NCBI GenBank assembly: GCA_037833965.1
Contig: AP031355.1
Location: forward strand, 4,055,501-4,119,500
DNA length: 64,000 nt
Direction of reading: 5' to 3'
DNA from: Marchantia polymorpha subsp. ruderalis
Taxonomy: Eukaryota > Streptophyta > Marchantiopsida > Marchantiales > Marchantiaceae
The notes under the pieces were generated by a model. The model saw only the letters and a program-made list of their open reading frames with translations, ran no database searches and had not been told where the DNA came from. Positions 1 to 64,000 of this stretch are shown piece by piece. The position numbers and the translations under genes were made by a program. How positions within the stretch are numbered: the stretch's first letter is position 1; the number at the start of each line of letters is the position of its first letter.

Positions 1-3000
1 GACGGAAATCTAGCACACGTACGTCAATTTGTACTTTAAGTCTCTTCTAAGCATCCGGGAATATATGATCAGTCTACATTGTCCCTCCGTGATTCAGTAA
101 TTGTTACTTTGACAGTTCTCAATGATGCACAGATGAAAGTGGCGCTTCCTTCCTCGCAGTGATCAAGGGCTTTAAAGATCCAGGAGAGGCTTCAAGATTT
201 GTCGACTGAAATTGTCATGTAAATTATATTTATCCGTGGACCATGCTTCAGATCATCAAAAGCTCAAGAATTTGCTGGTGCAGTCTGCTTGCAGAATCGA
301 CTGAGGAGTAAATTTGAATTCTTCCTTGCAGCAGTTTGTCTCGAGGACTGCGCATCGTTCTGCAGTCTTCGATTCTCTGTCTAATGAAGCTGTAGTCTGT
401 GGCGGGGTCGATCGGAAACAACTCAACAAATATCGGATTATCTAATTACTGGAAATCGGACATTTGGTGTTTGAGAGTGCAATTCGGGGGGTTAGCATGG
501 CCGTCTCCTTGGCTCCCATAAGTGGAACTCAGCCAACAAATCTTCTGAGAGACATCATCTACCAGTTTTCAACTTCAGTGGGTCTCGGGAATGGCTGCCG
601 AAGGACTAAACTCGGCAGATGTAGGTGTGTTAACGTCTCCACCTTCCGGTCGTGTCACAATTCTCTGGAAGAAAATATTGTTCCTTAATTATCATCTTTT
701 GCTGACGAAGGATATAAATCAAATTGAAGTTTATAATTTTTGAGCTTCACGAAGATGGGTATAACTTGCGTACGGATTTCCGATACAAACTCTTCCAGAA
801 AATCCAGCTCAAAATGGTCTAGTGCCATAGTTTCTACCAGCCCCGAGGAAAGCCTTTCGCATCGGACTTGAAGTCTCATTCTACGTTTTATTGTATACAC
901 AAATATATCAATCAGTATATTTGCTGTCCTTCATGCGTGAAGCTGGTATATGCCTTCCGTAGGACTGCGCTTCCCGTGCTCGTGCAGGGGGCAGCACAGC
1001 GCATAAGATTCTGTGGACTCTTGCAGGGACAGGCGAACACTTCGCTGTTGAACATTCTGACTCTAACGGACAGCCGCATAAACTAATGGAAGCATACGCC
1101 AGTATCAAGCACCTTGAAAAGTTTGACATCAGACACAATGCATACTAAAGTTTCAAGTACGGAAAGAATGGAAGCAATGAGTTTGATTTCGAATACTGTG
1201 CATTTTCTCCCAGATTCCATACAGCCTGTCTGGGTCGGCTGCAATGATACGGAATGAAAGGGGGGCAAAAATTATGCAATCACTTCACGCCTCATTTAAT
1301 GTTCTTTCAGTTCTCCGAAATGCATCTCTGTATGATATTTCTAACAGTTTCTACAGGACAAGACGATGAGAGACTGTTTGTCTCCTGGGGGAATGAAGTT
1401 CGATATCCTGGAGCTCTATACATGTAGTCGTCTTATGTCCCCCGGATGTATTATAAATGCATGATTATCACATACAAGAGTGGAGTTAAGGAAGATGAAA
1501 TCAAATCTGAGAAGTCAAAGCTACAGATACAAATGTCTATATGAAGAGTAATTCACAGCTACATGAAGACGACGTAAAGGAGTGACATGCGGGAGCCAAA
1601 CCAAGTCAGGGACGGAAATCTCTATTGCAGTGTAGTTTGTGAGCTTCGATTAAGCTATACTCGTCATACCAGAGATTCTAAATCAAGGAAGGAGCCCGAA
1701 ACAATATTCTAATCGATAGAACTGCAATTTGCATCTACCATTCTGGAAGAAAATAAAAACATGGCATTCTGCGTGGATACAGTAAGTCTACACGACCAAG
1801 TCTTCGTCTGAATTTTTCCGGACCCAAGAGTCTCTCCATTATAATATATGAAAATGTTCATACAAGTAAAGTCCCGCCGTTAATCTTTAATCTCCTCTAC
1901 GCGTGTAACATCCAGCTCTGCTAACTTCTCTCCACGTGCTTAGATGGATTCATTTGAAGCTGTAATGCCACGCCATATTGGCCATTTCTCGTGATAACGT
2001 TACTCTTCCGTAAATATCATGTAGGCGACTCTTTGTCGTCATTTCTTGTACCTTCTAAAAAGGTTTCAATCCTTTTAATCCTTTTAATGCGTGTGGTTAA
2101 ATTTCATGATTCCTGAAGGGCTTCCGAAAGGTTCGAGAGTGATGGCGTGAAGAACAGTACGTGAAGAGTGAATCAGTACGAGGGAACCAGCATACTCTAA
2201 AACTGGTGGTAGTTTGTGCAGCTCGTGCCGTATCCGAAGGCAAGCAGACAGTAGAGAGACCTGCAATCACGGGTTCACCGTTTTTCACAAAAGGTGATCC
2301 TGTAGTAGCACGATAAACCATGGGCAATGAACTGGTCGTCGGCTCACAGCATCATGGCTGTAATTGTCTTGTGATGAAATCCTTGCATGGATTATACTGC
2401 CCACGCAATAAATCATCAGAATTAAATTGAAATGAAATCAGCACGCATTGTGCTCACCCTTACAAACAAATTATCTAGGAATAAGTCATCTGAGCAGCTC
2501 GAGGTTATGCATTCAGTGTCGGGACCAAAGATCTGGTTGCATCACTGTACCTCGCTGACCATAACGCACTATAGCTCCGTCGCTTCTGATATCTATCCAA
2601 AATCGCATGATATATATTGCAAATTTACTACTCGAATTACAAATGGAAAAATTGTTGTGAGCTCTTCACTGCACTTTATACTGGTCTGGCATCTGCAAAA
2701 TCTGAACACATTCACCAAGAAAAACAATTCACCTTTCACTGGGCTGAATGCTTAGGGCTCTACCAGGCTTCACGGTTTGGATCGTTTTGATTGAAATAGC
2801 ACTGGCACGGAGGGATTCATTACATTGGAGGAAAGCTGCTTGTGGAAAGGATAGGATGTTAAGCACCAGGTACAAGAGAAGAATCGACCGAGGATGCGAA
2901 TGAATATTGGCTTTTAAGGCAAATATGCATGGGAGCTTTTTTCAGGTATGGACACATTATCGGCTTTATACCCTGCAGGCTGTGCATGTAAAACATAAGT

Positions 3001-3199
3001 TTCCAGGTATGTATAGATCTAGTCATTGTCCCATTGGACATCATATTCATGTGATGATCTCACTCCAAGTTGACTTATGATGCCAACCTTTGTCTGCTGA
3101 CACTACTAAGACCAGTTCTCGCTCCTGAATGATAGGGATCCTATTCATGATCTAGATCATGGGTAGCTTTCACAAACAACTACTGGATTGCAAGAGTAC
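1..3199. other. Intergenic, no gene recognised
   Basis: AT-rich sequence. The open frames are all short (about 110 codons or fewer), on both strands, and show no recognisable domain, coding pattern or splice-compatible conserved block. I see no RNA gene or transposon terminus. It may hold the distal promoter of the peroxidase gene that follows. Confidence 0.6.
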
Positions 3200-3206
3200 T
3201 ATAAAT
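3200..3206 (+). promoter_or_regulatory. Candidate TATA box of the peroxidase gene
   Basis: The heptamer TATAAAT lies about 320 bp upstream of the chosen peroxidase start codon, which would leave a 5' leader of roughly 290 nt. This is the only good TATA match seen close upstream. It is a motif call only. Confidence 0.35.
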
Positions 3207-3519
3207 TCATGCAGTTTGTAGAAGCTTATCATCACCGGCTGACTCTTCCAGCCCAATTGTGATTTCTTGCAACGATTGCCATCAGCCGCTGCAGGTACCG
3301 ATCTGTATGCAACACTTTTTTCGAGTTCACTCATGGTCTTGCCGAGTAATATGTGCACACATTGGAGACATCATTGCAAATCAATTATCAGACAGACTGT
3401 TCTTATCTTTTGTCATGTAACGGAAGATATGAGATGGTTCTCTTCAATAGTTTTACACCCCTATGAAATTATATCTGTCTTCTCCGTTGATATGGCTGCA
3501 TCTGATTTTCAAGCAGGGA

Positions 3520-5132
3520 ATGATGGCATCTGCAAGCATCGACTACCGCAATGCGGTTCTCTTGACCGTCGTAGTTTTTGCAACACTGTGCGCATGTGAG
3601 GCAAAGAGTCCCTATGCCGTCGGCCTGTCAGAGGATTTCTATGAGAAAACTTGTCCTCAAGCAGCTGCGATTGTGGACGCCTATGTGACAAAGTTCCTCA
3701 GGAAAGATAGAACCTTTGCGGGTGCCTTCAACCGGTTGCAGTTCCACGATTGCTGGGTTGGGGTAAGTGCTCCAAATACTTTAGTTTTGCGTACCTCTAA
3801 TTTATTACAATCTAATGAAGTCCAGGATTTGGATGTCATTACTGTCAGGAGTTTTAGTTTCTCCTATGCCAAAATGATTTTCCTGAGCTGAGAGACCAAT
3901 ACTAAAGCTTTCGTTATTAGATTGTGTTCTCAAGCAATTGGTTCATAACCACACTTACTGCTCTGACTGGACCTCCAGGGCTGTGATGGTTCTGTTCTGT
4001 TGAACTCGACTGGGAGCATCCAAGCGGAGAGGGAAGCTCATGTTAACTTCGGTCTCAGAGGAGTTGCGGAGATCGATGAGATCAAGGCAGGTCTAGAATA
4101 CTTCTGCCCTGGTGTCGTCTCCTGTGCAGATATTCTCATCATGGCTGCTCGTGACGCCACAGCCAAGGTAATTCATTCTATCACTTTCCCCTTCACATAT
4201 GATAGAATCCAGCCTTTTTAAAAATTCTACGAGAGAGTCTGGCCATCTCACTACGATGTAACCATGTTTGACTCTTGTTGATATCTATAGGTTGGAGGCC
4301 CCACTTGGCCCGTAGCTATGGGACGCAGAGATGGAGTGAACTCCACAGCCTTGATGGCTGATAGCAATCTACCCTTCCCTGTATTGAACTTCACCGGACT
4401 CGTTGCTAACTTTGCCGCCAAGGGATTCAATGCAAGAGAAATGATAACTCTCTCAGGTCTGACAATTCTCCGCATGAGCCTTATGAGATTCTTTCTGGAG
4501 AGGAAAGGTTGAAAATTCACTTCTCCTTCCAAACTTATGAATGCGTGTTCTTGAGTTCTAAGGAGTTTCATATACATATTTCGTATGCATCTTTAACTTT
4601 ACAGAAATAGCTGTTGCCGTAACTTCTTTTGTTTCAGTGGAGAGATTGGAAAAAAATTTCACCCCAGAGAATAGCCAGCATGAGCATTTGTTTCATCGGT
4701 TTGGAGTGTTCTTGATGTGCAGGTGCACACACTATCGGTCAGTCCCATTGTAATGGGATCCTTCCACATCTCTACAACTTCACTGGAAAGGATGATGCCA
4801 GCGACACGGACCCTGCCATGAATAAGAACTTCGCTGTCTTTCTCAAAAAGCTTTGTCCTCAGGGTAACAGGACGAACACAATCTTCATCGACTCCACAGC
4901 AAGTACCTTCGACCGTGCATATTACAAAAATGTTCTGCATGGCAAGGGAATTTTCATGACAGACTCCACCCTCATTACAAAACCTGAGGGCAAGAAAGTT
5001 GTTCGCTCGTTCTCGAAGCCTGGCTCCAGCTTCTTCGCAGAATTTGCAGCAGGCATGGTGAAGATGGGAAACCTCGGGGTGCTCACTGGAACTGAAGGTG
5101 AAATCCGCAAGACGTGCCAGTTCGTGAATTAG
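3520..5132 (+). CDS. Class III secretory peroxidase, four exons
   Basis: Secreted haem peroxidase that oxidises phenolic substrates with H2O2 in cell wall or apoplast. Exons are 3520-3762, 3979-4167, 4291-4456 and 4723-5132, all introns GT-AG, giving 335 aa. The first two introns fall between codons; the third splits the Gly codon of LSGAHTIG. Residues 1-28 form a signal peptide ending CACEA. The distal site is RLQFHDCWV (Arg72, His76), followed by GCDGS (Ca2+ region). CPGVVSCADI is at 124-133, the proximal haem ligand is His202 in AHTIG, and the C-terminus has GEIRKTC. Eight mature cysteines match the four family disulfides. The start at 3520 is preferred over 3463 because it puts the hydrophobic stretch at the N-terminus; Met at 3523 is equally possible. 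Oddity: Trp79 replaces the usual Phe after HDC. The gene looks intact. Its specific substrate cannot be told. Confidence 0.93.
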
Positions 5133-7540
5133 AAGTTCGTTCCAAAGTTTCCAATTATCAACAAGTTAGTGTTGCAACAGCAGGTAGGATGACTAAATAT
5201 CTCACGGTTCTTACCAGATTTATGGCATAGGTAGGATGAAATCATTCATTTGCTTAAGTTCAGAATAAGCTCCAGTTAGATCCACGAGGATTTTCCACTT
5301 GCATACAATGCTCGCTATGCACGAGAACCAGGAAACACAAGATTGGAATGAATCTCTGCACTAGTTAGAAATGGGAAGAAATTGAGCCAATTGTCTCAAC
5401 CGGCTATGAAGGGAATGTACATTGACACTCCTGCAAAGGCTGGATATTGTTCGAAAATAAAGAAGCTTGGAAAGCTGAAACATATCCGAACCATCTGGTC
5501 ACTACTTTGTGATTGTCCTACATGTGTTCGTGAATGCAGGGACTATTGTTTGTTGAGAGTGGATCCAGACTGGAATGACACACATGCATGACATGAATTT
5601 TCTCTTGCGAAGGCTTCAATTGCTCTATCTCAATCACTTCTGGATCTGACAGTGATCATCTTAAGGTTTCAGAACATGTGACATCTTCCTTTACAATTTC
5701 GAATTCCTGTCAAGGTGTACCGAGTTATGTAATGGGAAATTCCCCAGGATCTGCATACACCCTAGAGACCACGATCTTGCGATAACCTTATAGATTCAGT
5801 TTAAGTGAAGAAACCTCGATCCTGACCCTCAAACCAAAATCAGGAAATCATTTTTCTTGCGAACGTATTTTTGTAGGCTGATTCATTGCCTCATTGAAGT
5901 ATTCCATAGATCAATGCTAGCGTGGTTTTATAACTTACTCTTGTTTGACAATTCTTCTTTTGGACAAAGAGCTATTGCTTTGTGCTTCCTTCAGTATCAA
6001 GTCTCTGGTCTCCACATCAGTTTCAACAGTTCTTCTTGAAACGCTGAACTCATCAGATGCTCTGTTCCTCTTCGAAGTGTTTGACGATAGCCAGCTGTAT
6101 ATTCAGATCATCCACTTTACGCTTTTTCTTCTCAAATTCCAGCAAGGAGAAAAAGATTATACCTTATATATAACCGCGTGACCATTCCGTGGCCTCTTGG
6201 TGTACTTTCAGTACTTATGGAGGTGAACTTCTAGTAGAGAAGTTTTGTATACTCATATAAAAGGGTTTGCGCTATTTTTACATTTCTATACCATTTGCGG
6301 TGTTCTTTATATAGGTTGTACATCATACGGAAGTTCTACTGCAAACTATTGCTCATTTGAAGAATATCAAAAGATAAACTTTCATTCTAATGTTTGAAGA
6401 GGATTATTTTTTCAAGATAAGACGGGCAACCTTAAGATACTCTTACAGAATACTGGAGTTATAGAAGATTTTGTTTATTTTCATTTTAGGGTAATTGACT
6501 GTAGTTGATATTTACCGAAGTTTCAGTATCCCAAAAAATGTTGCTCGCCAAAATAGTTTTGTGTATGACCTTGAAGTGTGATACGACTGAGTGCTCACTG
6601 AGTTTATATCAAAAGAGGGATCGGGAGAAGCAAAATTAGAACCCTAAGAATAGCCAGTTTGTGTGTGTTTCATCCGAAGAATCTGAAAACTGAAGAAAAT
6701 AGAAAGTTATTGGTTCCCAGCATTACAAAGGAGAAACAAGCGAATGTATGCCGTTTCATTAGCACTGATGCCCGATTGGAAGTCAGTTTTCTAAATTGTT
6801 AACGGTTCTCCACCACCAGATTTGGGACTCTTACCGGGCTAGGAAAATTACCTAAGCTTATTTGTAAGATTATTATAATTACTTGCCGAGATGGCCATGA
6901 ATGTATTCAATCACGAGACATTAAAAATTACAGTTACGAGGCGTAACATTGAAATGAATTCAATTTTGATCATTGAGGTTTGTTTTCTCACTTCTCTCAC
7001 TTATTTTCTGTCGTTAATTTCTATAATGCTCATCACCTTCCAAAAAAGGTTCTATGCGATCCCATTAACATGGACGTAAGCGTTGCTTCATCGGTAATGC
7101 AGTCAACTTCATAGACTATAATGTGACGAAAATTCCAACGACAGAATATCATCCGATACAAATCAATAAAGTGTGTGTGTGTGTTTTCAATAAAACCAAC
7201 TGAGTATAAAAAAAGGGTGGTCCTGGTCCTTTTCCACCTGTCAGATAACATCTACTTGATGCTCAATTATCACCATCAAGGCTCTCGTGCACGAATGCGT
7301 CCTCGTTTCACACATTCTTCTAGCAAGCAACACATGAGCTCAGTTGTTTGACTGCTGTACAGAAATTTGACTATCAAAAGATGTAACGAAAGATTGAACA
7401 AAGAACTCTCATACCCACGAATAGACAACCCATTGTCACATTGGCCAGTTGACAACCCACAATTTGTCAAAAAGTGTTCCATACCCACGAGTAGACAACA
7501 TCACGGTGTTTGATAAGTACGAGTGCTTTTTACCCGCTCC
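5133..7540. other. Intergenic between peroxidase and germin-like pseudogene
   Basis: AT-rich sequence with no supported gene. It contains a (GT)7 microsatellite at 7171-7184 and a 20-bp near-identical direct repeat (listed separately). Short open frames here have no recognisable content. Confidence 0.6.
7410..7499. repeat. Pair of 20-bp direct repeats
   Basis: Two copies of a 20-bp word beginning CATACCCACGA (7410-7429 and 7480-7499) differ by one base (A or G at the twelfth position) and are 70 bp apart. No function is evident. They lie just upstream of the duplicated germin-like unit. Confidence 0.6.
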
Positions 7541-7830
7541 CCATACCAGAAAAATCCTATCTCCGCCCCTGCTTCCACCCAAACTGAGAAACATGGACAA
7601 ATTCCCAAGGCTTGCAGCTGATATTCACAGGTCCAAGACTGCAAATACACTGCATCAATACCAAACAGATGATTGAACAAAAAATCTCAGAGTGTCAGAG
7701 TGAAGTCCAGTTTCTTTGAATTTTTTACCCTAAGCTTGGATTCGGCTTGAATTTTGTGCTGAATCTTTGATTAGCTTGGAAGCTGCGATAGTCTTCGAGC
7801 TCAAATCATCGAAAAGCATCGGATTCAGTG

Positions 7831-8566
7831 ATGGGGCTTGTGCGGATTATGGTGCTGCCAATTGCGTGCTGCCAATTGGTTTTATTGACAATATTCATAC
7901 TGGTGGGAAGTGCTGTCCAAGTAGCTGATCCAGACCCCCTCCAGGATTTTTGTATCGCAGATCTTAATCACAAACCTGGACATGGGGCGTTTTTGAATAG
8001 TTACCCGTTCAAGGATCCGGCAACAGCCAAGGAAGAAGACTTCATCTTCAAGGGCCTGAAGGATGCCACCATCATTAGAGCTGAAAATCCTTGGGGCGCA
8101 TCGGTGAATCTCGCCTTCGCCCGTCATTGGCCTGCTCTGAACACGCTCGGAGTCTCGTTGGTGCGCCTTGATTTGATTCCAGTCCGGTGTCATTGCGCCA
8201 CAAACGCACAACCTGGTGACTGAGGCTCTCTTCGTCACAGCCGGAGAGCTGTACATTGGATTCGTGGCCAACAGTGACGACGTTAGCGCTTCCAACAAGC
8301 TGTTCGCTGGGATGGTGAAGGCTGAAGAGGCGTTCGTTATCCCCAGAGGCCTGGTGCATTTCCAGATGAACAAAGGAACGATCAATGCTTCGACAATCAA
8401 CTTCCTCAACTCTCACAATCCGGGAATCTCATTTCTCCCTCTCACTCTGTTTGCAGCCCAGCCAGCTGTGGATCCAGCCATGCTGGCGAGATCTTTCGCA
8501 GTCAATCAAACCGCAGTGTCTGCTCTGGAGGGTTTTTGGTCGCAATTCAGCAATGTGTTTTTGTAA
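7831..8566 (+). pseudogene. Germin-like protein pseudogene (left duplicate)
   Basis: Single-exon cupin of the germin-like family, closely related to the intact gene at 11977. A one-base insertion near 8182-8186 breaks the frame just before the first metal-binding box; the first frame stops at 8219-8221, and the rest continues in the next frame from about 8216 to 8566. Other lesions compared with the intact copy: the first His of the HTH metal ligand pair is Gln (CAA), the second conserved Cys (YPCKDP) is Phe, and the leading Gly of cupin box 2 is Glu. The TATA box of the right copy is missing at the equivalent upstream position. The signal peptide and the PRGLVHFQMN part of box 2 are still recognisable. 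Product expected to be non-functional. A sequencing error could explain the frameshift but not the other changes. Confidence 0.88.
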
Positions 8567-9707
8567 GTCTTAGAAGCTGACTAGGACATTATAGTCAGAG
8601 CACCTCTTTGTCCAGATTGCAACAATAACATGAAGTAGCTTGGATTTCTACGCCGTGCTCTTTATCCAGATGTGACTTGCAACAAGTCAGAAGTATAGAA
8701 TCTGATATGATTTGTACTTATCTTATCTTATCAACTCATAATTTCCACTTATATATTTTATACGGGTGATCTGATGCCGCCGATTTAACTGAAAGATCCA
8801 GAGATGGACGTGTAAATTGAGTTGTTCTCCACGGAAAAGACCTCAAGCGGTAATTGCATTGTTCATTGTTAAGTGATAGTTCTTCAAGCATCCGCATTAC
8901 AAAGCTGCGCTGGCACTTGAATTAATCCTTGGAGTTTTTCTATGATAGAAATCTGATCATGTGTTTGGTAGCTGTACACAGAAAAAGAATAAATTATCAT
9001 ATTGAGAAAGAAAAAATTAGAAAATGGCTACATGGAAAACCATGTTGCCATTTTCTACCCTCAGTAGTATTGAGGTTACAAAAACAATACACTTGCGAAG
9101 GAGAACAGACCGAACTAAAATTCTTACTCGTACTTTTAGCTCAAACACTTCCAGTAACCTGCATTCGTGGGAATCCGTGCCTATCACATGTTGCAGCCCT
9201 CTCACAGGTTGCACACGACATACATCGGCCAAGATATCGTCGCGATGAGATCTTTGTCGAAATCATTGGAAAGGTATATTTCTGATTATAGATGTGATGA
9301 CATATGAACATAACATTCACGATACGTCAAATACAAGTCTAATTAATATTATTTTTTAGACAGAACATGTCCACGATGACATTGCCCACGAGTACAGCAT
9401 AAATGTCAACTGCAATCGCATGTACTTGAGATAATGCGCTGATAATTTAGAAGAAAAAAAGGGCTCTGTTCTCCAGCAGCCAACTAGATCCATTACACGT
9501 TTCTTTCTGTAGTTATGCGTCGTATGCATGGACACATATATCAGCTGAATTGGATGCTTAGATATTCTCTCTTACACACACTAGCGCACAAGTATAACAC
9601 TACTGTGTCAAAAATAATGGGCGTATACTCCAAAGCTCTAGCAACCACCGGACTAAATTTGTTACTTCATGTAGAGAAACCCGCACATACAAGCGGGAGT
9701 TCAGGCT

Positions 9708-9767
9708 CGCAGCTCTAGTGACACATTAAAAAACCATTATTGTAAAATCCCCGTCACTAGAGCTGCG
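9708..9767. repeat. 15-bp perfect inverted repeat
   Basis: CGCAGCTCTAGTGAC at 9708-9722 is perfectly inverted at 9753-9767 around a 30-bp AT-rich spacer. The corresponding place in the right duplicate (about 14464-14500) holds only one arm, followed by the reverse complement of the spacer sequence. This suggests a fold-back or inversion event in one copy. Confidence 0.8.
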
Positions 9768-10248
9768 TCCCCGTCCTATAATTCAGAAGATTTTCTGATT
9801 TGAATGCTAAAATTTTTACTTATGTTCAAGTCATGAACTTGGTGATTTTAGTTATAATTTTATTATCTATACTTGCTTGATTGAAAGTTGTAGTTTTTTT
9901 TTTTAATAGAACTGATTTTATAGTATGCTTAGATTGTAGTTTTAGATGAGTTCTTTTAAGACCAGTTAAAATGTGTATTAAAGGTTAAAACTGCAATTTC
10001 AGCTTGTTTGATCTAGAATTCTGGACAAAAACAGTATAAAGAAATAAATAGAATAAATGAACAGCAATGAATGGAATCATTAAAATATTTTTTAAATAGA
10101 GATAAACATACCAATCAATAAACATTTTCCACCTCATGGTTCCGATCCATGATCTAAATGTGGTCTTCAATTTCAAAGAGAGCATAAGCTCATCGACAAG
10201 ACGGAAGAGATGAAAAGTAATTTGGCATAGTGAAGAAAGAAAATCCAA

Positions 10249-10277
10249 TTTTTAACTCTGGTAACCAGAGTTAAAAA
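10249..10277. repeat. Perfect hairpin, 14-bp arms with 1-base loop
   Basis: TTTTTAACTCTGGT (10249-10262) is followed by one A and its exact reverse complement (10264-10277). Single occurrence seen in the window. Function unknown; it could be the tip of a small fold-back repeat. Confidence 0.8.
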
Positions 10278-11745
10278 ATGAGTTTCAATGATATTGTAGC
10301 TGGATCAACCTAGCACCTGAATCATCCTCCGGAATTCAAATTTTCTGTGTCTATACTACATAAAACCTTTCTTCAGTAGATCGACTTTTCATTCTTGAGA
10401 TATAAGTCATTTCTAATGGGATAAAAAATTCTACTAAATTGGATGATAATGTAGAGCACTTTTGTTTTCTTTTCTCATACGCTGTTTGATAGCCTAGACG
10501 TAATTGGTTAAGATCTCATCCAAATTCTCATGCATACATCTATTAACAAAGCTATACACTAATCATGTGTTTTGCACATTTGCATATTATGGTTTGCCAA
10601 TGGTATAATAATAACTAAAAAGTAGGTGCTAAGCTCTGTCTAAATGTGTCCTTGATAAGTTCTTATTATAGCCAGTGGATTTCTTCGTTTTACGGTAAGA
10701 TTTTTCATTTTCATTGGTCAAAATCAAAACAAGTATGCAGAAGTGAACATTGTCTATCTAAACTTTCTCCATAAACTTTGAAGTTGAGATTCATAAACTT
10801 CACCCAATTCTCTGTATTTCACTCCTCAAGTCTAGTTCGATCTTTCCCATCAAGCTGACATCTTTGCACAGCTAAGACTAGACTTAATTCAATTATCATG
10901 CGAGGAGTTTCAATGTATTTTTTGTATTACCAAAGTGCTTCTGCAGCGAACCAGGAGATTATCACAGTCTAGTAGGATCAACTCGTTGTTAATAATTCCG
11001 TACAAATTCGATACTTCAAGATTGCTACTTATAATGCATTGGCAAAGATGACGTCACAATACTTACAAAGTACACCATTCGTGTGAGAGAAATAAATTCA
11101 AAGACATGTTCACATTGAAACGCTCGCCCAAGATATGAGGGTTTTTATCATGACTCAAAGACTATGTTAAGATAAACGCAAATGTACGCAATCAAAGCAT
11201 CTATTGTCCACATCTCCAAATTACCCCTTCTCAGCACTGCAGCCTAAATTTCCGGTGCAGTCGTTAGTACATGTGACATGCATTCTTTATGTCCAAGAAA
11301 AAGTGGGCTCTGTCCATCAGAGGCCATCTAGATTCGTTATAGTGTTCTTTCTGTAGCTATGGGTCATATGCATGGACTAACGAGTCAGCTATAGCAACCA
11401 AGTGCCTTCATTTATTCGATTTTGCTCTTCATATGGCCTAGAATTCAAGAAGGATTAGAAAATTTACACACAAACTCTAGCCAAGGCTATATAAACCAAG
11501 GATCAGTAGACAGCTTGAGGTTCATGGAATATACCATCTGATTTCAATAGATTTGGATTGTCTCTAACCTTCTTCCAGCCGTGCATGCAGGCGGAACTGG
11601 AATTGCATGACTTTCTGCAGGCTTAATGAAAGTGGGTGTTCCAGTATGAAAAAGCCCTTGATTTAAGGAGTTGAATCTGGTCCAAGCTACTGCAAGTCCG
11701 ATGAATTCTTAACCACCGCTGCCTTCACTTCCATCCAAACTGGTG

Positions 11746-11752
11746 TATAAAG
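11746..11752 (+). promoter_or_regulatory. TATA box of the intact germin-like gene
   Basis: TATAAAG lies 231 bp upstream of the germin-like start codon. The left duplicate aligns here (shared CCCAAGG just downstream) but has ACATGGACAAAT-like sequence with no TATA. The difference between copies supports its relevance. Confidence 0.5.
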
Positions 11753-11976
11753 TCCCAAGGGCTCGAAGCTCATAATCACAACTTTAGCATACTCTTAGGA
11801 CTGCCAAAATCTTTCACCACTATCAGTCAGCTGAAATCCCAGAGTGTCACAGTGAAGTTTCTGTGTTTATCAATCCGGACCTTGCCTGGAGTTTGAAATT
11901 TGTGCTGAATCTTTGAGAAGCTTGGAGGTTGCGACAGTCTTCTAGTTCACATCATCGAAAACCATCGGACTTAGTG

Positions 11977-12705
11977 ATGGGGCTCGTGCGGATCATGGGA
12001 CCTGCGTGCTGCGATTTGATATTATTGACGATGTTCATACTGATGGTAGGTGCTGTCCAAGCAGCTGATCCAGATCCCCTCCAGGATTTCTGTATTGCAG
12101 ATCTTAGTCACAAATCTGGACAGGGGTATTTTTTGAATGGCTACCCGTGCAAGGATCCGGCAACAGTCAGGGCAGAAGACTTCATCTTCAAGGGCTTGAA
12201 AGATGCCAGCATAATTTCACCTGAAAATCCCTGGGGCGCATCGGCAAATCTCGCCTTCGCCCGTCATTGGCCCGCTTTGAACACGCTCGGAGTCGCGTTG
12301 GTGCGCCTTGATTTGATTCCAGGTGGTGTCATTGCCCCACACACTCACAACCTGGCCACTGAGATTGTGTTCGTCACAGCGGGAGAGCTGTACATCGGAT
12401 TCGTGGCCAACAGTGACGACGTTAGCGCTCCCAACAAGCTGTTCGCTGGGATGGTGAAGGCCGGAGAGGCGTTCGTTATCCCCAGAGGCTTGGTGCATTT
12501 CCAGATGAACAAAGGAACGAAGAATGCTTCGACAATCAACTTCCTCAACTCTCACAATCCGGGAATCTCATTTCTCCCTCTCACTCTGTTTGGAGCCCAG
12601 CCAGCTGTGGATCCGGCTCTGCTGGCGAGGTCTTTCGCAGTCAACGAAACCGCAGTGTCTGCTCTAGAAAGTTTATGGTCTAATTTCAGTGGTTTGTTTG
12701 TGTAA
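11977..12705 (+). CDS. Germin-like protein (secreted cupin), intact
   Basis: Intronless gene of 242 aa, typical germin-like length. Residues 1-29 are a signal peptide ending AVQA. Cys39 and Cys58 are the expected disulfide pair. Cupin box 1 (about 116-136) has the HTH ligands His122 and His124 plus Glu129; box 2 (163-178) reads GEAFVIPRGLVHFQMN with His174 as the fourth Mn ligand. NAS, NET and NFS are possible N-glycosylation sites. Germin-like proteins are apoplastic Mn-binding oligomers, some with oxalate oxidase or superoxide dismutase activity; which applies here cannot be read. An upstream in-frame ATG-less extension to 11929 is open but would bury the signal peptide, so 11977 is chosen, matching the start context of the left duplicate (GTGATGGGGCT). 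The gene is the functional member of the tandem pair. Confidence 0.93.
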   Translation: MGLVRIMGPACCDLILLTMFILMVGAVQAADPDPLQDFCIADLSHKSGQGYFLNGYPCKDPATVRAEDFIFKGLKDASIISPENPWGASANLAFARHWPALNTLGVALVRLDLIPGGVIAPHTHNLATEIVFVTAGELYIGFVANSDDVSAPNKLFAGMVKAGEAFVIPRGLVHFQMNKGTKNASTINFLNSHNPGISFLPLTLFGAQPAVDPALLARSFAVNETAVSALESLWSNFSGLFV

Positions 12706-14819
12706 GGCTTAGAAGTTGAATGGGACACCGTAGACTAGCTAGACTGCGCTTGTACGCAGACATGGCTGTGATTGTCAGCACATCTGCTTGTCCAGATTGC
12801 AACAATAACATGAAGTAGCTTGGATTTCTACAGCACGCTCTTTATCCAGATGTGACTTGCAAGAAGTCAGCAGTGTAGAAACTGACATGATTCTGTATTT
12901 ACCTTATCTTATCTTTTTATCTTATATTTTGTACTTCTGTGTTTTATACGATTGATCTGATGCCACCGATTGAAATGAAAGACAAAGAGATGGACGTGTA
13001 AATTGGGCTGTTCTCCACGGAAAAGATCTAAAGCGAAAATCGCATTGTTTAAATACGTAGCGAGGAAATGAATCAGCTGCAGCTATACTTCGAGCTACTT
13101 ATTCTCAGTCTATACACTCGACGGTTAGCAGGTAAACAGAAAAACAACATGGGCTTGAAGTTTAGAGTCCTACTCTTCACTGGCCAGCACAATCGGGGGG
13201 CCAACCAATGATCGATAGTCTACAAATCAATGTGAACTCTGCCGTGACTTCCTCAGATCTTCAGATTCCTTCTAATATTGCTTCTGGAACGGTAAAACTA
13301 GAGGCACAAGATACCTCAGTGACTACCAAGGACTTGTCCATGGCTGGTCTGAGGCACAGATCGCTTCTACGCTTCCCATGAGCCACTAAACTTGCCACTA
13401 CTAGATTGATCATTTAGTGGAGATCGTCTCCAGGCCAATCAGAGCATCACCCAGACGATAGAGATTGAGTTTTCAGGCCTTTGTCGGTTGAGGGTGAGTA
13501 CCCATAAGCTGAATAGTATAGTGAATGACGATCAATTGAGGAAGCTATGCGCTGATAACTCATTGGCTTGAATAAACTTGTGCGCTGCAGGAGTCTAGCC
13601 AGAAAGCAACTTAATACTCCCAATGAAATAGAGATACAGAGATGGGTGTTGGGTTAGAACGTCAGTTTACCTATAGGTCCCTTTCAGCCAAGCAATGTCC
13701 ATTTGGAGTACCCATGTCCTTGTTAAGATGTAACTATTTTATCATGTGTGTTAATACGCGATTTCGATAAGTCAATGGTAGCTCTTCAAGCATCAGCCTT
13801 ACAAAGCGCAGCTTTGTAATGCGGATAGTAATGCCGCACAATATCGAATGCTTGGAATCTTTTTATGATATAAATCTGAAAGTTGTTCTTTTTGAAATCA
13901 TGGTCTCTGATCGTGAGGCCAATAAAAGAGGACCTTTGGTAGCTGATCATGTAAAACAAAGGAATAAATTAATTATTGAGTTCTCCATGTATTCAATTTC
14001 TACCCTCAGCAGTATTGAGGTTACACAAACAAAACACTTGCAAAGGAGAACAGACCAAACTAACATTCTCACTCCTACTTATAGCTCGAACACTACGCGT
14101 AACCTGCCTGATTGGGAATCGTGCCGATCACATGTTGCACCCCCATTACATGTTCCATGACATACATCGGCCAGATATCGTGGTGATGAGATCTTTGTCG
14201 ATATCTATAGTGAGGTATATTTATTAATTACATATTTAATTTGATGTCGCATACACATAATATTCACGATACGTCAAAGACAAGTCTACCGAATATTTAA
14301 AATTTAGTCAGAAAATGTCCACGATGACATTGCTCATGAGTACACCATAAATTTTGACTGCAGTCGCTAGTACTTGAGATAATGCGTTGATGATATGGAA
14401 GAGAAAGTGGGCTCTGTTCTCTATATGCCAACGAAACCCACACATACGAGCCGTGTTCAGGCTCGCAGCTCTAGTGACGAGGATTTTACAATAATGTCTT
14501 TTCGTTCTAAATAGTGTATGCACTCCACTCTACCAAAACTTTGAAGTAGACCGATTACCTTTGTCTTATTCAAGGTACTCACGCGGCCTATAATTCAGGA
14601 GAAGGTTTTTTAATTTGATTACTAAAATCGTTTTTTTTTTTAATCATTAACTTGGTGATTTCAGCTGTGCTTTAAATCTTTACTTGGTTGACTGAGTTAT
14701 CATTATGACTTTAATTTATCTCATCTTATATCATTTTATAAAATTGTATTTTTAAGTTAGTTGTTCTATATTAAATTTGAAATTTTTCATATAATTTTTT
14801 ATTAATATCTTTATTTATC
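12706..14819. other. 3' flank of germin-like gene, no gene recognised
   Basis: Mostly duplicated flank plus the unique block of about 725 bp described above. Short open frames lack recognisable content. From about 14630 the sequence is very AT-rich up to the abrupt GC-rich retroelement boundary. Confidence 0.6.
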
Positions 14820-14997
14820 ACGGGACACCATGGCCACCCTGGAGACAGAGGTCTCCGTGGTGTTGCGGCGGTTGGGACTGCGCAGTCGAGCTGAGGACTG
14901 GCAGGGTAGGGAGTTAGTGCGCGGCAGTCCGCCGCGCAGGAGGCGAAGCACAGGTTCTACGGAGTGTAGTGTAGCGTGGTTCCGTGCAGGCGTGTAG
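14820..14997 (+). pseudogene. C-terminal remnant of the LTR-encoded ORF3
   Basis: Encodes the conserved ending with RLGLRSRAEDWQGREL, the basic RRRRSTGS tail and the terminal WFRAGV followed by TAG, as in the complete B copies. Only about 58 codons remain. A non-functional fragment within the truncated B LTR. Confidence 0.85.
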
Positions 14998-15852
14998 CGT
15001 AGTGCAGTGTAATGCTAGTTAGGACTTAGAAGGTATAAAGTAGTTCAAGGCGTCTTGCCTTGGGATTTTTCCAGTTTCGGAAGTGCAGATCAGGAACTCA
15101 TTTTCTCTGCGTGTTTGTGTCCTTAGTTCTGTCACCACAAGAGAGGAGCTACACCTTAGCGATCCGCATTGTGTAGCTGAAGGCCTTCGGCCGAAAATTC
15201 AAAGCTAGTACATTGGTTAGAGACTTGAGTAGTTCGGATCTACACCTGCGGGTGATTGTCGATGCTCGGAGCCAATAACTAGTTAGATACTTGAATAGTT
15301 TCGCCCCTACACCTTCGAGTGTTTGTTCCTGATTGTACTCCTTCGGGATTTTTCCCCTGAATGCCAAAGTGAAGTTTTGCTACTTCGTGTAAGCCTTGGT
15401 TGTAAATTCAGGTTACGCTGCAGCAGGTGCCTTCAGGGTAACCCCTGTAGTATTTCTGGAAATGACAAGTGCCTAAGAATTCAAACTCTTCAATAGACTG
15501 TTGTAGGTGTTACCGGATCGTTTCTCAGTTGAGTCCCTCCGTGCGAACCTGTGTTTTCTGCGCGTTTTGTGAGTTGAGCGTGTTGTTCACCACGTGTGAG
15601 TGACTTCGATCCGAAGTAGGAAGTCCAATCCGGGTTCCCTACGCTAGCAGAAAACTAGTAGAAGGGTTGTAAAAGCCGGAGTTGGGAGTCACTACCCGCA
15701 GCTTTGCTGAGTGTACTCGCGAGAGACTTTCCCCCTGAAATCTTGAGTAGAGGTCCCAACCGATCTCTGGGTTGTGTTTCTGTAGTTTCAGGTGTGTGTG
15801 TGTGTGTGTTGTACGCTGCACTGTGCGACCTCCGAGTGAGCTCCGAGTGAAC
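14820..15852 (+). mobile_element. 5'-truncated B-family LTR relic, left portion
   Basis: The sequence enters abruptly inside the LTR-encoded ORF (C-terminal residues ending in a stop at 14995-14997) and continues through the LTR TATA box (TATAAAG, 15034-15040), the proximal hairpin (15046-15062), the R/U5-like region and a (GT)n tract at 15792-15809. It ends at the target site of element A; the last five bases (15848-15852, TGAAC) are duplicated at 31383-31387. The remaining LTR end is at 31388-31544. The left end is a truncation, so no target duplication of its own can be seen. Confidence 0.88.
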
Positions 15853-15864
15853 TGTGGTAACACA

Positions 15865-15883
15865 CTTTTTGTTTTTTTTGCAG
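15865..15883 (+). promoter_or_regulatory. Candidate 3' splice site at the start of the LTR
   Basis: A T-rich tract ending TTTTTTTTGCAG lies 12-31 bases inside the LTR; the identical copy at 26525-26543 would sit just downstream of pol in genomic RNA. In form it is a very good plant acceptor. It could serve a spliced subgenomic mRNA for ORF3, but no donor was identified. Inference only. Confidence 0.3.
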
Positions 15884-17207
15884 AATTTAAACAATTTTAG
15901 AAAACTAGTACCAAAGCAGTGTTTGTAGCTAGAGAAGGGTACGCTAAATAGAGTGGATTGATGAGATCGTCACGAGGGCACAAAGAATCACGTAGTCGGA
16001 TGTACCAACGCCAACGTCTTCGGCGCCTTCGGCAAAGGCTCCTTTTTGAGGTGTCTCTACTCACGCGCCTCTAGCGTATAAGGAAGCTACGCTTCCGGCG
16101 CAGACACCTCAGGAGGAGGTTTTGCTAAAGACGTCAGGAGAAGGGCCCGGACCTCTAAAGGCATCCGACCATGAGTGCGCCTTCGGCGAAGCGCCGCTAG
16201 CGCGGAAAGGGAAAACCTTCATAACAATCGGGATACACGGTAGATCCAGTTGGTTGAAGTTGCATTAGAAAGAGCTCGGGACGCTCGTTCTAACGAGTCC
16301 AAGAGCGCCGGAGATGGATCAGGAATGGAGAAGTTATGAGCGTCGGCAAACTCGTAGCCGGACATGCGCCGTTCGCGCTAGGGTTCACAGCCGGAAAGGA
16401 TTCCCGTACGCCCTCGGCGATGCGCCTTCGGCGGAATCACGCGCTCACAGGAGGAAACCAACTCAGAGTCGGAAGCGCCCTTGGCGGCTGTTCATGGAAG
16501 GAAAGCGCCGGTCGGATGTACGCCTCCGACGTGGCGCTGACGGCCGGATGCGCTGGCATGAGTTGCGCTGACGGATATGCGCTGGCAGCAACGGACGAGG
16601 CATAAAGGACAAAATAGGCGGTACGACTGCGCGCCGGCGTAATTCGCTCCGGCTGGATGTGCGCCTCCAGCAAGGCGCCGACGGATAATGAACGCACCAG
16701 CGGCGACACGCCTCCGGAGAAGGGCGGGTTAGGAAAAGACAACAGGGCCGACGTATACCCTGCAGCGGACTCGAGTCCGGAAGGTGGCGGCGGCGGGAGA
16801 ATTCAACGTTTAAGCATGCGAATGCGCGCAATGCGGAGACGTGAATTCGCGCATGCAAAGGGCGAACCGTTAAGCCGTATAGCCGGCTGCGTACGTTGCA
16901 ACCAGTAAGAACGTTGGACGTTCTTGAAATCGGAGAAGAAAAGACTGCGCTCCAGTCTCATTCTCTCATTCTTGACTTTGCGATTTCCAGTTCCAAGATT
17001 ACGCGCAAGGGCGGAACGACCTGCAGTGAGAGTAGAGAGTGCGGAGACGAGTTGCACAAGGATCTTGACGGACCTTGAAAGAATTGGGAGTAGCGATCTT
17101 GAACGAGCGCAGAGAGAGTGAGCAGTCAGTGCTTGAGTGGCCGACGCGCAGTGGCGATTGTGAGAGAGTGAGCGAAAGGGAGAACGTTTGTGTGTGCAGG
17201 CAACGCA

Positions 17208-19763
17208 ATGTCGAAGGTTCCCCAACTGCGAGTGTCTCCACTCAGGGTGCCGCAGATCGGTCTACGCGCATTTCAAGATGTGCTGACGAGGCTGAAGCTC
17301 GATTTTCTCCTCTGGGGGTGGAATTGGACGTGTCCGGAGATGGTGCGCGAGTATCTGCAAGAGAGACACAAGCCTTCTCGCGGATTTCGCCCACACCCAG
17401 AGAGATGGGAAATTTGCAATTGGGCGCAGGTGTTGGGCAGGTGTGCCGGCGAGGAAGGGGATCTCCTCTTCGAGGCCGACAGCGTGAAAGTGTCCCAGGA
17501 GGAAGAAGTCTCTTACAATGAGCTCTTCAAGGTGGCTAGACATCCCAAGAACGGTTTCCGGACTCGGGATTACAAGGATCGATTGCGGAGAAATGTCGCG
17601 ACAGCATTGCTGCAGATATTGCAGCCGACCAAGACCGCTTACATGCATGGTTGGCAGGTAGAGTTCGTGGAGCTAGTGTTGTCAGGAGCTCCGGTGCATT
17701 GGGCACGGCTCCTGTGGAAGGTGACGCGCCAACATGCGCAAGAAGAGAGGGGAGGAACGCTCAACCATCTATCGCCTTACTTAATCGTGTTTTACCGGGC
17801 GATGGGATGTTTGACGAATGCTGAGAAAACTCGGTTTCCGCAGCTGAGCCGGTCTTATCCAGGTAGATATTCGAGGGAGGCCGAAGTAGACACGGATCCG
17901 GACGAGGAACCTGCCAGTACGCCTCCGGCTCCGGCTCCAGCCAGAGCAGCAGAAGAACGTCGAAGTGAGCGTATTCCGCGCAAGCGGAAGTGGGATGAGA
18001 GACCTGAGGACAGGCAGCCGGAAGTACCAGCTGCGCCGACTCGTGGTCGGCCCACCCCCGAGCCTCATAGTCGACCAAAACAGAGGGCACGCAGAATGCC
18101 AACTGTTACTGAGGAGACCAGGAGAACTCCGACCCGGCGGAATCTCACACAGGAAGAGATAATTGCTCAGGTCCTAGGGAAGACGGCAGAAACCTCTGCA
18201 CAGAAGGCACCACGGCCTTCGGGAGGAGATGGACGGACTGACGACCGGCCGACTGCGAGTCGGATGACTGAAGGTCGACAAGCGGAAGGAAGGCCAACTG
18301 AACGGCGCGTGGAACCGGACAGCAGGCCGGAAGCAGAAGAGAGTTTGGCTGACGAGCCAACAATCCTCAGAGGGTCGTCTTCGGCGGAAGGCACTTCTGG
18401 AAGAACGCCCCCAACAAGCAGGCCAAGTGGAGTCAAGACGCGCAGGGTGTATCCGACTCCCAGTCGGACAACTGCTGATCGGCCGACTGCGAGTCGGACA
18501 ACAGAGAGTCAGCCGGATTCGCCGACTGCGAGACGGATGGGGCCAACGACCAGTGTGCGGACGCCTTCGGCGGACGCACCTTCAGCAAGGACACCTTCCG
18601 CGCAGATTGCGCCGGAAGGACAGGCAGCAGAAGCGGGCGGTGCAAGAGTGACAAAAGTCACTACGGCGTCGACCCCTTCACAAACCGAAGATCGAGCCGG
18701 AACAGGGGCTCAAGCAGTGGGATCTCCCACTGCCCTGGATATTTTAGCAGGCAGTGGAGCAGCAGTCGCAGAGGAAGCTGCTGCGCGCCACAGTTCCAGG
18801 GAGTCGCCAAGGGATTCGGTGGCGACTGAGATCCTCGAGACTGAGGATGAGACGAGCTCGGAAGAGCAAGAAGAGGATTCGGTGCAGAAAACGCCAACAG
18901 GGGTGCTGTGCGAACAGATAGTTCCACTCCTGCGATATCTGGATCGCAAGACATCCAAATACGCAAGTGCCTTAAAACCGCAGTCTTATGTGGAGACAAT
19001 CAGGCGAAGGACGAGGAGCAAGGTGGCAAGGTGGGCCTCTAGATGCGGAGTATATGTGGATAGGAACACCGCCCTCCGACAACACCTGGCGGTCACCCAG
19101 AAGCTGTACCAAGCCTTGCAGCAGCAGAAGGAGGATGCGGCGACGAAGAGTCAGGCGGAGGCCGAACTAATACGGGCAAAGATCGAGTCGGAACTGCAGG
19201 AGGAGCGGAGACAGAACAAAGTCCTAGCAGCCGAGCTTGCGCGCCAGACGCGCGCCTTAGAGGAAAGTCAACGAGCCCGCAAGGAGGATGAGGAGTTGTT
19301 GTGCAACTTGCAAACCGAGTGCTCGGATTTGAGGGCACAACGTGCGGATTTAGAAATGCAGCTGGCAGAGGAGGAGAGCAGCTGCAGGGCACGAGGAGAG
19401 TTGGCGGCACGGGTGACTCGTTGTCTAAACGGATACACCCATTGGGAGGTGGCAGCTCAAGAGAGGGTTACACTCCGGGAGTTCGAGCTTCGGGCGGCGG
19501 CATTGACGGAAGGTGACAGTCGGAGTCGGCGGCGAGTGGCGAGAAAATTAGAAACTTTCTTGTCGGGTGCGCGCGACACTATGGCGCACTTGCAGTCGGA
19601 AGTCACCACAGCGCTCCGACGCCTGGGGTTACGCAGCCGGTCGGAAGACTGGCAAGGTAGAGACAGTAAGCGGAGCAGTCCGGCGCGCAGGAGGCGCAGC
19701 ACCGGATCTGCTGAGTGCAGTAGAGTAGTTTGGTTTCGCGCAGATGCTGCGAGTGGTAGATAG
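17208..19763 (+). CDS. LTR-encoded ORF3 protein, 851 aa (5' LTR copy)
   Basis: Long open frame within U3, sense to gag-pol; function unknown. The start at 17208 is chosen because the AACGCAATG context is shared with B-family copies. About 1-215 is a conserved, Trp-rich, probably helical region (FLLWGWNWTCPEMVREYL, RTRDYKDRLRR, GAPVHWA, GGTLNHLSPYLI). About 255-263 is an NLS-like RIPRKRKW. About 265-560 is Pro/Arg/Thr-rich low complexity. LLRYLDRK at about 574 opens a conserved block, about 622-740 is a coiled coil, and the tail is basic (RRRRSTGSAEC). No membrane segment or signal peptide is seen, which argues against an envelope protein. Similar blocks in families B and C point to protein-level constraint. 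In the 5' LTR it lies upstream of the TATA box, so the 3' LTR copy is the one present in genomic RNA. Confidence 0.8.
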   Translation: MSKVPQLRVSPLRVPQIGLRAFQDVLTRLKLDFLLWGWNWTCPEMVREYLQERHKPSRGFRPHPERWEICNWAQVLGRCAGEEGDLLFEADSVKVSQEEEVSYNELFKVARHPKNGFRTRDYKDRLRRNVATALLQILQPTKTAYMHGWQVEFVELVLSGAPVHWARLLWKVTRQHAQEERGGTLNHLSPYLIVFYRAMGCLTNAEKTRFPQLSRSYPGRYSREAEVDTDPDEEPASTPPAPAPARAAEERRSERIPRKRKWDERPEDRQPEVPAAPTRGRPTPEPHSRPKQRARRMPTVTEETRRTPTRRNLTQEEIIAQVLGKTAETSAQKAPRPSGGDGRTDDRPTASRMTEGRQAEGRPTERRVEPDSRPEAEESLADEPTILRGSSSAEGTSGRTPPTSRPSGVKTRRVYPTPSRTTADRPTASRTTESQPDSPTARRMGPTTSVRTPSADAPSARTPSAQIAPEGQAAEAGGARVTKVTTASTPSQTEDRAGTGAQAVGSPTALDILAGSGAAVAEEAAARHSSRESPRDSVATEILETEDETSSEEQEEDSVQKTPTGVLCEQIVPLLRYLDRKTSKYASALKPQSYVETIRRRTRSKVARWASRCGVYVDRNTALRQHLAVTQKLYQALQQQKEDAATKSQAEAELIRAKIESELQEERRQNKVLAAELARQTRALEESQRARKEDEELLCNLQTECSDLRAQRADLEMQLAEEESSCRARGELAARVTRCLNGYTHWEVAAQERVTLREFELRAAALTEGDSRSRRRVARKLETFLSGARDTMAHLQSEVTTALRRLGLRSRSEDWQGRDSKRSSPARRRRSTGSAECSRVVWFRADAASGR

Positions 19764-19797
19764 GATAGCGTAGTGCTAGTTAGGATCTTTTTGAGAG

Positions 19798-19804
19798 TAT
19801 AAAG
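19798..19804 (+). promoter_or_regulatory. LTR TATA box of element A
   Basis: TATAAAG begins 35 bp after the ORF3 stop codon. The same element is at 30458-30464 in the other LTR, and TATAAAA or TATAAAG stands at the same place in every B copy (15034, 34887-34893 on the minus strand, 49340, 59268). Transcription would start about 30 bp further on, placing ORF3 in U3. Confidence 0.7.
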
Positions 19805-19809
19805 TAGAT

Positions 19810-19826
19810 CAAGGCGTTTTGCCTTG
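19810..19826 (+). promoter_or_regulatory. Conserved hairpin just downstream of the LTR TATA box
   Basis: Six-base arms CAAGGC and GCCTTG enclose GTTTT. In B copies the arms are CCAGGC and GCCTGG at the same place (for example 49352-49368), a paired change that keeps the stem. It lies at or just before the predicted transcription start. Confidence 0.5.
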
Positions 19827-20744
19827 GGACTCTTCCAGTTTCGGAAGTACAGATCAGGAACTCACTTTCTTGGCGTGTTTGTGCATTTTGGTCCTGGCAC
19901 CACGTAGAGAAGCTGCAGCATAGCGAAGTTACCGTATGTTGTAGTTGAAGGCCTTCGGCTGAATGTTCAGAGCTCGCACCCGGTTAGAGACTTGAGTAGT
20001 GCGGATCTGCACCTGCGGGTGATTTCTGATACTCAGAGCCGGCTGCGAGTTAGATACTTGAACAGTTCCCCCTTACTCCTTCGAGTGACATATCCTGATT
20101 GTACTCCTACGGGAAGTTTCCCCTGAATGCCAATGTGAAGTTTCATTACTTCGTGTAAACCTTGGTTTGTAATTCAGGTTGTGTGTGTGTTACTGGATCG
20201 TGTTTTCAGTAAGTTCTCAGTCGGGTCTGCACTCCCTGCGTTTTGTGTGATAGTCGAGGGTGACGTCCACGGCGTACGTAGAGGCTTCGTTCCGAAGTGA
20301 GAAGTCCAGTCCGGGTACCCCCGCTAGTTCCTGGCGGAAGGGCAGTAAAAGCCGGAGTGGGAGGCACTTCCTGCAGAACCTCTGAGTGAACTTGCGAGAC
20401 ACTTTCCTCCTGAAATCCGAAGCGGAGGTCCTGACCGACCTCCGAGTTGTGCTTTTTGCCAGTTTCAGGTGTGTGTGTGTGTGTGTTGAGTGACCAAGCT
20501 GTACCGTGCATCCTCCGAGCATCCTCCGAGTTGAGTTCCTCCTCCGAGTCGAGCCTCCGAGTCGAGCACTACAGTATTTCTGGGAGTGACAGTCGCCTAG
20601 AATTCAAACTCTACCAAAAGTCTGTTAAACGTGACACTTTTACTCTGTGTGTTGCCTCTGTCCCTGTGGGTTCGATCTTTTTACCACCATACTGCAGTTT
20701 TAGCCTTTGGTGGGTTATTACATAAGGAGCCGACAACTTCTTTT

Positions 20745-20762
20745 TGGCGCCGCTGCCGGGGA
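20745..20762 (+). promoter_or_regulatory. Primer binding site, tRNA-Asp type (element A)
   Basis: TGGCGCCGCTGCCGGGGA begins 22 nt after the LTR end. It matches the complement of the 3' end of plant tRNA-Asp(GUC), CCA included, except for one base in the middle. This primer is typical of Athila/Tat-like plant elements. Confidence 0.85.
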
Positions 20763-20794
20763 CAGTGCGTCAACACCAGAACCCTTGAGCAGCA

Positions 20795-20836
20795 ATGCTC
20801 GGTGAATGTCGACGAGCGATAGTGTGGGAAACCTGA
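20795..20836 (+). CDS. 13-codon upstream ORF overlapping the gag start
   Basis: ATG at 20795 opens a 13-codon frame starting MLGECR and ending TGA at 20834-20836, in a different frame from gag, whose ATG is 11 nt downstream. Element B3 has the same arrangement, length and first six residues at 50389-50430. It probably tunes gag initiation by leaky scanning; the overlapping bases are partly constrained by gag itself. Confidence 0.45.
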   Translation: MLGECRRAIVWET

Positions 20837-23634
20837 GTGCGAGAGCCACACGGAAACTCCGTCGAGATTCAGAAAAAGCCGTGGAAACAAAACGGCGAAC
20901 TAAAAAGAAGACTCCCGGTGAGGACTCTGCAGAAAGATCGCCATCACCGACTACTGGAAGACAAAGGCGTTCCAGTTCACCTACCGAGAGCATTGAGCTA
21001 ACAGTTCTATTGGACATCCCTCCGACAGGAACTCTTCCTGAGTTTGGCCAACCTAGGATCAGTCCGTCGACAGGATCACCGATGGCAGAACATCAAGCCA
21101 ATCTCCGCCAGGTGTTTTCCCAACCTACCACCAAACATTCGTATCCAAGATATACGGGAACGGGCGACGACGATGATGCAGATTCATACATAAAGCTCTT
21201 CGAGTCTGTCTCCATCGCCAATCGTGAGACTAGTGATGAAGACAGACTACGAATCTTTCCTAGCCTGCTACGCAGACGAGCGCGTAGCTGGTACAACCAT
21301 GAGAGCACCGACCCCACTGGCATCCGGACCTGGGCTCAGCTCAAGGAAAAGTTTCTGAAGCGGTTCCGCGAACTCGGATACGACAGTCGAGTTCTGACCC
21401 GGCTTCGAAATCTTCGACGCGAGCGGAAGGAGAATCTTCGAGACTACACGGAGAGATTCCAAGACCTCCTAGATCGAATTCCGAAGACAGGCCCGGGAGA
21501 ACCGTATTCGGTACAACAGGCAGTGGATTGGTATGTGACAGGGCTCTCAAGAGAAATGGAGACCTTCTGTAGGAGAGGCAAGACTGACACAATCCAAGAT
21601 GTGATAGCTTCCGCGGAGACCTTTGAGACGTCAACCCTTGACACTCGAAGACGCGACCGACGGTCGACGAAGAAGAAGTCGCAAGGCGGACGTCGGAAGA
21701 GAAGGAACTCGCCTTCCTCGACAGAAGAATCAAGCTCCTCCGAATCAAGTTCTTCCTCGGAAGAGGAAGAGGACTCGTCATCTTCAGAAGAAGAAAGACG
21801 GAAGAAGAAACGTAGTGCGATCAAGAAGAAGGATCGAGGTAAGGGAATCCCAGTGAAGACTCAAGGGGACATCGCAGCCAAGGTAGACAACCTGGTGAAG
21901 AATTTTGCGGACCTGAAAGTTCATGTAGTGGGAGGCCAAGACCGACGTAAATCACCTGCGAGACAACGAGCGAATCTCTGGTGTACTACGTGCGGACAGA
22001 TGGGACATGCCAACACGGAGTGCATGTCCGCGCGGCCATCTTACCCAGTGAATGCGGTCGAATGGGCACCACAGTGGGAGAACCCCATGTATTATGCTGA
22101 GCCACCTATGTATTATGCTGAGCAGGTTGAGGACACCGCCTACTCGGTACAGACAGCTCCAGCTACAACTCCGAACCCACCGGTGCATATACCGCGCTTT
22201 GTTCCGAGGGAAATGGCGGGTACACTCCCACCAAGACGCATGGCACCTCCAGGCAATCACAACCGACCTCGACCACAATTCGATGGTTGCTACAACTGCG
22301 GAGACATGGGGCATTACGCGCCAAGTTGTCCCCACCCGAGGAGGCCAATGGGGTATGCACCATTGTGCAGCAATTGCAAGAAGTCTGGACATACAGCAGC
22401 CGAATGTGACCAGCCCCAAATCCCTAGGCCAGCCGTGCGTTTCGTATCAACACCTGGCAAGGAAGAAGTGCAAGTCAACCAGGTAGAACTGAGTCTGGAC
22501 CCAGCTGAAGGAGACGAAGTATGGCCAGAGGAAGAAGTAATGTGCGGTCGGGTAGAAACCCGAAGTTCGAAGAGGAAAGGAGAAGGCCATGAGGACACTC
22601 GCCGCCTCGAGCGTAGGGAAGAGAGGAGGAAGTCTAAAGAAGTTAGAGAAGGCCAGAGGAGAAGGCCGGGTACACCTCCGGCTATGAGAAACACCCAGCC
22701 GGAGCAGAACTTAGAAAAGGCGGACAGGTATTCAGAAGAGTTCCGGACTCGAGATTACCTTCCGGACATCAAAGATGAGGTGAGTCACCTCATCAAGGAA
22801 GCACTGGGCGCCGGAATGACATCCGACGACCGGAAGGCGGTTAGGCCCCCTACACCCCTTCCGACCGCGAGTACAGGAAAACTTCCGGCCGTGACTTCCA
22901 GTACTCCCTACGACATAGTGGAAGACATGGGGAGCCAGAGGGCAAATATTTCCTTCCACCAGTTGTTGGAAGACAATAAGACGTACAGGAGGATGCTGAT
23001 GCTTTCGTTGCGCCGACCACGCAAACCCCGAAAAGAGAAACTTCCGGCTGTGTACAGAGTGGAAGGAGGAGACCTGGGACCTCCAGAGATCGAAGTAGAG
23101 ATCGGAGGCTGCGTCATACAGAAGGTACCAGTGGACTCCGGCTCGGGCGTGAATATCATGACCGAGGAGACAGCGAACTCCTTGGGGTTCCAGACCTTCG
23201 AGCCTACATCCCGAGTATTGCGACTGGCCGATCAAACACGCAGAATGCCACTAGGAATGTTGAGCAATGTGAGAACCAACATTGGAGGAGTGGACTTTCA
23301 ACTGTCCTACATAATACTGCAACCTCTGATGAAGAAAGGTTATGATGTGCTGCTTGGCAGACCGTGGCTATACGATGCCAAAGCAAGGTGTGACTGGAGT
23401 AGGAAGAGATTACAGTTCCGTAGCCCTGCGGACCCTCCGACTGTCATTACCGTACCGTGGACCAAGGTACCCCATGAGGGCGAAACACCTTCCACCACCT
23501 CCGGTTACACAACCGGAGGGGAGACCAGCTCGACATGCACTTCAGAGACCGAAACGTCGGAAGACTTTGTGGGCTACGTCACTTGCTGCTCCATTGAGGA
23601 GGAAGGAGACGAGGTGTATCCGGATGAGGAATAG
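20806..23634 (+). CDS. Gag-protease polyprotein of element A (942 aa)
   Basis: Structural and proteolytic precursor of the virus-like particle. About 120-275 is a retrotransposon gag capsid-type domain (SWYNHES, FRELGYDSRVLTRLRNL, AVDWYVTGL). A basic/Ser/Glu-rich stretch follows. Three CX2CX4HX4C zinc knuckles lie near 393, 496 and 522 (CTTCGQMGHANTEC, CYNCGDMGHYAPSC, CSNCKKSGHTAAEC). An aspartic protease lies near 775-860, with active-site VDSGSGVNIM and the late motif DVLLGRPWLY. The frame ends in TAG and pol continues in the same frame. The start ATG is the first in frame after the primer site and is shared with B3. It appears intact. Confidence 0.93.
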   Translation: MSTSDSVGNLSARATRKLRRDSEKAVETKRRTKKKTPGEDSAERSPSPTTGRQRRSSSPTESIELTVLLDIPPTGTLPEFGQPRISPSTGSPMAEHQANLRQVFSQPTTKHSYPRYTGTGDDDDADSYIKLFESVSIANRETSDEDRLRIFPSLLRRRARSWYNHESTDPTGIRTWAQLKEKFLKRFRELGYDSRVLTRLRNLRRERKENLRDYTERFQDLLDRIPKTGPGEPYSVQQAVDWYVTGLSREMETFCRRGKTDTIQDVIASAETFETSTLDTRRRDRRSTKKKSQGGRRKRRNSPSSTEESSSSESSSSSEEEEDSSSSEEERRKKKRSAIKKKDRGKGIPVKTQGDIAAKVDNLVKNFADLKVHVVGGQDRRKSPARQRANLWCTTCGQMGHANTECMSARPSYPVNAVEWAPQWENPMYYAEPPMYYAEQVEDTAYSVQTAPATTPNPPVHIPRFVPREMAGTLPPRRMAPPGNHNRPRPQFDGCYNCGDMGHYAPSCPHPRRPMGYAPLCSNCKKSGHTAAECDQPQIPRPAVRFVSTPGKEEVQVNQVELSLDPAEGDEVWPEEEVMCGRVETRSSKRKGEGHEDTRRLERREERRKSKEVREGQRRRPGTPPAMRNTQPEQNLEKADRYSEEFRTRDYLPDIKDEVSHLIKEALGAGMTSDDRKAVRPPTPLPTASTGKLPAVTSSTPYDIVEDMGSQRANISFHQLLEDNKTYRRMLMLSLRRPRKPRKEKLPAVYRVEGGDLGPPEIEVEIGGCVIQKVPVDSGSGVNIMTEETANSLGFQTFEPTSRVLRLADQTRRMPLGMLSNVRTNIGGVDFQLSYIILQPLMKKGYDVLLGRPWLYDAKARCDWSRKRLQFRSPADPPTVITVPWTKVPHEGETPSTTSGYTTGGETSSTCTSETETSEDFVGYVTCCSIEEEGDEVYPDEE

Positions 23635-23640
23635 CAACTA
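23632..23640 (+). promoter_or_regulatory. Leaky stop: UAG-CAA-CUA between gag-pro and pol
   Basis: The single stop separating gag-protease from pol is TAG followed by CAACTA, which fits the tobamovirus-type readthrough consensus UAG-CAR-YYA. Gag and pol are in the same frame, there is no ATG between the stop and the start of the RT region, and the codons right after the stop are conserved at protein level in B3 (GLGRSE.SHTEGIVDPSD). Readthrough would yield a Gag-Pol fusion in limited amount. Confidence 0.8.
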
Positions 23641-26475
23641 GCAGCCGGACTGGGCAGAAGCGAGATCAGTCACACAGAGGGGATTGTTGACCCGAGTGAT
23701 TGCTGCGAACTGCAGCTCAGTCCAGGTAAAGGCTTGAAGGTGTCAAGCCAGGTACAAGGAGAAGAGTTGAACAGGGTACAGGCGTTTCTTCGCCAGTATG
23801 AGGATGTCTTCGCATGGAAGATTGAAGACATGAAAGGCATACCTGCAAGGTATGGAGAGCACAGGATCGACTTGTTGGACGAAGCAGTTCCGGTTCGCCA
23901 ACGCCAATACAGGCTCAACCCAAAATATTCATTATTGGTGAAGGACGAAATCGATAAGTACCTGAGCGCAGGAATCATCTACCCGGTACTCAGTAGCGAG
24001 TGGGTGTCGCCTATCGTGATCGTGCCCAAGAAACTGACGGGTAAGATCCGGGTGTGCCAGGACTTCCGAAAGCTGAACGCAGCAACGAGGAAGGACCACC
24101 ACCCTCTTCCTTTCACGGACTCTATTTTAGACCATGTAGCAGGGCATGAATGCTACAGTTTCCTAGACGGATTCTCCGGTTACAACCAGGTGTCCATCAG
24201 GGAACAGGACAAGGACAAAACAACCTTCACGACCGACTGGGGAACCTATGCTTATCACAAGATGCCGTTCGGTCTGTGCAACGCGCCAGCGACGTTCCAG
24301 CGGATGATGACAAACATTTTCCAAGAGCACCTGAGGAAGTTCCTAGAAATTTTCATCGACGACTTTTGTGTCTTCGGTAAGAGGTCGGAGCACCTTAACC
24401 ATCTTCGGCAAACGTTCGACAGGTGTAGGGAAAGCAGCTTGTCCTTACACCCTGAGAAATGTTTTTTCTTCATGACCAGCGGAATCCTGCTGGGGCACCG
24501 AGTTTCGTCCGATGGCATTGCAGTGGATGTAGAGAAGGTGAAGATTATTCTTGAACTGCAGCCGCCAACGAATCTGCGTGAGTTGAGGGCCTTCCTTGGC
24601 CATGTAGGTTATTACAGAAGGTTCATAAATATGTATGCCATCTTGGCAGCCGATCTGACGAAGCTGCTTAAAAAGGATGAACCCTATGTGTGGGGCAAGG
24701 AGCAACAGCTGGCCTTTGAAACGCTCAAAGCCAAACTGACGACTGCTCCGGTTCTGAGAAGTCCGGATTGGAACAGACCTTTCCATGTCTATGTAGACAC
24801 GTCGGCGTTTGCAATCGGGGTGGTTCTCAGTCAGAAGGACGACAACAAGAAAGACTACCCGATTTACTTCGCGAGTCGTCAGTTGTCAGCAGCAGAGAAG
24901 AAGTACACGACAACTGAGAGGGAGGCGTTGGGAATGGTGTACTCCTGCAAGAAGTTTCGACATTATTTGATCTGCTATGAGTTCGTGTTTCATGTAGATC
25001 ATTACGCCTTACAGCACCTGGTGAAGAAGGCGGATCTGTCCGGACGAATTGCCAGGTGGGTGCTACTGCTACAGGAATTCACCTATACTGTACAGACACG
25101 GAAAGGCGTTCACCATGAGAACGCAGACTACCTCTCCCGACTATGGACCGAACCCATAGAGGAGGAAGTAGTGGATGATTTTCCCGACGAACAACTTTTT
25201 CAGTTGTCCGCCAGCCATGAGTCCAGGTACGCGGACTTATACAGGTTTCTGCTCACACTCCAATGTCCGGAAGGATTGGATGCGGAGCAGCGCACAGTCT
25301 TCGTTCATAAAGCGGGACCTTACCAGCTTCAACAGGGGGTCTTGTTCAAGAAAATGGCAGACGAGAGGTTGTGCAGATGTCTAGAGGAGTCTGAAGTACC
25401 GCGAGTTGTCAAAGCCATGCACACAGAAGACGCTGGTGGTCACTACGCCACCAGAAACACAGTGACCAAAATTGTGAATGCAGGATACTGGTGGCCGACG
25501 ATGTTCAAAGATGTACACGACTACGTTCGCAAATGCGACAGCTGCCAGAGAACGGGAAGGCCGACTCCGACCACGAGATGGCCTCTTACACCAATCATGC
25601 CATTGGCACCATTTGAAAAATGGGGGATCGACTTCGTGGGACCAATACAACCTGTCACTAAAGGCACGCGCAGGCGCTACATATTGGTAGCAACAGACTA
25701 TGCGACCAAGATGGTGGAGGCAGAAGCCACAAGGCACGATGACGCAGCCGCAGTAGCACGGTTCCTATTCGAATCAATCATCACCCGCTACGGGTGCCCC
25801 CTAGAAATAGTCAGTGACAGAGGGACGCACTTTCTGAATCAGGTGATAGAGAGTTTGACGCGGCACTTCCAGATTAAGCATCGGAAGACTACTCCATACA
25901 ACCCAAAGGCAAATGGTCTGACAGAGAAGTCCAATGGATTACTCTGTAAGATACTCCTCAAGGTGACTGTAAACCATGCTCATGACTGGGACACCAAGCT
26001 ACCGGCCGCCTTATGGGCCTATAGAACGGCAGAAAAAGTCACCACCAGGCAAACACCTTACTTCCTAGTTTATGGGCAGCATCCGATCTTACCCATCGAA
26101 TTCGAGATACCTACCAAAAGGACCTTAGATCAGAGAAGGCTGGACGCGGAAGAAAGTCAGGCATATCGACTGCAAGAGGTAATGGCACTGGAGGAAAGAC
26201 GTCAAGAGGCCGAAGATCGGACAAAGCAATTACAACTCAGGCGGAAGGAGAAGTACGATCGAAAGCTCAAACCAGTACTGCTGGAGAAGGGCGATTTGGC
26301 TCTGCTATACGATAGCAGACATGCTAGATTTCCAGGCAAGCTCCACTTGAGGTGGATGGGACCTTACAAGGTGATAGAAGTTTTTCCAAATGGATCCATC
26401 CAACTCGCAGAACTGACGGGAGAATGGTTAGGCACCCGCGTGAACGGATGGCGTCTGAAGAAATACCACGTGTAA
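23635..26475 (+). CDS. Pol polyprotein of element A: RT, RNase H, integrase
   Basis: Open from the codon after the gag UAG to the TAA ending at 26475; no good ATG exists until well into the region before RT, so translation by readthrough is inferred. Reverse transcriptase spans about 23900-24550 (WVSPIVIVPKK, RKLNAATRKDHHPLPF, FLDGFSGYNQ, catalytic FIDDF near 24352). RNase H runs about 24780-25140 (VYVDTSAFAIG, TTEREALGMVY, ENADYLSRL). Integrase has an H2C2 zinc finger near 25420-25545, the DD35E core (GIDF near 25627, SDRG near 25812, LTEKSN near 25920) and a C-terminal GPY motif (WMGPYKVIE). No chromodomain and no second RNase H are seen. All catalytic residues are present, so the enzyme set looks functional. 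Confidence 0.95.
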   Translation, partial: QLAAGLGRSEISHTEGIVDPSDCCELQLSPGKGLKVSSQVQGEELNRVQAFLRQYEDVFAWKIEDMKGIPARYGEHRIDLLDEAVPVRQRQYRLNPKYSLLVKDEIDKYLSAGIIYPVLSSEWVSPIVIVPKKLTGKIRVCQDFRKLNAATRKDHHPLPFTDSILDHVAGHECYSFLDGFSGYNQVSIREQDKDKTTFTTDWGTYAYHKMPFGLCNAPATFQRMMTNIFQEHLRKFLEIFIDDFCVFGKRSEHLNHLRQTFDRCRESSLSLHPEKCFFFMTSGILLGHRVSSDGIAVDVEKVKIILELQPPTNLRELRAFLGHVGYYRRFINMYAILAADLTKLLKKDEPYVWGKEQQLAFETLKAKLTTAPVLRSPDWNRPFHVYVDTSAFAIGVVLSQKDDNKKDYPIYFASRQLSAAEKKYTTTEREALGMVYSCKKFRHYLICYEFVFHVDHYALQHLVKKADLSGRIARWVLLLQEFTYTVQTRKGVHHENADYLSRLWTEPIEEEVVDDFPDEQLFQLSASHESRYADLYRFLLTLQCPEGLDAEQRTVFVHKAGPYQLQQGVLFKKMADERLCRCLEESEVPRVVKAMHTEDAGGHYATRNTVTKIVNAGYWWPTMFKDVHDYVRKCDSCQRTGRPTPTTRWPLTPIMPLAPFEKWGIDFVGPIQPVTKGTRRRYILVATDYATKMVEAEATRHDDAAAVARFLFESIITRYGCPLEIVSDRGTHFLNQVIESLTRHFQIKHRKTTPYNPKANGLTEKSNGLLCKILLKVTVNHAHDWDTKLPAALWAYRTAEKVTTRQTPYFLVYGQHPILPIEFEIPTKRTLDQRRLDAEESQAYRLQEVMALEERRQEAEDRTKQLQLRRKEKYDRKLKPVLLEKGDLALLYDSRHARFPGKLHLRWMGPYKVIEVFPNGSIQLAELTGEWLGTRVNGWRLKKYHV

Positions 26476-26499
26476 ATGTTCGCGTGGGCGCTCACAATT

Positions 26500-26510
26500 G
26501 AGGAGGGGGG
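26500..26510 (+). promoter_or_regulatory. Polypurine tract of element A
   Basis: GAGGAGGGGGG, followed by CA and then the 3' LTR. This is the plus-strand primer for reverse transcription. The two bases before the LTR match what integrase normally trims. Confidence 0.8.
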
Positions 26511-26512
26511 CA

Positions 26513-29500
26513 TGTGGTAACACACTTTTTGTTTTTTTTGCAGAATTTAAACAATTTTAGAAAACTAGTACCAAAGCAGTGTTTGTAGCTAGAGAAGGGT
26601 ACGCTAAATAGAGTGGATTGATGAGATCGTCACGAGGGCACAAAGAATCACGTAGTCGGATGTACCAACGCCAACGTCTTCGGCGCCTTCGGCAAAGGCT
26701 CCTTTTTGAGGTGTCTCTACTCACGCGCCTCTAGCGTATAAGGAAGCTACGCTTCCGGCGCAGACACCTCAGGAGGAGGTTTTGCTAAAGACGTCAGGAG
26801 AAGGGCCCGGACCTCTAAAGGCATCCGACCATGAGTGCGCCTTCGGCGAAGCGCCGCTAGCGCGGAAAGGGAAAACCTTCATAACAATCGGGATACACGG
26901 TAGATCCAGTTGGTTGAAGTTGCATTAGAAAGAGCTCGGGACGCTCGTTCTAACGAGTCCAAGAGCGCCGGAGATGGATCAGGAATGGAGAAGTTATGAG
27001 CGTCGGCAAACTCGTAGCCGGACATGCGCCGTTCGCGCTAGGGTTCACAGCCGGAAAGGATTCCCGTACGCCCTCGGCGATGCGCCTTCGGCGGAATCAC
27101 GCGCTCACAGGAGGAAACCAACTCAGAGTCGGAAGCGCCCTTGGCGGCTGTTCATGGAAGGAAAGCGCCGGTCGGATGTACGCCTCCGACGTGGCGCTGA
27201 CGGCCGGATGCGCTGGCATGAGTTGCGCTGACGGATATGCGCTGGCAGCAACGGACGAGGCATAAAGGACAAAATAGGCGGTACGACTGCGCGCCGGCGT
27301 AATTCGCTCCGGCTGGATGTGCGCCTCCAGCAAGGCGCCGACGGATAATGAACGCACCAGCGGCGACACGCCTCCGGAGAAGGGCGGGTTAGGAAAAGAC
27401 AACAGGGCCGACGTATACCCTGCAGCGGACTCGAGTCCGGAAGGTGGCGGCGGCGGGAGAATTCAACGTTTAAGCATGCGAATGCGCGCAATGCGGAGAC
27501 GTGAATTCGCGCATGCAAAGGGCGAACCGTTAAGCCGTATAGCCGGCTGCGTACGTTGCAACCAGTAAGAACGTTGGACGTTCTTGAAATCGGAGAAGAA
27601 AAGACTGCGCTCCAGTCTCATTCTCTCATTCTTGACTTTGCGATTTCCAGTTCCAAGATTACGCGCAAGGGCGGAACGACCTGCAGTGAGAGTAGAGAGT
27701 GCGGAGACGAGTTGCACAAGGATCTTGACGGACCTTGAAAGAATTGGGAGTAGCGATCTTGAACGAGCGCAGAGAGAGTGAGCAGTCAGTGCTTGAGTGG
27801 CCGACGCGCAGTGGCGATTGTGAGAGAGTGAGCGAAAGGGAGAACGTTTGTGTGTGCAGGCAACGCAATGTCGAAGGTTCCCCAACTGCGAGTGTCTCCA
27901 CTCAGGGTGCCGCAGATCGGTCTACGCGCATTTCAAGATGTGCTGACGAGGCTGAAGCTCGATTTTCTCCTCTGGGGGTGGAATTGGACGTGTCCGGAGA
28001 TGGTGCGCGAGTATCTGCAAGAGAGACACAAGCCTTCTCGCGGATTTCGCCCACACCCAGAGAGATGGGAAATTTGCAATTGGGCGCAGGTGTTGGGCAG
28101 GTGTGCCGGCGAGGAAGGGGATCTCCTCTTCGAGGCCGACAGCGTGAAAGTGTCCCAGGAGGAAGAAGTCTCTTACAATGAGCTCTTCAAGGTGGCTAGA
28201 CATCCCAAGAACGGTTTCCGGACTCGGGATTACAAGGATCGATTGCGGAGAAATGTCGCGACAGCATTGCTGCAGATATTGCAGCCGACCAAGACCGCTT
28301 ACATGCATGGTTGGCAGGTAGAGTTCGTGGAGCTAGTGTTGTCAGGAGCTCCGGTGCATTGGGCACGGCTCCTGTGGAAGGTGACGCGCCAACATGCGCA
28401 AGAAGAGAGGGGAGGAACGCTCAACCATCTATCGCCTTACTTAATCGTGTTTTACCGGGCGATGGGATGTTTGACGAATGCTGAGAAAACTCGGTTTCCG
28501 CAGCTGAGCCGGTCTTATCCAGGTAGATATTCGAGGGAGGCCGAAGTAGACACGGATCCGGACGAGGAACCTGCCAGTACGCCTCCGGCTCCGGCTCCAG
28601 CCAGAGCAGCAGAAGAACGTCGAAGTGAGCGTATTCCGCGCAAGCGGAAGTGGGATGAGAGACCTGAGGACAGGCAGCCGGAAGTACCAGCTGCGCCGAC
28701 TCGTGGTCGGCCCACCCCCGAGCCTCATAGTCGACCAAAACAGAGGGCACGCAGAATGCCAACTGTTACTGAGGAGACCAGGAGAACTCCGACCCGGCGG
28801 AATCTCACACAGGAAGAGATAATTGCTCAGGTCCTAGGGAAGACGGCAGAAACCTCTGCACAGAAGGCACCACGGCCTTCGGGAGGAGATGGACGGACTG
28901 ACGACCGGCCGACTGCGAGTCGGATGACTGAAGGTCGACAAGCGGAAGGAAGGCCAACTGAACGGCGCGTGGAACCGGACAGCAGGCCGGAAGCAGAAGA
29001 GAGTTTGGCTGACGAGCCAACAATCCTCAGAGGGTCGTCTTCGGCGGAAGGCACTTCTGGAAGAACGCCCCCAACAAGCAGGCCAAGTGGAGTCAAGACG
29101 CGCAGGGTGTATCCGACTCCCAGTCGGACAACTGCTGATCGGCCGACTGCGAGTCGGACAACAGAGAGTCAGCCGGATTCGCCGACTGCGAGACGGATGG
29201 GGCCAACGACCAGTGTGCGGACGCCTTCGGCGGACGCACCTTCAGCAAGGACACCTTCCGCGCAGATTGCGCCGGAAGGACAGGCAGCAGAAGCGGGCGG
29301 TGCAAGAGTGACAAAAGTCACTACGGCGTCGACCCCTTCACAAACCGAAGATCGAGCCGGAACAGGGGCTCAAGCAGTGGGATCTCCCACTGCCTTGGAT
29401 ATTTTAGCAGGCAGTGGAGCAGCAGTCGCAGAGGAAGCTGCTGCGCGCCACAGTTCCAGGGAGTCGCCAAGGGATTCGGTGGCGACTGAGATCCTCGAGA

Positions 29501-31382
29501 CTGAGGATGAGACGAGCTCGGAAGAGCAAGAAGAGGATTCGGTGCAGAAAACGCCAACAGGGGTGCTGTGCGAACAGATAGTTCCACTCCTGCGATATCT
29601 GGATCGCAAGACATCCAAATACGCAAGTGCCTTAAAACCGCAGTCTTATGTGGAGACAATCAGGCGAAGGACGAGGAGCAAGGTGGCAAGGTGGGCCTCT
29701 AGATGCGGAGTATATGTGGATAGGAACACCGCCCTCCGACAACACCTGGCGGTCACCCAGAAGCTGTACCAAGCCTTGCAGCAGCAGAAGGAGGATGCGG
29801 CGACGAAGAGTCAGGCGGAGGCCGAACTAATACGGGCAAAGATCGAGTCGGAACTGCAGGAGGAGCGGAGACAGAACAAAGTCCTAGCAGCCGAGCTTGC
29901 GCGCCAGACGCGCGCCTTAGAGGAAAGTCAACGAGCCCGCAAGGAGGATGAGGAGTTGTTGTGCAACTTGCAAACCGAGTGCTCGGATTTGAGGGCACAA
30001 CGTGCGGATTTAGAAATGCAGCTGGCAGAGGAGGAGAGCAGCTGCAGGGCACGAGGAGAGTTGGCGGCACGGGTGACTCGTTGTCTAAACGGATACACCC
30101 ATTGGGAGGTGGCAGCTCAAGAGAGGGTTACACTCCGGGAGTTCGAGCTTCGGGCGGCGGCATTGACGGAAGGTGACAGTCGGAGTCGGCGGCGAGTGGC
30201 GAGAAAATTAGAAACTTTCTTGTCGGGTGCGCGCGACACTATGGCGCACTTGCAGTCGGAAGTCACCACAGCGCTCCGACGCCTGGGGTTACGCAGCCGG
30301 TCGGAAGACTGGCAAGGTAGAGACAGTAAGCGGAGCAGTCCGGCGCGCAGGAGGCGCAGCACCGGATCTGCTGAGTGCAGTAGAGTAGTTTGGTTTCGCG
30401 CAGATGCTGCGAGTGGTAGATAGGATAGCGTAGTGCTAGTTAGGATCTTTTTGAGAGTATAAAGTAGATCAAGGCGTTTTGCCTTGGGACTCTTCCAGTT
30501 TCGGAAGTACAGATCAGGAACTCACTTTCTTGGCGTGTTTGTGCATTTTGGTCCTGGCACCACGTAGAGAAGCTGCAGCATAGCGAAGTTACCGTATGTT
30601 GTAGTTGAAGGCCTTCGGCTGAATGTTCAGAGCTCGCACCCGGTTAGAGACTTGAGTAGTGCGGATCTGCACCTGCGGGTGATTTCTGATACTCAGAGCC
30701 GGCTGCGAGTTAGATACTTGAACAGTTCCCCCTTACTCCTTCGAGTGACATATCCTGATTGTACTCCTACGGGAAGTTTCCCCTGAATGCCAATGTGAAG
30801 TTTCATTACTTCGTGTAAACCTTGGTTTGTAATTCAGGTTGTGTGTGTGTTACTGGATCGTGTTTTCAGTAAGTTCTCAGTCGGGTCTGCACTCCCTGCG
30901 TTTTGTGTGATAGTCGAGGGTGACGTCCACGGCGTACGTAGAGGCTTCGTTCCGAAGTGAGAAGTCCAGTCCGGGTACCCCCGCTAGTTCCTGGCGGAAG
31001 GGCAGTAAAAGCCGGAGTGGGAGGCACTTCCTGCAGAACCTCTGAGTGAACTTGCGAGACACTTTCCTCCTGAAATCCGAAGCGGAGGTCCTGACCGACC
31101 TCCGAGTTGTGCTTTTTGCCAGTTTCAGGTGTGTGTGTGTGTGTGTTGAGTGACCAAGCTGTACCGTGCATCCTCCGAGCATCCTCCGAGTTGAGTTCCT
31201 CCTCCGAGTCGAGCCTCCGAGTCGAGCACTACAGTATTTCTGGGAGTGACAGTCGCCTAGAATTCAAACTCTACCAAAAGTCTGTTAAACGTGACACTTT
31301 TACTCTGTGTGTTGCCTCTGTCCCTGTGGGTTCGATCTTTTTACCACCATACTGCAGTTTTAGCCTTTGGTGGGTTATTACA
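26513..31382 (+). repeat. 3' LTR of element A (4,870 bp)
   Basis: Near-perfect copy of 15853-20722, with the same ORF, TATA box (30458-30464), hairpin (30470-30486) and (GT)n tract. It is followed directly by the second target duplication TGAAC (31383-31387). Confidence 0.95.
27868..30423 (+). CDS. LTR-encoded ORF3 protein, 851 aa (3' LTR copy)
   Basis: Identical in protein sequence to the 5' LTR copy; the single base difference (29395) is silent. In genomic RNA this copy lies about 1.4 kb downstream of the pol stop, in the position that env genes or the U3 genes nef and sag occupy in retroviruses. Expression would need a spliced subgenomic RNA, an internal promoter in the preceding 1.35 kb, or reinitiation. 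Domain layout is given under the first copy. An alternative in-frame non-ATG start at 27850 adds six codons. Confidence 0.8.
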   Translation: MSKVPQLRVSPLRVPQIGLRAFQDVLTRLKLDFLLWGWNWTCPEMVREYLQERHKPSRGFRPHPERWEICNWAQVLGRCAGEEGDLLFEADSVKVSQEEEVSYNELFKVARHPKNGFRTRDYKDRLRRNVATALLQILQPTKTAYMHGWQVEFVELVLSGAPVHWARLLWKVTRQHAQEERGGTLNHLSPYLIVFYRAMGCLTNAEKTRFPQLSRSYPGRYSREAEVDTDPDEEPASTPPAPAPARAAEERRSERIPRKRKWDERPEDRQPEVPAAPTRGRPTPEPHSRPKQRARRMPTVTEETRRTPTRRNLTQEEIIAQVLGKTAETSAQKAPRPSGGDGRTDDRPTASRMTEGRQAEGRPTERRVEPDSRPEAEESLADEPTILRGSSSAEGTSGRTPPTSRPSGVKTRRVYPTPSRTTADRPTASRTTESQPDSPTARRMGPTTSVRTPSADAPSARTPSAQIAPEGQAAEAGGARVTKVTTASTPSQTEDRAGTGAQAVGSPTALDILAGSGAAVAEEAAARHSSRESPRDSVATEILETEDETSSEEQEEDSVQKTPTGVLCEQIVPLLRYLDRKTSKYASALKPQSYVETIRRRTRSKVARWASRCGVYVDRNTALRQHLAVTQKLYQALQQQKEDAATKSQAEAELIRAKIESELQEERRQNKVLAAELARQTRALEESQRARKEDEELLCNLQTECSDLRAQRADLEMQLAEEESSCRARGELAARVTRCLNGYTHWEVAAQERVTLREFELRAAALTEGDSRSRRRVARKLETFLSGARDTMAHLQSEVTTALRRLGLRSRSEDWQGRDSKRSSPARRRRSTGSAECSRVVWFRADAASGR

Positions 31383-31387
31383 TGAAC

Positions 31388-31544
31388 ACTTGCAGTATTT
31401 CTGGGAGTGACAGTCGCCTGAGAATTCAAACTCCTCAATAGTCTCTTAACTGTGACACTTTGTACCCTGTGTGTTCCTCTGTCCCTGTGGGTTCGACCTT
31501 TTCTACCACTATATTGCAGTCTTAGCCTTTAGTGGGTTATTACA
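31388..31544 (+). mobile_element. Truncated B-family LTR relic, right portion
   Basis: Continuation of the LTR at 14820-15852 after the insertion of element A: it resumes with ACTTGCAGTATTTCTGGGAG and ends GGGTTATTACA, exactly as other B LTRs do. The next 62 bp (31545-31606) are AT-rich host DNA. Confidence 0.88.
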
Positions 31545-34500
31545 AAGCATAATTTTGCAAGAGCTTAAATCCAAAATTTTAACTCTCATAAGGTTAAAAA
31601 GACATGTGTAATAACCCACTAAAGGCTAAAACTGCAATATAGTGGTAGAAAGGTCGAACCAACAGGGACAGAGGAACACACAGGGTACAAAGTGTCACGT
31701 ATAACAGACGAGTTTGAATTCTCAGGCGACTGTCACTCCCAGAAATACTGCAAGTGTTCACTCGGAGCGCACTCGGAGGTCGCACAGTGCAGCGTAACAC
31801 ACACACACACACACACCTGAAACTACAGAAACACAACCCAGAGATCCGTTAGAACCTCTACTCAAGATTTCAAGGGGAAGGTCTCTCAAGAGTACACCCA
31901 GCGAAGCTGCGGGTAGTGACTCCCAACTCCGGCTTTTACAACACTTCCACTAGCTAGCTGCTAGCGTAGGAAACCCGGTTTGGATTGCCTACTTCGGATC
32001 GAAGTCACTCATACGCGGTGAACAACACTCTCAACTCACAAAACGCGCAGAGAACACAGGTCTGCAAAGAAGGACTCACTGAGAAACATTCCAGTAACAC
32101 ACCATAACAGTCTATTGAAGAGTTTGAATTCTTAGGCACTTGTCATTCCCAGAAATACTACAGGGGTTACGCTCAAGGCACCTGCTGCAGCGTAACCTGA
32201 ATTTACAACCAAGGTTTACACGAAGTAGCAAAACTTAACTTTGGCATTCAGGGGAAAAATCCCGAAGGAGTACAATCAGGAACAAACACTCGAAGGTGTA
32301 GGGGCGAAACTATTCAAGTATCTACCTAGTCACTGGCTCTGAGCATCGGCAATCACCCGCAGGTGTAGATCCGAACTACTCAAGTCTCTAACCAATGTAC
32401 TAGCTCTGAACATCCGGCCGAAGGCCTTCAGCTACACAATGCGGAACGCTAAGATGTAGCTCCTCTTGCGTCGTGACAGAACTAAGGACACAAACACGCA
32501 GAGAAAATGAGTTCCTGATCTGCACTTTTGATGTTGGGAAAGATCACAAGGCAAGACGCCTTGAACTACTTTATACCTTCTAAGTCCTAACTAGCACTAC
32601 ACTGCACTACGCTACACGCCGGCACGGAACCACGCTACGCTACACTCCGCGGAACCTGTGCTTCGCCTCCTGCGCGACGGACTGCCGCGCACTAACTCCC
32701 TACCCTACCAGTCTTCAGCTCGAATGCGCAGTCCCAAACGCTGCAACGCCGCGGACACCTCCGCCTCGAGGGTGGACATGGTATCCCGCGCCTTTGACAG
32801 AAAAGAGTCTAACTTCTTTGCCACCCGCCGCCGACTCCTACTGTCACCTGACAACAACCCGGCTGCACGAAGCTCTAACTCACGCAGTGTGAGTTTCTCC
32901 TGCGCCGCCACTTCCCAGTGGGCGTAGCCCTTGAGACAGTGGGCGACTCGCCTCGCCATCTCCTCCTTCGTGCGGTCTGCCTCGCGCCTGCGATCATCTT
33001 TAATTACTACTAACTGCGATTCGGCCTCCGCACGCTGAGCTCTCAATTCCCCGCACTCCGACTGTAGCTTGCGGATTAAATCCTTATCCGCCTGTCGTGC
33101 GAGCTGACACTCCGCCAACAACCGTGTCTGTCGCACGAGCTCCTCTGTCAGAACCTGATTCTGAGTCTTCTGTGAAATCAGCTCTTCCGTGGTCTTCACC
33201 ACATCCCTGGTGAGCTCTTCCAGTCTCGCCTGCTTCAATGCGTCGTAATGGGTGTGCGACTTCCGCACGAGATTATACTGTCCCCACAAACACGCATGCT
33301 TCTCCCGTAAATCCTTAAGTTCCCGATCCACCCTAGCTAGTAGCTTGCTGGTGTGGACTTTAGTGCGAGTCCGCCTGCGCACTAACTCGATGTAGGACCC
33401 CGGCTGGAGTGGATCGGCGTATTTATCAAATTTGCGATCCAAGTACCTCAGCAGAGGTATTACCTGCTCAGAGAGCGCCGCCGCCGTCGCTCCAACAATT
33501 TCCTCCTCCTCCTCCTCGGTGTCTCTCGATCCCGACATTGCTTTTGTGGAGCCTCCTTCGTTATCATCCGAGGGAAGGATTTTGGTCGCCATTGATTGTG
33601 TTGGCGACTGACCCGAGTGGGGCTGCGAGTGGTCTACGGGTGCTGCCGCCGATGGCACTCCTGCAGCTTCGCTGCCCCCTGCTAAAATGTCCAAGGCGGT
33701 GGGTGAATGTGGCCATGCTACATCCCCATCATCCGCCTGCCGCTCGTCGACCGTGTCCTCTTCGCCGCCGACGTCCGCCGCCGAAGGCGATCGAGCGGAA
33801 TGTGTCTGCGCGGGGTGTAATTGCGCATCGCGCACCCGAATTTCGTCCCGCGGACAGACAATCCGCTCCTCCGTTAGGTCCTGCGTGAGGGCTGCGTCTG
33901 GCCTGCGCGTAGGCTGTAATAACCCACTAAAGGCTAAAACTGCAATATAGTGGTAGAAAGGTCGAACCCACAGGGACAGAGGAACACACAGGGTATAAAG
34001 TGTCACGTTTTAACAGACTATTGAGGAGTTTGAATTCTCAGGCAACTGTCACTCCCAGAAATACTGCAAGTGTCCACTCGGAGCGCACTCGGAGGTCGCA
34101 CAGTGCAGCGTAACACACACACACACACACACACACACCTGAAACTACAGAAACACAACCCAGAGATCCGTTAGGACCTCTACTTCAAGATTTCAGGGGG
34201 AAAGTCTCTCGCGAGCACACTCGGCAAAGCTGCGGGCAGTGACTTCCAACTCCGGCTTTTACAACACTTCCACTAGCTTGCTGCTACTGTAGGAAACCCG
34301 GTTTGGACTGCCTACTTCGGATCGAAGTCACTCATACGCGGTGAACAACACTCTCAACTCACAAAACGCGCAGAGAACACAGGTCCACACTGAAGGACTC
34401 ACTGTGAAACATCCCAGTAACACAACAACAGTCTATTGAAGAGTTTGAATTCTCAGGCACTTGTCATTCCCAGAAATACTACAGGGGTTACCCTCAAGGC

Positions 34501-34929
34501 ACCTGCTGCAGCGTAACCTGAATTTACAACCAAGGCTTACACGAAGTAGCAAAACTTCACTTTGGCATTCAGGGGAAAAATCCCAAGGAGTACAATCAGA
34601 AAGAAACACTCGAAGGTGTAGGGGCGAAACTGTTCAAGTATCTAACTAGTCACTGGCTCTGAGCATCGGCAGTCACCCGCAGGTGCAGATCCGAACTACT
34701 CAAGTCTCTAACCAATGTACTAGCTCTGAACATTCGGCCGAAGGCCTTCAGCTACAAAATGCGGAACGCTAAGTTGTAACTCCTCGTGCGTGGTGACAGA
34801 ACTCAAGGACACAAACACGCAAAGGAAATGGGTTCCTGATCTATACTTCTGATGGGAAAGAACCCCAGGCAAAACGCCTGGAACTATTTTATACCTTCTA
34901 AGTCCTACCTAGCACTACACTGTGCTACG

Positions 34930-37900
34930 CTACACGCCTGCACGGAACCACGCTACACTACACTCCGCGGAACCTGTACTACGTCTCCTGCGCGGCCGAC
35001 TGCCGCGCACTAACTCCCTACCCTGCCACTCTTCCGCTCGACTGCGCAGTCCCAACCGCTGCAACGCCGCGGACACCTCCCCCTCGAGGGCGGACATGGT
35101 ATCCTGTGCCTTCGACAGAAAGGCCTCGAGCTTCTTCGCTACCTTCCGCCGACTCCTACTGTCGCCTGACAACAACCCGGCTGCGCGCAATTCAAACTCA
35201 CGCAGTGTGAGTTTCTCCTGCGCCTTCACTTCCCAGTGGGCGTAGCCCTTGAGACAGTGGGCGACTCGCCTCGCCGTCTCCACCTTCGTGCGATCCGCCT
35301 CCTTCCTGCGATCCTCTTCAATCATCACTAATTGCGATTCGGCTTCAGCACGTTGCGCTCTCAATTCGCCACACTCTGACTGCAACCTGCGGATTAACTC
35401 TTCATCCGCCTGCCGTGCGAGCTGACATTGTTCCAACAACCGCGTCTGTCGCACGAGCTCCTCTGACAAAATCCGATTCTGGGCCTGCTCAGAGTTGAGT
35501 GCTTCCTTGACCTTCACCTGCTCCTTGGTGAGCTCGCCCAGTTTCTCATCCTTCATCTTCTCGGAGTGCTTGTAGAATTTCTGATTAAGCTTGTACTGAC
35601 CCCACAAGCACTCATGCTTCTCCTTCAAGTCCCTCAACTCCTGGTCCACTCTAGCTAATAGCTTGTTGGTGTGGACTTTAGTGCGAGTCCGCCTGCGCAC
35701 TAACTCGATGTAAGATCCCGGCTGGAGTGGGTCGGCGTATTTATCGACCTTGCGATCCAAGTACCGCAGCAACGGAATCACCTGCTCAGAGAGCGCCGCC
35801 GCCGGCGCTCCAACAATTTCCTCCTCCTCCTCCTCGGTGTCTTCTGCTCCTGACATTTCTTCCGTGGAGCCTCCGTCGTCATCATCCGAGTGGAGAATTT
35901 CAGTCGCCATTGATTGCGTCGGCGACTGCCCCGAGTGGGGCTGCACGTCGTCGACGTGTGCTGCCTGCGAAGGCACGGCTGCAGCCTCGCTGCTCGTTGC
36001 CAAAATGTCTAAGGCGGAAGGCGAATGTACCCGTGCGGCATCCCCGTCTCTCGCTTGTTGATGGTCTACCGCATCCTCTCTGCCTCCGTCGTCCGCCGCC
36101 GAAGGCGATCGAGCGGAGGGTGGCTGCGCGGGGTTGGATTGCGCATCGCGCATCGAGATTTCATCCCGCGGACAGTCACTCCGCTCCATCGTCTGCTGCT
36201 CCCTTGATCGGTCCGTGGGGGCTGTGCCCGGCCCGTGCGTAGGCGCATTTGCCGGCGCCTTGTCCGCCGCAGGCGTAGCGCCGCGGACATCTATCGCCGA
36301 AGGCGACATGGCCGGGGGCCGCACGCCCGATGTTCCTTGGCCTATAGGCCCTACCGCCGAAGGCGCATCTATCGGCGGACTTCCCGCCGATGGCGCGGCC
36401 TCCGCACGCTCTCTGCTCGTATCTCCTCGGCTCGAAGGCCCTGGCGCCGAAGGCGCAAATTGCGGCGCGTGGTGCGCCGGAGGGTCTGGCCCCGAGGGCC
36501 GGTGTCTCGCAGGCGGTTCTTCCGCCGGCTCCTTCCCCTTCCTACGTTGGAACGGGGGTGATTCTTGCCTGTGCACAGGCGGCACGTGTGGAGGTGTCCT
36601 GTGCACAGGCGACCTGTGCACAGGTGAGCGCCTGTGCACAGGCGGACTGCTCCTTCCCACGCGTAAGCGTAGATCCGCGTCCACTTGTGTTCGCCGGTCC
36701 GCGGAGGCTCGTCCGTCCGCGGAGGTTCGCCTGTGCGCAAACGGAACATCTGTCCGCATCGCACGTGGTAACTCCGGAGGCCCTTGGCCCGTAGGCGGCC
36801 TCTCTCCCGACGAGGTTGCAGCGTGGCCCGTTGCTCCTGCGGTCGTCCGCGCTTCCTCTCGCCTCTCTGGCGACGCACTTCCTATCTCCGTCGCAATCGT
36901 CGCCGTGTCCGCACTGTCAGCTGGTAGCACCAGTCTGCGTGCCTTCTGCTTCGGCCGGCTGTATGGCTCGCACAGCGGCCGCGGTCGAATGGGAGCAGAG
37001 GGTTCTTGATGCTGCTCCTCTTCAGACTCTTCCCTCCATCGCCGCTTCCGCGGCACTCGCGCTGCAGGAGTGTGTCTCCCTTCGTCCCTCCGTCTGGATG
37101 GGGTCGAAGTCGGTGACTCCTCTGCATCAGTATCGACCTCGTTCTCCCGCACATACTTCCCGGGATGGTCGACGGACAATGGCGGAAAATGTTCAAGCTC
37201 CGCCGCTGTCAAACAATTCCGCTGTCGATAAAAATTGATGAGGAAAGGAGAAAGATGGTTTAGAGTTCCCCCCTTCTCCTCAAACGCGTGCTGTCGCATC
37301 ACCCTGTGCAAGATGCTCGCCCAGTGAATTGGAGTTCCCTCGATGACGCACTCCACAAAAGAGACCTGCCACAATGTGATGTAGCAGGCGCGGTGCGGCT
37401 GCAGTAATTGCATCAGCGCCGCGGACAAAGTCCGGCGAAATCGATCCTTGTAATCACGGGTCCTGTACCCATTCTTGGTAGACCTCCCGGTCTTGAACAG
37501 CTCCACAAATTGCGCCTCTTCTTGCTTGGTCACCTTGATGCTCTCACTGTCGAAAAGGAGATGCCCTGGCATGCCAGCACATCTTCCCAACGCCTGCGCC
37601 CAATCTTGGACTGTCCACCGATCAACATGCGGACGCAATCCGCGCGAGGGTGGTCCCTGTGGCTCTAGCCACTCGCGCACCATATTCGCACAGATGTAAT
37701 TCCATCCCCATAGCAAGAAATCGAGCTTTCTTGCTATTAAGCGCTCCTCGAAAGCGCGCAGCCCGTTCTGCGGCAGGCGAAGTGGCACCATCCGCAATCT
37801 GCTCGGTCTCGTCATTGCGTTCCTGGGGTTCGCTCGCCCGCTCATTCTACTTCCGCACTGCCCGCGTTTCTTTCTCTCTCGGCAAACTCTAATCGCTCTC

Positions 37901-38067
37901 AATTCCAAATCACGCGCACTCACTTCTCCCTCAATCAACAAGAAATCTCCTGTGCGACGACGTCGAGAATGTTCCGCAGCCAGCAGATGGATGCGCGCAG
38001 CGCGCACAAGAGATTGGAATCGCGAATTCAAGAATGGGACGTTCTCCGCCGCCCGGTCGAAGGTCAT
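34930..38067 (-). CDS. LTR-encoded ORF3 protein, family B (B2 copy, intact)
   Basis: Open for 1045 codons from 38067. The likelier start is Met85 (37815), giving 961 aa, because its AACGCAATG context and the following RLRMVPLRLP-type sequence match the start of the family A protein. Counting from that Met: conserved helical region about 1-220 (FLLWGWNYICANMVREWL, RTRDYKDRFRR, GTPIHWASILHRVMRQHA); NLS-like RVPRKRRW; a long Pro/Arg/Ser-rich stretch with PVHR repeats and APSA-type motifs; an acidic Glu run; LLRYLDRKVDKYADPL; a coiled coil with EELVRQTRLLEQCQLARQ; the block AHCLKGYAHWE; and a basic tail RRRRSTGSAEC. No catalytic motif, signal peptide or membrane segment is seen. Function unknown; DNA or RNA binding, or particle assembly, are guesses. 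Confidence 0.78.
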   Translation of the reverse strand: MTFDRAAENVPFLNSRFQSLVRAARIHLLAAEHSRRRRTGDFLLIEGEVSARDLELRAIRVCRERKKRGQCGSRMSGRANPRNAMTRPSRLRMVPLRLPQNGLRAFEERLIARKLDFLLWGWNYICANMVREWLEPQGPPSRGLRPHVDRWTVQDWAQALGRCAGMPGHLLFDSESIKVTKQEEAQFVELFKTGRSTKNGYRTRDYKDRFRRTLSAALMQLLQPHRACYITLWQVSFVECVIEGTPIHWASILHRVMRQHAFEEKGGTLNHLSPFLINFYRQRNCLTAAELEHFPPLSVDHPGKYVRENEVDTDAEESPTSTPSRRRDEGRHTPAARVPRKRRWREESEEEQHQEPSAPIRPRPLCEPYSRPKQKARRLVLPADSADTATIATEIGSASPERREEARTTAGATGHAATSSGERPPTGQGPPELPRAMRTDVPFAHRRTSADGRASADRRTQVDADLRLRVGRSSPPVHRRSPVHRSPVHRTPPHVPPVHRQESPPFQRRKGKEPAEEPPARHRPSGPDPPAHHAPQFAPSAPGPSSRGDTSRERAEAAPSAGSPPIDAPSAVGPIGQGTSGVRPPAMSPSAIDVRGATPAADKAPANAPTHGPGTAPTDRSREQQTMERSDCPRDEISMRDAQSNPAQPPSARSPSAADDGGREDAVDHQQARDGDAARVHSPSALDILATSSEAAAVPSQAAHVDDVQPHSGQSPTQSMATEILHSDDDDGGSTEEMSGAEDTEEEEEEIVGAPAAALSEQVIPLLRYLDRKVDKYADPLQPGSYIELVRRRTRTKVHTNKLLARVDQELRDLKEKHECLWGQYKLNQKFYKHSEKMKDEKLGELTKEQVKVKEALNSEQAQNRILSEELVRQTRLLEQCQLARQADEELIRRLQSECGELRAQRAEAESQLVMIEEDRRKEADRTKVETARRVAHCLKGYAHWEVKAQEKLTLREFELRAAGLLSGDSRSRRKVAKKLEAFLSKAQDTMSALEGEVSAALQRLGLRSRAEEWQGRELVRGSRPRRRRSTGSAECSVAWFRAGV
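36567..36644. repeat. Cluster of GCCTGTGCACAGGC palindromes in B2
   Basis: Four copies of a 12-16-bp perfect palindrome (36567-36580, 36598-36609, 36612-36625, 36629-36644). In ORF3 they encode PVHR repeats. The same palindrome recurs outside the ORF near 38411, 38730 and 38795. Matching clusters are at 47575-47666, 57518-57595 and 60773-60853. Confidence 0.8.
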
Positions 38068-41000
38068 GGTCGGCTCTTGGTCGTGAAGAACGTCTCACTT
38101 GATGGCCGCGCCGGCTGTACGCTGGAACGGTCTTCGCTCTCACGCGCGGCTTCACGCTCCGCCGTCGTCGATTAAACTCTCACGCTCGAATTGGCGGATT
38201 TGAACTCCGCGAGCGTGTCGCCCTGCGGACATGGGGGCGTAGCGCCGAAGGCGAGTTTTCCGCCTTGCGCGGTACACTCGTTCGTACCGTCCCTCGGCCA
38301 ATCTCCTTCTGCCTTGACGCGTGCGTCCGCATGTCGGACAAAAATTCAACTCCTACTTGTGCGCAGGCAGGAGCCTCGGCGGATTTTCCGCCGGCGCGGA
38401 ACTTGAACATCCTCCTGTGCACAGGCGTTCGCCTGTGCGCAGGCGAATTCCGTCTGCGGCGCTGCGCTGGCGCGGAAGGCGTTGACCGTGGTCAGCCGTC
38501 TCCGTCCAGTCTGTCCGTTCCTTGTCTCTCCGTCGGCGCTTCCGCCGCCGCAACTCCGTCCGTCCAAGAGCGCATCCACCCGTGCCGTCCGCATGGTCCG
38601 TACCGATTGGATTACTCTGGCGGCTCTTCCGACGTACGCGGCGCTGCGCTGGCGCGGAAGGCGCCGTACACTTTCTACCTCACAAGGCGCATTTCTAGGG
38701 CCCAAGGCGGATTTCCCGCCGACGCCGAAGTGCCTGTGCACAGGCGAACTCCTGTGCGTAGGCGGACTTCGCGCCTTCCCTAACCCTACTTCGCCTGTGC
38801 ACAGGCGAACGCCTTCGTCCGCGCATAGGACAAAACTTGAATCCCCCTTCCGCGTAGGCGGAATTCGCGCCGGTGGCGAACTCCTTCCGCCGTAGGCGAC
38901 CGCCTCCGTTTCTTCCAGTAGCGATAACTCCCTAAGTCCTTATCCGTTCCAAGCGTTCTTGGGCTCGTTAGAATCAGCGCGTCGAGCTCTTTCCAACGTG
39001 CCCCTAACTTGGTCAAGGCGCCCGAGGGTTTACCTAATTACGGGGGTTTCCCTACAGCCGCGGACGCAACCTCCGAAGGCAGGTTTTGCGCCTTGCGCCG
39101 TAGAGATCCTAACTGCAGAGCTCGCAGGGAGGATGGTGCCTGTCCTTACTGCGGCACCCCAAATCCCAGATTCTACAAGATCCCTCGAGAATCCCCGCGA
39201 TCTTCCGGATTCACTCTGTTTTGACGTACCGAAGGCTATTTACAATGCTGCCAGGGTACAGTTTTCCAAAAAATGTTTTAATTTCCTCAAAATTGCCAAA
39301 AGTGGGGTACCACATAGGCGCAAGTACCGGCGCCTGGTTCGCCGCAGGCGCCGTGCCGAAGGCCGCTCGCCCGATGTACCTGGTCCCGAAGGCGCATCTG
39401 CCGGCGGATTACCCGCCGAATGTGCGGTCTCCGCACGCTCCCTGCTCAAAACTCATTGGCGCGAAGGCCCTGGCGCCGAAGGCGCAAATCGCGGCGCGTT
39501 ATACGCCGGAGGGTCTGGTCCCGAAGGCCCTTGACCCGAAGGCGGATCTTCCGCCGGCTCCTTCCCCTTCCTACGTTGTATCGGGGGTTAATCTTGCCTA
39601 CTCGTAGGCAGCCGTCTGTGCGTAGGCAAACTTTCTCTGCCTATGCGTAGGCAGAGGTCCACGTCCGCTTGAGGTCGCCTATCCGCTGGAAATCGCCTGT
39701 GCGTAGGCGGAACACTCGTCCGCATCGCACGTGGTAACTCCGGAGGCCCTTGGCCCGAAGGCCGCCTCTCGTCCGTCGGAGGTGTAGCGTGGTCCGCCGC
39801 TCCTGTGGACGTCCGCGCTCTCTCGATCCTCTCCGGTGACGCACTTCCCTTCTCCGTGGCGATCGTCGCCGTGTCCGCGCTGCTGGCTGGTAACACAAGC
39901 CTGCGCGCCTTCTGCTTCGGCCGGCTGCACACTTCGTGCAGTGGCCGCTGTCGTATGGGAGCAGTGGGTTCTCGATGCTGCTCCTACTCTGATTCCTCTC
40001 TCCATCGTCGCTTCCGCGGCACTCTTGCTGCGGGGGTGCTTCTTCCCTCGTCCCGTCGTGTCGGCGGAGTAGAAGCTGGTGAATCCTCTGCATCGGTGTC
40101 GACCTCGTTATCCCGCACATACTTCCTGGGATGGTCGACGGACAATGGCGGAAAGCGAGCGAGCTCCGCCGCGGTCAGACAGTTCCTCTGCCGATAGAAG
40201 TTTATCAAGAAAGGGGAGAGGTGATTGAGAGTTCCTTCCTTCTCCTCGAAGGCGTGCTGGCGCATCACTCTGTGCAGGATGCTCGCCCAGTGAACTGGAG
40301 CTCCGGCCAAGATGAGCTCCACAAAAGAAACCTGCCACAAGGTGATGTATGAGGTGCGGTGTGGCTGCAGCAATTGCAGCAGCGCTGCCGCTAAAGTTCG
40401 GCGAAAGCGATCTTTGTAGTCGCGGGTCTTGTACCCATTCTTGGTAGACTTTTCCCGTTTGAACAATTCCACAAATTGCGCCTCGTCCTGCTTCGACACC
40501 TTGACGCTCTCACTATCAAAGAGGAGGTATCCGTCGGTGCCGGCACACCTCCCCAATGCATGCGCCCAATCGTGGACGGTCCACCGATCTACGTGTGGAC
40601 GCAATCCGCGCGTAGGTGGTCGCTCCGGCTCCAGCCATTCGCGCACCATGTCCACACAAATGTAATTCCATCCCCACAGCAAGAAATCAAGCTTTCTTGC
40701 AATCAGCCGCTCCTCGAAGGCACGCAACCCGTTCTGTGGAAGCCGGAGCGGCAGCATCCGTAATCTGTTCAGTCTCGACATCGCGTTCTTGAAATTAGCT
40801 TGCTCACCGACTCTCTCTCTGCTCCGCTCGAGCTTCTTGCTCCCTCTGCAAATTCTAATCTCCCTCAATTCCAAATCGCGCGTACTCAATTCTCTCTCAT
40901 GCAACAAGTAATCCTCCGCGCGGCGATGTCTAGAATGTTTAACAGCTAGCAGGTGGACGCGCGCAGCTCGCACTAGAAAATGAAATCGCGAATTCAAGAA

Positions 41001-42314
41001 TGGGGCGTCCTCCGTATCCTGGTCGAAGGTCATGGTCGGCTCTCGGTCGTGAGGATCGAATCACTTGATGGTCGCGCCGGCTCCGCGCTATAACGGCCTC
41101 CTCTCTCACGCGCGGCTTCACGCTCCGCCGACGCCGACTTAACTCACACGCTCGAATTGGCAAATTTGAACTTCGCTAGCGTACCACGCAGCGGACATGG
41201 GTGCGCAGCGCCGAAGGCGGATTTCTCGCCTTGCGCGCTACACTCGTTCGTACCACTCTTCGGCCAATCCCCCTCCGCCGAAGGCGATCGTCCGCGCATC
41301 GGACAAAAGTTGAACTCCCTTCTACGTAGGCGGAATCCCCGGCGGAATCTCCGCCGGCGCGGAACTTCATCTGCCTGTGCGTAGGCGCTCGCCTACGCGT
41401 AGGTGAATTTCGTCCGCGCTGCTGCACTGGCGCGGAAGGCGTTGACCGCGGTCAACAGGCTCTGTCCAGTCTGTCCATTTCTCGCCTCTCCGTCGGCGCT
41501 CTTGTCGCCATAACTTCGTCCGACCGAAGGCGCACTCATCCGTTCCGTCCGTACAGTCCGTACGGTCCGTACGGATTTTACTACTCCGCTGGGTCCTTGC
41601 CCGTCCGCGCTGCTGCGCTGGCGCGGAAGGCGCCGTACAATTTCTAACCCCGAAGGCGCATTTCTAGGGCCGAAGGCGGATTTCCCGCCGACGCCGAAGC
41701 GCCTGTGCGTAGGTGCACTTCGCTCGTCCGCTTGGGCAGAGGTATCCTCGCCTACGAGTAAGCGCCATTCGCGGCGGACATCGCGCCGACGTGAAACCCT
41801 ATTTTGCCTACGCGTAGGCGAACTGCCTTCGTCCGCGCATAGGACAAACTTTCCACGCCTACTCGTAGGCGAGAAGCGGAGTATCTTGCGACCTTCATAA
41901 CTCCCGGAGTCCTCATCTGTTTGTGGCGTTCTTGGGCTCGTTAGAATCAGCGCGTCAAGTTCTTTCCAACAAGACCCTAACCAAGTTGAGGCGTTTGGAA
42001 ATTGACCAAGTTCTGAAGGATTCCTCTAGCGCCGAAGGCGCAGCGCCGAAGGCGGATTTCTCGCCTTGCGCCGAAGGCGTCCATTCCTTCAGAGCCCGCA
42101 TGTAGGGTGATATCCGTCCCTGACGTTGCACCCAACTCCCGGATTCTACGAGTTCTCTCGAGAATCTCTGCGATCTTCCGATTTCACTCTGTTTTGATGC
42201 ACCGAAGGCTATTTTTACTGCTGCCGCGGTACAGTTTTCCAAAAATGTTTTAATTTCCTCAAAAATACCAAAAGTGGGGTACCACAACATGTGAGCGCAT
42301 TTTAATGCTCACAA

Positions 42315-42946
42315 ACGAGTCGAGTTCGGAAGAGCAGGAGGTGAAGTCGGTGCAAGGCACGCCGACAGAAGTATTGTGCGAGTAGATTATACCACTACTG
42401 CGGTACCTTGATCGCAAGGTGGCGAAGTACGCTGATCCCCGCCATCGGGGATCCTACGTCGAATTGGTGCGGAATCAGACGCGAATTAAAGTCGCGACGA
42501 GTCCTGTACTGATCTCCTTGGACAACAGGTGCAGGGAGTTGGAGTTGAAGAACGATGCTCTGCACAAACATCTCACACTCTCGCGGAAATTGCAGAAGGT
42601 AGTAAACCAGGTGCGCGATAGCAAGGTAGCCGAGGCACAGAAAGAATTTGAGAAGCAGCGGGAGAAGCTCGAGGCGAAGCTCAATTTTGAGCGAGCTCAG
42701 AATAGCACTTTGGCGGAGGAGCTCGTGCGGCAGACACGGTTGCTGGAGCAGTGTCAGATCGCACGCCAGGCAGATGAGGAGTTACTGCGTCGCCTGCAAT
42801 CGCAGTGTGACGAATTGAGAGCGCTGCGTGCGGAGGCAGAGCTGCAGTTGGTAGAGATTGAAGATTGAGATTGACAACTGGCGCGCGACAAATCGTACGC
42901 GAGAAGAGTTGGTAGAGCGAGTGAACCGCTGTCTGAGAGGTTACAC
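42315..42946 (+). pseudogene. ORF3 remnant of a third family (C)
   Basis: Begins in the acidic SSEEQE-type block, then reads TPTEVLCE followed by an in-frame TAG, IIPLLRYLDRKVAKYADP, and a coiled coil with EELVRQTRLLEQCQIARQ, up to a stop at 42868. A shifted frame continues to VNRCLRGYT at about 42946. The first part resembles family A and the later part family B, but it matches neither closely, so it is a separate family. LTR ends and the N-terminal half are missing. Similarity stops abruptly at LRGYT, where a different coiled-coil sequence starts. Confidence 0.7.
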
Positions 42947-44902
42947 TTGTACACCTCTGAGCCCGATAGTTCTGCCGTTGATATAGTGATCTCAGAGAAG
43001 CTGGTGACCTTTAAAGACATACGAGGAATGGTGGAACAGAATAGTCAATTACGTGTGCTTGTCAAAAGTCTTGCCGAAGAAAGTGAACAGAAGGAGTCAG
43101 AACTGAAGGAGAATTTTTTGCTGAACTGAAAAGACGAGCAGATGATGCCGCTCGTAAAGTGGCCGAAACGTTGAAAAATTACAAGGAGAAGACTGAGGTT
43201 ATAGAGACACTCCAAGCAATTGTGGGCATGTATAAAAGACGGTACAAAGAGGAGCTTAGGTCACGATGCACTTTCCCGGCTCAAATTACTTCCACGACAA
43301 TGATTTTAATAGCTCTAGAAGGGAATGCACAAGATTAAGGTCGACTACTACATACTTCCCAGGAAAAAATTTGCAAGGCACGAGAGAGTGTGCGGGCCCC
43401 GGAAATGAAGAAACTTCAGGATGATTGGAGTCACATGCAAAAAGAGTGGGCTGAGGGCAAAAGAGAGCTGGAAGTGGAGCGCAGTCACTCTAGAGACTTA
43501 ATATTTTCACGAGACAAGGCTGTCAAGGATGCGACCGACCGAATAGAGGCTTCAGGGAAGGAGTTGGCTGATGCTATCAAGACAATGTGAGCTGTCGAGA
43601 CAAGGGCTCAGGTTGCGGAAGTTCGATGTACTGAACTTGAGGCAAGCTTAAAGAGGCAAACGAAAAATACAGGGAGGATACAATGCAGCTCAATAGACGA
43701 AATCAGCTGCTTATAGATGAAACGGAAGCTCTCAAGAAGGAACAACAGCAGTGGAAATCGGACATGGAAGAATTGCAAATTATTTCTCTAAAGAAGCGCA
43801 AACTTCAAACAGAGCTCTAGAAGTTGCAAACTATGCTAGAAGAGAGAAACACCACACTTGTAATCAAAGAGCACGGCTTGCAGTTACTGGCGGATCATAG
43901 AGAAGGCTGATCCAGTTAAAGAAGTTGGATATGCAGAAGAGCAAACAACAGGTTATAACTGGTGAGAGGGATAGGTTACTATCAAAGAAAGAGGAGGAGA
44001 TGCAGAAACTCGACTCAGATATGAAAAGTCTGATAACTCAAAAAGAAGAATGGATCTCGAAGGAGAAAGACTTACTGCAACTGACGACAGAAAGGGACCA
44101 ATTAAGGCGCAAACTGCAAATGAGAGAATCAGATGAGTTTTACAAGTGAGCAAAAGAGAGAGACAAGCTGGTGCATAAGCTTGCTCTTGTTCAATCTTAG
44201 CAAGAAGATGAAGTAAAAACTCTGATGAGAGAAAGGGACTTTATGGGATCAGATGAAAAAGATAGAGGAGAATTACAACTAAAGGTTAGACACAATTTCC
44301 GGACAGTTGATTCTGGCGAATCAAGAGAAGACAAAACTTAAGCAAGAGTTATAGCAAGTACGTGTGGAAAGCAATGAGAAGATGGTTGAGCTGACAATTC
44401 TGAAGTTAGAGGCAAAACGAGCAAAAGATGGTTTGACGCAACAATAGGCCTTCGGAAGAGCTGACAAGATGACCAGACAAGATGTGGCCAACATTACTTC
44501 GGACATGTAAGCGAGTGAAGAAGAAGAGAGTAAGATAGTTAGTGAATTATTCAAGAAAAATCTTGCTGAGCTAACATCGCAGGTAGCGATGTTAGCTCGA
44601 GCAAGATGACGCCCTCAACAATAAAAAACAATCAGACGTACTTGTTGTTCCCTCGAATGGGAGGTCATAAGTGTCGAATGTGGAGGACAAATTCACCTCG
44701 GATCAAGATACTTTTGCCAACCACGTTGAGCAAGCAACCATAGTGGACATCAAAGACGATATAAAATCTTCAAAAGGTGTTGAGGAATTACTCCGCGAGA
44801 ATGAAAATCTCATGGTGCTCTTTGGTCAATTGAAGTCTTTTTAGAAGGAAAAGCAGAAGTGCTTGGCCACAACCGAGAGGAAGGAGAAAGGAAAGGAAGT
44901 TG
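42947..44902 (+). pseudogene. Decayed NUA/TPR-like nucleoporin fragment
   Basis: Coiled-coil sequence in several frames with stops and small indels. Readable segments include VISEKLVTFKDIRGMVEQNSQ, AELKRRADDAARKVAETLKN, IVGMYKRRYKEE, and a long stretch with KRELEVERSHSRDL, ASGKELADAI and ETRAQVAEVRCTELEASLK. Order and wording resemble the plant nuclear-pore basket protein NUA (TPR/Mlp family), as I recall it; I could not align it. The later part (to about 44860, ERDQLRRKLQMRE, LLRENENLMVLFGQLKS) is also coiled coil but I cannot place it. No clear introns interrupt the longest readable block, which would fit a captured or retroposed cDNA. It directly abuts the family C remnant on the left and is cut by element B3 on the right. 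Confidence 0.55.
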
Positions 44903-46401
44903 TGTGGTACCCCACTTTTGGCAATTTTGAGGAAATTAAAACATTTTTGGAAAACTGTACCCTGGCAGCATTGTAAATAGCCTTCGGTACATCAAAACAG
45001 AGTGAATCCGGAAGATCGCGGGGATTCTCGAGGGATCTTGTAGAATCTGGGATTTGGGGTGCCGCAGTAAGGACAGGCACCACCCTCCCTGCGAGCTCTG
45101 CAGTTAGGATCTCTACGGCGCAAGGCGCAAAACTCGCCTTCGGAGGTTGCGTCCGCGGCTGTAGGGAAACCCTCCATAATTAGGTCAACCCTCGGGCGCC
45201 TTGACCAAGTTAGGATCCCGTTGGAAAGAGCTCGACGCACTGATTCCAACGAGCCCAAGAACGCTTGGAACGGATGAGGACTTAGGGAGTTATCGCTACT
45301 GGAAGAAACGGAGGCGGTCGCCTACGGCGGAAGGAGTTCGCCACCGGCGCGAATTCCGCCTACGCGGAAGGGGGAATCAAGTTTTGTCCTATGCACGGAT
45401 GAAGGCGTTCGCCTGTGCACAGGCGAAGTAGGGTTAGGGGAGGCGCGAAGTCCGCCTACGCACAGGCGTTCGCCTGTGCACAGGCGCTTCGGCGTCGGCG
45501 GAAAATCCGCCTTGGGCCCTAGAAATGCGCCTTGTGAGGTAGAAAGTGTACGGCGCCTTCCGCGCCAGCGCGGCGCCGCGTACGTCGGAAGAGCCGCCAG
45601 AGTAATCAAATCGGTACGGACCATGCGGACGGGAAGGGTGGATGCGCTCTTGGACGGACGGAGTTGCGGCGGCGGAAGCGCCGACGGAGAGACAAGGAAC
45701 GGACAGACTGGACGGAGACGGCTGACCACGGTCAATGCCTTCCGCGCCAGCGCAGCGCCGCGGACGGAATTCGCCTGCGCACAGGCGAACGCCTGTGCAC
45801 AGGAGGATGTTCAAGTTCCGCGCCGGCGGAGAATCCGCCGAAGCTCCTGCCTGCGCACAGGCAGGAGTTGAATTTTTGTCCGACATGCGGACACACGCGT
45901 CAAGGCAGAGGGGGATTGGCCGAGGGGCGGTACGAACAAGTGTACCGTGCAAGGCGGAAAACTCGCCTTCGGCGCTACGCCCGCATGTCCGCGGGGTAAT
46001 ACGCTCGCGGAGTTCAAATCCGCCAATTCGAGCGTGAGAGTTTAATCGACGACGGCGGAGCGTGAAGCCGCGCGTGAGAGCGAAGACCGTTCCAGCGTAC
46101 AGCCGGCGCGGCCATCAAGTGAGACGTTCTTCACGAGCAAGAGCCGACCATGACCTTCGACCGGGCGGCGGAGAACGTCCCATTCTTGAATTCGCGATTC
46201 CAATCTCTTGTGCGCGCTGCGCGCATCCATCTGCTGGCTGCGGAACATTCTCGACGTCGTCGCACAGGAGATTTCTTGTTGATTGAGGGAGAAGTGAGTG
46301 CGCGTGATTTGGAATTGAGGGCGATTAGAGTTTGCCGAGAGAGAAAGAAGCGCGGGCAGTGCGGAAGTAGAATGAGCGGGCGAACGAACCCCAGGAACGC
46401 A

Positions 46402-49303
46402 ATGACGAGAACGAGCAGATTGCGGATGGTGCCACTTCGCCTGCCGCAGAACGGGCTGCGCGCTTTTGAGGAGCGCTTAATAGCAAGAAAGCTCGATTTC
46501 TTGCTATGGGGATGGAACTACATCTGTGCGAATATGGTGCGCGAGTGGCTAGAGCCACAGGGACCACCCTCGCGCGGATTGCGTCCGCATGTTGACCGGT
46601 GGACAGTCCAAGATTGGGCGCAGGCGTTGGGAAGATGTGCTGGCATGCCAGGGCATCTCCTTTTCGACAGTGAGAGCATCAAGGTGACCAAGCAAGAAGA
46701 GGCGCAATTTGTGGAGCTGTTCAAGACCGGGAGGTCTACCAAGAATGGGTACAGGACCCGTGATTACAAGGATCGATTTCGCCGGACTTTGTCCGCGGCG
46801 CTGATGCAATTATTGCAGCCGCACCGCGCCTGCTACATCACATTGTGGCAGGTCTCTTTTGTGGAGTGCGTCATCGAGGGAACTCCAATTCACTGGGCGA
46901 GCATCCTGCACAGGGTGATGCGACAGCACGCGTTTGAGGAGAAGGGGGGGAACTCTAAACCATCTTTCTCCTTTCCTCATCAATTTTTATCGACAGCGGA
47001 ATTGTTTGACAGCGGCGGAGCTTGAACATTTTCCGCCATTGTCCATCGACCATCCCGGGAAGTATGTGCGGGAGAACGAGGTCGACACTGATGCAGAGGA
47101 GTCACCGACTTCTACTCCATCAAGACGGAGGGACGAAGGGAGACACACTCCTGCAGCGCGAGTGCCGCGGAAGCGGCGATGGAGGGAAGAGTCTGAAGAG
47201 GAGCAGCATCAAGAACCCTCTGCTCCCATTCGACCGCGGCCGCTGTGCGAGCCATACAGCCGGCCGAAGCAGAAGGCACGTAGACTGGTGTTACCAGCCG
47301 ACAGTGCGGACACGGCGACGATTGCGACGGAGATAGGAAGTGCGTCGCCAGAGAGGCGAGAGGAAGCGCGGACGACCGCAGGAGCAACGGGCCACGCTGC
47401 AACCTCGTCGGGAGAGAGGCCGCCTACGGGCCAAGGGCCTCCGGAATTACCACGTGCGATGCGGACAGATGTTCCGTTTGCGCACAGACGAGCCTCCGCG
47501 GACGGACGAGCCTCCGCAGACCGGCGAACACAAGTGGACGTGGATCTACGCTTACGCGTGGGAAGGAGCAGTCCGCCTGTGCACAGGCGCTCACCTGTGC
47601 ACAGGTCGCCTGTGCACAGGTCGCCTGTGCACAGGACGCCTCCACACGTGCCGCCTGTGCACAGGCAAGAATCACCCCCGTTCCAACGTAGGAAGGGGAA
47701 GGAGCCGGCGGAAGAACCGCCTACGAGACACCGGCCCTCGGGGCCAGACCCTCCGGCGCACCACGCGCCGCAATTTGCGCCTTCGGCGCCAGGGCCTTCG
47801 AGCCGAGGAGATACGAGCAGAGAGCGTGCGGAGGCCGCACCATCGGCGGGAAGTCCGCCGATAGATGCGCCTTCGGCGGTAGGGCCTATAGGCCAAGGAA
47901 CATCGGGCGTGCGGCCCCCGGCCATGTCGCCTTCGGCGATAGATGACCGCGGCGCTACGCCTGCGGCGGACAAGGCGCCGGCAAATGCGCCTGCGCACGG
48001 GCCGGGCACAGCCCCCACGGACCGATCAAGGGAGCAGCAGACGATGGAGCGGAGTGACTGTCCGCGGGATGAAATCTCGATGCGCGATGCGCAATCAAAC
48101 CCCGCGCAGTCACCCTCCGCTCGATCGCCTTCGGCGGCGGGCGACGGCGACAGAGAGGACGCGGTAGGCAATCAACAAGCGAGCGACGGGGATGCCGCAC
48201 GGGTACATTCGCCTTCCGCCTTAGACATTTTGGCGACGAGCAGCGAGGCTGCAGCCGTGCCTTCGCAGGCAGAACACGTCGATGACGTGCAGCCCCACTC
48301 GGGGCAATCGCCGACGCAATCAATGGCGACTGAAATTCTCCACTCGGATGATGACGACGGAGGTTCCACGGAAGAAATGTCAGGAGCAGAAGACACCGAG
48401 GAGGAGGAGGAGGAAATTGTTGGAGCGCCGGCGGCGGCGCTCTCTGAGCAGGTGATTCCGTTGCTGCGGTACTTGGATCGCAAGGTCGATAAATACGCCG
48501 ACCCACTCCAGCCGGGATCTTACATCGAGTTAGTGCGCAGGCGGACTCGCACTAAAGTCCACACCAGCAAGCTATTAGCTAGAGTGGACCAGGAGTTGAA
48601 GGAATTGAAGGAGAAGCATGCGTGCTTGTGGGGTCAGTACAAGCTTAATCAGAAATTCTACAAGCACTCCGAGAAGATGAAGGATGAGAAACTGGGCGAG
48701 CTCACCAAGGAGCAGGTGAAGGTCAAGGAAGCACTCAACTCTGAGCAGGCCCAGAATCGGATTTTGTCAGAGGAGCTCGTGCGACAGACGCGGTTGTTGG
48801 AACAATGTCAGCTCGCACGGCAGGCGGATGAAGAGTTAATCCGCAGGTTGCAGTCAGGGTGTGGCGAATTGAGAGCGCAACGTGCTGAAGCCGAATCGCA
48901 ATTAGTGATGATTGAAGAGGATCGCAGGAAGGAGGCGGATCGCACGAAGGTGGAGACGGCGAGGCGAGTCGCCCACTGTCTCAAGGGCTACGCCCACTGG
49001 GAAGTGAAGGCGCAGGAGAAACTCACACTGCGTGAGTTTGAATTGCGCGCAGCCGGGTTGTTGTCAGGCGACAGTAGGAGTCGGCGGAAGGTAGCGAAGA
49101 AGCTCGATGCCTTTCTGTCGAAGGCACAGGATACCATGTCCGCCCTCGAAGGGGAGGTGTCCGCGGCGTTGCAGAGGTTGGGACTGCGCAGTCGAGCGGA
49201 AGACTGGCAGGGTAGGGAGTTAGTGCGCCGCAGTCGGCCGCGCAGGAGACGTAGTACAGGTTCCGCGGAGTGTAGTGTAGCGTGGTTCCGTGCAGGCGTG
49301 TAG
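46402..49303 (+). pseudogene. ORF3 of B3 5' LTR with a +1 frameshift
   Basis: Same protein as the B2 and B5 copies (an upstream extension is open from 46150), but a run of seven Gs at 46944-46950, six in B5, shifts the frame after EEKGG. The first frame ends at 47025 and the correct frame reopens from about 46950 to 49303, covering the rest of the helical region, the low-complexity middle, the coiled coil and the tail. It has five PVHR units where B2 has four. Since genomic RNA takes its ORF3 from the 3' LTR, this defect alone need not inactivate the element. A homopolymer sequencing error is possible. Confidence 0.8.
47575..47666. repeat. Palindrome cluster with 15-bp tandem units in B3
   Basis: Five GTGCACAGG-centred palindromes, of which three form 15-bp tandem units encoding SPVHR. 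B2 and B5 have one unit fewer, so the array varies in copy number. Confidence 0.8.
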
Positions 49304-50335
49304 CGTAGTGTAGTGTAGTGCTAGGTAGGACTTAGAAGGTATAAAATAGTTCCAGGCGTTTTGCCTGGGGTTCTTTCCCATCAGAAGTATAGATCAGGAA
49401 CCCATTTCCTTTGCGTGTTTGTGTCCTTGAGTTCTGTCACCACGCACGAGGAGTTACAACTTAGCGTTCCGCATTTTGTAGCTGAAGGCCTTCGGCCGAA
49501 TGTTCAGAGCTAGTACATTGGTTAGAGACTTGAGTAGTTCGGATCTGCACCTGCGGGTGACTGCCGATGCTCAGAGCCAGTGACTAGTTAGATACTTGAA
49601 CAGTTTCGCCCCTACACCTTCGAGTGTTTCTTTCTGATTGTACTCCTTGGGATTTTTCCCCTGAATGCCAAAGTGAAGTTTTGCTACTTCGTGTAAGCCT
49701 TGGTTGTAAATTCAGGCTACGCTGCAGCAGGTGCCTTGAGGGTAACCCCTGTAGTATTTCTGGGAATGACAAGTGCCTGAGAATTCAAACTCTTCAATAG
49801 ACTGTTGTTGTGTTACTGGAATGTTTCTCAGTGAGTCCTTCAGTGCTGACCTGTGTTCTCTGCGCGTTTTGTGAGTTGAGAGTGTTGTTCACCGCGTATG
49901 AGTGACTTCGATCCAAAGTAGGCAGTCCAAACCGGGTCTCCTACACTAGCAGCAAGCTAGTGGAAGCGTTGTAAAAGCCGGAGTTGGAAGTCACTGCCCG
50001 CAGCTTTGCCGAGTGTGCTCGTGAGAGACTTTCCCCCCTGAAATCTTGAAGTAGAGGTCCTAACGGATCTCTGGGTTGTGTTTCTGTAGTTTCAGGTGTG
50101 TGTGTGTGTGTGTGTTACGCTGCACTGTGCGACCTCCGAGTGCGCTCCGAGTGGACACTTGCAGTATTTCTGGGAGTGACAGTTGCCTGAGAATTCAAAC
50201 TCCTCAATAGTCTGTTAAAACGTGACACTTTGTACCCTGTGTGTTCCTCTGTCCCTGTGGGTTCGACCTTTCTACCACTATATTGCAGTTTTAGCCTTTA
50301 GTGGGTTATTACATAAGAAGCCGACAACTTCTTTT

Positions 50336-50353
50336 TGGCGCCGCTGCCGGGGA
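50336..50353 (+). promoter_or_regulatory. Primer binding site, tRNA-Asp type (B3)
   Basis: Same 18-mer as in element A (TGGCGCCGCTGCCGGGGA), also 22 nt from the LTR end, including the same single mismatch to tRNA-Asp. The shared mismatch suggests the true primer tRNA of this plant has that base. Confidence 0.85.
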
Positions 50354-50388
50354 CAGTTGCGTCAACACCGGGGTTTTTACGAGCAGCC

Positions 50389-50430
50389 ATGCTCGGTGAA
50401 TGTCGACTGGGGCTAGCGGGAGCAACCTAA
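50389..50430 (+). CDS. 13-codon upstream ORF overlapping gag (B3)
   Basis: Starts MLGECR, ends TAA, and overlaps the gag ATG at 50400 by the same 11-nt offset as in element A. Second half differs in sequence but not in length. Confidence 0.45.
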   Translation: MLGECRLGLAGAT

Positions 50431-53231
50431 GTGCTAGAGCTGTCCGCAAGTTCCGACGAGATTCAGAGAAGGCCGTGGAAGAGACACGGCGTCAAAACAA
50501 GAAAACACCAAAAAGAGTACCTAAGCCTAGTTCGGCCGACATCCTTGGGGAACCTACCCCCGGCGACTCGGAACCAAACTTGGTGCTTACAGTTCTACTA
50601 GATATTCCTTGCACGGACCCGCCTCGTGAAGTAGAACCGACCGCCCGAGAACCGTCGACAGACACATCGATGGCGGACGGACAAGCCAATGTGCGGCTAC
50701 CTCAGCCGATTACTAAACATTCCTACCCGAAGTACAAAGGGAGTGGGGATGACGACGATGCAGATTCATACATCAAGTTGTTCGAATCGGTGTCTATTGC
50801 CAATCGCGAGATCGCAGACGACGACCGACTAAGGATCTTTCCAAGCCTTCTGCGGAAGAAAGCGAGGAGTTGGTACAATCACGAGAGCATCGATCCCACT
50901 GGGTTGACAACATGGGCCCAGCTGAAGGAGAAGTTCCTTCGCCGCTTCCGCGAGCTCGGCTACGACAGCCGGGTTTTGACAAAGTTACGTAATTTGCAGC
51001 GAGAGAAGAAGGAGAGTCTGCGTGACTACACTGAGAGATTTCTGGACCTCCTTGACAGAATACCGAAAACAGGACCAGGGTCCCCTTTCTCGGTACAACA
51101 AGCTGTGGATTGGTACGTGACCGGTTTAACTCGGGAGATGGAGACTTTTTGCCGACGCAGCAAGTGCGACACTATTGAGGATGTGATTGCATCGGCAGAA
51201 GCCTTCGAAACTTCCACTCTCAACCGAAGAGGGAGAGAGAGACGGGAGTCGAAGGAGCGAAAACCGAAGGGAGGGCGAAGACGACGTAGAGGTACAACTC
51301 CGTCATCGGAGGAATCGTCTTCGGACGAGAACCGTTCCTCATCCGAAGAAGAGGAAACCTCATCGTCGGAGGAGGAGAAGAAGAGGAAGAAGCATGGGTC
51401 AGCGAAGAAAAAGGGCACCCGACGAGTGACTACGGACAGAGCGCCGGGAGACATAGCCTCGAAGATGGAGACCCTTGTGAAGGACTTCGCCGATCTCAAG
51501 GTTCAAGTGGTAGGCGGGCATGATCGCCGAAAATCACCCGGGAGAGGGCGAGCGAACTTATGGTGTACTACGTGCGGGGCGGTGGGACATGCAAACACCG
51601 AGTGCCTTACCACCCGTCCGTCATATCCAGTCAACGCAGTAGAGTGGGCACAACCGTACTATGGAGAGCACCCTCAGTACTATGGAGAGGCTAGCGAAGA
51701 GACAGCCTACGCCGTCCAGTCGGTTCCTACCCCACCTGCAGTTTCAGCAATGCAAGTCCCACGATATATTCCGGTGGATCGGGCCACTATAGTACCCGTG
51801 AGGCGGAGGGCACCTCCAGGGACGTTTGACCCACCGCCACCGCGAGCTTGTTATAATTGCGGGGAAGTTGGGCACTTCTCACCGCAGTGTCCCCATCCAA
51901 AAAGGCGAAACGATTATGCTCCGACATGTAGTAATTGCAAGAAGATCGGGCATACTGCGCCAGAGTGTGATCAGCCACCAGTCCCTCGGCCAGCGGTACG
52001 ATTTGTGAACACTCCTGCCAAGGAGGACGTCCAAGTTAACCAGGTCGAAGTAGGTTCAGACGGGGATGACGAAGACGAAGAATGGCCGGCTGAAGAGGTT
52101 ATGTGCGCACGGGTCGAAACTCGTAGTTCCAAGAAATCGAAGGAGCAAGAGCGTGACACTCGCAAGCACGAACGGAGAACCGACGACCGGACGGGAAAAG
52201 GGAAGGAGAAGACATCCAGCAAGTCCGACTTGCGACCTGCTCGGAAGTCTTCGGCTACGCGAGAGGCACCAGCAGTGCGCCCCCAGACAGCAGTCGAGGA
52301 CGAGCCAGTGCGCCTACTGAAACGGGACTATGCTCCGGATATCCGCAACGAGGTAACCAACCTGTTGAAGGAAGCGATCCGCACTCAAAAGGACCCACCG
52401 CGGCCAGACTTGACATCCTCCCTTGGGGCGAAGTTGGCAGCCACCGTGGAACCTCGCAGAGCGTCGCCGACCCCGGCGACCCAACGCGCCCACTATGATT
52501 TGGTCGAAGATCTCGGGAGTCGAAAAGTGAACATCACGTTCAAGCAGCTCTTGGAGGACAATAAGACGTATCGGAGAATGTTGATGCTTTCGCTACGGCA
52601 TCCGCGGAAGCCGCGCGCATCCACATCCTCTCAAGTATATCAAGTGGAGAGCGAAGACCAAGGGCCACCCGAGATCGATGTGGAAATAGCAGGGTGTTGT
52701 GTACGCAGAGTGCCAATCGACTCTGGATCAGGAGTCAACATAATGACGGAGGATACAGCGAGAGCCTTGGGGTTCAGTCAATACGAACCCTCGAAGCGTG
52801 TGTTGAGATTAGCGGATCAGACGCGGAGAATGCCTGCAGGCATGCTGCGCAATGTCAAGACAATCATCGGGGGTGCGGACTTTCGGTTGACGTATATCAT
52901 CCTTCAACCGATGATGAAGCAGGGCTATGACGTTCTGCTCGGGCGACCATGGCTATATGGCGCACAAGTCAGATGTGATTGGCGAAGGCATCGCCTTAAG
53001 TTTCCCCATCCTTCGGAACCGACCAAAACCATTACGGTGCCCTGGAATAGGGTCAGACACGAAGGAGAGACCCCATCGACAAGTGCAGGTTACACATCGG
53101 GCGAGGACAGTGAGTCGACCGCGCGATCGGATTCCAGTGGTACCGAATCCGATTATTTCGTGGGATTCGTTGCCTGCTGTTCGGTGGGAGAAGAAGAAGA
53201 GCCGGAAGCTATTCAGCCGGAAGACGAATAG
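50400..53231 (+). CDS. Gag-protease polyprotein of element B3 (943 aa)
   Basis: Homologous along its length to the element A protein. Gag domain about 115-270 (SWYNHES, FRELGYDSRVLTKLRNL, AVDWYVTGL). Basic and Ser/Glu-rich linker. Zinc knuckles near 388, 484 and 511 (CTTCGAVGHANTEC, CYNCGEVGHFSPQC, CSNCKKIGHTAPEC). Aspartic protease near 772-860 (IDSGSGVNIM, DVLLGRPWLY). It ends in TAG, followed in frame by pol. The linkers between domains have diverged from A much more than the domains, as expected under purifying selection. Intact. Confidence 0.93.
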   Translation: MSTGASGSNLSARAVRKFRRDSEKAVEETRRQNKKTPKRVPKPSSADILGEPTPGDSEPNLVLTVLLDIPCTDPPREVEPTAREPSTDTSMADGQANVRLPQPITKHSYPKYKGSGDDDDADSYIKLFESVSIANREIADDDRLRIFPSLLRKKARSWYNHESIDPTGLTTWAQLKEKFLRRFRELGYDSRVLTKLRNLQREKKESLRDYTERFLDLLDRIPKTGPGSPFSVQQAVDWYVTGLTREMETFCRRSKCDTIEDVIASAEAFETSTLNRRGRERRESKERKPKGGRRRRRGTTPSSEESSSDENRSSSEEEETSSSEEEKKRKKHGSAKKKGTRRVTTDRAPGDIASKMETLVKDFADLKVQVVGGHDRRKSPGRGRANLWCTTCGAVGHANTECLTTRPSYPVNAVEWAQPYYGEHPQYYGEASEETAYAVQSVPTPPAVSAMQVPRYIPVDRATIVPVRRRAPPGTFDPPPPRACYNCGEVGHFSPQCPHPKRRNDYAPTCSNCKKIGHTAPECDQPPVPRPAVRFVNTPAKEDVQVNQVEVGSDGDDEDEEWPAEEVMCARVETRSSKKSKEQERDTRKHERRTDDRTGKGKEKTSSKSDLRPARKSSATREAPAVRPQTAVEDEPVRLLKRDYAPDIRNEVTNLLKEAIRTQKDPPRPDLTSSLGAKLAATVEPRRASPTPATQRAHYDLVEDLGSRKVNITFKQLLEDNKTYRRMLMLSLRHPRKPRASTSSQVYQVESEDQGPPEIDVEIAGCCVRRVPIDSGSGVNIMTEDTARALGFSQYEPSKRVLRLADQTRRMPAGMLRNVKTIIGGADFRLTYIILQPMMKQGYDVLLGRPWLYGAQVRCDWRRHRLKFPHPSEPTKTITVPWNRVRHEGETPSTSAGYTSGEDSESTARSDSSGTESDYFVGFVACCSVGEEEEPEAIQPEDE

Positions 53232-53237
53232 CAATTA
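53229..53237 (+). promoter_or_regulatory. Leaky stop: UAG-CAA-UUA between gag-pro and pol
   Basis: The stop and next six bases are exactly the tobacco mosaic virus readthrough context. Pol continues in the same frame with no intervening stop or ATG. Element A has the variant CAACTA, which also fits CAR-YYA. Confidence 0.85.
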
Positions 53238-54849
53238 ACTGTGGGACTGGGAAGGAGTGAGACGAGTCACACCGAGGGCATTGTCGACCCTAGTGACTGT
53301 CACGAAGTACAACTCAGTCCCGGCAAGCGCTTGAAGGTATCAAGCGCAGTGAGAGGAGATGAGTTAAGGAAAGTACAGGCATTCCTTAGCCATTATGTCG
53401 ACGTCTTCGCCTGGAGGATCGAAGACATGAAGGGGATACCTGCCCGGTATGGGGAACACCGTATCGATTTACTGGACGACTCAGTACCCATACGACAGCG
53501 CCAGTATCGCCTCAACCCAAAATACTCCTTGCTAGTTAAAGAGGAGATAGATAAGTACTTGAGCGCTGGTATTATTTACCCTGTGCTCAGCAGTGAGTGG
53601 GTGTCACCGATCGTTATCGTACCCAAGAAGTTGACGGGTAAGATACGAGTGTGTCAGGATTTCCGGAAGTTGAATGCAGCAACACGCAAGGATCATCACC
53701 CGTTACCATTCACGGATGCCATTCTAGACCACGTCGCAGGACATGAATGTTATAGCTTCCTGGATGGGTTCTCAGGTTACAATCAGGTGTCTATCCGTGA
53801 ACAGGACAAGGATAAAACTACGTTCACAACCGACTGGGGAACTTACGCATACCACAAGATGCCCTTCGGTCTGTGCAACGCGCCTGCCACCTTTCAACGG
53901 ATGATGACCAATATCTTTCAGGAACAACTAAGGAAGTTCCTGGAAATATTCATAGATGACTTCTGTGTCTTTGGGAAGCGGTCTGAACACCTAAGTCACT
54001 TGAAGCAGACCTTCGATAAATGTAGAGAGAGCAGTTTATCACTGCATCCCGAGAAGTGCTTTTTCTTTATGACTAGTGGGATCTTGTTGGGTCATCGGGT
54101 CTCGGCAGACGGTATTGCGGTGGACGTCGAGAAGGTCAAGGTTATACTCGAGCTTGAGCCACCCACGAATCTAAGAGAGCTGCGAGCATTCCTGGGTCAT
54201 GTGGGCTACTACCGAAGATTCATACACCTGTATGCAATACTGGCGGCGGACCTGACCAAGTTGTTGAAGAAGGACGAGCCTTATGCTTGGGGTGCGAACC
54301 AGCAGTCAGCATTTGAGACTCTTAAAGCGAAACTCACGACTGCTCCCGTACTAAGGAGCCCAGACTGGAATCGACCATTCCATGTTTACGTTGACACCTC
54401 GGCATTCGCCATCGGAGTAGTACTGAGTCAAAAGGATGACAACAAAAAGGACTACCCGATCTACTTCGCAAGCCGACAGCTGTCTCTAGCAGAGCGGAAG
54501 TACACCACGACGGAGAGAGAAGCGTTGGGGATGGTGTACTCCTGTAAAAAGTTCCGTCACTACCTAATCTGCTACGAGTTTGTGTTCCATGTGGACCACT
54601 ACGCATTGCAACACCTAGTCAAGAAAGCCGACCTATCCGGTCGGATCGCCAGGTGGGTGTTGTTACTACAAGAGTTCACCTACACAGTCCAGACCAGGAA
54701 AGGGGTGCACCACGAAAATGCGGATTACTTGTCCCGATTATGGACCCAGCCGACAGAGGAGGAATTGGTGGACGATTTTCCAGATGAAGAGTTATTTCAG
54801 TTGTCTGCAGGACATGAGTCCCGCTATGCCGACCTGTATCGATATCTGT
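53232..54849 (+). pseudogene. Pol of B3, left part (RT and RNase H), cut by B5
   Basis: Reads in frame from the gag UAG. RT motifs WVSPIVIVPKK, RKLNAATRKDHHPLPF, MPFGLCNAPATFQRM and FIDDF (near 53955), then RNase H with VYVDTSAFAIG, TTEREALGMVY and ENADYLSRL, closely matching element A. The gene is broken after codons for YADLYRYL by the B5 insertion; the open frame runs on to 54926 only through LTR sequence. No other lesion seen in this part, so B5 is the event that disabled it. Confidence 0.93.
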
Positions 54850-57800
54850 GTGGTACCCCACTTTTGGCAATTTTGAGGAAATTAAAACATTTTTGGAAAA
54901 CTGTACCCTGGCAGCATTGTAAATAGCCTTCGGTACATCAAAACAGAGTGAATCCGGAAGATCGCGGGGATTCTCGAGGGATCTTGTAGAATCTGGGATT
55001 TGGGGTGCCGCAGTAAGGACAGGCACCACCCTCCCTGCGAGCTCTTCAGTTAGGATCTCTACGGCGCAAGGCGCAAAACCCGCCTTCGGAGGTTGCGTCC
55101 GCGGCTGTAGGGAAACCCCCGTAATTAGGTCAACCCTCGGGCGCCTTGACCAAGTTAGGATCCCGTTGGAAAGAGCTCGACGCGCTGATTCTAACGAGCC
55201 CAAGAACGCTTGGAACGGATGAAGACTTAGGGAGTTATCGCTACTGGAAGAAACGGAGGCGGTCGCCTACGGCGGAAGGAGTTCGCCACCGGCGCGAATT
55301 CCGCCTACGCGGAAGGGGGAATCAAGTTTTGTCCTATGCGCGGACGAAGGCGTTCGCCTGTGCACAGGCGAAGTAGGGTTAGGGAAGGCGCGAAGTCCGC
55401 CTACGCACAGGCGTTCGCCTGTGCACAGGCACTTCGGCGTCGGCGGAAAGTCCGCCTTGGGCCCTAGAAATGCGCCTTGTGAGGTAGAAAGTGTACGGCG
55501 CCTTCCACGCCAGCGCGGCGCCGCGTGCGTCGGAAGACCGCCAGAGTAATCCAATCGGTACGGACCATGCGGACGGCACGGGTGGATGCGCTCTTGGACG
55601 GACGGAGTTGCGGCGGCGGAAGCGCCGACGGAGAGACAAGGAACGGACAGACTGGACGGAGACGGCTGACCACGGTCAACGCCTTCCGCGCCAGCGCAGC
55701 GCCGCGGACGGAATTCGCCTGCGCCCAGGCGGACGCCTGTGCACAGGAGGATGTTCAAGTTCCGCGCCGGCGAAGGATCCGCCGAGGCTCCTGCCTGCGC
55801 ACAGGCAGGAGTTGAATTTTTGTCCGACATGCGGACACACGCGTCAAGGCAGAAGGAGATTGGCCGAGGGACGGTACGAACAAGTGTACCGCGCAAGGCG
55901 GAAAACTCGTCTTCGGCGCTACGCCCCCATGTCCGCAGGGTGACACGCTCGCGGAGTTCAAATCCGCCAATTCGAGCGTGAGAGTTTAATCGACGACGGC
56001 GGAGCGTGAAGCCGCGCGTGAGAGCGAAGACCGTTCCAGCGTACAGCCGGCGCGGCCATCAAGTGAGACGTTCTTCACGACCAAGAGCCGACCATGACCT
56101 TCGACCGGGCGGCGGAGAACGTCCCATTCTTGAATTCGCGATTCCAATCTCTTGTGCGCGCTGCGCGCATCCATCTGCTGGCTGCGGAACACTCTCGACG
56201 TCGTCGCACAGGAGATTTCTTGTTGATTGAGGGAGAAGTGAGTGCGCGAGATTTGGAATTGAGAGCGATTAGAGTTTGCCGAGAGAGAAAGAAACGCGGG
56301 CGGGGCGGAAGTAGAATGAGCGGGCGAGCGAACCCCAGAAACGCAATGACGAGACCGAGCAGATTGCGGATGGTGCCACTTCGCCTGCCGCAGAACGGGC
56401 TGCGCGCTTTCGAGGAGCGCTTAATAGCAAGAAAGCTCGATTTCTTGCTATGGGGATGGAATTACATCTGTGCGAACATGGTGCGCGAGTGGCTAGAGCC
56501 ACAGGGACCACCCTCGCGCGGATTGCGTCCGCATGTTGACCGGTGGACAGTTCAAGATTGGGCGCAGGCGTGGGGAAGATGTGCTGGCATGCCAGGGCAT
56601 CTCCTTTTCGACAGTGAGAGCATCAAGGTGACCAAGCAAGAAGAGGCGCAATTTGTGGAGCTGTTCAAGACCGGGAGGTCTACCAAGAATGGGTACAGGA
56701 CCCGTGATTACAAGGATCGATTTCGCCGGACCTTGTCCGCGGCGCTGATGCAATTACTGCAGCCGCACCGCGCCTGCTACATCACATTGTGGCAGGTCTC
56801 TTTTGTGGAGTGCGTCATCGAGGGAACTCCAATTCACTGGGCGAGCATCCTGCACAGGGTGATGCGACAGCACGCGTTTGAGGAGAAGGGGGGAACTCTA
56901 AACCATCTTTCTCCTTTCCTCATCAATTTTTATCGACAGCGGAATTGTTTGACAGCGGCGGAGCTTGAACATTTTCCGCCATTGTCCATCGACCATCCCG
57001 GGAAGTATGTGCGGGAGAACGAGGTCGACACTGATGCAGAGGAGTCACCGACTTCTACCCCATCAAGACGGAGGGACGAAGGGAGACACACTCCTGCAGC
57101 GCGAGTGCCGCGGAAGCGGCGATGGAGGGAAGAGTCTGAAGAGGAGCAGCATCAAGAACCCTCTGCTCCCATTCGACCGCGGCCGCTGTGCGAGCCATAC
57201 AGTCGGCCGAAGCAGAAGGCACGCAGACTGGTGTTGCCAGCTGACAGTGCAGACACGGCGACAATTGCGACGGAGATAGGAAGTGCGTCGCCAGAGAGGC
57301 ATGAGGAAGCGCGGACGACCGCAGGAGCGACGGGCCACGCTGCAACCTCGACGGGAGAGAGGCCGCCTACAGGCCAAGGGCCTCCGGAGTTACCACGTGC
57401 GATGCGGACGGATGTTCCGTTTGCGCACAGGCGAACCTCCGCGGACGGACGAGCCTCCGCGGACCGGCGAACACAAGTGGACGTGGATCTACGCTTACGC
57501 GTGGGAAGGAGCAGTCCGCCTATGCACAGGCGCTCACCTGTGCACAGGTCGCCTTTGCACAGGACACCTCCACACGTGCCGCCTGTGCACAGGCAAGAAT
57601 CACCCCCGTTCCAACGTAGGAAGGGGAAGGAGCCGGCGGAAGAACCGCCTACGAGACACCGGCCCTCGGGGCCAGACCCTCCGGCGCACCACGCGCCGCA
57701 ATTTGCGCCTTCGGCGCCAGGGCCTTCGAGCCGAGGAGATACGAGCAGAGAGCGTGCGGAGGCCGCACCATCGGCGGGAAGTCCGCCGATAGATGCGCCT

Positions 57801-60240
57801 TCGGCGGTAGGGCCTATAGGCCAAGGAACATCGGGCGTGCGGCCCCCGGCCATGTCGCCTTCGGCGATAGATGTCCGCGGCGCTACGCCTGCGGCGGACA
57901 AGGCGCCGGCAAATGCGCCTGCGCACGGGCCGGGCACAGCCCCCACGGACCGATCAAGGGAGCAACAGACGGAGGAGCGGAGTGACTGTCCGCGGGATGA
58001 AATCTCGATGCGCGATGCGCAATCAAACCCCGCGCAGCCACCCTCCGCTCGATCGCCTTCGGCGACGGACGACGGCGACAGAGAGGATGTGGTAGACCCT
58101 CAACAAGCGAGAGACGGGGATGCCGCACGGGTACATTCGCCTTCCGCCTTAGACATTTTGGCGACGAGCAGCGAGGCTGCAGCCGTGCCTTCGCAGGCAG
58201 CACACGTCGAGGACGTGCAGCCCCACTCGGGGCAGTCGCCGACGCAATCAATGGCGACTGAAATTCTCCACTCGGATGATGACGACGGAGGTTCCACGGA
58301 AGAAATGTCAGGAGCAGAAGACACCGAGGAGGAGGAGGAGGAAATTGTTGGAGCGCCGGCGGCGGCGCTCTCTGAGCAGGTGATTCCGTTGTTGCGGTAC
58401 TTGGATCGCAAGGTCGATAAATACGCCGACCCACTCCAGCCGGGATCTTACATCGAGTTAGTGCGCAGGCGGACTCGCACTAAAGTCCACACCAGCAAGC
58501 TATTAGCTAGAGTGGACCAGGAGTTGAAGGACTTGAAGGAGAAGCATGCGTGCTTGTGGGGTCAGTACAAGCTTAATCAGAAGTTCTACAAGCACACCGA
58601 GAAGATGAAGGATGAGAAACTGGGCGAGCTCACCAAGGAGCAGGTGAAGGTCAAGGAAGCACTCGATTCTGAGCAGGCCCAGAATCGGATTTTGTCAGAG
58701 GAGCTCGTGCGACAGACGCGGTTGTTGGAACAATGTCAGCTCGCACGGCAGGCGGATGAAGAGTTAATCCACAGGTTACAGTCAGAGTGTGGCGAATTGA
58801 GAGCGCAACGTGCTGAAGCCGAATCGCAATTAGTGATGATTGAAGAGGATCGCAGGAAGGAGGCGGATCGCACGAAGGTGGAGACGGCGAGGCGAGTCGC
58901 CCACTGTCTCAAGGGCTACGCCCACTGGGAAGTGAAGGCGCAGGAGAAACTCACACTGCGTGAGTTTGAATTGCGCGCAGCCGGGTTGTTGTCAGGCGAC
59001 AGTAGGAGTCGGCGGAAGGTAGCAAAGAAGCTCGAAGCCTTTCTGTCGAAGGCACAGGATACCATGTCCGCCCTCGAAGGGGAGGTGTCCGCGGCGTTGC
59101 AGCGGTTGGGACTGCGCAGTCGAGCGGAAGATTGGCAGGGTAGGGAGTTAGTGCGCGGCAGTCGGCCGCGCAGGAGACGTAGTACAGGTTCCGCGGAGTG
59201 TAGTGTAGCGTGGTTCCGTGCAGGCGTGTAGCGTAGTGCAGTGTAGTGTTAGGTAGGACTTAGAAGGTATAAAATAGTTCCAGGCGTTTTGCCTGGGGTT
59301 CTTTCCCATCAGAAGTGCAGATCAGGAACCCATTTCCTTTGCGTGTTTGTGTCCTTGAGTTCTGTCACCACGCACGAGGAGTTACAACTTAGCGTTCCGC
59401 ATTTTGTAGCTGAAGGCCTTCGGCCGAATGTTCAGAGCTAGTACATTGGTTAGAGACTTGAGTAGTTCGGATCTGCACCTGCGGGTGACTGCCGATGCTC
59501 AGAGCCAGTGACTAGTTAGATACTTGAACAGTTTCGCCCCTACACCTTCGAGTGTTTCTTTCTGATTGTACTCCTTGGGATTTTTCCCCTGAATGCCAAA
59601 GTGAAGTTTTGCTACTTCGTGTAAGCCTTGGTTGTAAATTCAGGTTATGCTGCAGCAGGTGCCTTGAGGGTAACCCCTGTAGTATTTCTGGGAATGACAA
59701 GTGCCTGAGAATTCAAACTCTTCAATAGACTGTTGTTGTGTTACTGGAATGTTTCACAGTGAGTCCTTCAGTGCGGACCTGTGTTCTCTGCGCGTTTTGT
59801 GAGTTGAGAGTGTTGTTCACCGCGTCTGAGTGACTTCGATCCGAAGTAGGTAGTCCAAACCGGGTTTCCTACACTAGCAGCAAGCTAGTGGAAGTGTTGT
59901 AAAAGCCGGAGTTGGAAGTCACTGCCCGCAGCTTTGCCGAGTGTACTCTTGAGAGACTTTCCCCCTGAAATCTTGAGTAGAGGTCCTAACGGATCTCTGG
60001 GTTGTGTTTCTGTAGTTTCAGGTGTGTGTGTGTGTGTGTGTGTTACGCTGCACTGTGCGACCTCCGAGTGCGCTCCGAGTGGACACTTGCAGTATTTCTG
60101 GGGGTGACAGTCGCCTGAGAATTCAAACTCATCAATAGTCTGTTAAACGTGACACTTTGTACCCTGTGTGTTCCTCTGTCCCTATGGGTTCGACCTTTCT
60201 ACCACTATATTGCAGTTTTAGCCTTTAGTGGGTTATTACA
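54850..60240 (+). repeat. Complete B LTR forming the left part of B5 (5,391 bp)
   Basis: TG...CA ends, TATA box TATAAAA at 59268-59274, (GT)n tract 60022-60043. Its first 3.26 kb is the left arm of the inverted repeat; the loop runs 58113-60252. Confidence 0.93.
56346..59231 (+). CDS. LTR-encoded ORF3 protein, family B (B5 copy, intact)
   Basis: 961 aa from the conserved start context (open upstream to 56094, 1045 codons). Same layout as the B2 copy: conserved Trp-rich helical region, NLS-like RVPRKRRW, PVHR/APSA low-complexity middle, Glu run, LLRYLDRK block, coiled coil, KGYAHWE, basic tail RRRRSTGSAEC. Copy-specific changes include AQAWGRC for AQALGRC, PPMHRR for PPVHRR and ELIHRL for ELIRRL. 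Still open in full, though it sits in a defective structure; whether it is expressed depends on sequences in the LTR upstream. Confidence 0.75.
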   Translation: MTRPSRLRMVPLRLPQNGLRAFEERLIARKLDFLLWGWNYICANMVREWLEPQGPPSRGLRPHVDRWTVQDWAQAWGRCAGMPGHLLFDSESIKVTKQEEAQFVELFKTGRSTKNGYRTRDYKDRFRRTLSAALMQLLQPHRACYITLWQVSFVECVIEGTPIHWASILHRVMRQHAFEEKGGTLNHLSPFLINFYRQRNCLTAAELEHFPPLSIDHPGKYVRENEVDTDAEESPTSTPSRRRDEGRHTPAARVPRKRRWREESEEEQHQEPSAPIRPRPLCEPYSRPKQKARRLVLPADSADTATIATEIGSASPERHEEARTTAGATGHAATSTGERPPTGQGPPELPRAMRTDVPFAHRRTSADGRASADRRTQVDVDLRLRVGRSSPPMHRRSPVHRSPLHRTPPHVPPVHRQESPPFQRRKGKEPAEEPPTRHRPSGPDPPAHHAPQFAPSAPGPSSRGDTSRERAEAAPSAGSPPIDAPSAVGPIGQGTSGVRPPAMSPSAIDVRGATPAADKAPANAPAHGPGTAPTDRSREQQTEERSDCPRDEISMRDAQSNPAQPPSARSPSATDDGDREDVVDPQQARDGDAARVHSPSALDILATSSEAAAVPSQAAHVEDVQPHSGQSPTQSMATEILHSDDDDGGSTEEMSGAEDTEEEEEEIVGAPAAALSEQVIPLLRYLDRKVDKYADPLQPGSYIELVRRRTRTKVHTSKLLARVDQELKDLKEKHACLWGQYKLNQKFYKHTEKMKDEKLGELTKEQVKVKEALDSEQAQNRILSEELVRQTRLLEQCQLARQADEELIHRLQSECGELRAQRAEAESQLVMIEEDRRKEADRTKVETARRVAHCLKGYAHWEVKAQEKLTLREFELRAAGLLSGDSRSRRKVAKKLEAFLSKAQDTMSALEGEVSAALQRLGLRSRAEDWQGRELVRGSRPRRRRSTGSAECSVAWFRAGV

Positions 60241-60252
60241 TAAGAAGCCGAC

Positions 60253-62019
60253 TCTCGCTTGTTGAGGGTCTACCACATCCTCTCTGTCGCCGTCGTCCGT
60301 CGCCGAAGGCGATCGAGCGGAGGGTGGCTGCGCGGGGTTTGATTGCGCATCGCGCATCGAGATTTCATCCCGCGGACAGTCACTCCGCTCCTCCGTCTGT
60401 TGCTCCCTTGATCGGTCCGTGGGGGCTGTGCCCGGCCCGTGCGCAGGCGCATTTGCCGGCGCCTTGTCCGCCGCAGGCGTAGCGCCGCGGACATCTATCG
60501 CCGAAGGCGACATGGCCGGGGGCCGCACGCCCGATGTTCCTTGGCCTATAGGCCCTACCGCCGAAGGCGCATCTATCGGCGGACTTCCCGCCGATGGTGC
60601 GGCCTCCGCACGCTCTCTGCTCGTATCTCCTCGGCTCGAAGGCCCTGGCGCCGAAGGCGCAAATTGCGGCGCGTGGTGCGCCGGAGGGTCTGGCCCCGAG
60701 GGCCGGTGTCTCGTAGGCGGTTCTTCCGCCGGCTCCTTCCCCTTCCTACGTTGGAACGGGGGTGATTCTTGCCTGTGCACAGGCGGCACGTGTGGAGGTG
60801 TCCTGTGCACAGGCGACCTGTGCACAGGTGAGCGCCTGTGCACAGGCGGACTGCTCCTTCCCACGCGTAAGCGTAGATCCACGTCCACTTGTGTTCGCCG
60901 GTCCGCGGAGGCTCGTCCGTCCGCGGAGGTTCGCCTGTGCGCAAACGGAACATCCGTCCGCATCGCACGTGGTAACTCCGGAGGCCCTTGGCCCGTAGGC
61001 GGCCTCTCTCCCGTCGAGGTTGCAGCGTGGCCCGTCGCTCCTGCGGTCGTCCGCGCTTCCTCATGCCTCTCTGGCGACGCACTTCCTATCTCCGTCGCAA
61101 TTGTCGCCGTGTCTGCACTGTCAGCTCGCAACACCAGTCTGCGTGCCTTCTGCTTCGGCCGACTGTATGGCTCGCACAGCGGCCGCGGTCGAATGGGAGC
61201 AGAGGGTTCTTGATGCTGCTCCTCTTCAGACTCTTCCCTCCATCGCCGCTTCCGCGGCACTCGCGCTGCAGGAGTGTGTCTCCCTTCGTCCCTCCGTCTT
61301 GATGGGGTAGAAGTCGGTGACTCCTCTGCATCAGTGTCGACCTCGTTCTCCCGCACATACTTCCCGGGATGGTCGATGGACAATGGCGGAAAATGTTCAA
61401 GCTCCGCCGCTGTCAAACAATTCCGCTGTCGATAAAAATTGATGAGGAAAGGAGAAAGATGGTTTAGAGTTCCCCCCTTCTCCTCAAACGCGTGCTGTCG
61501 CATCACCCTGTGCAGGATGCTCGCCCAGTGAATTGGAGTTCCCTCGATGACGCACTCCACAAAAGAGACCTGCCACAATGTGATGTAGCAGGCGCGGTGC
61601 GGCTGCAGTAATTGCATCAGCGCCGCGGACAAGGTCCGGCGAAATCGATCCTTGTAATCACGGGTCCTGTACCCATTCTTGGTAGACCTCCCGGTCTTGA
61701 ACAGCTCCACAAATTGCGCCTCTTCTTGCTTGGTCACCTTGATGCTCTCACTGTCGAAAAGGAGATGCCCTGGCATGCCAGCACATCTTCCCAACGCCTG
61801 CGCCCAATCTTGAACTGTCCACCGGTCAACATGCGGACGCAATCCGCGCGAGGGTGGTCCCTGTGGCTCTAGCCACTCGCGCACCATGTTCGCACAGATG
61901 TAATTCCATCCCCATAGCAAGAAATCGAGCTTTCTTGCTATTAAGCGCTCCTCGAAAGCGCGCAGCCCGTTCTGCGGCAGGCGAAGTGGCACCATCCGCA
62001 ATCTGCTCGGTCTCGTCAT
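60253..62019 (-). pseudogene. ORF3 fragment in the inverted arm of B5
   Basis: Reverse-strand copy of the N-terminal and low-complexity part of ORF3 (start Met at 62019, or 62271 for the long frame), truncated at the B5 junction at 60253 after residues SATDDGDREDVVDPQQAR; the frame then runs into LTR-end sequence up to 60205. The coiled coil and tail are missing. Small differences from the other arm (for example LRADSAD against LPADSAD) are present. Confidence 0.88.
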
Positions 62020-63521
62020 TGCGTTTCTGGGGTTCGCTCGCCCGCTCATTCTACTTCCGCCCCGCCCGCGTTTCTTTCTCTCTCGGCAAACTCTAATCGC
62101 TCTCAATTCCAAATCTCGCGCACTCACTTCTCCCTCAATCAACAAGAAATCTCCTGTGCGACGACGTCGAGAGTGTTCCGCAGCCAGCAGATGGATGCGC
62201 GCAGCGCGCACAAGAGATTGGAATCGCGAATTCAAGAATGGGACGTTCTCCGCCGCCCGGTCGAAGGTCATGGTCGGCTCTTGGTCGTGAAGAACGTCTC
62301 ACTTGATGGCCGCGCCGGCTGTACGCTGGAACGGTCTTCGCTCTCACGCGCGGCTTCACGCTCCGCCGTCGTCGATTAAACTCTCACGCTCGAATTGGCG
62401 GATTTGAACTCCGCGAGCGTGTCACCCTGCGGACATGGGGGCGTAGCGCCGAAGACGAGTTTTCCGCCTTGCGCGGTACACTTGTTCGTACCGTCCCTCG
62501 GCCAATCTCCTTCTGCCTTGACGCGTGTGTCCGCATGTCGGACAAAAATTCAACTCCTGCCTGTGCGCAGGCAGGAGCCTCGGCGGATCCTTCGCCGGCG
62601 CGGAACTTGAACATCCTCCTGTGCACAGGCGTCCGCCTGGGCGCAGGCGAATTCCGTCCGCGGCGCTGCGCTGGCGCGGAAGGCGTTGACCGTGGTCAGC
62701 CGTCTCCGTCCAGTCTGTCCGTTCCTTGTCTCTCCGTCGGCGCTTCCGCCGCCGCAACTCCGTCCGTCCAAGAGCGCATCCACCCGTGCCGTCCGCATGG
62801 TCCGTACCGATTGGATTACTCTGGCGGTCTTCCGACGTACGCGGCGCCGCGCTGGCGCGGAAGGCGCCGTACACTTTCTACCTCACAAGGCGCATTTCTA
62901 GGGCCCAAGGCGGACTTTCCGCCGACGCCGAAGTGCCTGTGCACAGGCGAACGCCTGTGCGTAGGCGGACTTCGCGCCTTCCCTAACCCTACTTCGCCTG
63001 TGCACAGGCGAACGCCTTCGTCCGCGCATAGGACAAAACTTGATTCCCCCTTCCGCGTAGGCGGAATTCGCGCCGGTGGCGAACTCCTTCCGCCGTAGGC
63101 GACCGCCTCCGTTTCTTCCAGTAGCGATAACTCCCTAAGTCTTCATCCGTTCCAAGCGTTCTTGGGCTCGTTAGAATCAGCGCGTCGAGCTCTTTCCAAC
63201 GGGACCCTAACTTGGTCAAGGCGCCCGAGGGTTGACCTAATTACGGGGGTTTCCCTACAGCCGCGGACGCAACCTCCGAAGGCGGGTTTTGCGCCTTGCG
63301 CCGTAGAGATCCTAACTGCAGAGCTCGCAGGGAGGGTGGTGCCTGTCCTTACTGCGGCACCCCAAATCCCAGATTCTACAAGATCCCTCGAGAATCCCCG
63401 CGATCTTCCGGATTCACTCTGTTTTGATGTACCGAAGGCTATTTACAATGCTGCCAGGGTACAATTTTCCAAAAATGTTTTAATTTCCTCAAAATTGCCA
63501 AAAGTGGGGTACCACAATCTG

Positions 63522-64000
63522 CTAACCCTCCAGTGTCCCGAAGGCATGGATTTGGAACAGCGAACTGTCTTTATTCATAAGGTAGGCCCGTACCAACTCC
63601 AGCAGGGGGTTTTGTTCAAGAAGATGGCAGATGAGCGCTTATGCAGATGCCTGGAGGAATCAGAGGTACCAAGAATAGTGAGTGCGATGCATACAGAGGA
63701 GGCGGGTGGACACTATGCCACCAGGAACACGGTCACAAAGATCCTAAATGCGGGGTATTGGTGGCCGACCATGTTTAAGGATGTTCTCGATTACATCCGC
63801 AAGTGCGACAGTTGCCAGAGGACGGGGAGACCGACGCCTACAACACGCTGGCCCCTGACTCCCATCATGCCTCTAGCACCTTTCGAAAAGTGGGGTATTG
63901 ACTTTGTAGGGCCGATACAACCAGTGACTAGAAGTACACGAAGGCGCTACATTCTGGTAGCAACGGACTACGCCACCAAAATGGTAGAGGCCAGGGCCAC
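63522..64000 (+). pseudogene. Pol of B3, right part (integrase), continues past window
   Basis: Resumes the B3 pol frame after B5: TLQCPEGMD-type linker, the integrase zinc finger (HTEEAGGHYATRNT ... KCDSC, about 63690-63815) and the start of the catalytic core (WGIDFVGPIQ near 63894, LVATDYATKMVEA). The remaining catalytic Asp and Glu lie beyond 64000. Highly similar to element A. Confidence 0.93.

What the first reader, a model, noticed from the sequence alone, without database searches (positions are those of the whole stretch)
15853..20722. Giant LTRs that encode a large conserved protein (ORF3) in U3
LTRs of 4.9 kb (A) and 5.4 kb (B) each contain an open frame of about 850-960 codons, sense to gag-pol. 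It ends only some 35 bp before the LTR TATA box, so it belongs to U3 and would lie downstream of pol in genomic RNA, like MMTV sag or lentiviral nef. Families A, B and the remnant C share the N-terminal region, LLRYLDRK block, coiled coil and tail while the middle diverges, suggesting selection on the protein. Ogre-type elements have an extra ORF before gag and Athila-type elements one after pol, but a gene wholly within the LTR is, to my knowledge, rare in plants. I cannot name a domain family.
Basis: partly seen in the sequence, partly recalled or inferred. Interest (0 to 1): 0.9.

Follow-up and report, generated by a model that had tools for sequence, protein, structure and literature searches.

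The report
Liverwort retrotransposon with gene inside LTR
Jumping genes of the Ty3/gypsy kind in the liverwort Marchantia carry a large, selection-maintained protein gene inside their long terminal repeats, a stretch that is normally non-coding, so that even a solitary leftover repeat can still carry the gene.

Summary
Element A (15853-31382) is a young Ty3/gypsy element: 4870-bp LTRs with one difference, TG..CA ends, 5-bp duplication TGAAC, primer site, polypurine tract, gag-PR and RT-RH-INT. Each LTR holds an 851-codon sense frame that ends 34 bp before the only TATA[AT]A motif in the LTR. Family B (about 5.4-kb LTRs) has the equivalent gene (961 codons from the aligned Met); a solo LTR with its own duplication keeps it open. 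dN/dS is 0.24-0.34 in the four unsaturated pairs, each below all 500 neutral simulations. The protein has a conserved N-terminal region, a low-complexity middle, a long predicted helix and a basic tail, with no membrane span, Pfam or PDB match. Of 102 database relatives found, 93 are named, all Marchantia polymorpha; 9 are unnamed. Gene models from other loci join the gene to gag downstream (two) or to integrase upstream (one), as an LTR gene predicts. Most likely it is a U3-encoded accessory protein, placed like MMTV sag and probably nuclear. Start site, expression and function are inferred. Correction: 44903-50313 and 54849-60240 are not one element's LTR pair; the second belongs to a separate palindromic insertion.

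The parts
15853..20722 (+). 5' LTR of element A (TG..CA, 4870 bp)
   Evidence: 99.98% identical to 26513-31382, one mismatch at 18735; TSD TGAAC at 15848-15852 and 31383-31387
26513..31382 (+). 3' LTR of element A
17208..19763 (+). ORF3 of A in the 5' LTR, 851 codons
   Evidence: homologues; dN/dS
27868..30423 (+). ORF3 of A in the 3' LTR, same protein (one synonymous difference)
19798..19803 (+). TATAAA, presumed promoter box 34 bp after the ORF3 stop; repeated at 30458 in the 3' LTR
   Evidence: only TATA[AT]A in the LTR; conserved in aligned LTR tails
20745..20762 (+). primer binding site TGGCGCCGCTGCCGGGGA, tRNA-Asp-like by recall, 22 nt after the LTR
20806..23634 (+). gag-protease frame of A, ending in TAG
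   Evidence: Retrotrans_gag 1.1e-13, zf-CCHC, weak Asp protease
23635..26475 (+). pol frame of A: RT, RNase H, integrase; same frame as gag
   Evidence: RVT_1, RT_RNaseH, Integrase_H2C2, rve
26500..26510 (+). polypurine tract GAGGAGGGGGG
44903..50313 (+). 5' LTR of element B; its ORF3 (46402-49303 from the aligned Met) is frameshifted near 46950
50400..54848 (+). gag-PR and RT of element B; pol is cut by insertion X and resumes after 63516
54849..60240 (+). complete B-type LTR in insertion X, ORF3 open (56346-59231 from the aligned Met)
33915..39314 (-). B-type solo LTR with TSD TAGGC; ORF3 open (34930-38067 from the first ATG)
31607..33869 (-). remnant D: LTR 3' part with ORF3 coil and tail
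39386..42286 (-). remnant C: LTR 5' part with ORF3 N-terminal part and middle
42299..42947 (+). ORF3 fragment (LLRYLDRK block and coil) of a further family, about 50% identical to A

Best explanation
A lineage of Ty3/gypsy elements in Marchantia carries an accessory gene, ORF3, wholly inside its giant LTRs. Shown here: the gene lies in both LTRs of a young complete element, in the LTR of a second old family, in a solo LTR and in remnants, and its protein evolves under purifying selection. Inferred: transcription starts just after the TATA box that follows the ORF3 stop, so ORF3 belongs to U3, and genomic RNA carries it once, downstream of pol; the protein would be made from a spliced subgenomic RNA. 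Inferred and least sure: the protein (conserved N-terminal region, low-complexity middle with a basic cluster, long coiled coil, basic tail, no membrane span) is a nuclear oligomer that acts on the element's own RNA or chromatin, as an RNA-export or anti-silencing factor. The nuclear CERV protein of C. elegans Cer1 is a functional model, not a relative.
For: Identical LTR pair with TSD and ORF3 in both. Same gene in B-type LTRs, including a solo LTR with TSD TAGGC. One TATA[AT]A per LTR, 34-37 bp after the stop, conserved in 7 aligned tails, 6 of them distinct. dN/dS 0.241, 0.338, 0.245, 0.277, each below all 500 neutral simulations; codon-position changes 90/66/169, 67/61/115, 14/12/32 and 17/13/38. 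Gene models elsewhere show ORF3 followed by gag (P0015, P0072) and integrase followed by the ORF3 start (P0102). Helix with pLDDT mostly above 90 between residues 31 and 150 of the C-terminal piece. No stretch with Kyte-Doolittle mean above 1.2 over 19 residues; RKRK/RKRR and RRRR clusters in A and X. CERV precedent: PMC10309623, abstract and passages.
Against: No transcript, peptide or functional data. The donor-like CAG|GTGTGT in the leader is shared by A and B but opens a GT repeat; the best acceptor-like site in A is not matched in B and 19 ATGs lie between it and ORF3. In the C-terminal block X vs B5 gives 0.56. A-vs-X ratios are saturated. The gene was found in one named species only. 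The nuclear role rests on composition alone.
Confidence: 0.6

Rival explanations
1. ORF3 has its own promoter in the 1.3 kb of LTR upstream of it, so that each LTR, solo ones included, is a stand-alone gene that supplies the protein in trans.
For: A solo LTR keeps an open ORF3. About 1.35 kb of LTR precedes ORF3. MMTV sag has multiple mRNA promoters (PMC4667437, passage).
Against: No TATA[AT]A upstream of ORF3 in the four LTRs scanned, though a TATA-less promoter is possible. A bacterial-type promoter scan found nothing but is not informative for a plant. The upstream LTR part is poorly conserved between A and the B type.
Confidence: 0.25
2. The transcription start lies upstream of ORF3, which would then belong to R or U5 and lead the genomic RNA ahead of gag.
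For: No transcript ends are known to me; two gene models join ORF3 to gag (P0015, P0072).
Against: One TATA box per LTR, after ORF3, with conserved sequence following it. An R region holding ORF3 would put a frame of about 850 codons ahead of gag. The two models are predictions, and P0015 also holds a long charged stretch that matches neither ORF3 nor gag.
Confidence: 0.1
3. The conservation reflects nucleic-acid signals in the LTR, or chance, rather than a protein.
For: LTRs hold cis signals, and the sequence after ORF3 is also well conserved.
Against: Third codon positions change most; dN/dS lies below the neutral null; fewer stops than simulated (3 observed vs 8.9 expected in C, 1 vs 8.0 in D, 0 vs 22.5 in A vs X); frame far longer than in 1000 resamplings. 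By contrast the two arms of X, which diverged mostly after insertion, show 2 synonymous and 5 non-synonymous changes.
Confidence: 0.05
4. ORF3 is an env-like gene as in Athila or SIRE elements.
For: Sense orientation; in genomic RNA it would lie downstream of pol.
Against: No membrane span, and it lies in the LTR, not between pol and the LTR.
Confidence: 0.03

Closest known systems
MMTV sag (betaretroviral gene in U3); lentiviral nef (recalled)
   Same: Accessory frame in the LTR, sense to gag-pol. For MMTV most of sag lies in U3, and LTRs are ordinarily non-coding (PMC4667437, passages).
   Different: ORF3 is 851-961 codons, has no membrane span and no Pfam relation; host is a liverwort; expression unknown.
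Additional ORFs of plant LTR elements (Athila and SIRE env-like, Grande/RIRE2/Retand antisense)
   Same: Extra protein of unknown function in most copies of a plant element family.
   Different: The review and survey describe these in the internal region, upstream of gag or between pol and the 3' LTR (PMC7264820, first of three parts and a term search; PMC6317226, section 9 and passages).
Rice Retrosat2 ORF0
   Same: Long LTRs (over 3.2 kb) and an extra ORF that evolves faster than gag-pol (PMC3485330, passages).
   Different: ORF0 is described as located upstream of the gag-pol ORF; I saw no statement that it lies in the LTR. Sequences not compared.
Cer1 CERV (C. elegans LTR retrotransposon)
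   Same: Accessory protein with predicted coiled coils, nuclear, made from a spliced mRNA, needed for export of genomic RNA (PMC10309623, abstract and passages).
   Different: [quoted passage not shown] I saw no statement that it lies in an LTR. No sequence comparison made; an analogy only.

Membership tests
Ty3/gypsy LTR retrotransposon | LTR pair with TG..CA, TSD, primer site, polypurine tract | tested here: met
Ty3/gypsy LTR retrotransposon | Domain order gag-PR-RT-RH-INT | tested here: met
   (protease matches are below Pfam's curated cut-off)
Chromovirus clade | Chromodomain after integrase | tested here: not met
   no chromodomain match for pol of A at E up to 10; some chromoviruses lack one, so this does not exclude the clade
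OTA superclade (Ogre, Tat, Athila) | Position in an RT/RH/INT tree | not tested
   no labelled reference sequences at hand
OTA superclade (Ogre, Tat, Athila) | Extra ORF; for Tat an additional RNase H | tested here: inconclusive
   extra ORF present, in the LTR; one RNase H region found by two overlapping Pfam models; criteria from PMC6317226
U3-encoded retroviral accessory gene (MMTV sag type) | Frame in the LTR upstream of the transcription start | tested here: inconclusive
   frame in the LTR shown; start inferred from the TATA box
U3-encoded retroviral accessory gene (MMTV sag type) | Sequence relation to sag | tested here: not met
   no match to a superantigen family among the Pfam matches at E up to 10 for A and X; that Pfam holds a sag model is recalled
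U3-encoded retroviral accessory gene (MMTV sag type) | Own spliced or internally initiated mRNA | not testable with these tools
   no RNA data
Env-like ORF (Athila, SIRE) | Located between pol and the 3' LTR | tested here: not met
Env-like ORF (Athila, SIRE) | Membrane span | tested here: not met
   highest 19-residue Kyte-Doolittle mean 1.19 (A) and 1.14 (X)

The most novel reading that the evidence does not exclude
A plant retrotransposon lineage has an old U3-encoded regulatory protein, so that solo LTRs, usually inert scars, remain coding and spread many copies of a trans-acting nuclear factor that serves the element through the liverwort genome: an independently evolved plant counterpart of the retroviral U3 genes.
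Probability: 0.4. Interest if true: 0.8.

Novelty: new variant of a known kind. Interest (0 to 1): 0.62.

Why it matters
LTRs of plant elements are treated as non-coding control DNA, and the review and survey I read look for extra genes in the internal region. A selected gene inside the LTR would help to explain why these LTRs are about 5 kb long, leaves a protein gene in a solo LTR, feeds gene annotation (93 named Marchantia models were retrieved), and gives a transformable model plant in which to ask what plant retrotransposon accessory proteins do.

Tried and rejected
Pfam scans of whole ORF3 and of 16 members of an N-terminal alignment gave no family common to them: matches were scattered coiled-coil or low-complexity models, the best an Extensin-like match of 1.9e-4 in one member and CENP-K in two members at best 0.0018. 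PDB by sequence: none at E up to 1. AlphaFold of the N-terminal 235 residues: mean pLDDT 45, unusable, so no fold search was run; the C-terminal model is a long helix, for which a fold search would say little. Gag origin: hhalign of the N-terminal region against gag gave probability 0.2%. IMG/VR scan: 4 pattern matches, none confirmed as a relative. Env-like protein: no membrane span. From recall I suspected kinship with the Pfam family of putative plant transposon proteins (PF20167); it was not among the matches. A-vs-X dN/dS is not used because synonymous sites are saturated. The bacterial promoter scan does not apply to a plant.

Literature searches bearing on this element or an LTR-internal ORF: (nine, open-access library only). 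I saw no plant element with a gene inside the LTR in the listings (titles and starts of abstracts) or in the passages of the papers I opened; most listed papers were not opened.

Full report
What is there. Element A is a complete, very young Ty3/gypsy retrotransposon at 15853-31382. Its LTRs (15853-20722, 26513-31382) are 4870 bp and differ at one position, 18735. They begin TGTGG and end TTACA and are flanked by the 5-bp duplication TGAAC. A primer site follows 22 nt after the LTR and a polypurine tract precedes the 3' LTR. The internal region encodes gag with CCHC knuckles and a protease-like region, then RT, RNase H and integrase. A sits in an older B-like LTR whose two parts are its flanks.

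Organism. The closest database relative of ORF3 A is 96% identical over 59% of it and is named as Marchantia polymorpha subsp. ruderalis (P0001). I take the window to be M. polymorpha or very close to it.

The frame in the LTR. ORF3 runs 17208-19763 (851 codons), with the same protein at 27868-30423. The longest open frame in 1000 Markov resamplings of the LTR, both strands, was 375 codons. It ends 34 bp before TATAAA, the only TATA[AT]A in that LTR; each of three B-type LTRs scanned likewise has one, 36 bp after the stop in the two copies where the script marked the stop. In an alignment of 7 LTR tails (A5 and A3 are alike in the LTR part, so 6 distinct) the box and much of the sequence after it are conserved. 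U3 is therefore inferred to be about 4.0 of 4.87 kb. This is inference: no transcript ends were available.

Family B. The B-type LTR is about 5.4 kb. One copy is the 5' LTR of element B (44903-50313; ORF3 frameshifted near 46950), one is a solo LTR on the minus strand (33915-39314, duplication TAGGC, ORF3 open), and one is in insertion X (54849-60240, ORF3 open). The first ATG gives 1045 codons, but the 84 codons before the Met aligned with A's differ between X and C by 18/18/23 at the three codon positions, so the aligned Met, giving 961 codons, is the likelier start.

Selection. NG86 counts with a null that redistributes the same substitutions by base and CpG context, 500 runs each, gave for all six ORF3 pairs run: X vs C 0.241 (549 codons; null mean 0.73, minimum 0.50); X vs D 0.338 (433; 0.80, 0.49); X vs solo LTR 0.245 (1045; 0.79, 0.36); X vs B5 0.277 (1045; 0.77, 0.34); X vs fragment 42287-43000 0.215 (200 codons, dS 2.0, not relied on; null minimum 0.42); A vs X 0.143 (829, dS 3.4, saturated, not relied on). 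By block, the N-terminal values are 0.164 (C), 0.107 (solo) and 0.147 (B5), and 0.208 for A vs X; the X-based block includes the 84 upstream codons. Middle: 0.422, 0.323, 0.206 and, for A vs X, 0.264. Coil and tail: 0.306 (D), 0.321 (solo) and 0.560 (B5). The two arms of X show 2 synonymous and 5 non-synonymous changes in 675 codons (ratio 0.83), as expected for copies no longer under selection, though seven changes are few. Between A and B, dN is 0.05 for RT and for the integrase piece, 0.287 for gag-PR and 0.38, 0.66, 0.42 for the three ORF3 blocks, with dS saturated: ORF3 changes fastest, yet is constrained.

The protein. Conserved N-terminal region of about 230 residues, a Pro/Ser/Thr/Ala/Gly/Arg-rich middle (67% of residues in A), an LLRYLDRK block, a predicted helix of about 175 residues (mean pLDDT by 10-residue block 92-98 between residues 31 and 150 of the piece, lower after) and a basic tail. 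No membrane span. No convincing Pfam match, no PDB match by sequence. One single-sequence and two profile searches gave 16, 72 and 56 hits with overlap; of the 102 distinct proteins 93 are named, all Marchantia polymorpha, and 9 come from an unnamed source; 101 of 102 match ORF3 of A or X at E 1e-8 or better, the exception being P0074. No other named species appeared. The search needs shared 5-residue words and scored only about 8000 candidates each time, so distant relatives could be missed.

Independent sign of LTR position. Two gene models from other loci hold ORF3 followed by gag (P0015, P0072), and one holds integrase followed by the ORF3 start (P0102). A gene in both LTRs predicts both orders. 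These are predicted models, not transcripts, and P0015 also holds a long charged stretch between the two parts.

How it would work. With the start after ORF3, genomic RNA ends with pol, ORF3 and R, and the protein needs splicing or its own promoter. A donor-like CAG|GTGTGT occurs in the leader of A (20469) and B (50096), but it opens a GT repeat; a second site of equal score in A is at 22780; the best acceptor-like site in A (15883, repeated in the 3' LTR) is not matched in B and is followed by 19 ATGs before ORF3. In A an AG lies 8 nt before the ORF3 ATG, and in the four other copies aligned an AG lies within 1-2 nt of that place, which may be chance. I think splicing likelier than an own promoter, but MMTV sag itself has multiple promoters (PMC4667437, passage). 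A nuclear role on RNA or chromatin is the guess that best fits a soluble, basic, coiled-coil protein; Cer1 CERV shows that such accessory proteins exist (PMC10309623, abstract and passages).

Known or new. The review of additional ORFs in plant elements (PMC7264820: first of three parts read; a term search of the main text found none of five LTR phrases) and the survey of 13,863 elements (PMC6317226: section 9 and passages) describe such ORFs upstream of gag or between pol and the 3' LTR; in what I read neither mentions an ORF inside the LTR. The survey's main text does not contain the word Marchantia. PMC9985172 (passages) gives 222 full-length LTR elements for M. polymorpha and 2827 for Lunularia cruciata and, in those passages, does not describe this gene. 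In retroviruses the arrangement is known from MMTV sag (PMC4667437, passages). So this is a new variant of a known kind: an ordinary gypsy core with an unusual gene position and a protein family that I could not name.

What would change the verdict. A mapped start upstream of ORF3, or neutral evolution of the N-terminal block across full-length genomic copies.

Noticed in passing
54849-63516: Insertion X in B's pol: a complete LTR (54849-60240), 12 nt of leader, then an inverted 3269-bp copy of the LTR's 5' part (60248-63516), with TSD ATCTG on both sides and 11 mismatches between the arms. Both outer ends are LTR 5' ends. Junction overlap is 4 of 5 nt. It looks like a snapped-back, self-primed cDNA that was integrated by two like ends.
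   Followed up: partly
23632-23634 and 53229-53231: Gag-PR and pol are in one frame, split by TAG in the context TAG CAA CTA (A) and TAG CAA TTA (B), which from recall fits the TMV-type leaky stop; suggests readthrough for pol.
   Followed up: no
33915-39314: Solo LTR on the minus strand with TSD TAGGC and an open ORF3.
   Followed up: partly
7747-8863 and 11893-13049: Two copies of a stretch, 84-88% alike, one holding a Cupin_1 domain frame (E 3.6e-33): probably a duplicated host cupin gene next to the retrotransposon nest.
   Followed up: no
16967-16988: A block CATTCTTGACTTTGCGATTTCC in A, outside ORF3, is shared in similar form by B-type and C copies upstream of the aligned Met; perhaps a regulatory sequence or an old N-terminus.
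   Followed up: no
20723-20762: The primer site lies 22 nt from the LTR end in A, with the same spacing in B; wider than I recall as usual.
   Followed up: no
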